This document shows, in pieces, positions 1 to 64,000 of a stretch of DNA of 64,000 bases. A program made the translations under genes and the position numbers. Source of the stretch: Limnoperna fortunei (Eukaryota; Mollusca; Bivalvia; Mytilida; Modiolidae); the NCBI GenBank assembly GCA_944474755.1, contig OX104124.1:8086437-8150436 (forward strand). The letters run 5' to 3'. How positions within the stretch are numbered: position 1 is the stretch's first letter; the number at the start of each line of letters is the position of its first letter. Below the pieces are notes generated by a model. That model ran no database searches, was not told where the DNA came from, and saw nothing but the letters and a program-made list of their open reading frames with translations.

Positions 1-1160
1 TTCTCCCATGATTTTCATTTTTTTTTCACAATTATCCTCATCGAGTACATTATTAATCTGCTATTTATATCTTAAGATTTTTATACGCACATTTATAGAA
101 AACTCAATCCGTGCACGAGTTAAATCTAAATGCGTTACGGCAAACGCGATAATATTTTCAATATTAAAGGATGCCAGACTGATTATTATTTTTATGAAAT
201 TGTAAATATGCCGCAGAGAACTTTGTGGAACTTTATTTTGAATATTCAATTTTTTTTCTAGACATACATTGTGACGTCACTTCCTACTGCATGAGACTTA
301 TTAATCGGTAGGAAAATTAATTATTTTCAATCACTTATCTGGGCTGTAAAGACGCAAAAAATGCGAAAAACTCATCATTTATGAATAAAAAAAAAAAAAC
401 TTAAATTGTTTGAAAATATAAAAATGTTTTATAGGTATTTTTTTTAATTCTTATACCATTGCTTAATCTCTTTAATGTCTGTTGTGGCAATGTGAAAACG
501 ATATTACTGATAAAATGTCGCGCAATGTCTATACATTTGTCTATGCGGGACTATCGTTTATTGACTGATTTTTCATATATCGTGACACTTTAGAAGTCCA
601 TATATTTTGTAATAGCGAGAAACTTGTACGTTTCCCAAGTATGGCATTTTAATTTCCTGCTTTTGCGTTTTTGTTTTCCCAATTTCTCGTTTTGAAATAT
701 AAAGCAAAATATCCGTATCTAACCACCTAAGTTTATTCCAATAGAATCTACTACTTCTATTATACATGTAATTAAGGTGTTTATAAGGTCCATTTATATG
801 ACACTTGGTTCATAATTGCACAAAATGTTTATTTCTGTCGTAATTAGATGTTTCGAATGTTTTGTAAATGACTATGAATAATTCTTAATAAAGCATCTAA
901 CTAGAAATTAAGTATTGCTTACTTGCCCGGTGCCCATGAGTGCACCATTGGGTTTTATTGGGTATGAGTCACTTTCTTTCTTTTTTCTTGGAGATTTTGC
1001 TTGTATTTGTTATGTGTATGTTTGACTGATTCGTATTTTTAATCGTCCCGGCCCTTGACTTTCTGCTCTTGTTCTTGTTGTTCGATCAGTGTTCGTGATA
1101 TAGTAATCATAGACCATCGACATAAAAAAAGAAAAAAAGAAACGTAAATGCCTGAAAGTT
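1..1160. other. AT-rich non-coding DNA, nothing recognised
   Basis: No open frame here looks coding and no repeat shared with the rest of the window was noticed. The right end lies just downstream of the C1q exon polyadenylation signal, so this is probably intergenic sequence 3' of that gene. Confidence 0.4.
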
Positions 1161-1166
1161 TTTATT
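1161..1166 (-). terminator. Polyadenylation signal AATAAA of the C1q exon
   Basis: On the minus strand the sequence TAATAAA contains the stop codon (1165-1167) and an overlapping canonical AATAAA. The 3' untranslated region would therefore be only tens of bases long. Confidence 0.5.
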
Positions 1167-1556
1167 AAACTAAATGATGATTCAAAACGTGATCAATGCA
1201 ACGGAAAAAAAACGTTATACGGTTCAGCTGTATAAAGTCTGTGTCCAGAAGTAGCTTGCCCCATATCTGATCAACTTTCGTCAGTGGAATGCTTATCATT
1301 TGAGATGATATTGTGGTATAAAGTCTGACTCCTTTCTTTCTAATATAAACATATATGTGGTTAGTATAATGTCCCATTATGCTAACTGATACGCTGTACA
1401 ATCGATTAACAAGGGCTGTGAATATTCCAGTAGTGTTATCGTATGCATTTCTGACGTTTGCCAGGACGTTATTAAATACGATTGGACCATCAGTAAGTGG
1501 GCTACCGTCTGCTGTAACAGCAGTGAAGGCAACCGCATAACTTTGAGTAGGCACTA
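1165..1556 (-). CDS. C1q-domain protein, terminal exon (partial gene)
   Basis: The translated exon carries the first two thirds of a globular C1q domain: 'SYAVAFTAV' (first strand), then 'GPIVFNNVLANVRNAYDNTTGIF', matching the family pattern IVFDNVLTNVGNAYDxxTGIFTAPVxGxY, then 'NRLYSVSVSIM'. C1q-domain proteins of bivalves are mostly secreted, trimeric lectin-like recognition molecules. The exon is preceded on the minus strand by a plausible acceptor ending TTGTGTAG, so the earlier exon(s) with signal peptide lie at higher coordinates and were not found. The open frame has no ATG at its start, which also argues for splicing. The last ~35 residues ('LLLDTDF' onward) do not match the usual final strands (FSGFLL-like ending), so the C-terminus has diverged or shifted frame. 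The stop codon TAA overlaps an AATAAA signal at 1161-1166. Confidence 0.72.
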
Positions 1557-1993
1557 CACAATTATAAAATTTTGTTAATGTAACTGGAGTTTTGGATAAT
1601 TTACAAAGAAACGCATCAAATTAAGTTTTTGATTTCATTATTATTGAACAAATTTAACCATACCAAACCAAAATCATATTCAACTTTCGTAGAACATTTA
1701 ACATCTTTACACTATTACCAAATATAATTTTAGCTACTGGATATTATACTGTAACGCACTGAAATAAGTAAACCATGAAAAGAGTTTTCTCCTTAAAGAC
1801 AGAAGTTTGTACGTCATTATATGACAGTTACTTATGAGGTATTTCTGGACAGATAACAATTATGTTGCTGTGTAATAATAATAATATTTAATCAGATTTA
1901 TTCAGGTAAAATCAAAGATACAATATATAGCATAATAAGAAAACTATATATATTTAAAATTATTGCATTTTGTTAATATATAGATGATTAATA

Positions 1994-3374
1994 TACAGTC
2001 GTTTGCCATCAATGAGTTCGCAAAATGGCTGACGCAAAAATATTCAGTGAATTAAATAATAACTTTTGGCCATATTTTAAACTAACGAAGACACGATATT
2101 ATACTTATATCATATGTTTAATATTTCGTAATATGTCCTTTAGGATGTAAAACAGACCGAATTCTTTTTGGCAAGCTTGCATAAAGACTTCTAATATAGT
2201 ATAAGGGAAGTCCACTCCAAATGTCAAGAACCATTCTTTCCAAGTCAGTAGCGTTAAAAATTTCATTTACCCTCCTTTGAACTTGCGCCTTTAAAACTTT
2301 CAAAACATTTTCAATTATGCTGAGATCCGGACTTTGTGGTGGCCAATTTAAAGTGTTTATAGCGTTTTCCTGCTTCCACTGATTGGAGCGCAAAGAGACA
2401 TGACAAGGCGCATTGTCTTCTTGAAAATCCAACGCCGATTTGTGAAGTGACGGGCAATTACAGGCCACAAGTTCTCGTCTAGAATAGAAATATATTTATC
2501 ACTGTTCATGTTTCCATTGACATATGTAAGTGTTCCTACTCCTTGGTACGAAATGCAACCCGAAAACATCATTGATGCACGACAATTGTCCTCCCAGTCA
2601 TCTCGAACACCAAGACATTCAGGACGTAATCTTTCGTTTGATTTTCGCCAAACATAAACTTTATTGTTTTTTCCCAACATGATTTTGTCTCATCACTAAT
2701 TATAATTGAAGACCAATTATTTCTTACTGTCCAATGCAGTCTTTGTCTACAAAATCGTCTTCTTTTTTCCCGATTAATTCTTGAAATCGTTGTTTTCTTG
2801 GCAACAAGTCGCCGCCTGTACCCCTCATCAAACAATCGTCTGCAAACTGTTCTAGAGGACAAATTACACCCAGTTCTAGCATTAAATCTAGCAGTTATAT
2901 CTTTTAATGTCTGTCTACGGTTGGATTTTACTGACCGAAAAAGAATTCTGTCATTTCTGGCTGTTGACTTTTTTGGTCCTCCACTTCGAGGTAAATTTTC
3001 AACCTCACCCCTTTCTCGCCATCGCTTTAGAAATTTTTGTATAGTTCTACTGTTTATTCCAGTTGCTTCTGCAATTTGATAGCTAGATAATACATCATTT
3101 GACATCCTAACAATGATTTCGTTTTGCTATTTCGTCAATTCTTTACCGTGAGGTGCCATTTTGCTAGCAGACGATATTTTTGTTTACAAAGGGGAATAAT
3201 CGAAATACACGTACCTACCAAAGGGCGATTGTAATATTAGAGTATATACGGTGGACATTTCGGGTTAAAAATTCCATTTATTGTTAATATACATAGTCAA
3301 TTTTGTCCACGACATCATCAGTGAGATGTGATGACGTCGCCATTTTGGGAACACATTCATGGCAAACGACTGTA
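1994..3374. mobile_element. Tc1-type DNA transposon, complete ends, dead transposase
   Basis: The element runs from 1996 to 3372 (1377 bp) and is flanked by a duplicated TA (1994-1995 and 3373-3374). The inverted ends match over about 38 bp: each begins CAGTCGTTTGCCAT and continues to AAAATGGC, with a few mismatches. Length, TA duplication, CAGT ends and a single minus-strand transposase with DD34E spacing are all typical of Tc1-like transposons. It inserted between the C1q exon and the region where its upstream exons would be, so it may sit in that gene's intron. Confidence 0.9.
2118..3159 (-). pseudogene. Tc1-like transposase, inactivated
   Basis: The protein would cut and paste the surrounding element. 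The likely start is the ATG at 3157-3159 (protein begins MAPHGKELTK). It is followed at once by an in-frame TAG near codon 11, and a second ATG at 3103-3105 gives a long open stretch. Visible parts in order: paired-type helix-turn-helix ('YQIAEATGINSRTIQKFLKRW', then 'GRGEVENLPRSGGPKK'-like linker), second HTH ('TVCRRLFDEGYRRRLVAKK'), first catalytic Asp in 'IISDETK', second Asp in 'FQEDNAPCH', and Glu in 'PQSPDLSIIENV'. The spacing between the last two is 34 residues. Two frameshifts, near 2650 and near 2440, break the frame. All three catalytic residues are still encoded, so inactivation is fairly recent. Confidence 0.9.
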
Positions 3375-3399
3375 TACTCATGCAACCAGATTGCCAGGG

Positions 3400-4090
3400 A
3401 TAAACCCATTAAGGACATACGAACCTGACAAAAAAATAATTAAAGTAAAATAAAAATGGTATCTACTAATAGGGACAATATTCCTTATAAGAAAAATTAG
3501 ATAAAATTGGTATGTACATGACTTCGTTTCCATGGCAACGGCATCCAAACATTGCATATTTTGGTATATTCTAAGATACTGATATCAGGTAAAGATGCAT
3601 AAAAAATAATTGAAGCAATTGTTGGAATTTGATCTATTTGTACTATGAACATGTGCAAGGTATAAAAATTTGGTAAGTCCAAAAACAAATTAAAGATATT
3701 ATAAACCTATGTAAAAAAAATCCCAGGATTCAATATTCTGCCTTTCATTTTCAAAGATTTTTCAGGCACTTTAGCTAAAAGAATATCAAAATATTAATAT
3801 TTGCAATAATTAACTTTGTTTATAATATATAATATATACCTGTACATGTTTCAGGAATGCTTAAATTGATCAGAAACTGTTTAGATGTATTTAATTTGCA
3901 CTATATCCAAATCCAACATTTGCTAAATCTCAAATAAAGTCCAAGGTTTTTGAAAAAAAATGGGATTGGTTATATAAAGGAAAATTTGGCGGGAAATTTT
4001 TCCCGCACTTTTCATTGTAATAGCTATACAAAACAAGTCATGTCTAGTATCTGTCAAATGAACCTTTTGGGTTTCAGGTCTCGTTAACTA
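3400..4090. other. AT-rich non-coding DNA
   Basis: No coding signal or repeat copy recognised. It could hold intron sequence of the C1q gene, whose 5' exon was not found. Confidence 0.3.
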
Positions 4091-4097
4091 ATAAAAC

Positions 4098-4312
4098 TGC
4101 CTTGGTGCCGAGTGGTTATGGTAGTTAGTCATATACCATTTATCAAGTGCTTGTCAACACTGAGGTTGCAGGTTTTAATTGACAAGGATTGCCAGTTTTC
4201 CTACCAAAGGTGGGGGTTTTCACCTGTACTTCCTCCCCCAATAAAAACTGGACGCCACGATATAGCTTAAAACTTGCTGAAAGTGGCATTAAACACCAGT
4301 CAAACAAACAAG
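4098..4312 (+). repeat. tRNA-derived SINE, copy 1 (old, internally deleted)
   Basis: The head 'GGTGCCGAGTGG' matches the A box of a tRNA-like pol III promoter. The body 'CCAGTTTTCCTACC', the block ending in 'AATAAAAACTGGACGCCA', and the 3' end 'TGAAAGTGGCATTAAACACC' match the other SINE copies in this window. Part of the B-box region is deleted relative to the copy at 59027. The 3' tail is a CAAA-type repeat. The 3' domain resembles V-SINE type molluscan SINEs, but the family name is an inference. Confidence 0.85.
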
Positions 4313-4859
4313 CTTATAAAACTAAATCTACAATTATGAAGTACATTCTTCCAAATCATTCAGATAGACTACTGAAGCCTGAATTATGTTTGTTTACTTT
4401 GTGACACTGGCTTTTGATGTTGTACACATATCTCTGTAAAAAGATTCTCTATTCCTTGTTGCCCGTCTCTTATGGGCACTTTTATGGTGACAAAGACCTA
4501 ATCCATTGTTTGCAATTTTAGTTGCCATACAGTTAGTAATAACTCTGCTGTCAATAAGAGGTGTCAGCACTGTAAGCAGTGGTTTTGTTAACTTTCTGCT
4601 TTACTGATTCAGTAGTTCCTGATAGTTGAGATTTCAATGCGGAACTGGGTGATAATTTTTCAAATAATGGTAATTAGACCAAAACATCTTCCATCGAATC
4701 ATGAGCACTGTACTGTTTCTTCAAATAATGAGTTGTAAATTTTTGGCTTTGAATATGAAGGCTGATTAGGAATACATTGTGGAAATCGTCTGATATAGTT
4801 TCACCCCACTGCCCACTTGCTCCCTTTAACCTACCTGAACTATTCATCTAGACTATGGG

Positions 4860-5643
4860 TTCATCTGTATTTGGCGAGCACAATACTGGTATTTCAGTAT
4901 TGTGCACAATACTGGAATAAAAAAATATTAGTATTATCAGTATTGTCAGTTTTGTAATCTAATTAAAGAAATGGATATGTAATGAAAGGCTGCAAAAAAT
5001 GTTTTTAAATTTACATATCAAAAACAGTTATAACTGTCAATGGAATCTGAACTGCTCATTTGCTTTCAAATCTGGGCAAATTTTGACATCTGGTAATGTC
5101 ACATATCTAATTCCTGAGTAGACCAGCTTTTGTTTTTGTGTCGCTGTATGATAACCTTATTATAAAAGACATCTGCTTAAGGAAGTCGGGGAATAAAGAC
5201 GATATACCAGACATGAATACTTAGCTTGGTTTAACATTCTTCGAGTTGCTGGTCTGGTGCAGGGACATAGACTATCCTTATCTGGTGGTATTTATGTGCT
5301 TTTCTTGTTAGTTTCTAATTATTTAATTAACTGATTAGCATAGACTTCTTAATTTCTCAATAAGTTGCTTATTTATGGCTATATTTTAAATGTCTGATGT
5401 TATTGGTGATTAAATTTAATCAAGCTTGATTGTTGTGTTATTGCCAATAAAATAATACATTACACTAATTGTCTTTGAGTATTGCTAAATATTTATTTCA
5501 ACAAGACTTACTAATTACGTACAATACTGGTATACCAGTATTGTATAGAATTGTTTACAATATTGGAACACATTTAAAATGTATTGCCAATATTGTGCAC
5601 AATACTGGTATACTAGTATTGCGATCGCCAAGTACAGATGATC
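4860..5643. mobile_element. 784-bp inverted-repeat element (non-autonomous)
   Basis: The first ~55 bp (4860-4914) and the reverse complement of the last ~55 bp (5588-5643) match closely, both reading TCATCTGTA-TTGGCGA-CAATACT and containing the palindromic module CAATACTGGTATxxCAGTATTG. Further copies of that module lie inside at 5521-5545. Flanks carry a possible 9-11 bp imperfect duplication (TAGACTATG / CAGACTGTG), which would fit a Mutator-like origin. There is no coding frame of note. Superfamily assignment is uncertain. Confidence 0.6.
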
Positions 5644-5929
5644 CAGACTGTGCATTTAAACAAAAATAAACACCGGGTCGTGCCAAAAAAGCTTTTTTTA
5701 TAACAAAATATATTTTAATTTCCTTTAAATACTCAACAGCTGAGCAACATTGTTCATTTGGTATAACCTAACTTGGTATTTCTGCACGTGACTGATTGTT
5801 GACGTCAAAATTATATTATTGATGACGTTGGCTATACATGTATTCTTCTCCAAAAAACAAGCGATGAGACTAAAAATTGTGAGTTGCAAATATTATTTGA
5901 CTACTTGTTAAATATTGTTTTTGTTTATT

Positions 5930-6038
5930 GGTTAAATTATTGGATATAGACGACTTTTGGTGGGTTTATGCTGTACATAAACAGCGAATTTTATTGGCGT
6001 AAACCGACCCAAAGTCATCTATATCCAATAATCTAACC
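5930..6038. repeat. Foldback with ~39-bp arms
   Basis: Arms 5930-5968 and 6000-6038 are near-perfect inverted copies (GGTTAAATTATTGGATATAG ... CTATATCCAATAATCTAACC) with a ~31-bp loop. It looks like a small MITE or the core of one. Confidence 0.7.
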
Positions 6039-6127
6039 AGCAATTGAACACAATCCTTAAATAACACAAATATACATGTCCATTATTGAGCACTGCTTCT
6101 GGTCAGCGGATTTGTTGGAACAGCACC

Positions 6128-6316
6128 GCTTGTCCGACGCCCCATTGGTCCGACATACCATTGGTCCGACATACCATTAGTCCGACACCCCATTGGTCCG
6201 ACACCCCATTAGTCCGAAACCCCATTGGTCCGACGCCCCATTAGTCCGACACCCCATTGGTCCGACGCCCCATTAGTCCGACACCCCATTAGTCCGACGC
6301 CCCAAATAGTTCGACA
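6128..6316 (+). repeat. 17-bp minisatellite, about 11 units
   Basis: Consensus unit is GTCCGACACCCCATTAG, with A/G alternation at the last positions (ATTAG / ATTGG) and occasional CATACCATT or CGCCCC variants. It is GC-rich relative to its surroundings. Units are contiguous without spacers, so it is not CRISPR-like. Confidence 0.92.
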
Positions 6317-6319
6317 CTC

Positions 6320-7840
6320 AATTTGTCGATCATCCTAATTTTTTTTAAATACTTTATCAAATCATGAACAAAGTGAGTGCACAGATTCAATGTTAGGCAT
6401 TTCTAGCTGATTTCTTAGTTGAAAATTTTATTGAAAAACCTCGTCAGAAATACTAGGCGCTGTTTTACTAATTATTTCCAATTTTATATCATTTTTGTAT
6501 CAGTTATTATTTCTTGATATCACAAAAAAATTATATCAATATTTTATTTTTTGATATGCAAAAAATAAGGAATAAATAGTAAAACGGCACCTTAAGCACA
6601 AATATGTTGGAAACTAGAACAGAGTACTTATTGTTTTAAGCGAAGACAAGGGTACCAAGATAGTTTATTAGGATACAAGCCTAATACAGAAAAAAAGGTA
6701 TTCATATAAGCTTTATTATGTACAGGGTTTGCAGGATACATATATATTTTTTTAAATATACTATAATGCACTAAAAAGCATCAGAGTATATAAAAATGCT
6801 AATTTATTATTAAGTAGCTTATAGTTCATTGAAAGATTTATGCCGTAAACGAAAAATATTGCTTGCACTATAAATAACAATGTTTGGATTTTTGTCCTCA
6901 AAATTGAACACACTAGTCTGCGTAATGGAACGACAATCTGATCGCCAGCATCGGCAGTATATGGCATCATTCCTCTCTTTGTTTTTCCGATATTGAAACC
7001 CTGGTGGATCAAGACCTTCTCGCCGCAGTTTCCTGCCACTATGTATCTCGAATTCTTGTGGCGCAGAAGAAACAAATCACATTGTGTGTGTATGGAAAGG
7101 CATGTGCTGACTGTATTTTCAAACACATTAATATTTTCATGCATTAAAGCAAACCTTATGACTCAGCAGATTGTAAATATTTCTATTTTTCAATAGAACT
7201 AAATTATATGGTTTCAAGAATGTTTAGTTTTAATTATTACAGTTTGTACACTGGCTCTCACATAGATTCTATAACAAAAAGCCGACTGTTGCATAAGTTT
7301 GAATTATATAGGTAGGCTTCGCATCGTGCCAACATACGTTATTTGTTCATTATGGAAATAAATATACGCTAACAAAAGAAGATTGTATATTACAATTATA
7401 AAGTCTACGTAAACTGTTCATTCCTATTAGGGGAAATATATTTTATTTTTCATTTCAATTAGATATATGGCAATGAAACTGTTGCTTTACGCGTAAAAAA
7501 GACAACAACACATTGTTCATTAAATCGAAAACTCCTTTGCTGCATATAGCCCGAAACATAGCAGAATGATATGGCATAGTTTTTGTTTATTCGAAAGTTA
7601 AATGATTAGTAGGAAAAGCTTGAGCAGTAAGATTTGATCAAAATTATAAAAAAAAATATTATGTAACTACTTAATGTTAACATTCACTACATTATGTTTT
7701 TTTAATTATTGTTGGTCATATTCAAGAAACAAAAAGTGAAATTCTGCTTTTAATTGTTACAGGAACAAAGTGCCGCTTTCGGATTTGTTTCACACAAATG
7801 TTTCTGTTTAAAAAAAAAATTCGTGAGGGGTATGATGTAT
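6320..7840. other. AT-rich region with one unassigned ORF (6761-7144, minus)
   Basis: The minus-strand frame at 6761-7144 contains a less AT-rich core (about 6890-7100) reading 'SRYIVAGNCGEKVLIHQGF' and 'AGDQIVVPLRR', preceded by an acceptor-like AAATACAG. It could be an exon of an unknown gene, but no family was recognised and the C-terminal third is low-complexity and hydrophobic. The remainder of the stretch shows nothing. Confidence 0.25.
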
Positions 7841-7845
7841 TAATT

Positions 7846-8112
7846 TACACATGGGCTGGGTCTTTATATTCGATTATTTTTTTTACCGACGGAGCGATAT
7901 CGAAGTAGAAAATATTATTATAAAAGCCCAGCCCATGTGTGAGTACAAAATTATACCCAGAATGAATTATGACAATTCTAATATGACAAAATCCTGTGTT
8001 TTCCTATTCAAGCGGACCATATAGGCAATAATTTTCTAGTCGCCATTTTCACGATGAAACATTTTTTGTCAAGAAATCCTTTCAAATTTGCAATGCACGG
8101 TGGACAAAATAT
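7846..8112. repeat. Palindromic repeat, copy 1 (shared with 60160-60391)
   Basis: It begins with an 18-bp inverted repeat (CACATGGGCTGGG ... CCCAGCCCATGTG) and continues with 'ATTATACCCAGAATGAATTA', 'TTTTCACGATGAA' and ends near 'CGGTGGACAAAATA'. The whole block is repeated at 60160-60391 at roughly 80-90 percent identity by eye. It is probably a non-autonomous element of unknown class. Confidence 0.75.
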
Positions 8113-8191
8113 TTTACCATAACGTGCCCTCGATAGTCTTATTTATTGGCCATTATTTTAATCAGAACTTCAAAATTCAGCCGTTAATATA

Positions 8192-10398
8192 ATCTGACGG
8201 ATTGATTTCGACTGATCGCTCCAATCCGTCCATTCAACTTCCGGTCAGTGAAATTAATATTTCGAAATGTGAAAATTCGTTTCACTCGGAAGTATTAGAA
8301 GTGTAAAAATGTCAACTGTTATGTCATCATTTATGTCTCGCTTTACCTAAAAAATAAGGCTAAAACTGGTCTAAAGTTATCAATGATATAAATGGAAATT
8401 CACCCAATCTATAAATTATGCATCTGTGACGAAATATAAACATCACATAGTGTCATTTTATTAACACAATAATTAAAATTAAAGAAATTAAAAATACGTA
8501 CAATGACTTCAAAAACATATTTTACCTAGCGTGCGAAAGGGTACGTCTCGTATTTGTCTTAAATTGCTTAAAGCGGAAAAAAACTAGTCTAAAGTTATAA
8601 ATGATAAATGGAAATTCCCCTTACCTATAACTAATGCATCTATGACCGAATATAAACATCAGATAGTGTCATTCTATTAAAAAACTTACTTAAAAAAAAA
8701 TTGAAAAAACACACACACAATGACTTCACAAAATATTTGACTTCGCGTTCCAAGGCGTACTCTCGTATTTGTCTTCGCAATTTTTTAAAGAGGAAACAGC
8801 GAAAAAGACGACAAATGTGAAGGCGGAATCATCACATTTTTTTCACTTCGCGCTTTCGCGTTAGCATAATGTGTATGTATGTTTGAAGTTTGCTTTACAC
8901 CATTTTCAACACTTATGTAAGTCTATAAAAAAGGTGTCGAGTGTTTATAGGGAAGAGCTGGATTACCCAGAGAAACCGCCGACCTTCAACAGGAAAACTG
9001 GTACTCTTTGCAAATTTAGGGATGAGTCGAGCACACTCTCTCGCTGTAAATGTCGAACAGACAACCTCGGTGATCAATAGTAGATTACTGCTACCTTAAA
9101 CACCGAGGTGGAGTTTTTTGCTATAAACGCTTAAAAAGATCATTTGTCGCGGTTTTATCAAAGTTTTCTTTCTGTGCCACAATTCATAAGAACTCCTGGG
9201 TATAATACTAAATAAGATTTACGACAAAAGCAAAAACATCTATAATATATTTTATTCACTATTTTATTGTGTCACATGATTTTACACATAATTGAATCTC
9301 TAATAAAGAATAAACTAATAAACATGCTGGAATATAGATACTTCTGAGTTAAAGGTGCGAACATGTAATCGTAAGATGAAAATCAATTCTGATTTTCGCC
9401 TTTTAGCCGTCACAATTGGTTTATTTTACGATGTCTGTTATAGGCGTTCGATATTTAATGATATATAAGTATACTTGTTTTTCTTAAAATTCGAGAGTAT
9501 TTGAAATTAGTTGCTAGTGTTCGCAGAGCTGCCTCATGTAGGGGATATTGGATGCCCGTTGGGGGTGTTTCAGGTCATACATTGTAATATGGAAAAGCCT
9601 GGCCAAAGTGGACGTATTAAGAGTGTCACGCTCCTTGCACGATACATTTAAGTAACTACTTATTTCTAACTGCTTACGAAAATGATGTCTGTCAAAAAGA
9701 GGCCATTTCCTTTGCTAAATGGGAAATAAATCTGTTACTGATTGGGGGGAACTGGTCGGCTTTATATACGACAACAAATATACATGTAACAGGTCACAGA
9801 AAATAAAATAGGTCGAAATCGCGAGTCGCGGAAATAAAAAAAAGAGGATAAAGAATGGATTACGAAAATAAAACATTTATCTCGTCGCTACTGATTTGCA
9901 TTAAATATAAAGGAGTTTTTAAAGGTTTACAGGGCTCGACCCGCAGATATGTCCCGCCTTAAAGAAATTTGCTTAATTATAAAAAATAAAGAAAATGGTT
10001 TGTTTTGTTTTTTCAAATATGCTTATATATATATTTTTTTTAGAACGAGACATGTGTATTAACTATTCTTTTGAATACTAGCGTTTATTGTATTATAAAT
10101 ATTATTACAAATGCATATATAATATACAAGTGCAGAATTCGTTTCATATTCAATTTATTAATTTATACGTATCTGTCAATAAACCGACCTAGTTATCAAT
10201 ATAATTACCAGACGGATTCTGGATCGTACTGATTGGGCTGATTACACTGGTCGTTGATGGTTACCAAGGTAATGATGGATTCATAATTTTGGATGGGTGT
10301 ATTCGTCCTCAACCAGTCAGCAATCCGTCATCGTTCCAAAATCCGTCAGCAATCAGTTATCAAGTAGTCAAAGTGTTGCATTGGCGGGTGCAGTACTG
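8192..10398 (+). mobile_element. ATCCGTCAG-family TA-flanked element, copy A (5' truncated)
   Basis: It is homologous along its length to copy B (33628-37110). Shared parts are the subterminal block 'CTGACGGATTGATTT', the 'TTTCGAAATGTGAAAATTCG' region, a duplicated ~240-bp internal segment ('CTAAAGTTAT...AAATGGAAATT' occurs twice), an embedded minus-strand SINE relic at about 8930-9110, and a 3' end reading CAGTCAAAGTGTTGC ... CAGTACTG followed by TA. The left inverted end is missing. No transposase is visible. The TA duplication seen for copy B suggests mobilisation by a Tc1/mariner-type enzyme. Confidence 0.8.
8930..9110 (-). repeat. SINE relic embedded in the ATCCGTCAG family (copy A)
   Basis: Read on the minus strand it shows a degraded tRNA head ('ATCTACTATTGATCACCGAG', 'GTCTGTTCGAC') followed by the SINE body 'CCAGTTTTCCTGTTGAAGG' and 'TCTCTGGGTAATCCAGCTC'. 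The same relic lies at the same place in copies B and C, so the SINE was captured before the family spread. Confidence 0.65.
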
Positions 10399-10399
10399 T

Positions 10400-12900
10400 A
10401 CTCTTGTTTCTTTGATTCTTATGAAGAAAATATTTCTCTAATAAATACATTTACTCTATGTTTTCTAGTATTGCTATGAATATTGCGATCCTTATCTTAC
10501 TTTGTCTTTCGACGTACGTGCTATACAATTTAGTATTTTCAACTTAAGATTTGTTTTATATAAATATTTATATTTTCTTGTGTGTTCTTTTAAATTTCTC
10601 CCTGTTACCGGTTAAATTTTGTTAATGTATATTTTAATTGAAACTCACTGAACGTGAATTTTTACGTTAACTTAAAGTACATTTACGATTATTGTACCTT
10701 AATTTTACTTCCCGAAAATTTTGCTGTGAATTTGTTCTTGAATTTCACATTAAATTTAAACTTTGACAAAATAATAATATCAATTACAACGGTATTACAT
10801 TGGAATATTTGTAACATTTTGTAGAGCTGCAATATAAAACAAAAACTATTAACAAGGATATTTCTAATCATGATGTAAGGATTTTTACCACTTTGACTTA
10901 ATCATGGTGAAAAATAGAAGCTGCCAATAGTACTTAAAACGTTTAAAACTAATAACAAATTATGTACGATCTGACAAGTTTAACGTTCACTTAATTTACC
11001 TGAAAGTGGAAGTTAATTTGAAATGCCCATGAACAAATTTGAAGTACCGTGAATTTCTCATAAATATTTCAAATTGTGCTGATGTGAATCAAATGCACAT
11101 GAAAATATTAATGTTAAGTTCTTGTGATTTAAAAATTGAACTTAAAAGAGGAACTTTACATTGTTGTTTTGATGATTCGTACACATACAAATATTTTTGC
11201 AAATCTGTATAATTTTTATTATGTCATTTTTTATCAGGTCTATACAAATTTTTAAAATGCTTTATTAGATCCTTTTCTATGCTTTAAATATTTCCATTTT
11301 CATGTGAATAAGAAGCATCTACAGAAAAAAATAGGTTTTAAATTTACTGCTTATATCTAATAAGTGCTATACTCATATTTTATTGGATATTGGAGATAAA
11401 AACTTTTTTCATATTTAGTGAAAGGACATTAAAACATTCATACATATTTTTAAAATATTCAGTCAATCAATCAATGACTGTCCATACCCCACACTATATA
11501 TATATAGTGGCAATCAACATGTTCTGTTGATAGTGCCATCCTATTTTCACAGGTGATTTGTTTATTAACTGTTTATTGTCCAGAATATAGTTGAATACTG
11601 CCATCTGCACGTTAAGCAACAACTCAATAAATCAACGACGAAATGACAGATAATTATAGATTTGATCTACCACATTGAAAACACCTGCAAAGTCCCGATG
11701 GGGATACCTTTTGAATGTAATTCTTAAGTGGCAAAATATAAAATTGAGCAGAAGACATGCGAGATGTACGATGTGTTAATAGTCTGCAATTATCAGGGTT
11801 TTCATGATGTTTTCCCGCGTACTAAAGCAATCTTTTGAATGTACGTTTCTGCGTAGAAGTTATTTGATTCAGAAATAATATAGACATATTTTGGTTTCTT
11901 AAAAACATACCTAGAAACTATAATAAATACACAATTATACTGATTTGCAGACAACACTTTAAAATATATTGGTTTGGTTTAAATGATTCAATATAATATT
12001 ACAGGGGAATAGTGTCAATTTCCTTATTGTAAGTCGAAACTGTTTTTAATTATTTTGGGTCTGAGTGTCATGTTTTGGGTGCTATTAAACAAGCTTCGAT
12101 CTCGAAATAAGTTGTCTTTTAGTTTACATACAAACATGTTAAATTTTTTTCAAAGCGTTTTACGAAGATGCAGATTCTATAGACACATCCTTTAAGTGAC
12201 CTTAATACTTATCGCCTTAATCATAGACGACAATAAGGTCTTGATGTTAGTAATTAAATATAGAGATTCACAGCAAACTAAGCATTCTAGTGATGCATCC
12301 TCAAACACACGATGAGTACATCTCAGAATATTTCGAGTTAACTATTCGCATTAATAAGATCTATAAGTTAGTTTATCCTATCTGAATTTAATTTAATCTT
12401 CAGTTTCATTGCTCTCCCATTTATCTTATTTTAAAATGAATCATAACAACAGTTGAAAATTTTCACCGTAAAAATACAAACGAACATAATATAAATTATA
12501 CAAAACAGTAGCCAGTCACGCTCTGTTCCAAACCACAACTGTTAAATTGTTTTCCGTACGAGGAATTCAAAATTTGAAACTGTAGCACTATTATTCAAAG
12601 TTTTTTATTATAATAGAAAAGTATATTCCTTAATTCTTAAAGATTGGCAAAAAATTCAATTCAATATAAAGAAAAATTTGGTAGAAACGCAACATGCTAC
12701 TTAAACAACGCTAAATCGTAATAATAAAGAATTATTCGTATGTGCGAAATATGATACAAAAATTGAGCACAAAAATGAAAAAAATAGCAAGAAAACCAAC
12801 CTGAACAACCAGAGCCAGAAGTCAAAGGAAAACTTACAAATTCCTCTTAAGACAAACATGTACAACACAAAGCAAAAAACCAAAAAAACACAAAAACAGT
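10400..12900. other. AT-rich non-coding DNA
   Basis: No coding frame or recognised repeat. Short ATATAT tracts near 11500 are the only features. Confidence 0.35.
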
Positions 12901-12904
12901 TCCT

Positions 12905-13590
12905 GTCTCAAATTAGACACACATCGAGTTACTCATTGTCATGTCTGGGAAAAGTCTAATTCAGCAGTAGGAAAAACTATCTATGACTCAGCTAAAAATC
13001 CGATTAACAGGAAGTTAAAATTGGAAAGTTAAAGTCATCACGCTTGTCTTAGAGTCTAGTTTGTATTTTTTTAGAGTTTATTCTAGAAGTAGGTATAAGT
13101 AAAAGGCCGACGTAAGTGTATTGTGGTGTCTTTAATTTCAAGCTCGCTGGTCTAGATTGAATGGAAATAGTTAATGAATTTGCCATTGTGTGCAAGAACA
13201 AAACATCATCAATAACGCGGAATGTGAAATTAGGATTCTGATCCAAGGTATTTTTTATTCTTCGAGCCTTTTTAAGAACACAGACTCATAGGACAGGTCG
13301 GCAAGGAGAGGAGCGAGATAATTAGTAACCATTGGAATACCAACAGTCTGTTGAAAAATATGTCCTCTAAACATGATAAATAAGTTGGCAATCATATTTG
13401 ATGTTCAGTACATTTATTATTTGATTTTGAGTCATTGGTGACGAAGAAAGTTCTCTTATGGGTAATTGGCATGTATTTGTATTGTCTCATACCGTTTTTG
13501 CTTTGAACAAAGCACGGATCTTTAAGACTGGTTTTAGTCTGCATATGAGGAATGAGCGTGTAAGGGGTCGAAAAATCAGAATTGTTAATG
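12905..13590 (-). pseudogene. Penelope-like reverse transcriptase relic
   Basis: Several frames read in order on the minus strand match one reverse transcriptase type: 'YKYMPITHKRTFFVTND' (approach to the palm), 'TVGIPMVTN-LAPLLADL' (family pattern VGIPMGTNCAPLLADLFL), 'FTFRVIDDVLFLH' (catalytic IDDV; family YIDDVLSLN), 'ASLKLKTPQYTYVGLLL' (family LEIKDTTxxxSASYLDLLL) and a trace of 'DFNFPI'. Stops and frameshifts occur throughout. The 12905-12970 end matches the tail of the fragment at 55610-55850, so the region between has been deleted. This RT type resembles Penelope-like elements, though that assignment rests on motif memory. Confidence 0.75.
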
Positions 13591-13599
13591 TTGTTACAC

Positions 13600-14520
13600 T
13601 GGGGAAGAGATCCAAACCTTGAGATGTTTATCGGATTTTTTTGAGATTGAAATCCAAACGTAAAAATTATATCTATATATTAATTAAATGTCTTCATTTA
13701 AAAATAATAGCATTTGCATAAAACACTCCAATTTAAAACTACAAAATATTAAATATCAATATAAAATCTGTACAAATTTAACATACTCATAAACAAGAGA
13801 AACATGCATGCCGATCTACCAAAACCCTAATTACATGGAAAACGTTAAAGAAAGATCATATATGTTACATCTATTTTCTCAATGTTTGTCTTTTTAAACA
13901 CAATTAAACTTTCCGCTGTACTTTCTAAAAGTCGAGTGCAGACTGCATGCCAAATATGTAACTAAAATAAAAATGTTCCATTGTTACTGATAAACTCAAA
14001 TTTTAACTCATTACGATTTAAATTTCATTGCTTTTGTCAACATTCAGTCAAAAAAGATGATCATTTGTAAAACAAAAGTCGTCATGGAACACGTCTTAAG
14101 ACATCCCCAACATGATTAGCAAAATCTCCTTAGTTAAATTGTTCGTGAAATATACAGAGCATGTCAAAGGTAGGAGGTCTTTGACAAGTTCTCTAATTTC
14201 ATCACCCTTTCAAAACTGGATATAGCGGATGCAATGCTGAAAGTGGCATAAGGCAACAAAACCAGCTATGAAAGAAAATTGTAAAGTGATATTATCATGA
14301 CAAGTTATACAAAAGTGTAAAGAGTTTTACCATTGTTAGCCAGTAATGATCGTCATTAGTATTAAACAAAAGGAGTAAAGATACTATTAAGAATTGTTTG
14401 TTGGCTCCAAAAACTACATGTAGTTAAGTTACTAATTCCTATAACTGGTGTATGACCACATAATCAATACGGCCCTTCCTAATAACAGCATCATTTATCA
14501 GTCAAATTTGAAATACGAAA
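13600..14520. other. AT-rich non-coding DNA, possible SINE tail near 14200
   Basis: A short segment near 14205-14265 ('AAAACTGGATATAG', 'TGCTGAAAGTGGCAT') resembles the 3' end of the SINE but is too short and diverged to be sure. Nothing else was recognised. Confidence 0.3.
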
Positions 14521-15039
14521 CTTAGTGAATTTTTTTGTACTTACATACTGAAACCAAACATATCATTCGTAATAGATTATAAAAAATGTAAAGTAACAAT
14601 GATAATAGAACTAACATGTGAAAACTATATGCATATATATTAATTCTTCAATTGTATCTTCAAAGTTTAATTTATATGATGAAATATTTAGAATAAGAAA
14701 GAAAAACATCTTATTGAATAGATTGTGACTAAACTTTTCATGGCAATATAAATTGTCATGCATTGATGGTAAGACATTTAGAAAGTTAGAGGAAGTCCGT
14801 ATAGTAAACAGCATAATAAAAGATCTACTGTTAGATAATGATGTGCCTTCTCTTAGGTAAAAAGTAGTGTGTCTATAATTAACAGTTGAGTTGTTACTAA
14901 ACAGGACTGTTGTATTTTATAATTAGTTTTTTATGTAGAAAATAAACCAAACGAAAATCAGATATTAGTCTTTAGCTGGTATAAAATTATCAGTAAATGT
15001 GCCAGTAACTAATACGATAATGAGTAATTTAATTTATAA

Positions 15040-15100
15040 TCTTACTGTTACTTTCTTTACTTGTTTTTATTCTTCCTCTGAAAAAAATCATTAACAGTAG
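15040..15100 (-). other. Degenerate array unit, possible terminal exon
   Basis: The unit at 15040-15100 aligns with the array ('CTTACTGTTACTTTCTTTAC' on plus), but GTAAGT is gone. On the minus strand the acceptor TTTTTTTCAG is followed by six codons (AGG to AAG) and then TAA. If the micro-exons are read in phase 0 this would be a natural last coding exon. The further site at 14545 would then lie outside the coding part, so the two readings conflict. Confidence 0.25.
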
Positions 15101-17208
15101 CAAAAAACTAAAACGTGTAATAGCAACGGATACTAAAGTGAAAATGTTTGTTAATTAATCAAACATTTAAATTTAAAAGTCCACACCGCATGCGTCAAGG
15201 TAATTATTTATGTGAAATAAGTCTAGAATTAACATTGCATGGAATTTTTTCGTATAAAAATAATAAATAAAGTGTTAATATATTATTAATTTGCAAATGT
15301 ACATTGTAGGTAAAAAGATGTAAGACGACATACTTGAGAAGGAAATAGGCATTAAACATTTAAAGGTAACATATTAAATAATTGATTGATATCAAAAGAA
15401 AGTGCATGAATGTAATAATTGTGATTCAAGCATATCGGATTTTCAATTGTCATATAACTGACACTTGTAACACTAAAACCAAAGATGATATGAGTGAAGA
15501 TAATGTTGTTTTTAGTATATTTAATATCTTGGCTCGTACTTACAGACAAAAAACAAGCAAATAATATTGTAATGTTGTTACCAATGATAATAACAGTCAC
15601 GTTGTAAACTTTATGTAATAATATAGGTCAATTTAAGTCTATATTTGGATATGATGTGCTTGAGAAATAACCATCAGTGAAAAGATGTCTTTGAGTGAAA
15701 AAAATTACAAATAACGTGTGATTATTTTAATTATTTGTAAATGTATAGCTGTGGGTACGAAATATAGAAGGTGATAAATTAGAATTATAAAAAACTGACA
15801 GATTCCGTAGGAGGTATATATTGTCATAAACCAGCTTCGACTTTATATGATTTAATTTCCATTAAGTAGTAAAAACACCATCGACAACTTCATTATTGAT
15901 ACAAACTGTAACACTAAACCCAAACATGTAGTGTGTTTCCTATCTCCTGACCGATCTGGTGCAAAAAGAAATCGTTATATTTTGATAAGACCCTTTCAAC
16001 CAAGAAACCTTCGTTATTAACTGCAACAGAATGTCATATATCAGTGAAGGTTGCTTTGGGTAATGCTGTGTTGTTTTATTAATAAACTTGTCTTTACTTT
16101 CTTGGTTTGTACTTACTTTCAGAAAAACAAACAAACAATATGTTTTAATGATCACAACAGTGGAAGAGTATTACTAAGGTTTATAGCAGTGACATTGTAA
16201 ATTTAAAATAATTAAATATTTCATATCAAGTCTATATTACAATTTTATGTGCTTTAGAAATAAATATCAACAACTTGTATTGTTCATACAACTTGTAACA
16301 CTTAAACCAAAGATGAAGTGTGATGTCAATTTTCGCCCGATCTTTTGCATGAACGAATTTGTTCGATTTTAATAAGACCACAATAACCAAGACAATTTGT
16401 AAATAACTCCAGAAGAATGTCATATTTGAGTGAAGATAGCATTGGTAAATGTTGTGTTGTTTTATTGATATCTGTGCTTGTACTTACGAACTCAAAACAA
16501 ATTATATGTTTTAAATGATTACACATTATAATAATAGTAATATTGTAAACGCTATGTAAAAATATGTCAAATCAAATCTATATTACGAGATAATGCTCTC
16601 GAAAAATAAATATCGGTGGGAAATTCCTCGAATTAACATGTGTAAAAAATTGAAAATAAGGTGCGATTACATAAATTATTTGTACAAGAATACTGGTGGT
16701 AGGAAATATTTTCATTGTTTATGCAACATATAATAGTAAAACCAAAAATGTATTGGGCTATCAATCTCCTGCACGATCTTGGGAAGTTATGACACATTTC
16801 TTAGAACTTTTATGAGACAATCCAACTAAAAAACGTTCAGAATAACTATAGGCAGAATCTCATGCTTAAGTGATCATAGAATTGGGTAATGTGGTGTTGT
16901 TTTATTGATATAATTATCGTTACTTTTTGGCTTCTACTTACTTTCTGAAAAAAAAGAAACAAATAATATGTTTTAAATCATCACATTAGTGGAAGAGTAT
17001 AGAGTATTGCGAAGGATAATAAAAGTAACATTGTAAAGTTTATATAGTATATGTCCATTCAAAGTTTACATTACAAAGTTATGCGCTTTTGAAATAATCA
17101 TCTGTGAAAATTATGTTTTATGAATTAACATGTGTAAAAAAATAAAAAATAAGTTTTGATTACATAAATTATTTGTACAAACATAATGGTGGTAGGAAAC
17201 ACAGAAAG

Positions 17209-17491
17209 TAAGATTTATAGTTTATTTACGTTTTTTGAAACGAGATGCGTTTTCTCGTCGTATCGCATCGAAGGGCGACAGCCCTGAGATGAGATGGCGA
17301 GAAAATGCATCGAGTTTCAAAAAACGTAAATAATCTGTTTATCGCTATTTTGTAACATTGTGACGTCACAGTGTTTTCTTAACGACGTCTTGTCAGCGAG
17401 CTGAGATGGACCCATCTCAAGCTAGTAGAGTGAGATGGAATAATATCGCACATAAAGATCAAAGGAAAATACCTCAAAATAGCGATAAGAT
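17209..17491. mobile_element. 271-bp hairpin element inserted in an array unit
   Basis: It interrupts the unit sequence GGTAAGATGATGAATTATAG and is flanked by TAAGAT on both sides (17209-17214 and 17486-17491), a likely 6-bp duplication. Inside, arms 17225-17257 and 17298-17330 form a ~33-bp near-perfect hairpin, and TTATCGCTATTTTG at 17339 is inverted at 17475. Confidence 0.65.
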
Positions 17492-19469
17492 GAATTATAG
17501 ATGAAGTTGAAACTTTATCAATTTTTTTGTTTATTTCTGACTGTTAAACATTTGGCAACACATTTTTATGTGACAGGATTTAGGAGAATAGGTATGTATT
17601 GCGAGAATGACCTCCAGGCATATTGAATTTACAGTTTTCATTTAGAAGATATAAAATCTTCATTGTTCATGCAACAGTTAACAGTAAAACCAAATATGTA
17701 TTGTGTTATCAATCTCCTTCATGGTCTTGGTCAATGACACATTTGTTAAACTTTGATGCGATCATCGCAACTAAATAAACGTTCTGAATAACTATCAGCA
17801 TAATGTCATTTTTAAGTGAAGATATCATTTGGTGATGCTGTGTTGTTTTATTGATATACTTATCGTTACTTTCCTGGATTGAACTTACACACTGAAAAAC
17901 AAACAAATATGTTTTAAATCATCACATCAGTGGAAGAGTATAGAGTATTGCCAAGGATAATAGAACAATGCCTCGAATTAACATGCGTAGACAATTATAA
18001 ATAACGTGTGATTACATTAATTGCTTGCACAAGAATACTGGTGGTAGGAAATATAGAAGGTAAGATGATGAATTATAGTTGAAATTTAAACTTCATCGAT
18101 TGTTTGTTTAGTTCTGACATTTAAACTTTCACCAACACTTTAGTAAGAGACAGGTGTTAGGAGAATAGGTATGCATTGCGCAAATGGCCTTTCGGCATAT
18201 AGGATTTACAGTTTTCATTTAGTAAATGTACCATCTTCATTGTTCATGCAACAGATAACAGTTAAGCCAAAAATGTATTGTGTTATCAATCGTCTGCACT
18301 GTCATGGGCAATGACACATTTGTTAAACTTTGATAAAACCACCCCAACTAAAAAAAGTTCTGAATAACTATTAGCAGAATGTCATGTTTAAGTGAAGATA
18401 TAATTGGGTAATGTTGTGTTGTTATATTGATATACTTTTCGTTACTTTCTTGGATTGTACTTACAAACTGAAAAACAAACAAATAATACGTTTTACATCA
18501 TCACATCAGTGGAAGAGTATAGAGTATTGACAAGGATAATAGAAGTAACATTGTAAAGTTTATGTAATAGCATATGTCAATTCAAAGTTTACATTACTAT
18601 ACGATGTGCTTGTGAAATAATCAGCCGTGAAAAATGCCTCGAATTAAAATGTGTAAAAAATTTTTAAAAAAGGTGTGATTACATAAATTATTTGTACAAG
18701 CATACCAGTGTTGAGCAATATAGAAGGTAAGATCATAAATTATAGCTAAAATTAAAATTTCATCAATTATTTGTTTATTTCTGACTCTATTTCTACTTTA
18801 TTTCTAACTTTCAGCAACACTCTTTATTAAGTGACAGGTGTTCGGAGAATAGGTATGCATTGCGAAAAAGACCTTCCGGCATATAGGATTTTACTGTTTT
18901 CATTTAGTAGATATAACATCTTCATTGTCCAGATAACATATAACAGTGAAACTAAAGATGTATTTTGCTATCAGTCTCCTGCACGATTTTGGGCAATGAC
19001 AAATTTGTTAAACTTTGTTAATACCACCCCAACTAATGAAACATTCTGAATAACTATCAGCAGAATGTCATGTTTAAGTGAAGATAACATTGGGTAATGT
19101 TGTGTTGCTTTATTGATATACTTTCTTGGCTTGTACTTACAAGCTGAAAACAAACCAATAATATGTTTTAAATCATCATATCAATATAAGATCATAGAGC
19201 ATTGCCAAGATAATAGAAGTAACCTTGTAAATTTTATGTAATCGTATATGTCTATTCAAAGTTTATATAGGATTTACAGTTTTCATTTTGTAAATATATA
19301 TTATCTTCATTGTTTATGCAAGATATAACAGTAAAAGCAAAGATGTATTCTGTTATCAATTTCCTGCAGGGTCTTGGGCAATGACAAATTTGTTAAACTT
19401 TGATAAGATCACCACAACTAAAAAAACGTTTTGAATAACTATAAGCAGAATGTCATGTTTAAGTGAAGA

Positions 19470-22400
19470 TACAGATGGGTGCAGTCCTAACATAACATGC
19501 TAGTTAACTTGTAAAGCAGAGATTCTGACTGCTTAAGTTAACTTCGAGCAGAGAATTTGACAACCCAAGTTAACTCGGGCTGTTCTTTTGACAATTTTTG
19601 TACAATGTATTTCTGTCCACTTGACAATTTTTTGACACTTTCTGTCTACTGGACGTTTTTTTTATTTTGACAATTTCTGTCCTGTGGACAATTTTTTTTC
19701 TTTTGACAATTTGTTCACGTGACGAGTTTGTCAACAGGACATTTTTTGTTCTGACAATTTTATCGCGTGACAACATTTTTTATTTTGGAAATTTATGTCC
19801 ACTTTGTCAACTTGCTAACCTTTCGACTGACACTTTAAACCACTTTTAACTTTTACTTTAATGCTTTTTTTAACAATTTATTTAGAAAAGACGTCGATTT
19901 AATTTATCTGCACGTTGTCGGAATAAAAAGATACGAAAGATGAAAATCAAATCGTTTGTTGTTTATTAAAATCCTATTACCAAAAATAATCGATATAATA
20001 CAAATTAGTAATGAAAGAATTTTATATTAAAGATCTGTTTGCTTTTTACGTATTATTGCGGAAAAAAACATGTTATAAATTACGTCTCGGAAACATATTA
20101 CTTATTGCGCCGTTGTTTCCTTTAATTAAATATTAATGTACAGTCCAATACATTAAGACACATCTTTGTTATATAAATATCTATCAATCAATACGAAATC
20201 ATAATATAAATTATTACAACTCTTGAATTTAGCAATCATTCAAAATATAAATTAAGTCTACATGTATCCAATTGAAAGTACACTGCAATAACCAAATTGT
20301 GTGATAATAATAAAAAAGGTTAAAGATCTATGACAGTTCTGTATTTGAACCATTAAATCTCATTATAGTACACAACTACTATTAGGTCAAATATCTTATA
20401 TATACAATTGTAACACCCACATTTTTTCTATACCAGTGTGTGTAACATGGTTTTTAATTTCATTTCTGTTGTCCTGAGAGTGAGTTTATATATGTAATAT
20501 TTGTTTAATTGCATCCCTTAGGTCTCACAGTTAAATTTTTATGTAAAATATGGTTTTTAATTTCATCACCAAAGTCTCAGGATTTATTTTATTTTTATAT
20601 TATGTGTAAAATGATTTTTTAACGCTAAAATCTCAAGCATGTTTTATATGTTAAATATTGTTTTCAATTGCATTTTCAAGGTCTCATGATTGATTTTATA
20701 TATTGAATATGGTTTTTTATTGCATCGCTAAGATCACTGGCTTAATTTTATATGTGAAATATGGTTTTAATTGCATCCCTCGGGCCTTCGGGGTGATTTT
20801 ATATGTGTACTTTGGTTTTCAATTGCTTCATTTAATTCTCCAAAGCAATTTTGTACTTGTACCATGGTTTTTGATTGCATCTTGTGGGTATCAGGAATGA
20901 TTTTATATGTAAAATATGGTTTTAATTCCATTACTAATATCCCCAGAGTGATTTTATACATAAAATATGGTTTTTTATTCTATAGCTCAGGTCTCATGAT
21001 TGATTTTTTAAGTAAAATATAGTTTTTATTTCCATCACTAAGGTCACAGAAATGATTTTATAGGTGAAATATGGTTTTTAATTGCATTGCTAAAGTCTCA
21101 AGATTGAATTTATATGTTAAATATGGTTTTAATTGCATTCCTATGGTCTCCAGAGTGATTTTATATGTGAGATATTGTTTTTTATGGCATTATCAAGGTT
21201 TCAGGAGTGATTTTATATGTGAAATATGGTTTCTAGTTGCATTGCTAAAGTCACGAGATGTTAAATATGGATTTTAATCTCATCGCTTAGGTCTCTAGAG
21301 TGATTTTATATCTGACATATGGTTTTTGTTTACATCGCTATAGTCTTATTAGTAATTTTACATATTAAATATATTTTTTACTTGTATTGCCAAGGTTTCA
21401 GGATTGATTTTATATGCAAAATATGGCTTTAATTCCATCAATAAGGTCTCAGGATTGATTTTATATGTAAAATATTGTTTGTAATTGCATGGCTAAGGTC
21501 TACAGAGTGAATTTATATGTGAAATATAGTTTTTAATTGCATTGCTATAGTTTCATTAGTGACTTTATATGTAAAATATGCTTTTTAATTGCATTGCTAA
21601 GGTCTCCAGAGTAACTTTATATGTGGAATGTGGTTTTTAACTGCATTGCTGAAGTCTCATGATTGATTTTATATGTTAAATATAGTTTTTAGTTGCATTG
21701 TTAATGTCTCACCTGATTTATTTCATATGTAATTGTATTGCTATAGGATCAGGATTGATTTTATATGTGAAAAGGGTTTTTAATTGAATCCCTTAAGTAT
21801 TTGGAGTTATTTTATGTTAGAAATATGTTTTTAATTGCATCGCAAAGATCTCTAGAGTTATGTTTTGCATTTAATATGGTTGTAATTTATATTTCTATGT
21901 TCTCATGAGTGGTTTGATATGAATAAGATGTTATAATTTGGGATTTTATGGGTGATTTGTTTTAAATAGTGGATTTGAAGTTAAAAAGCATATCCTGGGA
22001 TGTAGGCAGCCAAGATTTGAAAAATAATTAATATTATTATAATGAAATAAAAAGTGAAATGTATGTATTAATAATAGATATAGTGATACCGACATACATG
22101 TGAATTTTAACAGTATTATTAAATAAAAATATTGCAGGTAAGGATTTATACTTTTATATTTTTATTTAACTACACGAAAAAAATATATCTGATTGCTCAA
22201 TCATAATAATAATAACATAATAATAATAGCAATATGGTGAGAGCTACAATCTAAATTTGTAACCACAACCATTTACCGAAACGCGGACGGGAAGAAAATC
22301 GCGTTCTTTAAGATAGACTGCCGTAGATTTCGTTAATTAACTTTATTGGTGAATGCCTAATTGACAATTTGTAACGAATTATTTAAATAAAGGATATATT

Positions 22401-22778
22401 TTGAATTTTGAGAAAAATAGGGCATTTTGTGACTTGAAAATTGAAAAGCACAGATTTTAACATTTTTTGTCCACTAGACATTTTTGTCACGTGACAATTG
22501 AAAAGCAGAGATTTTGACAATTTTTGTCCACTGGACATTTTTAAGCAGAGATTTTGACCGTTTTTGTCGATTTGACAAAAGCAGAGATTTGGACCGTTTT
22601 TGTCCACTTGACAACAGCAGAGAATTTGACAATCTTTAAAGCAGAGATTTGGACAAAATTTTGTCCAGTCAAAGCGATCAAATTGACTGGTTTTTTTATC
22701 AAAAAGCAGAGATTTTGACAAGAGATTTGGACTGGTTTAAGTTAACTTTATGTCATGTTAGGACTGCACCTAACTGTA
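19470..22778. mobile_element. 3305-bp TA-flanked element with 52-bp tandem array, copy 1
   Basis: The element (19472-22776) sits inside an array unit: flanks read GAAGA-TA and TA-ACATTGGG, and the uninterrupted unit reads GAAGATAACATTGGG, so TA was duplicated. Ends are inverted: CAGATGGGTGCAGTCCTAAC on the left, and CAGTTAGGTGCAGTCCTAAC as the complement of the right, each followed by AGTTAACTT. Inside are a left block of TTTGACAATTTCTGTCC-type repeats (19590-19830), a ~29-unit 52-bp array (20440-21960) and a right block of GCAGAGATTTTGACA-type repeats (22440-22720). There is no transposase, so it is non-autonomous. Confidence 0.88.
20440..21960 (+). repeat. 52-bp tandem array, about 29 units
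   Basis: Consensus is TTTTATATGTGAAATATGGT, then TTTTAATTGCATCGCTAAGG, then TCTCAGGATTGA. Spacing of the ATATGG core is close to 52 bp through the array. Units differ at several positions each, so the array is not freshly amplified. Short open frames here are by-products of the repeat. Confidence 0.9.
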
Positions 22779-25700
22779 ACATTGGGTAATTTTGTGTTGT
22801 TTTATTGATATACTTATCGTTACTTTCTTGACTTGTACTTACTCTCTGAAAAACAAACCAATAATATGTTTAAAATCATCACATCAGTAGAAGATTATAT
22901 AGCATTGCCAAGGATAATAGAAGTAACCTTCCAAAGTTTATGTAATCGTATATGTCAATTCAAAGTTTATAGTGCAATATTATATGCTTTATTATAAACT
23001 TTCTGAAACACTTTATTAAGTGACAGGTTTAAGGTGAATAGGTATGCACCCCCGTGCACTGCTGAAATGACCTTTCGGCATATAGGATTTACAGTTTTCA
23101 TTTAGCAGATACAAAATCTTCATTGTTCGTATAACAGATAACAATAAAACCAGAGATATATTGGGTTATCAATCTCCTGCACGGTCTTGGGCAATGGCAA
23201 ATTTATTAAACTTTGATAAAAACACCACAACTAAAAAACGGTCTGTATAACTATCAGCAGAATGTCATGTTTAAGTGAAGATAGCATTGTGTAATGTTGT
23301 GTTGTTTTATTGATATACTTATCGTTACTTTCTTGGCTTGTACTTACAATCTGAACAACAAACAAATAATATGTTTGAAGTCGCCCCATTAGTGGAAGAG
23401 CATAGAGTATTGCCAAGTATAATAGAAATAATATATAAGGTTATGTAGTTGCATATGTCAGTTCAAAGTTTATATTATAATATTATGCGCTTGTGAAATA
23501 ATCATCCGTGGAAAAATGCCTCGAATTAACACGTGTAAAAATTAAAAAGAACGAAATTAAAACTTCATCCATCATTTGTTTATTTCTGACTTTTAACCTT
23601 TCTGCAACACTTTATTAGTAACACGTTTAAGGTGAATATGTATGCACTACGAAAATGACCTTTCAGCATTTCGGATTTTCAGTTTTGATTTATCGGATAT
23701 AATATCTTCATTGTTTATCCAACACATAACAATAAAACCAAAGATTTATTGTGTTCTCAATCTCCTGCAGGGTCTTGGGCAATGACACATTTGTTAAACT
23801 TGATAAGATCACCACAACTAAAAAAAACTTTTTGAATGACTATCAGCAGAATGTCATGTTTAAGTGAAGATAACATTGGGTAATTTTGTGTTGTTTTATT
23901 GATATACTTATCGTTACTTTCTTGGCTTGTACTTACAAGCTGAAAAGGAAACAAATAATATGTTTTAAATCATCATATCAGTGTAAGATCATAGAGCATT
24001 GGCAATGATAATAGAAGTAACATTGTAAAGTTTATGCAATCATATATGTCAATTCAAAGTTTATATTGCAATATTATGCGCTTGTGAAATAATCTTTCAT
24101 GAAAAATGCCTCGCAATAACATGATTGTGTAAAAAATTAAAATAACGTTTGATCACATATTTGTCCAAGCATACGGGTGAGAGGATATATAAAAGGTAAG
24201 TTGCTGAATTATAGATCAAATTATTAAATTTTCATCCATTATTGGTTTATGTCTGTCTTTTAAACTTCAGGAACACTTTATTCAGTTACATGTTTTAGAA
24301 GAATAGGTATGCATTGCGAAAATGGCCTTTCGGCATATAGGATTTACAGTTTTCATTTTGTAAATATATAACATCTTCCTTGTTTATCCATGATATAAAT
24401 GTAAAAGCAAAGATATATTCTGTTATCAATCTCCTGCACGGTCTTGGGCAATGACAAATTTGTTAAACTTTGATAAGATCACCACAACTAAAAAAAAACG
24501 TTTTGAATAACTATAAGCAGAATGTCATGTTTAAGTGAAGATAACAATGGGTAATTGTGTGTTGTTTTATTGATATACTTATCGTTTCTTTCATGGCTTG
24601 TACTTACATCCTGAAAAACAAAAACAAATAATATTTTTAAAATCATTACATTAGTGGAAGTGTATAGAGTATTGCCAAGGATAATGGAAGTTACATGTAA
24701 AGTTTATGTAATCTTATATGTCATTTCAAAGTTTATATTGCAATGTTATATGCTTTATTATAAACTTTCTGAAACGCTTTATTAAGTGACAGGTTTAAGG
24801 TGAATAGGTATGCACCCCCGTGCACTGCGAAAATGACCTTTCGGCATATAGGATTTACAGTTTTCATTTAGCAGATATAAAATCTTCATTGTTCGTCTAA
24901 CAGATAACAATAAAACCAGAGATATATTGTGTTATCAATCTCCTGCACGTCATGAGCAATTACAAATTTGTTAAACTTTGATAAAACCACCACAACTAAA
25001 AAAACGGTCTGTATAACTATCAGCAGAATGTCATGTTTAAGTGAAGATAACATTGTGTAATGTTGTGTTGTTTTATTGATATACTTATCGTTACTTTCTT
25101 GGCTTGTACTTACAATCTGAAAAAATAAACACATAAGATGTTTGAAGTCATCACATCAGTGGAAGTGTATTGAGTATTTACATGGATAATAGTATTAACA
25201 TTGTAAAGTTTAAGTAATTGTATATGTCCATTCAAAGTTGATATTACAATATTATGCAATTGTGAAATAATCATCCGTGAAAAACTCCTCGAATTAACAC
25301 GTGTAAGAAATTAGAAATAACGTGTGATTACATAAATTATTTGTACAAGCATACCGATGATAGGAAATATAGAAGGTAGTATGATGAATTATAAATTAAA
25401 ACTTCATGAATTATTTGTTTACTTCTGACTTTAAGACTATCCGCAACACTTTATTAAGTGTGAGATGTTAGGATAATAGGTATGCATTGCGAAAATGGCC
25501 TGCGTGTATAATTTACAGTTTTCATTTTGTAGATATAACATCTTCAATGTTCCGGAAACATATAACCATGATATACTTATCGTTATTTTCTTGGCTTGTA
25601 CTTACTCCCTGAAAAACAAGCACGTAATGTGTTTTAAATCATCACATGAGCGGAAGAGTATAGAGTATTGCCAAGGATAATAGAAGTAATTTTGTAAAGT

Positions 25701-25976
25701 ATATGTAATCTTGTATGTTAATTCAAATGTTAAATTACAATATTATACGCTTGTGAAATAATCATTCGTGAGATATGCCTCGAATTAACATGTGTACAAA
25801 AATTAAAAATATGGTGTGTTTTACATCAATTATTTGTGCAGCATGCTGGTTGTAGGAAATATAGAAGGTAAGATGATGAATTATAGATGAAATTAAAACG
25901 TCATCAGTTATTTGTTTAATTCTAACTTTCAAACTTTCAGCATTTTTTATTAAGTGACAGGTTTTTGGAGAAAAGG

Positions 25977-28900
25977 TACAATTTTTTTGACAATTTCTTT
26001 CCACTGGACATTTTTGTCCTTTGGACAATTTCTATCCACTTTTGACAATTTCTGTCGTCTGGACAATTTTTTTTCTTTTGACAATTTTGTCGCGTGACTA
26101 GTTTGTCAACGGGACATTTTTTGCTCTGACAATTTTATCACGTGACAAGTTTGTCCACTGGACATTTTTTATTTTGGAAATTTATGTCCACATTGTCAAA
26201 TTGCTAACCATTCGTCTTACACTTTAAACCATTTTTAACTTATACTTTTTTAATGTTTGTTGACAATTTATTAAGGAAAGACCGGCTGGTTATACCGTAC
26301 GTCGATTTATTTTATATGCGCGTTGTCAGAATAAAAAGTATACGAAAGATGAAAATCAAATCGTTTGTCGTTTATTAAAATCCTATTACAAAAACAATCG
26401 ATATAATACAAATTATCAATAAAATAATTTTATATCTAAGAATTGTTTGCCATTTACGTGTTTCTGGATATCATTGCGGAGAAAATATTTTTTTCTAAAT
26501 CTTACGTTTCGGAAACATATTACTTATTGCGCCGTTATGTTCCTTTAATTCAATATTAATGTACAGTCCAATAAAGAGAGACACATCTTTGTTATACACA
26601 TATCTATTAATCAAGCAATTCTTCGATATCATAATATTACTTTATACAACTCTTGAACTTAACAATCATTCAAAATATAAATTATGTCTACATGTATCGA
26701 ATTGAAAGTACATTGCAATAACCAAATTGTGTGATAATAATAAAAAAAGGTTAAAAATTTATGACAGTTCTGCATTTTAACCACTAAATCTCATAATAGT
26801 ACACAACTACTTAACAATAATGTAAAATATCTTATATTTACAATGGTAAAACCTACATTTTTTCTATACCAGTGTGTGTAACATGGTTTTTAATTTCATC
26901 TCTGCTGTCTTGAGAGTGAGCTTGTATATGTAATATTTGTTTAGTTGCATCGCTTAGGTTTCACAATTAAATTTTAATGTAAAATATGGTTTTAAATTGC
27001 ATCGCTTCGGTTTCAGGATTGATTTGATACATGTAAAGTGGTTTTTAATTGCATCGCCATGGTCTCAGGATTTATTTTGTATGTGTAAAATGATTTTGAA
27101 TTAAAACGCTAAAATCTCAAGCATGTTTTATATTTTAAATATTGTTTTTAATTGCATTGTCAAGGTCTCAGGATTAATTTTATATGTGGAATATGGTTTT
27201 TTATTGCATCGCTAAGATCACTGGCTTAATTTTATATGGGAAGTATGGTTAATTGCATCACGCAGGCATTCGGAGTGATTTTATATGTGTACTATGTTTT
27301 TAATTGCTTCATTTAATTCTCCATAGAAATTTTGTACTTGCACTATGCTTTTTGATTGCATCTTTTGGCATCAGGAATGATTTTGCATGTAAAATATTAT
27401 TTTAACTCCATAACTAATATCTCCAGAGAGATTTTATACATAAAAAATGGTTTTTAATTTTATAACTCAGGTCTCAGGATTGATTTTATATGTAAAATAT
27501 AGTTTTTATTTCCCTCACTAAGGTCACAGGAATTTTATAATATGTGAAATATGGTTTTTAATTGCATCACTAAAGCCTCAAGATTGATTTTATATGTTAA
27601 ATGTGGTTTGTAATTGCATTGCTATGGTCTCCAGAGTAAGTTTATATGTGAGATATTGTTTTTAATGCATTACCAAGGTTTCAGGAATGGTTTTATATGT
27701 GAAATATGGTTTCTAGTTGCATTACTAAAGTCTCGGGATTGATTTAATATGTAAAATATGGGTTGCATCGCTTAGGTCTCCAGAGTGATTTTATATGTGA
27801 CATATGGTTTTTGATTACATTGCTATAGTCTTATTAGTAATTTTGTATGTTAAATATATTTTGTAATTGTATTGCCAAGGTTTAGGGATTGATTTTTATA
27901 TGTAGAATATGGTTTTAATTCCATCATAGTGTCTCAGGATTTATTTTATATGTAAAATTTAAGTTGTAATTTCATGTCTAAGGTGCCCAGAGTGACTTTA
28001 TATGTGAAATATAGTTTTTAATTTCATTGCTACAGTCTCATTAGTGATTTTGTATGTTAAATGTGGTCTTTAATTGCATCACTTTGGTCTCAAGAGCGAT
28101 TTCATATATGAAATATGGTTTTTGATTATATTCTTTTAATCTCATTAGAGATTTAATATGTTAAATATAGATTTTAATTGTAATTCAAAAGTTTCAGGAT
28201 TGATTTTATATGTGAAATATGGGTTTTAATTCCATCACTAAGGAGTCAGGATTGATTTTATCTGTTGAATATGTATTTTAATGGTATTGCAAAGGTTTCA
28301 GGATTAAATTTATATGCAAAATATGGTTTTTAATTGCATGGCTAAGGTGTCCAGAGTAACTTTATATGTGAAATATAGTTCTTAATTGCATTGCTATGGT
28401 TTCATTAGTGATTTTATTTGCAAAATATAGTTTTTAATTGCACGACTAAGGTCTCCAAAGTAACTATATATGTGGATTATGTTTTCAATTGCTTTGCTAT
28501 AGTCTCGTGATTAAAACTGGTCTAAAGTATTTGTAGTGATTTTATATGAGAAATATGTGTTTTAATTGCATCGCAAAGGCTGCTGGAGTGATATTATGTA
28601 TTTAATATGGTTGTAATTTATATTTCTATGTTCTTAGGGGTGATTTGATATGGATAAGAGGATTTACTTTGGGGTTTTATTGGTGATTTGTTTTAAATCG
28701 TGGAATTGAAGTTAAAAAGCATATCCTGGGATGGCAGCCAAGATTTGAAAAATAAATAATATTATTTAGTTTGAGATAAAAATGTGAAATGTAAGTACTA
28801 ATAATTGATATAGTGATACCGACATACATGTGAGTTTTAACAGTATTATTTAATAAATATATTACATGTTAGGATTTATACTTTTATATTTGTATACAAC

Positions 28901-29628
28901 TACACGAAAAAAATCTGATTGATCAATAATAATAATATAAAGAATAATAATCATGACAATAATAACATAATAATAATAGTAATGTAGGGAGAGCTACAGT
29001 CTAACTTTGTAACCACAGCGGCTTGCTATACATTTACCGAAACACGGACGGGAAAGAAATCGCGTTCTTTAAAGTATACTGCCGTAGATTTCTTTAATTA
29101 ACTTTTAGTGAACGTCTAATTGACAATTTTTAACGAAATGATGAAATAAAGCATATATTTTCACTTTTTATACAAAAGGATATTGTGTGACTTGAAAATT
29201 GAAAAGCAGAGATTTTCACTGGTTTTGTCCACTGGACATTTTTGCCACGTTACATTTGAAAGCAGAGATTTTGACAATATTTGTCCACTGGACATTTTTG
29301 TTCCGTTACATTTGAAAGCAGAGATTTTGGCAATATTTGTCCACTGGACATTTTTGTCACGTTACATTTGAAAGCAGAGATTTTGACAGTTATTTGTAAA
29401 TTTGACCAAAGCAGAAATTTCGACCGTTTTTGTCCACTTGACAAAACCAGAGAATTTGACAATATTTAAAGCAGAGATTTGGACAAAATTGTGTCAAGTC
29501 AAAGCGGTCAAATTGACTGTTTTTTGTCAAAAAGCAGAGATTTTTTCTCTCAAAATAAGAGATTTTGACAAGAGATTTGGACTGGCTTAAGTTGACTTCA
29601 TGTTATGTTAGGACTGCACCTAATTGTA
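25977..29628. mobile_element. TA-flanked element with 52-bp tandem array, copy 2 (3648 bp)
   Basis: It is inserted in another array unit: left flank GGAGAAAAGG-TA, right flank TA-TGCATTGCG, where intact units read GGAGAATAGGTATGCATTGCG-like sequence. The right end (CATGTTATGTTAGGACTGCA, then CCTAATTG) matches copy 1. The left end has lost the terminal ~100 bp and begins directly in the TTTGACAATTTC block, yet the TA remains. The interior 52-bp array spans about 26865-28640. A triplicated 56-bp unit with TTTGTCCACTGGACATTTTT lies at 29195-29390. Confidence 0.85.
26865..28640 (+). repeat. 52-bp tandem array in copy 2, about 34 units
   Basis: It has the same unit as in copy 1 and is longer by several units. 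It includes one stray insertion near 28510 reading 'AAACTGGTCTAAAG', a phrase otherwise found in the ATCCGTCAG family. Confidence 0.85.
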
Positions 29629-29689
29629 TGCATTGCGAAAATGACCTCACTGTATATAGGATTTACAGTTTTCATATTGTAGATTTGTA

Positions 29690-29860
29690 ACTGCAGAATA
29701 TGGTTTTAATTCCATCAATAGGGTCTCAGGATTGATTTTATATATAAAATATGGTTTGTAATTGCATAGCTAAGGTATCCATAGTGACTTTATATGTGAA
29801 ATATAGTTTTTAATTTAATTGCTACCGTCTCATTAGTGATTTTGTATGTTAATTATATGG
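29690..29860 (+). repeat. Detached fragment of the 52-bp array
   Basis: About three 52-bp units ('ATATGGTTTTAATTCCATCA', 'GGGTCTCAGGATTGATTTTA') lie outside the TA-flanked element, inside the next array unit, between 'GTAGATTTGTAA' and 'TTCAAAGTTCATGC'. This suggests a gene-conversion or template-switch event. Confidence 0.7.
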
Positions 29861-31054
29861 TTTTCAAAGTTCATGCAACATAAAACGGTGAAACCAAAGA
29901 TGGTCCTACACGGTCTTGGGCATTGACAAATGTGTTAAACTTTGATAAGACCATCCCAACCAAAAAAGCGTTCTTAATAACTTTCAGCAGAATGTCATGT
30001 TTAATTGGGTAATGTTGTATTGTTTTTTTTATATACAAATCGTTACTTTCTTGGCTTCTACTTACAGGCTGAAAAATAAGCAAATACTATGTTTGAAATC
30101 ATCACATCAGTGAAAGAGTATAGCCACGGATAATAGCAGTAACGTTGTAAAGTTTATGTAATTGTATATGTCAATTCAAGTTTGTATTACAATATTATGC
30201 GCTTGTGAAATAATCGATAAGACCACCACAACTAAAAAAACTTTCTGAATAACTATCAGCAGAATGTCATGTTTAAGTGCAGATAGCATTGGGTAATGTT
30301 GTGTTGTTTTATTGATATACTTATCGCTACTTTCTTGGCTTGCACTTACATCCTGAAAAACAAACAAATAATATGTTTGAAATCATCACATTAGTGGAAG
30401 AGTATAGATTACTGACAAGGATAATAGAAGTAACATTGTAAAGTTTATGTAATCGTATATGTCAATTCAAAGTTTATATTATAATATTATGTGCTGTTGA
30501 AATAATCATCCGTGAAAAATTCCTCGAATCCCAAAAAATAAAAAATATCGTGTGATTACATAAATTATTTGTACAAGCATACTAGTCATGGCTAAATCAC
30601 GCTCATGATCCACTAAATGTAGTGCAAAGAAAATAGTCAGAGCGATTTCCGGTTATGAATGAGCAGCCTGAATAAAATTAAGAGACTAACGATAAAGCAA
30701 CTGAATTGGATTTCAAGACAGCGGAGATGATCAAAATTAAAATGATGAAAATAAATTTCCAAAACAAAACTGACGAAATACAGGCATTAGTGTTTATTCA
30801 TTTAACGTATTTTGTTTACTCATAATATGCTGCTTTTTAACAGCGGGTGTGATTTACAGAGCGGACTGAGCTGGGGAATATTTGTAATTACCTGATTCGC
30901 GTATTATGCGCATGTAAGCATATAGTGGATTGTTACCACTTTAATTGTTCCCTTCATACAATTTATTCAAATAATGTTGTTTTTGTGCTTTGTGCTATAT
31001 GCCTTACCAGGTCCATTTTGTTTTCCAGAACCAGGATGCAACTACAGTCCTGTA

Positions 31055-31292
31055 CTAAGACATATCAGAAGGAAAAAGAGCGCATTTTCCACTGCCAGTT
31101 ATTGAAAGCTGAATACAAATGTTGTCATTGCGTCTTGTAAAACCATATATGGCCGAATCCTTTTTATTGAGGACTAACTTAGCCAAACTGTGCAAATGAG
31201 TTTGCTTGTAAGTCTTCTCGCTGTGTGAAACTAAAATTAACTGTCGACTTAAACATAAATGGACTAGAAACATGACAATGCTAAACAACATT
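31055..31292 (-). CDS. Small secreted-protein-like exon upstream of the micro-exon array
   Basis: The ATG at 31289-31291 follows an acceptor (GTGTTTAAGTTACAG, then A). The frame begins MLFSIVMFLVHLCLS, a convincing signal peptide, then 'RQLILVSHSEKTYKQ', and closes after 78 residues. It lies about 700 bp upstream (in minus-strand terms) of the first micro-exon site at 30350. If it feeds the array it must use an internal donor; the best seen is AA/GTTAGT at 31173-31178, which would cut after about residue 37 in phase 2. No known family was recognised. It may equally be an independent small gene or chance frame. Confidence 0.4.
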
Positions 31293-31352
31293 CTGTAACT
31301 TAAACACAAATAAAAGTAATAAGTAAATATTCAAATCGAAGCTCAAACTTAC
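31293..31352 (-). other. Candidate 60-nt first intron
   Basis: Donor GAA/GTAAGTTTG ends at 31352 and the acceptor TTACAG ends at 31293. Upstream, the segment around 31353-31400 would be a 5' untranslated exon, with an ATATTTATA motif about 40 bp further up. A 60-nt intron is short for a mollusc, so this is tentative. Confidence 0.3.
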
Positions 31353-31605
31353 TTCACTCCATTGACCTGTGTTGCTATATAGTCTGCAATATAAATATGT
31401 GTATATTTTGATTCAGTTCTAGCGAATGTTGAGCTCAATTAAGGCGATGATATTTATTGTGCGAGGATACAGAGTAACTGTAGGAAACCCAAGACCGCAA
31501 ATAGAAAAAACGGGAGTCTTGATCAATACCTAGATAGATAAATGAATGTTGTAGAAACTAATAGAAGGTTCAATAGTATAGTTAGTTTTAGGTTGTTTTG
31601 GTATC

Positions 31606-32295
31606 TACAGTTGGTCCTAACATAACATGCTAGTTAACTTGTAAAGCAGAGTTTTTGACTGCTTTAAGTTAACTTCGAGCAGAGAATTTGAGTGGTTTGA
31701 GCAGAGATTTTGACAACCCAAGTTAACTTGGTCTGTTCTTCTGACTATTTTTTTATACAATATATTTCGGTCCAATTTTTGTTTTTGACAATTTCTGTCC
31801 ACTGAACAATTTTTTTCTCTTGACATGATTTTGTCACGTGACAAGTTTGTCAACAGGACATTTTTGTTCTGACAATTTTGTCACGTGACAAGTTTGTCCA
31901 CTGAACATTTTTTTAGTTTGGAAATTGATGTCCACTATGTCAACTTGCTAACCTTTCGACTGACACTTTAAACCACTTTTAACTTTTACTTTTTTAATGG
32001 TTTTTTTTTGACAATTTATTTAGGAAAGACCGGCTGGTTGTACCGTACGTCGATTTAATTTATATACGCGTTGTCGGAATGAAAAGTATACGAATTTTAT
32101 ATTGAAGATTTGTTTACTATTTACGTGTTTCTGGATATCATAGCGGAGAAAAAAAAATTTTAATGTCTCGGATCATATATTACTTGTTCCGTTTAGTTAA
32201 ATATTAATGTACAGTCTAATAAACTAAAGTGAGATACATCTTTGTTATATAAATATCTATCAATCAAGCAACTCTTCGATATCATAATATTAATT
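31606..32295 (+). mobile_element. TA-flanked element family with 52-bp array, copy 3 (left part only)
   Basis: The left end TA-CAGTTGGTCCTAACATAAC, then 'GCTAGTTAACTTGTAAAGCA' and the TTTGACAATTTC-type block match copy 1, continuing to 'CTATCAATCAAGCAACTCTT' where homology stops. The 52-bp array and right end are missing. It abuts the DIRS-type retroelement. Confidence 0.8.
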
Positions 32296-32299
32296 CTTA

Positions 32300-32880
32300 A
32301 TTATATTCGCCTTCGTCTCTTCGAAATAATTACATAGCTTTAGTTCTCTATGAGCATTGAAGCGTTACAGTATAATCTCCGTTAAAAGAAAAAGACTATA
32401 GAATACCTATAGTCTGTCAGCGTCCTAAATACTGACCTGACGTATAGTGACCTCGTATATAAACCCATTTCTCGTGCAGCACAATCATCCTTTCTCTGGA
32501 ACGTTGTAGTGTACGTTTGGCTTGTACACCACAATTAAAATTTCCGATTTTCAAGTGAGTAGTTTTTAGAACGTGGTTCTGAACTTACTTCACTGACATT
32601 TTCTAAATTTGTTTATCACCTTTTAATGCAATGGACTTTCGACGTTTTATCGTCTTGTTCTTGTTAGAATTTATTAACTTGTCTACGTAGTACGACAAGA
32701 AATTTTGAAATAAAATTTGTTTTACTCTCTACGTGGTCCCAGAGTTTATTGTTTACATATTATTGATCGTTTTTCTGACACCACTCAGTGTATCTGCATG
32801 TGGTTAAATTATAATTGTTTATTTTCTAAATACTTCTGTTTTACACACCTGTTTGTCGTTTTTGGAGGTGTGCTGTTGTA
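32300..32880 (+). promoter_or_regulatory. 5' region of the DIRS-type retroelement with TATA box
   Basis: A TATATAA motif at 32456-32462 sits within sequence just upstream of the gag-like frame. The stretch is less repetitive than its neighbours and ends where coding homology begins. Terminal repeat boundaries could not be placed, so its exact extent is uncertain. Confidence 0.35.
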
Positions 32881-33627
32881 ATATAGAAATATTATTGCTG
32901 ATAACCATTCTGATGTGTTCTTATTAGATGATGGTAATGATTTGAATGTGTCTGTTAATAGTATGGATGAACATAAGGTGTCTAAATTGATGGAAGATGA
33001 CCCTCAAGTTGTCAAAACTAAAACTAGAAAGGCAAAGCTTCTGTTGGTAGAGTTATAAAGGGCTCTGCATTAGTTGATAAGGGTGTAAAAAGAAAAGCCA
33101 GTAAATCAGCAGAGGATACTATTAGGCCTGCAAAAGTAATTAAATCTTCTTTTTCACATAATGAAATTCAGGAGCTAAAACAGAAAATGGGTATTGACTC
33201 TATGTCTAAATCATTGAATAGTATTGATAAAATATTACAAAAATTGTTGAATCCACAGTCATCTAGTACTGTTACAAGGGCATCTAGTGCTGCTGCAAGG
33301 CCCACTTGTATTAATTCTGAAGTGCCAAGAATGGCTCCAAATTCTTACAGGCCTATTCTTTCCTTAGAGCCAAATTTAGATTCAGATGATGTCGTTAACA
33401 ATTTTGATATAAATTATTTAGGTAATTAACCTGTATCTAGTTCTGTAGCTAGTGCTAGTCCTGCTACTGTTAATGCTAGTTCATTTGATACTGTGAGTGG
33501 TTTTGCTGTGGCTTTCCATGATCAATATATTCAGCAGGTACAACCTGACAATACGCTTGTTTCTACATGTGATGTACAGGCCCAGAGTAATGGTATATGT
33601 AGTACTTTTCCTAGTGCTGTACATGTA
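32881..33627 (+). pseudogene. DIRS-type retrotransposon gag-like protein, N-terminal part
   Basis: The frame starts acidic ('FLLDDGNDLNVSVNSMDEHK'), continues with a Lys-rich stretch after a frameshift near 33038 ('KGVKRKASKSAEDT'), then 'MSKSLNSIDKILQKLLNPQ' and a Ser/Ala-rich linker. A TAA lies in frame near 33427 but the reading frame continues sensibly after it to codon GTA at 33625-33627, where a TA-flanked element interrupts it. The frame resumes in phase at 37113. Gag proteins of this class package element RNA; identity rests on the position before RT and on the downstream half. Confidence 0.6.
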
Positions 33628-34559
33628 TAGTACTTGAGATTGAAAACGCAACACTTTTAGCAATCCGTCAGCGATCCGTCAGCGTTCCAAAATCCGTCAG
33701 CAATCAGTTATCAATCAGTCAGATCAGTCAAATCGTTCCCAATCCGTCAGATCGTTCCCAATCCGTCCATCCGTCAATTGACGGATTTGGAACGATTTGA
33801 CTGATCTGACGGATTGATTTTGACTGATCGCTCCAATCCGTCCATTCAACTTCCGGTTAGTAAAATTAATATTTCGAAATGTGAAAATTCGTTTCACTTG
33901 CAAATATTAGAAGAAAATGTCAACTGTTATGTCCTCATTTATGGCTCGTTTTACCTAATAATAAGGTTAAAACTGGTCTAAAGTTATGTATGATATAAAT
34001 GGAAATTCCCCCAATCTATAACTAATGCATCTATGACGAAATATAAACATCACATAGTGTCATTTTATTTACAAAATAATTAAAACAAAGTAAATTAAAA
34101 AAAACACACACGCAATAACTTTAAAAAAAATTACATCGCATGCCAAGGCGCACGTCTCGTGTTTGTCTTCGAATTTTTTTAAAGCGAAAAGTATAGTCTA
34201 AAGTTATAAATGATAAATGGAAATTCCACCCCCCCCCAAATCAATAACTACGAGTAATACATCTATGACGGAATATAAACATCACATAGTGTCATTTTAA
34301 TAAAAAAAATAGTTAAAAAAGAAATGAAAAAAAACACAAACACAATCAATTCTAACAATATTTGACCTCGCGTGCCAAGGCGTACATCTCGTATTTGTCT
34401 TCGAAATTTGTTAATTTAAAAGCAAAAAAAAGCGAGAAAGACGAAAAACGTGAAGGCGGAATCGTAAAATTTTTTTCACTTCGCGCTTTCGCGTTAGCAT
34501 TATTTGTATGTATTTTTGAAGTTTGTTTAACATTATTTTCAAAATTATATTATTCTATA

Positions 34560-34745
34560 TAATATGGCGTCTAGTGTTTATAGGGAAGAGCTGGAGTACA
34601 CAACGAAACAACACACCTTCGACAGGAAAACTGGTGCTCTTTGCAAATTAAGGAATGAGTCGAGCAGACCCTCTCGCTGTAAGGGTCGAACAGACTACAT
34701 GGTGATCAATAATAGATTATTGCTACCTTAACCACCGAGGTCGAG
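34560..34745 (-). repeat. SINE relic embedded in the ATCCGTCAG family (copy B)
   Basis: Matches the relic in copy A at the same internal position: 'CACCAGTTTTCCTGTCGAAG', 'ATCAATAATAGATTATTGCT' (plus sense of the tRNA head) and 'ACCACCGAGGT'. Confidence 0.6.
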
Positions 34746-35440
34746 GTTTTTTTTATTATAAACTCTAAAACAGATCATTTGTCGTGGTTTGATCAGTTTT
34801 CTTTCTCTGCCACAGTTCCGAAGAATTCCGGTGTATAATACTGAATTAGATTTACGACAAAAGCGAAAACATCTATTTATATATATTTTATTCACTATCA
34901 CATTGTGTCACATGAACTTAAACAGAATTAAATCTCAAATAAAGAAAAAACTACGAAACGTGTTTGTATATAGAAGCTCATGAGTTAAAGATGCTAACAT
35001 GTAAGCGTAATATAAAAAGCAATTCTGCTTTCGCATTTTAACCGTCACAATTTGTTTATTTTAAGATGTCTGTTATAGTCATTCGATAATTAATGAAATA
35101 TAAGTATAAATGGTTTCCTTCAAATTCGAAAGTATTTGAACTTAGTTACTAGGTTTCACAGAGCTGCCCAGCGCGTCCTCAGCTGGCGGACATGGAATGT
35201 GCTCTCGTGTTTTTTTTTGTTTTTTTTTGGGGGGGGGTGGTTCAAATCATATTAGAATTGTCGCGAACATAGTGACGTGTATAGAGAGTGTCACGCTCCT
35301 CGCACGATAAGGATCTCTTTTGTAGAATTCGAAAAGAAGTAGGCTAAATTAGTAAATTTTCCGCCCCTACCCATACCCCATATTTTTCCAGTGGAATTCA
35401 AAATTTTTGCCCTTTGTGCATCTTTCTCTAATTGATTGAG

Positions 35441-35698
35441 GGGGCCTTTGTGACCGAGTGGTTATGTTAGTTCGTCTACTGTTGATCACGTGGTCTGTCA
35501 ACGCTGAGGTTGCGGGTTCGAGTTCCACTTCGGGCAGGCTGCACTCGACTTAATTGAAAATGAGCCAGTTTTCCTACCGAAGGTCGGGAAGTTTGCGCGG
35601 GTACTGTGGCTTCCTCCTCCAATAAAAAACTGGACGCCATGATACAGCTGAAAAATTGCTGAAAGTTGCGTTATACAATATTTAAACAAACAAACAAA
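35441..35698 (+). repeat. tRNA-derived SINE, copy 2 (near full length)
   Basis: It has an A box region TGACCGAGTGG, a B box GGTTCGAGTTC and the body 'CCAGTTTTCCTACCGAAGG', and ends 'GCTGAAAGTTGCGTTATACA' with a CAAA tail. It is inserted within copy B of the ATCCGTCAG family. Confidence 0.9.
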
Positions 35699-35987
35699 TC
35701 TATAACTGATTGATATTTAATTTATTCTCGTCATGAATAAAGCTAAAATACTCTTGATGAAAGAAAAGCAAACATCCAATCAAATAAGTTATTGTTCAAA
35801 TTGAATGACACTCTTTTAAAGGGCAAGTTTTGAAAAGGTTCCGTTTTATTAATATGACTATAATGACAATGTTAAAACCAATCTTTATAGACCTAAAGAA
35901 TAAATGACGTTTTGTTCAAAAAATTACACGTGTCTATGTGAAGCACATTTTTATCCTTAACATTCGCAGACAATTCTTCTCCTTATT

Positions 35988-36175
35988 GGGGCCTCGGTGG
36001 CTGATTGGTTAGTCATCTACTAGTTATGAAATGCCTGTCAACAGGTTGCGAATTTTCGAGAGACTGCAGATAGGGTGTGCCCGACTCCAACTTAATTAAC
36101 CTGTACTTCGGCTTCCTCCGACCACCCCCAATAAAAATGTACGCCATGCAATAAATGAAACAATCCAGCGAAATT
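35988..36175 (+). repeat. tRNA-derived SINE, copy 3 (shortened)
   Basis: The head 'GGGGCCTCGGTGGCTGATTG' and the 3' part 'CCCCCAATAAAAATG' and 'ACGCCATGCAATA' are clear. Much of the central body is deleted and the B box is degraded. Confidence 0.75.
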
Positions 36176-37112
36176 GTAAGTATACTTTTTTAACTTCTTT
36201 TATTGCCTGTCAAATAAAACTTGAGACCAGAATCGCTGTATATTTTACAATACAACTTTTTGTTTACTAATCAATGTGGACTGATTGACAATGCTTGTTC
36301 AACAGTTGAACAATTGTTTAAACACAACAGTTTTATGATTGTATTAAAAAAATTTTGTAGACTTAATAAAAACACGCAGGCATACATTCAAGTAACTACT
36401 AATGATGCCAAAACGAGGCCAAGGCCTTTCCTAAATGTGAAATAAATCTGTTACTGATTGGGGGAGTCGGGTCGGCTTAATATACGACAAAATATATACA
36501 TGTAACAGGTTTCAGAAAATAAAATAGGCCGAAATCACGAGTAGCGGAAATAAAAAAAGAGAATCAATAATGGATTAAGAAAGGAAAACATTTACCTCGT
36601 CGCTACTGATGCGCCTTAAATCGCTTAAGTTTTTTTTTAAGGTTTACAGGGCTCGACCCGCAGATATGTCCTGCCTTAAAGAAATTTGCTTAATTATATA
36701 ATATATAGAAAATAGTTTTTTCTTTAAAATTTTTATTTATTTTATTTTTTAGAACTAGACATTGTATTAACTTTTCTTTTGAATACTTGCGTTTATTTTA
36801 TTATAAATGTTATTATAAATGCATTTATAATATACAAATGATGCAGAATTCGTTTTATCTTTAAATTATTAATTTATACGCATCCGTCAATAAACTGACC
36901 GATTTATGCATATAATTAAATGACGGATTCTGGATCGCACTGATTGGACTTATTGCACTGATCGCTGACGGTTACCAAGGTAATGACGGATTCATAATTT
37001 TGGACGGATGTATTCATCATCAATCATTCAGCGATCCGTCAGTGTTCCAAAATCCGTCAGCAATCAGTTATCAATCAGTCAAAGTGTTGCGTTTACGGGT
37101 GCAAGTACTGTA

Positions 37113-37868
37113 GCTTCGGTTTTTCAGGACACGAGTCATGTTACGTGTCGTTCTGATGGAATTGATTTATGGGAAATTCCCCAATTAAGGTCAGAAGAAC
37201 AAACTGGTCCTTCAATAAATGTTGGTCTGGCAAAAGCTGTTAATGCTGCTGTTACAATAAAACCCAATGTTGATAGTATAAAAATAATAGAAGATAAGTA
37301 TCTCAGACCACAAACTGTGACAATTTGTGCTGTCCTAGAGTTAACAAGGAAATTTTGGCAGCTCTTCCCAAACCTGCACAAAATGCAGATTCAAAATTAC
37401 AGGAGGTTACGAGATACTTGGCAAAAGGTATGATCCCACTTGTTCAGTTGGCTGATCTCTGTACAAAAACTGAGCCTCTAGACCCTGTTAAAACAAGGGC
37501 TATGCTTACAGATTCGTTATGTCTTAGGTGCATTTCGTAGTTTTTCACAGAGGCGTAGGTCTATCATGAGACCAAACTATATGTAATAATGATATACCAG
37601 TTGATAATTTGTTGTTTGATACTGATCGTATAAAGAAAATGAAGGAGATTTTACCAAAATGCCTATGACAATTAAGTCTAAACCTCTAGGTAAATCTAAG
37701 GTTTATGGTTCTGGTTTCAATTATTATAACAGTAACCATGGAAATTTAAACTTCAAGGGCCCTGTCATGGGACAGGGCAACAGATTTCCAACTCCTCAGA
37801 GAGGCAGGAGCAGAGGGTCTTACAGAGGAACCCCAAGAGCTGCAAGGGGCAGTTACAACCGATATTAG
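37113..37868 (+). pseudogene. DIRS-type retrotransposon gag-like protein, C-terminal part
   Basis: It continues the gag frame after the TA-flanked insertion: 'SVFQDTSHVTCRSDG', 'VGLAKAVNAAVTIKP', then after a frameshift near 37330 'RVNKEILAALPKPAQNADSK' and 'LAKGMIPLVQLADL', a stretch typical of the capsid-like protein of DIRS elements. A further frame (37659-37868) ends in a Gly/Arg-rich basic tail ('RGRSRGSYRGTPRAARGS') fit for nucleic-acid binding. At least two frameshifts mean no full product. Confidence 0.7.
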
Positions 37869-37933
37869 AACCTTCTGTTAAATAAGGTGAGAAATGTTAA
37901 TAGTTCTGAGTGGTATAAAATAACTTCAGATCT

Positions 37934-39625
37934 ATGGATTTTAGATACTGTACAAATGGCTATCAGATAGAATTTGAAACCTTGCCAAAGTTTTCATCAG
38001 TAATGAGGGAAATTAATTTCTCCACTCATAAAGCTAAGGTTGTCACTGATAAGGTTAATAAACTGCTAGCAAAAGGAGCTATTTTAAAGGTTGATCCTGT
38101 TGAAGGGCAATTCATATCAAATATTTTTCTTGTTCCCAAGAAAGATGGAACTTTGCGCCCAGTTATTAATTTAAAAAATCTGAATACGTTTGTCAAATAT
38201 CAACATTTTAAACAGGAGAACATTTATTTTGCATTAAATCCGATTAAAAGAAATGATTTTCTAACATCCATAGATCTTACTGATGCAAATTTTAGTTTAG
38301 GCATACACAAGGATTTTAAGAAATACTTGCGTTTTTCTGAGAATAACAATTTATATGAATTTCAAGTGTTTTGGTCTGGCATTAGCACCTAGAGTTTTTA
38401 CCAAAGTATTAAAACCTGTTTATGCTTTCTTCAGAAAACTTGGCATTAGATGTATTTATTACATTGATGATTCTCTTTGTGTGGATAGTAATTTTGATGA
38501 TTGTCAGCATAAAACTGTATTTGTGACAAATCAATTAGATAAATTGGGTTACAGAGTCAATTTAAAGAAGTCTGTTCTTGTTCCAACAAAACGAATAGTT
38601 TTCTTTGGTTTAATTATTGGTACAGTTGTCTTCAAAGTCTTTTTAACTGGAGAAAAAGTTGATAAAATTGTCTCCCTTGGTAAATCGTTGTTAAACAAAG
38701 AAAGGGTTTTAATACGCTGTTTAGCTTCCTTTATTGTATTAGTAGTTCATGCCTTCAATGCAGTGACTGTTGGTCCTTTGCATTATAGATCTTTGGAACG
38801 TTACAAAGTTTCAGCTTTGTCTACTTCTAATGGTGATTTTGATACAGAGACAAATTTATCTGATATTGCAAGAAAGGATATTTTATGGTGGGTTTCTAAT
38901 TTGAAAAAAATCAATGGAAAATTAATTAGACCAAATCCTGTTGATTTTTGGATTGAGTGTGATGCCTCAATTGCAGGTTGGGGCGCAAAATTTGGTGATA
39001 AATTGGTTGGTGGTAGATGGAACAAAGAGGAAACACAAAATCATATCAATTTTTTGGAATTGATGGCTATTTGTTATTCCTTTAAAGCTTTTTCTCCAAA
39101 GAGAAATCACTGCATATAGGTATTTGCTCAGACAACACAAGCCTTATATCAATCAAATGGGTGGGATGGCATCACCCTTGTTAGATGATTTGTCTTCTAA
39201 AATTTGGTCTTAGTGTTTTGACAGACATTTTTAAATCAGCTCAACATATTTCTGGTTCGCATAATTTTGATGCAGACCATATGTCGAGAAATTTTACTTA
39301 TTCCACAGAATGGAAGTTAAAACCTGAAATTTGAATATATAGGCATTTCTTTGAGCCTGATATTGATATTTTTGCATCTCGTTTAAATGCTCAGCTAGAA
39401 AAGTTTGTCTCATGGTCGTATGACCCACAGTCTTCATATACAGATGCATTTTCTATTTCTTGGTCTGATTTTAATCCTTATATATTTCCTCCTTTTAGTT
39501 TGATAGGGAAGGTAATAAATAAGATTGTGCATGATAATGTTAGAAATGCTATTTTAGTTGTGCCTATTTGGCCTAGTCAAAGTTGGTATCCATTATTGTT
39601 TAATAATATAAAATATTTAAACTAA
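37934..39625 (+). pseudogene. DIRS-type reverse transcriptase / RNase H, broken
   Basis: The RT region shows 'SNIFLVPKKDGTLRPVINLK' (fingers), 'FLTSIDLTDANFSLGI' (first catalytic Asp), 'GLALAPRVFTKVLKPV' and 'YYIDDSLCV' (catalytic YIDD). RNase H follows with 'FWIECDASIAGWGAKFG', 'FLELMAI' and 'CSDNT'. The linker after it ('WKLKPEIFE', 'DIFASRLNAQ', 'FVSW', 'PIWPSQSWYPLL') is the stretch found in DIRS and related tyrosine-recombinase retrotransposons. Breaks are a frameshift near 38370, one near 39120-39160 and several stops after 39200. No tyrosine recombinase or methyltransferase domain follows, and recognisable homology stops at about 39625, so the 3' part is lost. Confidence 0.85.
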
Positions 39626-39629
39626 TTTT

Positions 39630-42600
39630 CAAGATAAGAAGCTAATTCATTTAATGGGATAATGGTAGTTCATTATGCAGTATGTGACAACAGTTGATGT
39701 CAATCAATTGAAGTCGACCAAAAAGTTTTGGTGACTTATTTTTTTTTGCAACCTTTCTTATATTATGTCCCCCAAACAATCTTTTGAGATACATTGTTTT
39801 GACTGGTTTCTTATTATTTTTCTTCTTCTTGTTTTTTTTTCGTCTTCCGATTTTTACTAAATTTGGTTCCAAGGTTCACATTAGTGTTCCAGTTGGATTT
39901 TGTTTCGACCGCTCGTTTCCAGATGGCAAATAAAACATTTCAAACTTAAAACGTTATCGGATCTTGCTAAAATTTAAAGTCCGTCGATGTTAACAAAATT
40001 TGACGTGGAATTAGATTTAAGTGTCCCGTTTGAAATGCTACCTGAAGAAGTTTTTCAGATTGTGAATTTTGAAGCGAATTGTTCAACCTTTTTAACCTGA
40101 ATATAGCTACAAGAGTAACAGTTTAACTAATCAATCTAACATAATTCCATGTAACTTTAATCCACGTCTTTTTTTCACGAAATGTACGATGCTTTTTGAG
40201 GTAAATGAAATACTATCCTAGGGATTTGATCGACCATTGTGTTGGCATCCAACACAAGTACTACTAGTATACTATGAGTTTTGAAGCATTTGTCCGACTA
40301 TGGTCATATGCAGTCTAAGATTAGACCAACAATCGTGACAAAAAGTTAAGCAGCACCATAGTTATTTGAAATGATGTACATCTGTTTATCTATCAATCAA
40401 ACTACTTAATTTGAAAATGGACATGTAGGTACTTGCCTTTCTTTAGTATTGTTTTTGCATTTCTTAATGGTGTTATGTTTATTGTGTTTCTAAAAAAGAC
40501 CTTTTCGATTACCGCTAGTTCTTACCGCGTTGAAGTCGTGCCAGTCTCCAATTTTATTTCGCTGCAAAAGAAAAACAATTTGGCTTTGAGATGAATTGTT
40601 TCTTACCGATTTAATGAGACGACAACAATAGATCGTAAAAATATAACTTTTTTAACAAAAGCAAACGTGTGTTAATTAAGGAAATTATTCACGTTTTAAT
40701 TATGAAATAGATTATTGCAAGCGGGCTCTATGTGAAACATGCTGATACCTTATGATTGTCACTATTTAATACCGAACGATAGTAAAGAAACAATTTGGGG
40801 AGGAAGCAGTTGTACTCCTGTTTCTGTTTCTCCATACAGTTTAATGTGACGGTCAAAATGTTGTCCCTGTGGGTCCATCCTTTATTTTTTATTAATTGTT
40901 CTAAACGTATCTGAAATATTGCTCGCTAGACGTTAAGCAAACATAATTTATCAGAAATCAAAATAAATAGAGTAGCAATGAGTAGAAAAAAAAAGTTTAA
41001 ATACGTGTTGTGATTCGGTAACCGACTACTTTGACTTACGGCATACATTTCTTATTCGCGACATCGCCGGGTCAAAGCAAGATTATTCCTTTACTAGATT
41101 TTTGTACAAAATCTTAAAAGAGAACTACTTGTGAAGTTTAATAATAATCAATACTATTTTTTCTGAAACAGTGTCACAGGAAAAACGGAACATATTGCAT
41201 AGGTTAACAATTCTGTTGCTATTGCGATTTTATACTCATTTTAATATCTGATACTTGTCTATCGTATTTCTTCTTAATTTGTTTTCATTTTTGACATATT
41301 TGCAACTTTTCGAGTATCTACGTATGCAAGACTGATTTTGTAATGTTTGTATCTCTTCACATCAAGTCGTCTTTGTAATATGTGGTTCTAGTATACATTT
41401 ATTTCTATTTTTTAACATTTATTGGTGTGGTTCATGCGGTTCCTTAAGTATAATTAAGGCTGAATTAGTTCAAATTAATACATTCGAATTAAAAATGGCT
41501 TCACCGAATTTTTTCAACAGAATATATGGCACAAACAACTGATAATAATTATTCAAATTATATTGACGAGAGAAATCTGGTGAACAAAAAGATGTATTCT
41601 TTTTTGTAAACGATTACGAGCGTAATATTGTCAATGATGTAAAAAACCAACACTTCACAGAGACGGTTGAATTAGAACATTTATGTCTTGGCTTATATGT
41701 CATGTAGCAAATGTGAAATACAAGATCATAAACAACATTATAAAAGCAAATTCAGACTTAAATTGATCCATTTTATACACATTTGAGGAAAGTGCTAATT
41801 TATTAATTAAATTAAATGTGATAGTTTGCGAGACACACCAAGTGAACAGGGTTGTTTTGTTTAAAGTTACTACTTTCTTTTTGTTCTAAAATTTATTTGG
41901 TCCTTTTTAGTTATATGACACCTAAAACATGCATTTAACTTACAAATTGTACTAAAGAATTTGGAGAAAAGCTGGGAAAGAGTCACACATACTAAATCAG
42001 CAAATACTGTGTTTGCAGACAAAGGAAGGCATTTTTTGAAATATATATCTCTTTCTAAGCTCTGTTGTAAACTTCAAGATGTTTCACATATAAACACTGC
42101 AATATAACACTTAATACTTTAATTTTGTATTACAAATAATGCGATACTGAGTTAGAGGTTGGTACCCACAATCCCTTTAACCATGACTTTTAGAAAGGAC
42201 ACAATAGATTTTTAATACACACATTTTGTATAGGAACATGCCTAGTACGCATGTCCGGACGAAAGTCCACAACAGTCACACCACCTGCAAGATCTAGCAC
42301 AGCCTATAAAGCGATGAAAATTGAAAAAAAAATACACCGGTGCTGTTGGATTGCACCTATAAATAAACGCGAAAGGAACCTTCAATTATACAAAATACAG
42401 TCTTCTAGAATGGGCATATTTGAACTCAAATTATACTAATCTTATAGTAATCTAATTCAAATATTATGGATATTTACTCATAACTTTGGACCAGGATGCT
42501 ACCAATTCGTGTATTTATTACTGATGCTAGCCCCAAATATATCACTGAACCATATCACAAAATCGATGTCAATAAAGCATGAAATCCTTATTCAAAACGC

Positions 42601-43100
42601 GTTATTATTAATACTTCTTATTTATCCTTACTTCGACAAGTAAGTCATTACTTGGAAACAAACACTGCCCTCTCCTCAGGTGTTACCACTAACACACCTG
42701 TTTTTTCACTTTTCTTCTCTCTACGTTTTCTGTTTTCTGCTTTGTGAATTTTGTCTGTGTCCATTACTCCTGTTTCGTTTTTAGGGGATTGTTTTTGTAC
42801 CTTATTCCTTAATTACATAAACAATTATGATTTATGTGCGCTTAACACAATGTAAGCAAATATGTGTTACTATGACTCGACGTTAGGAGATAAAAGTCTG
42901 CTGAAAGTAGTAAACTATTAACAACATATAAAACGAAACGCGTTATAATTAGATACAAAAATATTGTTAGGAAAAAAGGTGTTGCTCTTGTTTGTATTCG
43001 AATAAAGTATATGTGTATTTCAAAATCGGAATAAGAGAAAAAAACTATTGAATAAAATACATAAACTATAAGACAAGTTTTTAAATAAAGCAAGAAATGT
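39630..43100. other. AT-rich non-coding DNA, downstream side of the B-box gene
   Basis: No coding frame, repeat copy or NHL-type exon was recognised. Because the B-box exon ends at a splice donor at 43115, part of this is presumably its intron. Confidence 0.35.
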
Positions 43101-43109
43101 TCTTATTTA

Positions 43110-43880
43110 TTACCTTAAAATGAAGTATCCCATTAGGGTATCTATATCTTTTTGAGTTGCATCTTTAGTCTTGTACACCACGGATGGATGGCTAGACACC
43201 GACACTTCTTCAATTTTTGTAATATTGCTGTTAAGCGATTTTAATTTCTCAAGCAGATCTGGGTCATTTCTGTTTTTCTGCAATTCAAGATGTCGTTTTT
43301 CTAATTCCTTCATTTTTGTCTGCAATTTTTTAGTGTCGGAAATGATTTTGTCGACCTTCTCCTTTTCCGACCCAGTTTTATTTCTTAAATCGTTTATAAC
43401 TCTTTCAACTTGTCGATCTATTATAGCTTTTATTTCTGCGCCCTCCTCTGTTACTTGCTTGATAGCTGTTGCTACATCTTTGTCCAGTTGAATCAAGCCT
43501 TTTTCGAGTTGTTTGATTTTCTCGTTCAGGACTTCTGATTTTGAATGAAGTTTTCCATGGATTTCTTTCTTGAGATTGGTTAACTCATCACTGATCCTGG
43601 ACAAATCATGACCTTTATGCTTCCCGACAACACAGGCTGTACAGACGACTTTGTTGCAAGGAGAACACAAAAATACCAAGTCCTCATTGTGTTCTTTGCA
43701 TTTAGATTTTACTTCCTGTTCGACCCTTGAGCCATCTAGAAATTTATGATTAGCAGAAATTTTTTGTCTTTTATGTAGTAATTTACAATGGTCACAGAAT
43801 AACTGCTCACAATCTAAACAGAACTGAGAACCCGGTCCACCAGTACATATTTCACATATCTTGCGAGCAGCCTGAGCCAT
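43110..43880 (-). CDS. B-box / coiled-coil (TRIM-like) protein, first coding exon
   Basis: The protein begins MAQAARKICEICTGG at the ATG 43878-43880 in a good context (CAAAATGG); an upstream GTG-started frame extension is not needed. Two zinc-binding B-boxes are visible: CxxC-x8-CxxC-x4-CxxC-x3-H ('CEICTGGPGSQFCLDC', 'FCDHCKLLHKR'), then 'CKEHNEDLVFLCSPC', 'VCTACVVGKHKGH' with CxxH spacing of B-box 2. About 120 residues of heptad-like coiled coil follow ('EKIKQLEKGLIQLDKDV', 'KLQTKMKELEKRHLELQ'). The RING normally ahead of the B-boxes is absent. The frame ends in CATTTTAAG/GTAATA, a splice donor at 43115, with the TAA stop lying in the intron, so C-terminal exons (often NHL repeats in molluscs) lie at lower coordinates. 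Likely an innate-immune or ubiquitin-pathway adaptor. Confidence 0.85.
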   Translation of the reverse strand: MAQAARKICEICTGGPGSQFCLDCEQLFCDHCKLLHKRQKISANHKFLDGSRVEQEVKSKCKEHNEDLVFLCSPCNKVVCTACVVGKHKGHDLSRISDELTNLKKEIHGKLHSKSEVLNEKIKQLEKGLIQLDKDVATAIKQVTEEGAEIKAIIDRQVERVINDLRNKTGSEKEKVDKIISDTKKLQTKMKELEKRHLELQKNRNDPDLLEKLKSLNSNITKIEEVSVSSHPSVVYKTKDATQKDIDTLMGYFILR

Positions 43881-43924
43881 TTTGTCTTCTTTCACACTGT
43901 TACTATTTTTACGTTCAATCACGT

Positions 43925-45175
43925 GATATGTGCTTTGAAATCGGAAAGTTATATGCCGAAAATTGACATTATAAAAAATATAAATTTACGCCTTACAAAC
44001 ATTACAATCATATGTTTTCTAAAATAACTGGTAAGAAGCAAATTAATAACTTATTCATAATATATAAACCTGGTTTTTCTAAACGATTTAAAGGTATTAA
44101 GTGCAGATTAAAAGCGTAAGAAAAACTGCATTTTTTTATTTTGTTTTATATAGACTATAAAAAAATCCTAAAGATATTGATATCTTTAGATTCTCTTTAT
44201 TTTTGGAGTGCATTAAAAATCCTTGTGTTATATATGGAGAGTGTAGAAATATTCTCAGTTTACGAGAAACTGAGGGAGAAGCAGTTTCCCATTTTAAATA
44301 TTATTTTCTATTCATGATTTTGCCCCATTCAGTCTTTTACTTTCTAAACATTGTTATACGCATTCGGTGGACACTAGTTCCATGCACGAATAAAATATTA
44401 ATGCATTTGAGTGTTCATATTTTGCCCCATTGATTATTCTTTTTATAACATTGACTAACATTTAATACGTCGTAGAACACCTTGAGGAAATTTGTTTTGA
44501 AATATCTTGAGTGTCAACAGTTGCTAGTGAAGGACATACACTGTGGGGTCACTTCCTAATTTACAGGATTTTTTAATGCCAAAGGAATTAAATTAGTTTT
44601 AATTATGCATAATTTCGATATATTTTTTACAAGTCGTATCTTCTTTCATAAAGGGTCTACACCAATCGCTATAACTTATAAACTATTTGATCGATTGGAT
44701 AAATAGCAGTTTACTTGCGCACATATTTACAACAATGATGTAAAAGCTGTTTTATAATGAGCAATTTGGCTCTTAAAACATAAATATTCATAATTATACA
44801 AAGAGTGACCAATACAACATTATTCGTAGACGATCGACAACAAAAATGTGTTGATTGTCTCTATATATGGCATATATCAATTAAAGCAAAAAAGCTAAAT
44901 TTTAGTTTTCAAAGCTTGCGCAATCATAGTTGACCTAGACTAACTTTAAATCTATGTGCTTTTACCTTTAAAGGACCAGACAGAATCTTCAAACCTTAAT
45001 AATACAGAAAAAATGCACATAATCAAACACATATCTCCCTATAGACACGTGTGCTTTAAGATATGCCGTTGTAGTCTTATACCAATAGTATAGATTTCAT
45101 TTGCAAGTCACATTTATATTCACATTTAACAAAAAATTATTTCGTTATCTCAAAATCCAATATATATATATTAAG
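43925..45175. other. AT-rich non-coding DNA upstream of the B-box exon
   Basis: This presumably contains the promoter or a 5' intron of the B-box gene. No TATA box or exon could be assigned. Confidence 0.3.
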
Positions 45176-45179
45176 ATTG

Positions 45180-45290
45180 AAGTCGTGCACTCCCTGCCCA
45201 CAGTGAAACTTGAACCCGTAGCCTCTGTTTTGACAGGCACATGATCAATAGTGCATTGCCTTTACCATTCGGCCACCGAGGCCTCGCAGA
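45180..45290 (-). repeat. tRNA-derived SINE, copy 4 (head only)
   Basis: On the minus strand: 'GAGGCCTCGGTGGCCGAATG' (A box), 'GGTTCAAGTTTCACTG' (B box) and 'GGCAGGGAGTGCACGACTTC', then homology ends in a TATATA tract. The body and tail are missing. Confidence 0.85.
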
Positions 45291-45778
45291 TTGTAGAACG
45301 ATAACACGAAAACGTCGCATTTAAAATTTAGTTTATTTATTACAGAACATGAGCTTGTACGTACTTATTATATTACGACTTTTAAATGTACATGTATTAC
45401 ATATTATTTTCGATTCCATGTATGAAAGGCAAATTGTCTAGCAGTTTTAAACATATATCGTGTTTATTATGTTTTTAAATCATAATAATGTATATATTAA
45501 TATAACATGTATTAAAATTATATATATAAGTTTTAAAACTTTTCTCTTCTTTGTGCGTGTTTGTGATAATATTTTTAGTAATTTATCAAACAATATATAT
45601 TCCGCATCTTTATTCAAATAATCAACTGTTAAACTCATTCATTGTGACAGCTGGAAATACGATGCAAATGGCGACGACAGGAACAATTTAACTATTTCAC
45701 ACGTGTTTTCAACTCATTAAGATATGCTTTTTAAAAGGTTCTAAAACAACATCTAGATACATATTAAATTCATGTCTC

Positions 45779-45898
45779 ACTGCGACCAGGGTGTGCTCGA
45801 CTTCAATCCGAAGGTGTTGAGTTTTCTACATGTACTCTGGTTTAATTCCCCAGTAAACACTAGACGCCATTATATAACTAAAAATTGCTAAAAGTTTC
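45779..45898 (+). repeat. tRNA-derived SINE, copy 5 (5' truncated)
   Basis: Begins 'CCAGGGTGTGCTCGACTTCA' and continues 'AGTAAACACTAGACGCCATT', 'AAAAATTGCTAAAAGTT'. The tRNA head is absent. Confidence 0.75.
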
Positions 45899-45979
45899 AA
45901 AATTCGTATTTTCGCGTGCCCGAGTGTTCGTGCATGTTATTTTTTTCTGTTGAGTATTTGCCTTGAAAACATACAGAAT

Positions 45980-46473
45980 ATAATGTTTCCATCCTCACAA
46001 GTCAGGGTTTCTGTGTCCACATGTGTCCACGAACCCCTGACAAACTTAGCTAGGAAATTCCCGGGCTAGAAGTCACTATTTTGATTGGCTACATCGTACC
46101 TTAATGTAGCTAATCAAAAGCTCGCTTTCATTCACGACTTGGTTAAGGGATATCCCGATGTCGATTGTAAATAAACCAAACGGATGTGTTGCGTAGACCA
46201 TGTGAAAATCAGTGTATTTTGTACAGTAGTGTTAATAGTTTGTTATTACCGCGTTATTATTTAGTTGCGTTACTTTTTCTTCACACTCCAGAATGAGTAA
46301 GAATGACTACTGCCAAACACTTGCTTCTTTCAAGCAATTTCATTAGTTGATATTTTAAAGGATTGACGTCATACGAAAATCTTCTAGCCCGGGAATTTCC
46401 TAGCTAAGTTTGTCAGGGGTTCGTGGACACATGTGGACACAGAAACCCTGACTTGTGAGGATGATAATGTTTC
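45980..46473. mobile_element. 474-bp element with perfect 83-bp inverted ends
   Basis: The element runs 45990-46463 with identical inverted ends at 45990-46072 and 46381-46463 (outermost bases CATCCTCACAAGTCAGGGTT). It is flanked by a perfect 10-bp duplication ATAATGTTTC (45980-45989 and 46464-46473). There is no coding content. Long inverted ends with a 9-10 bp duplication fit a Mutator-like non-autonomous element. The lack of any mismatch in ends or target duplication indicates a recent insertion. Confidence 0.92.
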
Positions 46474-46599
46474 ATGATACGAATGTTTTAACTATTGGTT
46501 AAATTACACAGACACATCAAAGAACGCGCAAGAATTAATGTTATATTAGGTCAAATAAAGATTTTACCAAATCAGATATCAGCCAATTGATGTTTAACG

Positions 46600-46855
46600 C
46601 CGCACTTATTTGACGTAGATTAATCCAGTCGATTAATGTATTAGATGAGCGTTTGGATGCTCAAAATAAAGAAATCAGTAACTGTCTTTCAAAATATTTT
46701 TCCTTGGAGCTGAGGAGTTTCTGGTCCCGACCCACAGAGCTGCTTAGAGCAGACCATGTCCCCGACTTGGCTATTTTGTTATATAACACTCCCATCTGCC
46801 GTATGAGGGATACCTTATACAATATCTACGCACGGCAGTTATGGGCGGTGTAGAG
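46600..46855 (+). other. Unassigned ORF, possible exon or gene fragment
   Basis: A frame reading 'LDERLDAQNKEISNCLSKYF', 'LLRADHVPDLAILLYNTPIC' and 'MRDTLYNIYARQLWAV' has coding-like composition, richer in GC than its surroundings, and ends in TAG at 46853. No family was recognised and no clear acceptor was chosen. It may be a fragment of a repeat-encoded protein. Confidence 0.3.
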
Positions 46856-46859
46856 CCGT

Positions 46860-48230
46860 GGAAACCAGTGTGTAAAAGAATTAGCTTGGTAAAAACTAAT
46901 TTGTTGTTTTTTATATACTTCAAACTCCAATTACTAAATTCATGATGACACTGTATTGACATGTTGATACGTTTGGTTGTCCAGCTACAATGTGCGTCTC
47001 GAAAAATTTTTTTCTATTTTATATTTTCTGGACTTGAAATCAAAGTTTCTTTTCACCTTAGTACTATCTGAGTCTGAATTATTCATTTCCTTTGGTAAAC
47101 GACACACCGAAATTTAATTTGATACTGATCATTTATGTATAGTTTGATAATGGGAGTTGTCAGCATAATAAAATGTCTGCATGTCATATTTATATTCGCA
47201 GTGATATCAATGAAATTGAATCTTCAGTTACTGCTTAGCATAAAAAAAATTAAACATGGTTCACAACAGCCTACTAAAGGAAACATTGTGAAATTAATGA
47301 CGGACCTATTACCGGTCTACATTTACTTAAATTTAAATCTGTTTACACTTTTTATGTAACATTAGAAATCTCTATTAGAACTAAATTCGACAAATACATT
47401 GACATTGACAACACTTGTCACCATGTTAATGCGAATTTGCTTTACACACATATGACTTATGTCAACAATAACTAAGCATTTTCATTAAGATATGAAAAAT
47501 GATGTTATTTTTAATGTAAAAATTGAGATAAGGTAGTAGAGTATATGTTCATTACAAAAATCCCCAAAATTTAACCAATAGACTCAAAACGCCAACCTCA
47601 ATTTGTCTTTATGAAAGCGGTTAAGGTTATTGAACTAATGCAAATAATTTATCACTTGGAAAACATGCAGCTTGTAATGAAGACGCTACTGTAAAATGTA
47701 CATTATTGTTGTAGGTTTGTATAAACAAGTAAGAGAAAAGAAAGATAGTGTGAAAATATCTGGCTATGCCCATAAATTTAATGACAGGATTCAAATTTCA
47801 AAGGCATCAAAGTTGTTTAAAAACATGGAAATCGGGTTAAACGATTAAATTATCGAATAATCACAACTATTCTTACTTCAAGGTCTATTCAAAATTTGAA
47901 GTACTTTAAATAATTCTTAATACTTTCAGTATAAATTCGCTACGACTATTTAAAGATTAAAGGTTATTTTTATGGACGCCTAACAATGATTGAATTAAAA
48001 ATCATTTAGCATGTTCAGAGATGACCACTTCATCACACTTTTTTGAATAGAACATTATAAATTAATAAAACAAAACCTTTTCTCTTACCTTAAGTTTAGT
48101 CAGAGATAAAGCTAGTTCAAGCTCACAACAGTAATGGATAGCGGTACTCAACTGTGGGCCGGAGATTCTTAATAAGCGATGACGTCATACAGTCCATGTA
48201 ACATTGAAAGTCAATCAGCAGTTATAAACA
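46860..48230. other. AT-rich non-coding DNA
   Basis: No exon or repeat recognised. Confidence 0.3.
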
Positions 48231-48237
48231 CATTCTT

Positions 48238-48480
48238 TTATTTAGAAACTAATGCAGCGTTCTGTATCAAAGACGTGCTAAATATGCATGTACTTGTCTG
48301 CAGTAAAAATGATGTGCAAACGTTACAATGCAAACAGTTCAGATGTAAATGGTCTATTAGTTTTGGAGTATGAACAGTGACATTAAATTTCAGAAACTTA
48401 AAAAAATGATAAAATTCAAGTTTCCTTGGAACATATACTAAAATAACATATGAAAATGAAATCAGTATTTTATAGGACAT
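48238..48480 (-). other. Possible ectodomain exon relic
   Basis: The frame contains 'ILVYVPRKLEFYHFF' and a Cys-bearing stretch 'LHLNCLHCNVC'. The YVPR motif recalls 'FIFVPRGHIMYV' and 'LIVLPRGITRV' in the receptor-like gene at 50.3-51.3 kb, so this may be part of a related gene. The similarity is short and could be chance. Confidence 0.2.
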
Positions 48481-48689
48481 GCTATATGTTATTGCATTAA
48501 AGTTCTGACCTTTAAGAATTCCGATTTTATCCTACTAAAGAATGCATCTAAGTGCATCACTAGACTGAAAGAAATAATTTTAACAAACCAAATGCTGCAC
48601 GAAGACATGATAGACTTCCTCAAGCACATTGTCAAAGGAACTAGTACTAGTATCATCGTACGTCCGGTGTAACTGAAGATATTGCGTAC

Positions 48690-48779
48690 CTTGAATATGG
48701 ATTTTTGTATCAATCCCATCAGTCAATTTATTGCCCGTAGAAGCATTCATTATATGACAATAACGCCATTTAGTAGGAG
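48690..48779 (-). other. Candidate 90-bp internal exon
   Basis: The acceptor TACACTCTCTTTCAG and the donor CAAG/GTACGC bound exactly 90 nt. Only one frame is open, reading 'PTKWRYCHIMNASTGNKLTD', 'GIDTKIHIQ', so the exon would be symmetric in phase 2. The family is unknown. Confidence 0.3.
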
Positions 48780-49806
48780 CTGAAAGAGAGTGTACCGATG
48801 ATATGACTTTTGGAAAAAGAAGCGATGATTGTGATTAGTCATCCTAAGACACTGATACTAATGGTTTCAATATCAAACTTAATTAGTGACCTTCACATTT
48901 GACCATGAACATTGTTGCTGTAAAAACTTGAAAATTCTAAAACACAGACTATAAGTTAAACAAGTAAAATGTTTGTAGCGTTAAGACGCACATTTGTCAT
49001 GAAAGTTTTTGCAGCAAAGTCGTTATAGGCCAATACATTTACCATAAGTCGTAAAGACCTAGGGTCTTCTTCACTATTGGTAATATTGTCAATGTCAAAT
49101 TTCCATATTTTTGAGTTAATGGTAATTTAATCTATGACGTGGCATCAAAATAGCCCACTTTGGTGTTCAAAATTCACTTTCGATGAGAAAAGGTCACTTG
49201 CAATTTCATTTTGAGTTCAAGACATAATCATGTGCAAATAGAGTCATGAAATTTTTAAGTCACTTCCTGTAAGTCCCTAACAACTTTTTTACGGTTTCAG
49301 CACAAGATTACCCTTAAGGTAAAGTCAGTTCCGGTTAAAAAATCTTTAGCAGCCAGTAATTATAAGGAATTTATGACAATGATATAAACAGGAATATGGA
49401 AAAGACCTTCCAACTGTTCTCGAACAATAAGTCTTATCTTAAGTATTTTAAGTATTTTACGACTTAGCGTGAGTTACTACCCGGTACTGTACTTCATAGT
49501 GTAAATTCCATAGTCGAATGACTTCATGGAATATATTCTACACATCTACCATTTTCGACATCCACGTCTTGGATGGATTAACTGCCAATCCATAGTTATT
49601 TGTAATTTAGAACTTGTTGTTGGCATAAAAATCTTGACGTGATTTATCATAATTTAAAATTTAATGTAATTAAAAAAAGCTTTTACACACATAAACATAC
49701 ATTTTTTATTCATGTTGTAAAAAAAAGAATCATCATGTATATAAACATAATTATTATGTCAAGCTATCAAGATGATTTTTTTCACGATAAATTCTATGAC
49801 TTTCGA

Positions 49807-51609
49807 TTATACTTGTTGAATAGCCAGTTGCATTCGTTGTCTAACATAATTTATGTTATTGGCAATTTTTGCTTTAGTTGCAGCTTCGTCAGTTGTTTCT
49901 GGTAATTTTATTTGGGTGATATATTTATTCCATCGTAATGGTAGAGGAATTTCACATGGATGACTTGTAACAATGAATATGTGGAGACCGTGATTTCTAG
50001 TTCATAAATTCGTGGAAGGATTAAGTTTTGTATGACGAATTCATTATTCCAATTATCTTTTACAAAATCCCTAATACCAACCACAACATATTATTTTGAA
50101 GACATAACTACATTGGTATATGCTGATATATTTTGTTGTCCAGCCAGAATGTCTGTCTCAAGGAAACAAATTTTCAATCCCATATTTTCTAGATACGGAA
50201 TTAAAGTTTGAACGGTAAATTGTCGGTCATTTTCACTACTAATAATAATTACATCATATAAGAAGTCTTGGATATCATTTCCAAATCCACCTAAATTAAG
50301 AATGTCTTTTGTCGCTTCACTAACATAAATTTGTTATATTATTTGATGGTAATAATTAGCAGCATTACCAAATCAGCCGAGACAAAACAATTAACAACAT
50401 ATTCGCCCTTGTATGCAATGAAATAGTAAAAATTTTCATCATCAACAAAATATTGCCATGGCCGACGCCAGTCAGTACTATGAGAGCGCATGCTTTCTTT
50501 AAAATGCATCTTTAATTCATTATATTTATTAGCGGCGACCCTTGTTATGCCTCGTGGTAGAACAATTAAGGTATACGGAAGTTTGATCTCATGTAAATAA
50601 TACCGACGAGACGATGTATTGAACAATGTTAGAAAAATTGTAAATGTATGAATTCCATAAACAGGTTCGCAGATACACGACAATGACCTTAACACAATTA
50701 TACCATCAGTTATTGTTTCATATAATGAATAGAATTAAGTTCATGGTCATCAAATTATTTTAATTTGGTAAAATTGTAGAACGAATTTATCATCGTTCCA
50801 CAACCTTTAAAGTCATATATTGACTCGTTACAAATATTACTTATGTCGCACGAAGTATCATTGTTCGAAGATATACTAGATACATGTTGAACTGATAAAT
50901 TGTCAACAGTAGATACTGTGTACAAACGAATTTGTTTTACATACATAATATGACCTCGGGGGACAAAAATAAAAAGATTTCTTCTGGCCGAGGTAGAATA
51001 ACAAATGAAGCTAAATTTAGTTTGATTGCTTGCAATGCACCGTTGAAAATCGTTTTGTGATAGCCCAACAAATAATTTCATAAAATAAGTTGTTTTGTTA
51101 AAGGTATAATTATTAGTTTAAATTTAAATTTTTTCTGCATAATTAAGTGTCGAAATGAATCGTTTTGTAAAAGTTTGCCATCAATGGTCCATTCGGAATT
51201 TTGTAATTGCTCTAGTTTCACAGAAAACCAGGATTCCTCAATATATATAAGAAAAGCTGCAAACGGTTCTAGGTCGATTTCTAACAAAATATCTTCGCCT
51301 TCAACTCTGTAATATGTTCTACTTTATATGGGCAATTGAAGGTTTCTAATACGTGCTGTATACCCAGCCGTTTCACGGCTTTCAATCTGGTCTTTTTTAT
51401 GTATATGATATACGATTGCATTTTGACACTGTCGGCTTAATGTCAAATGCCATTAAGTTCTCGGACGGATTAACCATTACAGATATAGCAGATCTGTTCG
51501 AATGTATATGCAAAAGATGATAAGGTCCGGAATTCAAAATTACGAATACATAAGTATATAGGATATAAACAAACAATACTGAGTGGAAAACACAATACAC
51601 AGTAAACAT
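49807..51609 (-). pseudogene. TIR-domain receptor-like gene, disrupted
   Basis: A putative start at 51607-51609 gives a hydrophobic leader (MFTVYCVFHSVLFVYILY). After an acceptor (ATTACAG at 51307-51313) comes 'VEGEDILLEIDLEP' and 'SEWTIDGKLLQ', loosely Ig-like, then 'NLFIFVPRGHIMYVKQIRLY', a second 'LIVLPRGITRVAANKY' stretch and a short hydrophobic segment 'SADLVMLLIITI' that may be the membrane anchor. The cytoplasmic part is a TIR domain: box 1 'LYDVIIISSENDRQF', 'LIPYLENMGLKICFLETDIL' with box 2 'ETDILAGQQ', 'VVVGIRDFVKDNW', and a box-3 side region 'HIFIVTSHPCEIPLPLRW' in another frame, ending at TAA 49807-49809. TIR domains signal downstream of Toll/IL-1-type receptors. An in-frame TAA near 50087, a frameshift near 49985 and shifts in the ectodomain indicate a pseudogene, unless there are assembly errors or unseen introns. 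Confidence 0.6.
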
Positions 51610-51699
51610 GATGACTCGAGTTCCAGGAATAAACTGAATGCACCTTCGAACGTTCTTAAACACAATGTTAAATACACCTTGTATAACACGTCATGCAAA

Positions 51700-53565
51700 T
51701 TAGTGGCAATAAAAATTGTAGACTGTCATGTTTTGAAATGTCATTGTATATTTTCCTTTCGTTAAGCAATGATTCATATCTTGTAGAACACTGGATAAGT
51801 GACTTATCCATAGTCGCAAAATTTGATATTCTGTTAAATCCATTCTTTGCAGCACCTGCAAACGATATTCAATATTTTAACTAAACATATTAAATGTGTT
51901 ATACTTACATTTTATTTCTAAACCTAAGTATGCAACTCGGTTGATCTATGGACGTTATAGATAAATAAATAATTGAACCCGCATGGTAAAATCGCGAATC
52001 AAACCACCACAACCCTGACCATAAAGTGGCATAATTTTAGCATACAAAAGCAACAAGATTTTCTACTCATAAAGTCTTTTTGTGTGAAGGTTTGTTTAAA
52101 TTAAGGTAAAATAACTTTGCTTACACTTCTAGCACACATGTTTCGATAACAGGACGTAATCACATGACATACTATTAAAATGTCCGGATAATTTCTTTTG
52201 AGGTTCTGACTTCGTGTTTTACTTGTGTTCATTTTCTGCTCTTTAAGTCAGTCACTTTGTTCTTCTTTTATTGGTCAGCCTAATAACATACATGGGAAGA
52301 ATATTAAAATAAACCATTTATTGTTGACATGCACTCATTATGATAATTGATAGATTGCTATTTTCTTGGATCCTTGCACCCCATTTTTAGTTGAAATATT
52401 TCATTTAGCTGCTTATAATTTTATTTTGCTAAAAAGCTTTATTTAATTTAATTATTTTTGTTTGCAATAGGTTTTTTTAATATTTGTGTTTTTATGTCTA
52501 GGTAGAACAGCTGACAAAATAGGTAAAAGGATGTAAAAATCAAGCATATCAATTAGATCCCAACGCTCAGCTTTATATAGAACCGTTCCGATGCTGCTTT
52601 TGTGATGAATGCAATTCTGCAAATGTTCCTAATAAAACATTTAATAACGACCATTCGAAAACAACATAAAAATAGCTCGGCTCCACATAACTTTGTCATA
52701 CCTGGTTACAAAGGTATGGGTTACTTTCGACTTCATTTGTGAAAACTTCATCAACTTCATGAATACCTGACATAAAATTGCACGCAAAGAAAAACGAGCG
52801 TACGATTATTCGTTATAATAAAACTCAAACTCCAGGTAACAAGCTTTTAACAATCAGACGATACGCTAAAATAGTACCTTCTAGGCTCCCTGTCCGTCGC
52901 TCACGGAAGCGGAGGCAACATTGAGGGTAGAACGCCGGAATCTCTACACATCGAAATAACTACATGAAAATGTTTATAACAGTTATATAAGGTATTATAC
53001 AGACACAAACAACGAATAGCAAAGATAATTTTTAAAAGAGTTACTTTAATTTTTACTAGTATCTTGCTGAGTGTGTGTGAATAGCAGATATTGTCAGTCT
53101 GTTAGATGTCTGCCAATTTTACTTAATTGAAACATTTAATATTTAATTTACACTACATTTATACTACCATTATATATTTATACTATGTTCATGCTACAAT
53201 TCTGTAGAGTATTTTAGTTAAAATCAAAATGCACTCCGAAACTCTTTCTGTATGGAGTTATTTCGCCGGTCACAAAAAGCTTGTCTGCAGATAAACACTG
53301 AAACCGTAAAAGATTTCGCAATGACATTTGTTCCAATATGGTCTGTAGTATGTTGCAATCATTGTTATAAATAGCGCGAAGGATTTTTTCACCTCCTCCT
53401 TAATTTGAGTTGTCTCCACTTTTGAATTGCATGTAGATCGTGGACCACTGAAAGAAAAATAGAAAGGAACCGAGACCGAACAGCAAGAGACAAATGTCAA
53501 GAGACAATTACAAATTCACATATATACAAACATACGTAACAAAACAAAAAAAAACAAAAAACAAA
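51700..53565. other. AT-rich non-coding DNA
   Basis: No convincing exon. A frame at 53270-53500 (minus) lacks any recognisable motif. Confidence 0.3.
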
Positions 53566-53570
53566 ACAAA

Positions 53571-54656
53571 ACACATACTGTAAAGTTGTAGAAATAAATT
53601 AGAGTTCTCTCTCTTTTGATTGTACTTTACTAGTACAGATATGTTATTTATAGTACTAATCAACCTGAACAGGTGTAACAGGTTTTGAAGGTTAAGTATT
53701 AAAATAACACAATAAGAACCAGTTTTGCCTCAGGTATGTCAGTTGGCACCTAGACATTGAGTTGTTAAGATGTGCTAGAGTCTGAGCACATGGTTTTGTG
53801 CAAATTTTGAGATGAAACCTGATTATTGTCACAGTTCAACATAGCAATGAAATAAAAGAAATTCCCAGGTTATTTGAGCTCACCAGGGCATTAAAAGGTT
53901 CCCAGGTAGGTTTTCAAGTTGCACATGTTGTCCAAGCCCCACCCGGTATTCTTGTTGAAGTTTCATACGGTTTGCATATTAAATCGCTTGTATAAATGGC
54001 GCGTTTCGGATATTATATGAATTAATTACGTGTGTTCAAATACTTGAGTACATTTGTCTCAAAATAGGCATTTTGTTCCTTCACAGGGGATTTTTCTGGC
54101 TGCTTTTATTTCAACGTGATTTGGAGTGCCCAGGACGTTTGATTTGTCTATTGGAACACTATTATTGTTTTATGCCAATCAGATTTGGGATTATATACAG
54201 AGAGTCCTATACTTTGTGTCTGTATACCCGTATTAAATAACGTGCATGGAGTAACTTATAGCATGAGATGAAGATTTGGAAAACAATTTATGATCATTAT
54301 TTTGTGAAATTTTGTTTTATAGACTAAGTAATTTGTTATTACTTTGGAGGTTAGCTTAATATCTGGATATGAATTGCAATTTAGTTTTGGAATTACAGAA
54401 TTCAAAAACTTTTGGACATAGTATAGATTATTATTAAGACTTTCAAGCTTGGAATAAAACATGGGTAAATTTAAGACTGTGATGGACTGACTTTATTTCT
54501 AGATTATTATATATTAGTTTGTTTTCTGTAAAGTGTTATTTTAGTACTTTGATTAGTACTATAAAAAACATATCTGTACTAGTAAAGTACAATCAAACGA
54601 GAGATAACCCTAATTTATTTTAATAAATTAATTTACAACTTTACCCATACACATAC
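53571..54656. mobile_element. 1070-bp inverted-repeat element with 8-bp duplication
   Basis: Ends 53579-53664 and 54553-54648 are inverted copies over ~85 bp, sharing GTAAAGTTGTA, AATAAATTAG and 'GATTGTACTTTACTAGTACA'. Both sides carry ACACATAC (53571-53578 and 54649-54656), a probable 8-bp target duplication that would suit a hAT-type origin. No transposase is present. The ends have diverged by several indels, so the insertion is old. Confidence 0.65.
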
Positions 54657-54779
54657 AAACAAAGTGAGTAAACCGAACCCAATAACTAGACGATTCCAGG
54701 AGTTTTTATATTTGATTTTTGCAATTTGCAGTTTCTGTCTGTAGTTTTTAACCTTTGAAGTTATTGGGCAAAAACTAAA

Positions 54780-55500
54780 CATTTTCTTCAAACATTTTAG
54801 TTAAGTACAATAACTCCTATTTTTTGCAATCAGACAATTTCTGAAAATAAATGACTTGCAGTCGTGTACTTCAGGTTAAGTTAGTAAATTTACGTTTTAC
54901 TCTAGGTGTTATAGACTTTAATGAATAAAAAAACGCATTATTTTGTCCAAATTTGTAATTACAGGGCAATAACTCCTATAAATAGTCATCTAACAATTTT
55001 GGACAAGGCAATGATTTGCAGGCCATGCTTTGCTGATGATTTGTGCAATTTATAGATTTCACTCCAGCTGTTGTGGCACTTAAGCTACACGTCAAAAACT
55101 ACAAATTTTACCAAACATTTTTATTAAAGGGCAATAACTGTTATAAGGAGTCATCTGGCAATTTCGGAATCAGTAAAATAAATTGTAGGACTTGTATTGT
55201 TGATCTTTTTTGTAATTTACAGTTTCACTCAAGCTGTTAAAGATTTTAGGTGACAAGATATAAATGAAAAAATTCATAAAAAAATCGTCATTAAAGGGCA
55301 ATAACTCTTATAAGGACTCATCTGACAATTTCAGATAAATAAAATAAATTGTAGGACTTGGTTAATTTAAAGTTTGACTCTAGCTGTTATAGATTTAAAT
55401 TTTAGGTTACAGGAAAAAATGAAAAATGCTATTAAAAATGTCACGTAAGGGCAATTACTGCTATAGAGAGCCATCTGACAATTTTAGACCAATAAAGTGA
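54780..55500 (+). repeat. ~160-bp tandem repeats, 5 units
   Basis: Cores 'GGGCAATAACTCCTATAA' plus 'GTCATCTGACAATTT' recur near 54806, 54968, 55132, 55296 and 55448, a period of 152-164 bp. Units are diverged. Period and character match the ancient ~160-bp satellite class of bivalves (BIV160-like) found alone or in the core of pearl-type Helitron-related elements. The name is an inference from period and core. Confidence 0.75.
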
Positions 55501-55506
55501 ATTGTC

Positions 55507-55577
55507 ACCAGGACCGAAGGCAGAAATGATTAGCAATACAAGTGGTATTGCTAATCATTTCTGCCTTCGGTCCAGGT
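55507..55577. repeat. Perfect 29-bp-arm hairpin
   Basis: Arms 55511-55539 and 55545-55573 are exact inverted copies (GGACCGAAGGCAGAAATGAT continuing to AGCAATAC) around a 5-base loop, and pairing extends three more bases after one mismatch. It sits between the 160-bp repeats and a reverse transcriptase fragment. Confidence 0.92.
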
Positions 55578-55609
55578 AACACTCACGTGCTCTGGGCGAG
55601 TAAGCATTC

Positions 55610-55850
55610 CTACGTCGAGTTACTCATTTCCATGTGTACGAAAAAGTCAAATCCAGGAATAGGAAAGACAAGATGACCAAGCGAAAATGTCCGATCGTAC
55701 TTAAGATATGGATTTCCATGATCAATTAAGACATGGTGACTACCATAGAACTTCTGAATTGCAAATATCAAGCGAGGTACACCAAACCCTTGTTTGAGTG
55801 GCTTAGTAGTCAACCTTTGTGATCGGTCTAGAAAATGAAATACCGATCGC
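55610..55850 (-). pseudogene. Penelope-like reverse transcriptase fragment, C-terminal
   Basis: The frame reads 'LTTKPLKQGFGVPRLIFAIQ' and 'KFYGSHHVLIDHGNPYL', matching the segment after the palm in this RT type (TxKLLxQGFxxxRLxSSLRKFYGRHxDLI). The tail 'FDFFVHMEMSNS' corresponds to 12905-12970, so both fragments derive from the same element type. Confidence 0.65.
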
Positions 55851-55859
55851 TGGATTTAG

Positions 55860-57520
55860 CATAAAGTATAACAGAAACTGTGAAATGTACATGGGATACA
55901 CCGGAACTGCTGGAATGTTGCCATCGATCTTTTTACTTAATGCACTTTAGAGATACTTGACTTTATTTAATGACCTTGTTATTCAACATCTTAACTATAA
56001 CTCGTCTTGAGAAACTATCAAATTTGAAAGAAAAACGATCAATATACAAGTTAAAATAGGAAAGGGACAACTGTGGAGCATTATGACCTTCCCGTTCATA
56101 CTATTTGTCGTTTCATAGAACAAAGGACCTGCATTGGATAATTATTATTGAAATAATATTTGATTGAAAGTAAAGTTATACTTTCAACTGTTTTACATTA
56201 ATAAACTACAATTTACTGCAATACAAATTTATTTGCACGCAAATTAACTTAATATTTTTCTCATCCCCAAAATACGCTTAAGTAGGAGTAAGCAAAAACA
56301 AACCGTTTCATCCTATTCATTTAGCTAGTTTATTAATATAAAATACGTTCATTTTCTGTTGATTTTTTGTGGATAAACGACGCAAGTTGATGTTTGTTTA
56401 CATCAAAAGTTATGAAAATTTTCGAGTTTGGTCCAAATAACCAAAGATCTGTTTAAAAACCAACTTGGCTAAATTACAATAAAAAGTTCGAATAGGAAAA
56501 GTCAAGGACGAGCCATAGTCAAAATATCGAGTTGTTACGGTGGGATAATGTTTACCATCGGATTTTCATAACAAATAAGTACACTAATGAAAAGTAAACA
56601 AATCCAAGCAAAAACTTGCGCGATTGGGAATAGACTCTATGTAAAAGGATGTTGCAAACATATCTTAAATACAACATTAACATTTTTACAACGAGTGGTT
56701 TTGACTCCCAATGAAGAATATTAAAAACAATTAGACTATGTCACTAAAGAATCCGTCATGACAACACGACTTACACTTTCGCTATCATTTAAAATATAAT
56801 TAAATCACATATTTTTAAATTTTCCAAAGATTTAACATTTAACCCGTTCAATCAATTTTGCTTATTTATATTTTCAACAAATTTTAGTTTATAGATGTGA
56901 ATTAAATAACCTCTAAACTTACGTACATATATTTACTGTTTGACAACACACCTGATCGAATGATCTCACCGGAAGACGTTGTATTTCTATATATAGACAA
57001 AAATAGGGAAATACCGTATATATTAATAACAACCGCAGTTTAAACTTGTCTTCTCTTATTTAAACCTGTTTTCTCTTATAAATAGTGACAACGGTAGATT
57101 ATGAGGAAAAATGCATTTATTAGCCCAAACCGTTTCATCGTTTTTATAAACACTGAAAATAGTTATCTAGGTTCACTGGTTGAACCAAGGTAATGAGAAC
57201 ATAATGAAAATGAAAGTACTGTTTACACCTGTGATCTGATAGTGAGGCCAAAGGCTAGGAATTTTGGAATGACATTATTCTAATAAACCAAAATAGAGGT
57301 ACATAAATGACAATATTATGTACATGTACATTTGTAATATGAAAATTGGTGGTGTCTAAATGGGAGTATTGCACATTGTAATTTTTCCAGACGTTACTTT
57401 CGTGCTCCCTAACAGTGCCCCTGCATTCCAGTGTTCACGTGACGTCTTTCTCTACGCGTTAGTGAATCAATGTCATACTATTGTCAATTGTTAAATATAG
57501 CGATGTCTGTATTTGGTTTT
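55860..57520. other. AT-rich non-coding DNA
   Basis: No exon or shared repeat recognised. Confidence 0.3.
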
Positions 57521-57531
57521 TTTTGTTATTT

Positions 57532-57684
57532 AAGGATTAACTACAAAAAATATTTTCTCCATCGAGGGATAACAAAATTTCCGTTTTGCACATTGTATAA
57601 TCCGCGTAGCGGATTATATTAAATGTGCACAACGGAAATTTTGTTATCCCTCGATGAAGAAAATATTTTTTTGTAGTTAATGCT
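57532..57684. repeat. ~150-bp near-perfect palindrome
   Basis: Arms 57534-57605 and 57609-57682 pair almost throughout (ATTAACTACAAAAAATATTT, 'CGAGGGATAACAAAATTTCC' and complements) with a 3-base centre in TATAATCCGC-GTA-GCGGATTATA. It is a cruciform-capable foldback, probably a MITE core. Confidence 0.88.
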
Positions 57685-57689
57685 TATAA

Positions 57690-58865
57690 ATAAATTCAAA
57701 CAATAGATTAAACTCAACAATTTTATTTTTGTAACTGAACATTTTTGAAAAAAGAGATCAACAAAATAACTGTTAGTTTCCCGTGGAGTAATATATGACG
57801 TCAAATGGCGCGTGTCTCCATGACGATCAAATTGTTTTCCATCCTCTGATAGAAAATATTTTTCAGCCAAGCAAAAGTGGTATTCTCGCAAAAATTTTTT
57901 TTTTCAAAACAAAACTCTTAAATTTGTCAAACATATTTTTATATATTTTGAGTAATTTTAGTGCCTTTTTCTTCGTTTTATCCGAATAGCTATACCAATG
58001 ACTACGGAGAGTTCTATTGTCATTACCAAGGTCATTCAGATTCGGTTATTTTGAGCCGCTCTTTGCTTTACATGAAATAATTTGTTCATGAATTGTATAT
58101 AAATATGTCTGAACAATGCGATAAAATAAGATACAACTAAATTCACAGCTAAAATTGTTGATGGAGCGACTGTTCCATGCAAATTTCCGCGCTAGTAATT
58201 CCATTAATTTCAAGTAGCATTCGTCAAAGTGATGCATTTCAGTAAATCATGCTTTGAAGTAAAATATCAACTATCGGGTCGTACAATGTATTACAGTTAA
58301 TCTATAGGGGGATGCAATTGTGACAGTTATGCAAATACGTCTTCCAGAAAGGGGTTCCAAAACAAAAATGTCGACACTCAGTTTTTACCGTTCGTAACAC
58401 GTCATTCATTAGTTCATTAATGTACATAAAATGATGTTACGATATGAATATCGACTGAGGAAGTGATTTTGATTACCTTGGGGGTGGGGGGGGGGTGTTC
58501 GTTTTATCACATTAAACGTAGAAATGTCTCATCGAGATTATATAGAGATTTTTACATAAACCATTTGAGAATATCCTATTAGACATCTGGAGGTTTTATT
58601 CTCGTCTCGGAAATTCTAATCATCACTGACAGCATAACTTGTGTAATGTTATACTTAGATTTGTTCTTGTGTTTCAACGAGACTCAAAAGACAAATAATT
58701 ACTCACTTGGAAGTTGTAATTTCAGTAATTGTCAATTTTCGAATGAGGTAGGCTTACTTTTATTTCATCAAACACCATTTAATAGCTTAAGACTTCAAAG
58801 CGTGGCACCAAAATAAGTTTATTGTTTCATACATAACTAAAAACATATAATCATATTATTAAAAC
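57690..58865. other. AT-rich non-coding DNA with a short G-run
   Basis: The only notable feature is a poly-G tract near 58480-58495. No exon found. Confidence 0.3.
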
Positions 58866-58871
58866 CTTTCT

Positions 58872-60125
58872 TACATTACTTGAGATTGAAAACGCAACAC
58901 TTTTAGCAATCAGTTAGCCGTCACATATCACTCAACAATCCGTCAGCAATCCGTTAATTGATGGGTTTATAACGACTTAATTGGTCTGACAGATTGATTT
59001 GGACTGATCGCTTCAATTGGTCCAAAGGGGACCTCGGTGGCCGAGTGGTCAAGGTAGTTCGTCTACTATTGATCACTTGGTCTGTCAACACTGAGATTGC
59101 GGGTTCGATTCTCACTGCAGGCAGGGTGTACTCGACTCCAATCTTAATTGAAAAGGATTGCTAGTTTTCCTACCGCAGGTCGGGGGTTTTCTCCGGGTAC
59201 TCCGGCTTCCTCCCCTAATAAAAACTGGACGCCATGATGTAGCTGAAAAATTGCTGAAAGTGGCGTTAAACACCATCAAACAAAAAAACATCAATCGGTC
59301 CATTCAAAGTCTGGTCAACGAAATTGACGGATTGATTAATACATAAATATTTCTATATTTAAAAATTCTTTTCACTCGTAAATAATAGAAGTACAAATAT
59401 GTCAACTGTGTTTTCCCCTATTTTACGAAAGCTATTTCGGGCTTGTTTTACGTAAAAAGAAGGCTTGAACTAGTCTAAATATGAATGATAAATATTTTTA
59501 AAAAAATCTTAAAATTTAGAGAATGTAGAATTTCTACATCTGTAACGGAATATAAACACATGATGTTTGCCCGTTAAGTAAATGATGATCCTGAAACTGT
59601 GCAAAGACAATCACAGAGTGTCATTTTATTGAAAAAAAGACAAACAGGTACGTCAATTAATATGTGACCTCATGTGAGAAGGCGAACTTAGTGATTTTGT
59701 TTTAAAATTTTATAAAGCGGAATGGAATCGAAAAGGCGAAAAACGCCAAGGCGGAATCATTAAGTACTTTTTTCGCATCGCGCTTTTGCGATCGAATTCT
59801 TTGTATGCTTGTTTTTTTGAAGTTGTTTTCAAAAATCGTATTATGCTATATAATATGTCGTCGAGTTTTATACACAAACATGTCGACAAGAAAACTTGCA
59901 ATCATTGCAAATTTAGGGATGAATAGAGCACACCCTCCTCGCATTATGGCTCGAGCGGAAAATCTTAACGTTGACACACAGGTGATCCATAGTAGATTAG
60001 TAGCTACTTACCACTCGACCGCCGTCGAGTTTCTTCATTATGAAAATCTTCAAAAGAACATTTATCGACGTTTTATCAGTATTCCTTCTGTACAACACGA
60101 CCGAAGAGTTCCGGTATATAATTAA
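58872..60125 (+). mobile_element. ATCCGTCAG-family TA-flanked element, copy C (3' truncated)
   Basis: The left end TA-CATTACTTGAGATTGAAAAC, GCAACACTTTT matches copy B, with diverged ATCCGTCAG repeats, then 'TCTGACAGATTGATTTGGAC'. A full SINE interrupts it (59027-59289). The rest follows copies A and B through the internal SINE relic (59860-60035) to 'AGAGTTCCGGTATATAATTA'. The right half is missing, and the palindromic repeat follows. Confidence 0.82.
59027..59289 (+). repeat. tRNA-derived SINE, copy 6 (full length)
   Basis: This is the best copy in the window: A box GGCCGAGTGGTC, B box GGTTCGATTCT, body 'CTAGTTTTCCTACCGCAGGT', 'CTCCGGGTACTCCGGCTTCC', 'AATAAAAACTGGACGCCATG', and 3' end 'TGAAAGTGGCGTTAAACACC' with a CAAA-rich tail. 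It is flanked by an imperfect ~14-bp duplication (TCAATTGGTCCAAA / TCAATCGGTCCATT). SINEs of this type are transcribed by pol III and copied by a partner LINE. Confidence 0.93.
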
Positions 60126-60159
60126 GAAATAATATCATGAATTAATTATGTTGTAATTA

Positions 60160-60391
60160 TTTTCACATGGGTTGGGCCTTTATTTTGAAAATATGAATAT
60201 AATGGCCCAGTCCATGTGTAAATGAGTACAATATTATACCCAGAATAAATTATTACAATTGTAATATGACAAAATCGTGTGTTTTTCAATTCAAGTGGGC
60301 CCCATATGACGTGATTTTCTTGCGGCCATTTTCACGATGAACAATTTTTGGTCAAGAAATCCTTTCAAGTTTGCAATGTACGGTGGACAAA
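60160..60391. repeat. Palindromic repeat, copy 2
   Basis: Matches 7846-8112: CACATGGGTTGGGCC ... GGCCCAGTCCATGTG, 'ATTATACCCAGAATAAATTA', 'CATTTTCACGATGAACAATT' and the end 'CGGTGGACAAAATA'. Confidence 0.75.
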
Positions 60392-60394
60392 ATA

Positions 60395-61265
60395 CACTTT
60401 AACAAGTCTGTGGTGATTGGCGCTGGCGCACAGTTGTGTCCAGTTGGTCCCGCAGATGTTGAATGGGTTTCAAATCCGGCGGTTTTGAAGGCTATGGAAA
60501 CACATTAAAGACTCTGGTTAGTTTAGATGTGTTCTCCTAGCATTGTCCCGCTGGAATAAATCCGCCTGATGGTCAATAATTGGAAGATGTGGTTGAAGGA
60601 TGTCGTCATTGTACCGCTGAACCGTTAAGTTGTGTGTTACTTACACAAGCTCTGATTTTCTGGCATCTGAGATCACAGCCCACATCATGACGCTACCTTC
60701 GCCGAATCTATCAATTTCCTGGACACATGACTGCGCGAATCGATTATTTAGTCGGCGGTAAACAGGTGTTATACCATCACTGTTATGTAGCAGGAACCGC
60801 GAATCGTCACTAAACAAGATTCTACGCTAGTTTTGAAATGTCCAGAACTTCAACCTGTTGAACCATCTCACTCTTTCTCGTCGATGTAACGCCGTCAAAA
60901 CTGCTCCTAGATGTAATTCCATGTTGTCACAGCCAGTTTCTGACAGTTTGGTAGCTGACTCGTCCCAGTCCAGATATCCCGACTGCAATTGTTGCTGTGA
61001 CTGTCCGATTCCGTAAATGGAATACCCGGAAGTACCGATCTTGACGTGTTGTCGTTATGAATGATCTACCGTTTCTTGGACTGTCATAAGTCTTACCGCT
61101 CTGTTGGAATCGTGTCCATGGCCTGGAAATTGTACTCTGGTTTACTTTCTCGGTCCGTGCAACCTCACTTTGGAGACTCCATCCTGTAGTCGTCCGATGA
61201 TGTTTCTAGTAGCAGTATCCGACCTCGACACGACATAACTTTACGTTTTGACGAGTTGGACCATC
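60395..61265 (-). pseudogene. Tc1-like transposase relic
   Basis: Read on the minus strand across several frames: HTH-type region 'TEKVNQSTISRPWTRFQQSG', 'TYQTVRNWL'-like second HTH, 'RILFSDDSRFLLHNSDG' (first catalytic Asp), 'RFGEGSVMMWAVISDAR' (family GGGSVMVWGGI), 'RDNARRTHLN' (second Asp) and 'PPDLKPIQHLRDQL' (family SPDLNPIEHLWDxL). In the last motif the catalytic Glu is replaced by Gln. Deletions between the second and third motifs shorten the spacing. It is a different subfamily from the Tc1 element at 1996-3372 and far more decayed. Terminal repeats were not found. Confidence 0.8.
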
Positions 61266-61269
61266 AAAC

Positions 61270-62640
61270 CTGTTCCTTATATACGCTGTCGATAGACGGT
61301 TGAGTAGACCACGAACAAAATCAGATTAAAAGAAAACAAAAACTTTGTAAAATGAACATTCGCAGGTCAGGCCATCTAAAAAGAAATAAATTTAGTAATC
61401 AATAATTATTAAGAATAATAATATCTTCATCCAATAACTAAAATAGGAATTTTCCTTATAGCAGCCAAACTTCTTAAATATATATACCAAATATGGATTA
61501 TAAACACTGTTCAAGCATAGTATCAAATTGTCCACAACCACAATGATTCATAGTTGAATATAAGTTTTTTTTAAAGCGTTTATGTGTAACATTTTAAGGG
61601 CGCCTTTCGTGTATTCATGATAGGACCTAATTAAATTGTTAGCTTATATTAGTACCTCGAGATGATTAGGCATTTGATACACATTATGACATCGTTTTCT
61701 CTGTATATATACTAAATACAAATGGAATCTGAATATTAACAGACACCGTTGTTTGCTGAAATTTAAACCAAATTTTTTAAATTGTCAACCTGTATCAGTA
61801 TGCATGATGTATTAACACTATGCTAAAACATAAGTATACAAATTACAATAAAAACAAATATGAGTGAATTCAACCAACAATGATTTAATTCTGCCATTGG
61901 TATTTTTGAAAAGGGAGCTGGAGGCTTAGAGCAGTATTAAATGTATGAAATAGAAAAAAAAGTTTAAAAAAAAATGGTATTAAAGCCACAAATTATTGAC
62001 ATGATGGAACTTGTCACACGAAGAGGCGACCGAAAATTCATATAGTATCCATTTTCACGATAAATATTTAACATAAAATCTATTGTCTCTCTAGAAATAT
62101 TTATATATTATTCTAGTTTCGATCACACAGAGTTTTAAAATTTAAAGCTCGATACAAAGTGAATAAAATAATCTTGACAGGACAGGATTTTGTTAACAAT
62201 GACATTGTGGTCTTATATCTTTTTTTAAAAATATACGTCTGTCAAATAATGCTCATATTAATCAACAACTTTTCGAAAAAAAAACTTTTTTTTTTCAAAA
62301 ATCATTAATACAATACAGTTTAACTTTTGATTGTTTTCAATTTGGATATCGGCAATATGTAAGGATACCGTACATACATTGTGATAATTGTATTGGGTGG
62401 TACGTTTTTTAAACATGATGTACAATACACATTTGTTTGTTTGTATTAATGTTAAATTTTGATCATGACCAGTGTGGTAGATTTGTACTAAGGGGTTTAA
62501 TAACTCAGAAAATGTTCAATACAATCTTTTATCGTTTTATCAACAGCTGTATAACAGGTATTTCAAAAACCAGGAAAGCTAAAAATAGTTTTAAAACAGA
62601 ATGAACACAGTTCTTAATTAAGCAATTGATTATCTAAGAT
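61270..62640. other. AT-rich non-coding DNA
   Basis: No exon or shared repeat recognised. Confidence 0.3.
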
Positions 62641-62652
62641 AAGTATTTAGGT

Positions 62653-62930
62653 TTAGTCTTGCTGAGTATGTTGAGGATTATTGAGCTCTTGTACCTTTTG
62701 GTTAATGTCTATGAAGAAGTCGAGGCGGTTATATGGTACACAGGAGAACTGAGCAGTCTGATTTAAGCTGTACCCTTTTAGGGGAGGGTTATCCTGTACA
62801 GTATTGCAAAACCCCTCTTGTAAACAAATGACATCTGGCAGATGTTTTAGCTTGCTAAGATTCCAAATACACTCTGGTCCATGTGCATTTAAGTTTTGAC
62901 AGTCCCAATGATAAATACTAAAATATTTTG
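62653..62930 (-). pseudogene. LINE endonuclease fragment
   Basis: The frame contains 'WDCQNLNAHGPECIWNLSKL' and 'LPDVICLQEGFC', matching the start of apurinic-type endonuclease domains of LINEs (WNCxGLxxHxxEL, then PDVICLQETWL), then 'LKGYSLNQT' (family LPGYSLxR). Only about 75 residues remain, without the catalytic His or any RT. It is a short, dead LINE piece; the clade cannot be told. Confidence 0.65.
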
Positions 62931-62989
62931 CAGTAGTGAATATGCAGCAATAGGTCAAAAATACCTTTGCATGGCTGTATTTCAATGTT

Positions 62990-64000
62990 TACTTTTTATC
63001 ATGAGTATACTCGTTAGTCTATGCCTGTCCGTATATTTGGACACTATGTATTTACTATTAATGTTAATTGCAAACAGCTTATTATACTCCACACCACAAG
63101 TTGCGGGGGGTATGTTTTTGACAGGCCCGTCACTCCATCCGTCAGTTCTATTCTGGTAAGCGTAACTCCAAAGTAACTACTGATCAAAATTATATGAAAT
63201 TTGGTAGGAATGAAAGACACTATATGCAGTTCTGCATATCGAGAGAAAATTAATCTTTTTGGGGCATGTTTTTAAATTTGATACTGGGGATGCATTTGTG
63301 ACGGATAAATATTAACCCTGTTTTCAGTCTATTTAAATTAAATCATTATGAAAATGTATTTTTTACGTTACCTAAAAAATTACCTTATATCTCGTTATTT
63401 TATTTTGGAATAATTTATGATTTTTATTGATTTTCATGCTAATAAAACACTATGTGATTTGTTAGGTCAACGTGAAAATTTGTAATTAGCGCGCCACTTA
63501 TGAACATTGTGGTTATTTCCAATGACTTTACGGTCATAACAACGCCTACTTTAACATATTGAATGAAAAAAATCGATTCATGGCTTCTCGACTGCATTCG
63601 AAATGGGTTTCGTCATATGGTTCAGTGGCGTTTTTACACATGCATGTTAACTTAACATGTCATGCATGTCATATTAAACAAATTATAAATATAATAGTAG
63701 TTAACGTTTTAACACGAACACATAACACGCAGACATACATTTCTGTCTATTTTTTAAGTGTGGCTTCGTTATACAACAGAATGGCAGTGTGCAAATGTAA
63801 ACGTAAACAAATGTTCCAATTTCAATTGAAACCACATAAATAGGACATGCCGAGCATACACAACGTTGCATGCAATACAAATGTATTCCGATGAAGGAAT
63901 AATGAAACCGTGTTGAACAAACAGAGGTTGGACATTGAATTGCAGCTTTTTAAGCGTGAGTTGTCTGCATTATGTCAGATTGTTATTTCCACAGAATTTT
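62990..64000. other. AT-rich non-coding DNA
   Basis: Several open frames exist on the plus strand but none shows a recognisable motif or coding-like composition. Confidence 0.3.

Follow-up and report, generated by a model that had tools for sequence, protein, structure and literature searches.

Arrays of the Dscam type are built of tandemly duplicated alternative exons with diversified content, each roughly 100–300 nt long. In schistosomes, the micro-exon genes (MEG) are reported to have exons of 3–81 bp (PMC10526429). Isolated 3-nt micro-exons are described for mouse Ncam, Drosophila TnT and Drosophila homothorax (PMC8042270, PMC7392893), and an account of recursive splicing describes ratchet points, in which an acceptor is juxtaposed to a donor and long introns are removed stepwise (PMC8605326). 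Our literature search, with most subscription papers outside it, found no report on microexons in bivalves and, in titles and the beginnings of abstracts, no report on arrays of 3-nt or single-codon exons.

The DNA analysed here is a 64,000-nt stretch of the Limnoperna fortunei genome (the window), in which an earlier note had described 16 minus-strand sites with constant splice signals around a varying triplet. All 16 were re-found, with the triplets in the order of Table 1, GTAAGT donors in 16/16 and CAG acceptors in 13/16. The three other acceptors are GAG at 16490, CTG at 16119 and TTG at 15546; since the first retains AG and the other two do not, 14 of the 16 units have a canonical acceptor, and in every one of these 14, which have both AG and GT, the spacing is 3 nt. 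Units 14 and 15, without AG, are probably not spliced, and TCT units without AG were also seen towards the 3' end of other arrays. The flanks, noted earlier as nearly constant, proved to be homologous over about 150 bases on either side of the triplet, and TTCAGNNNGTAAGT is present in 13 copies, on the minus strand only (0 in 100 shuffles). The most divergent units, at 14544, 16487 and 15543, score 23, 31 and 33, the remaining 13 score 38–52, and a relic unit at about 15074 has kept its acceptor and has no donor. The units stand in tandem, interspersed with other tandem repeats. A tRNA scan of the window gave none.

Table 1. Predicted features of the array gene in the window, in order of transcription
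Feature	Positions	Strand	Basis
TRIM-like 5' coding exon, B-box/coiled-coil, 255 codons + 2 nt	43114..43880	-	donor GTAATA; Pfam matches, copies
36-nt coding exon, phase 2 to phase 2, EIKLETGTTST + split codons	40526..40561	-	conserved splice sites
31-nt coding exon, LYSNTGQWSE, ends at codon boundary	31353..31383	-	conserved copies; 31/34/40 nt, in-frame differences
Single-codon exon 1, GAT (D)	30350..30352	-	TTTCAG acceptor, GTAAGT donor
Single-codon exon 2, CCT (P)	30066..30068	-	acceptor, triplet, donor read in window
Single-codon exon 3, GGA (G)	25606..25608	-	acceptor, triplet, donor read in window
Single-codon exon 4, ATT (I)	25114..25116	-	acceptor, triplet, donor read in window
Single-codon exon 5, GAT (D)	24608..24610	-	acceptor, triplet, donor read in window
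Single-codon exon 6, CTT (L)	23937..23939	-	acceptor, triplet, donor read in window
Single-codon exon 7, ATT (I)	23348..23350	-	acceptor, triplet, donor read in window
Single-codon exon 8, AGA (R)	22843..22845	-	acceptor, triplet, donor read in window
Single-codon exon 9, CTT (L)	19141..19143	-	acceptor, triplet, donor read in window
Single-codon exon 10, TTT (F)	18465..18467	-	acceptor, triplet, donor read in window
Single-codon exon 11, TGT (C)	17889..17891	-	closest unit of 7.99-Mb array reads TTT
Single-codon exon 12, AAA (K)	16942..16944	-	acceptor, triplet, donor read in window
Single-codon exon 13, TTC (F)	16488..16490	-	acceptor GAG
Unit 14, AAA	16117..16119	-	acceptor CTG, without AG
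Unit 15, TCT	15544..15546	-	acceptor TTG, without AG
Terminal unit, TAT	14545..14547	-	TAA stands here in other arrays
Putative terminal exon, TAT + 17 codons + TGA (YVSTKKFTKFRISNLTDK*)	14491..14547	-	inferred, assuming no further splicing

The array stands at the 3' end of a predicted gene that the earlier note had missed. Upstream of it, the window carries three predicted coding exons with 278 codons, 255 of them in the TRIM-like exon alone; the 36-nt exon emerged when the aligned upstream DNA of three arrays was searched without bias for conserved acceptor–donor pairs. The TRIM-like exon ends in phase 2, the 36-nt exon runs from phase 2 to phase 2 and the 31-nt exon ends in phase 0. These phases fit together and place the end of the third exon at a codon boundary, by which each triplet would represent a whole codon. 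The splice sites of the 36-nt exon are present in 7 copies, the donor of the TRIM-like exon is conserved among the copies aligned, and the predicted frame of the 31-nt exon is, as read from the alignment, the sole open frame in both chromosome-5 copies. The upstream exon previously proposed at 31.1 kb was abandoned in favour of these exons: its reading frame (MLFSIV..., 31291–31058) is intact in the 8.00-Mb copy, which is near-identical, but stops and frame changes interrupt it in the copies at 7.81 and 8.34 Mb.

The predicted N-terminus, MAQAARKICEICTGG, passes directly into the B-box. A 294-aa model of the protein matched the Pfam family zf-B_box (PF00643) with E 7e-14 and 52.1 bits against a cut-off of 24.1, and an ANCHR-like B-box with E 4.1e-11; for TRIM_CC (PF25600) the score of 19.4 bits is under the cut-off of 30, and the region aligns with annotated mussel homologues. 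Since the RING domain is absent from the 14 Pfam matches of this model, the protein is TRIM-like and not TRIM in the strict sense. The suggestion of a secreted peptide found no support; the predicted product begins as a B-box/coiled-coil protein. The closest annotated proteins, 29 TRIM-like or wech-like B-box proteins of Mytilus with at most 45% identity, have the same N-terminal B-box/coiled-coil architecture, and none of those listed is close enough to be the same gene. Some Mytilus homologues carry a similar short exon past the coiled coil, and two annotated M. edulis paralogues read CETKTGTEKK and CEIKTGTEKK there (compare SEIKLETGTT in the window). The 31-nt exon and the micro-exon tail are absent from the 19 Mytilus protein sequences read, and a protein database search with the part encoded by the 36-nt and 31-nt exons gave no protein sharing three words with it.

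The window contains one copy of a multi-copy gene, which is predicted to consist of a B-box/coiled-coil exon, two small exons and a tandemly duplicated intron–NNN–intron array, each NNN standing between a strong acceptor and a strong donor. The three upstream exons were found 5' of seven of the nine arrays with an examined 5' flank, including two on another chromosome (chromosome 5) that were checked only once the gene model was complete; none of the three was found in the roughly 3 kb of 5' flank examined at the 9.69-Mb array or in the 8 kb examined at the 9.81-Mb array. At 6 other arrays the TRIM-like exon is full length and stop-free, and this predicted exon is under purifying selection, with dN/dS of 0.17–0.47 in 20/21 pairs of its 7 copies, the exception (a833/a843) showing 1.30 at a dS of 0.023.

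Across the 1.335-Gb genome, 308 unit sites were detected at up to 3 mismatches, against 0 in the reversed control. An exact-match search that permitted 0–30 bases from acceptor to donor revealed a spacing of exactly 3 nt in 73/73 matches (reversed control 0), and a weight-matrix scan of the array regions analysed gave 151 sites, 148 of them with 3 nt; the other three also read as 3 nt, but two have an altered acceptor, and for one of these two the spacing may be 1 nt. Among the matches listed, the sites form clusters on C14, on C5 and at a single place on C12. The array parts analysed comprise 3 to 44 units, and the donor GTAAG is almost invariant among the roughly 170 unit copies of a profile alignment. 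It counts against the coding reading that 31/169 unit centres have the donor and 3 nt with no AG acceptor, and that, among the 100 matches listed of 308, site C14:7872291, outside the mapped arrays, reads TAA with the donor GTAAAT. A single multiplied GAA type accounts for 22/33 unit centres without AG; in the analysed parts of the 8.38–8.43-Mb array, 17 of the 44 units lack AG, as judged from the sequence only.

The triplets indeed vary far more than most of their neighbours. In the profile alignment, which includes redundant copies and units without AG, their entropy is 1.98, 1.86 and 1.44 bits, while the 62 other columns listed reach at most 1.63 (next 1.36) and 46 of them are under 0.5. 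Stops, synonymy and divergence were analysed in 135/169 unit centres, restricted to those with AG, GT and 3 nt. Here the triplets diverge 4.6–7.2 times faster than the remainder of the unit, a ratio that gene conversion of the flanks could inflate. In about 49 disjoint pairs less than 10% apart, the triplet has a divergence of 0.344, other three-column windows one of 0.051, and the triplet ranks top in 200/200 draws; at flank distances below 5% another window equals or beats the triplet in 71/200 draws, and below 3% in 21/200. The differences are nonsynonymous in 49/49 differing unit pairs less than 5% apart and in 72/72 distinct triplet pairs less than 10% apart. The absence of stops was demoted from its place as main evidence for coding, since under the strictest null, which uses the column composition of the triplets themselves, its probability over 49 clusters is 0.23 (0.022 with flank composition). 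The third triplet position is T or A in 45/49 clusters, which is AT richer than expected of ordinary codons.

At the array end, the terminal acceptor is directly followed by TAA in 4 of the 5 cases found (the arrays at 9.69, 8.31 and 8.38 Mb and one on chromosome 5, where TAA was predicted beforehand and then found); the window has TAT. The arrays at 7.80 and 9.81 Mb gave no recognisable terminal unit. With all units included, the tail predicted for the window would read ...LYSNTGQWSEDPGIDLIRLFC... A candidate 3' coding exon near 13.96 kb, which would follow TATTTTAG, was rejected, since no phase-0 frame, judged by eye, is kept across eight aligned copies. A C1q-domain reading frame lies at 1620–1165, 13 kb past the array; no second copy was seen in the DNA compared, which extends less far downstream of the other arrays.

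We consider that the triplets are probably protein-coding single-codon exons, which appear to form a fast-evolving tail of the TRIM-like protein; the proposal that each is a phase-0 codon is well supported by the gene structure, by selection and by the copies elsewhere in the genome. The pre-mRNA would be spliced stepwise, the 5' exons joining to the first triplet. Since this triplet itself precedes GTAAGT, the joined exon would again end at a donor and proceed to the next unit, which resembles recursive splicing, but with 3 nt staying behind per step. Every included unit would lengthen the C-terminal tail by one residue, and since the skipping of any unit leaves the frame intact, one gene could yield tails differing in length and sequence. 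Selection would promote change of the tail residues and conserve the remainder of the protein, a pattern to be expected of a recognition or evasion surface. Given coding exons, the joining of variable subsets has close to an even chance, the joining of all units in order somewhat less than an even one, and the choice of one unit at a time is rather improbable. Quite tentatively, the array may act as a one-residue-per-exon peptide generator: the units would be spliced one after another, some being skipped at random or under regulation, and one locus would thereby equip a B-box protein of immune type with a large set of in-frame C-terminal tails. This would be a system of somatic diversification in an invertebrate; for the window copy it could in principle yield up to 2^13 tails, from its 13 non-terminal units with AG.

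The splicing of 3-nt exons is difficult, which counts against the coding reading, and the units might be only transient recursive or decoy sites, or be skipped, so that the triplets would seldom enter the mRNA. The similarity of CAG NNN GTAAGT to recursive splice sites (consensus CAG/GTAAGT) and the perfect donors without acceptor in many units fit this, but recursive sites keep 0 nt, in contrast to the 3 nt of all exact matches. Moreover, the triplets outpace the introns and close copies differ by amino-acid-changing triplets only, a pattern difficult to account for unless the triplets are translated, and we regard such sites as an unlikely explanation. Still less probable is a satellite-like repeat without coding function, in which the variation of the triplet would have a cause unrelated to protein, for instance a role as the variable core of a DNA element. 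The units do stand among other tandem repeats, and some triplets show weak dyad-like surroundings, with opposite-strand scores of up to 9.4 in the unit matrix; this is small against 23–52 for the units, the splice-site columns rank among the most conserved, orientation and phase match an intact gene at 7/9 arrays, and synonymous pairs number 0/72 among distinct triplet pairs.

Placement of duplicated alternatives after constant exons, with the frame kept, would also suit a mutually exclusive choice, by which each transcript receives one array codon and the protein a single variable residue. We give this little credence: no sequence feature was seen that forbids joining, the array parts hold 3 to 44 units, and in 4/5 the array ends in a stop-bearing acceptor and not in a further coding exon. 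A rather improbable alternative is that the arrays were once coding and many are now pseudogenes, perhaps including the window copy, which has TAT for TAA and two units without AG; many GAA units in other arrays also lack AG. Against such decay, the TRIM-like exon is stop-free in 7/7 copies, with purifying selection in 20/21 pairs.

If the single-codon exon reading is true, exon size and number stand here at their limit, with one residue per exon and a dozen to several dozen residues consecutively. Such arrays would escape ordinary spliced alignment as well as gene annotation, and we predict further genes of this layout that are absent from annotations. The array would also allow a direct test of spliceosome behaviour on 3-nt exons that follow one another in the absence of exon definition, and a TRIM-related, multi-copy gene of a bivalve may turn out to contain a generator of diversity.

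The likeness to schistosome micro-exon genes, suggested in the earlier note, holds for the many consecutive exons of 3n nt but not for the coding sequence as a whole, the majority of which (278 codons in the three 5' exons) lies outside the micro-exons. Both systems combine many tiny exons between longer introns with variable peptides (PMC10526429), whereas the candidate mussel exons comprise exactly one codon each, would stem from duplication of one unit and would close a B-box/coiled-coil protein, the MEG product being secreted. The micro-exons of Ncam, TnT and homothorax are also one-codon exons, but they are described as single in their genes and not as arrays. Ratchet points leave no bases behind, while the mussel units would leave three, a zero-nt junction being found in none of the 73 exact matches. 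Unlike introner elements, the units show no spread over unrelated genes, since 7/9 arrays lie behind the same gene and the matches listed are clustered. With the Dscam-type arrays the mussel locus shares tandem duplication and diversification, its exons, however, being of 3 nt.

All 16 minus-strand sites that the earlier note had described as candidate single-codon (3-nt) micro-exons between constant splice sites were confirmed in the window as described. The motif TTCAGNNNGTAAGT occurs here in 13 copies, on the minus strand every time, with none in 100 dinucleotide shuffles. In alignment, homology between the units (intron–triplet–intron repeats) spans about 150 bases on either side of the triplet; the AG acceptor is missing from two of the 16.

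The 1.335-Gb genome holding the window (G000:C14:8086437-8150436) was searched with TTTTTCAG, 0–30 free bases and GTAAGTACAAGCC; spacing was exactly 3 bases in 73/73 matches, and the reversed pattern, used as a control, gave none. A search for the triplet form only (up to 3 mismatches) yielded 308 sites (control 0), and one triplet among the 100 matches listed is a stop (TAA, donor GTAAAT). Together with a scan of fetched DNA, these sites form, by our own grouping, 14 clusters, located on C14, C5 and C12; two further sites stand alone. The weight-matrix scan of fetched DNA found 151 sites with a gap of 3 in 148; by our reading the remaining TCCAG/GCT, TAT/GAG (without AG) and AAG/AGA (also readable as 1 nt) have three bases too. 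Of the 169 unit centres found by profile, 135 have AG, GT and 3 nt, a further 31 share the GT and the 3 nt but lack AG, one has 3 nt and neither AG nor GT, one is broken (12 nt, no GT) and one is incomplete; their sole stop triplet (TGA, near C14:9695547) lies in a unit without AG.

Features of the window (plain coordinates) and of other arrays (C14, C5 or Mb positions)
Feature	Position	Remarks
C1q-domain reading frame	1620-1165 (-)	PF00386, E 3.5e-10; second copy not found in the fetched DNA compared
Broken transposase-like frames	3126-2118 (-)	presumably Tc1/mariner-like
Candidate micro-exon array	14545..30352 (-)	16 units
52-base tandem repeats	20642-21711; 26940-28506	in array introns; repeats of 16-57 bases (GTCCACT/TTTTGTCAC type) close by
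Exon 3 (second small exon)	31383-31353	
Retroelement-like reading frames	36987-39119 (+); 33028-33429 (+)	between 36-nt exon and exon 3; taken to be reverse-transcriptase-like, DIRS/Ngaro type
36-nt exon	40561-40526	
TRIM-like exon	43880-43114	
TAA unit site	C14:7872291	outside mapped arrays
GAA unit type, multiplied	C14:8.22-8.43 Mb	acceptor CAT or TAA replaces CAG, donor mostly perfect; often alternates with CCT units in blocks of ~1.3 kb
TCT unit without AG acceptor	15546; near C14:9696140, near C14:9832091 and near C5:39893361	recurrent near array 3' ends
Codon block ATC AAA GCA TAT (IKAY)	9.69 Mb	twice
Codon block CAT ACT AAA TCT (HTKS)	7.81 Mb	twice; intervening units only partly covered

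Upstream DNA of three arrays was aligned and searched for exons with conserved acceptor and donor, a 3n length difference and an open frame. The only candidates were a 36-nt exon and a second one, 31/34/40 nt long; the second also appeared in a shorter form with a weak donor. The 36-nt exon has a single open frame, taking 1 base at its start and leaving 2 codon bases at its end, so that the second small exon ends on a codon boundary. Upstream of both lies a B-box/coiled-coil (TRIM-like) reading frame, whose conserved donor TTAAG/GTAATA leaves exactly 2 bases. The three predicted 5' exons, when joined, give 278 stop-free codons ending KDATQKDIDTLMGYFILSEIKLETGTTSTRLYSNTGQWSE, after which the in-frame triplets read DPGIDLIRLFCKFKSY with all 16 units or DPGIDLIRLFCKFY with the 14 AG units. 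The model has 29 mussel matches (best identity 44–45%; 19 sequences inspected), and two annotated M. edulis proteins carry, after the coiled coil, CETKTGTEKK (P0009) and CEIKTGTEKK (P0014), resembling SEIKLETGTT.

As a prospective check, the 5' flanks of two C5 arrays were fetched only after the gene model had been fixed. Both contain a stop-free TRIM-like exon (89% amino acid identity) and the 36-nt and second exons with their splice sites, in the same order and orientation; here the second exon is open in no frame but the predicted one. In total, the module is present at 7 of the 9 arrays whose 5' flank was examined. None of the three exons was found in 8 kb of 5' flank at the 9.81-Mb array, or in ~3 kb at the 9.69-Mb array, a distance exceeded by the TRIM-like exon at other arrays (5.6–13.5 kb).

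TAA directly follows the last acceptor in the arrays at 9.69, 8.31 and 8.38 Mb and on C5, the separate donor of the terminal unit being lost at 8.38 Mb; judged from sequence, the predicted protein would stop there with the last micro-exon residue. The window has TAT instead, and read-through gives 17 further codons and TGA. No terminal unit is recognisable at the 7.80- and 9.81-Mb arrays.

The seven TRIM-like exon copies lack stops and differ in length by 3 and 12 nt; dN/dS is 0.17–0.47 in 20 of 21 pairs and 1.30 (dS 0.023) in the close pair a833/a843. For the triplets, disjoint pairs among the 135 units with AG, GT and 3 nt were compared with other three-column windows in 200 draws. At flank distances below 3% (~32 pairs), triplet divergence was 0.076 vs 0.011, equalled or exceeded by some other window in 21/200 draws; below 5% (~40 pairs), 0.083 vs 0.018 (71/200); below 8% (~46 pairs), 0.218 vs 0.037 (1/200); and below 10% (~49 pairs), 0.344 vs 0.051 (0/200). 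Gene conversion homogenising the flanks could raise this ratio, but would not alone make the differences nonsynonymous, as they are in 49/49 differing, non-independent pairs less than 5% apart. Single-base changes account for 20 of the 72 distinct triplet pairs less than 10% apart, and none is synonymous, with 23% (96 of 422) expected. The full count (0/72) is weaker, because the pairs are not independent and random different triplets from 49 clusters are synonymous in only 2.4%.

The 135 units have a canonical acceptor and donor, and any skipped unit leaves the frame intact. Each join would regenerate a donor directly 3' of the triplet, and we infer that joining probably proceeds stepwise, each step keeping three bases. 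Such a process would resemble recursive splicing in its stepwise joining, with the difference that the array units would retain three bases.
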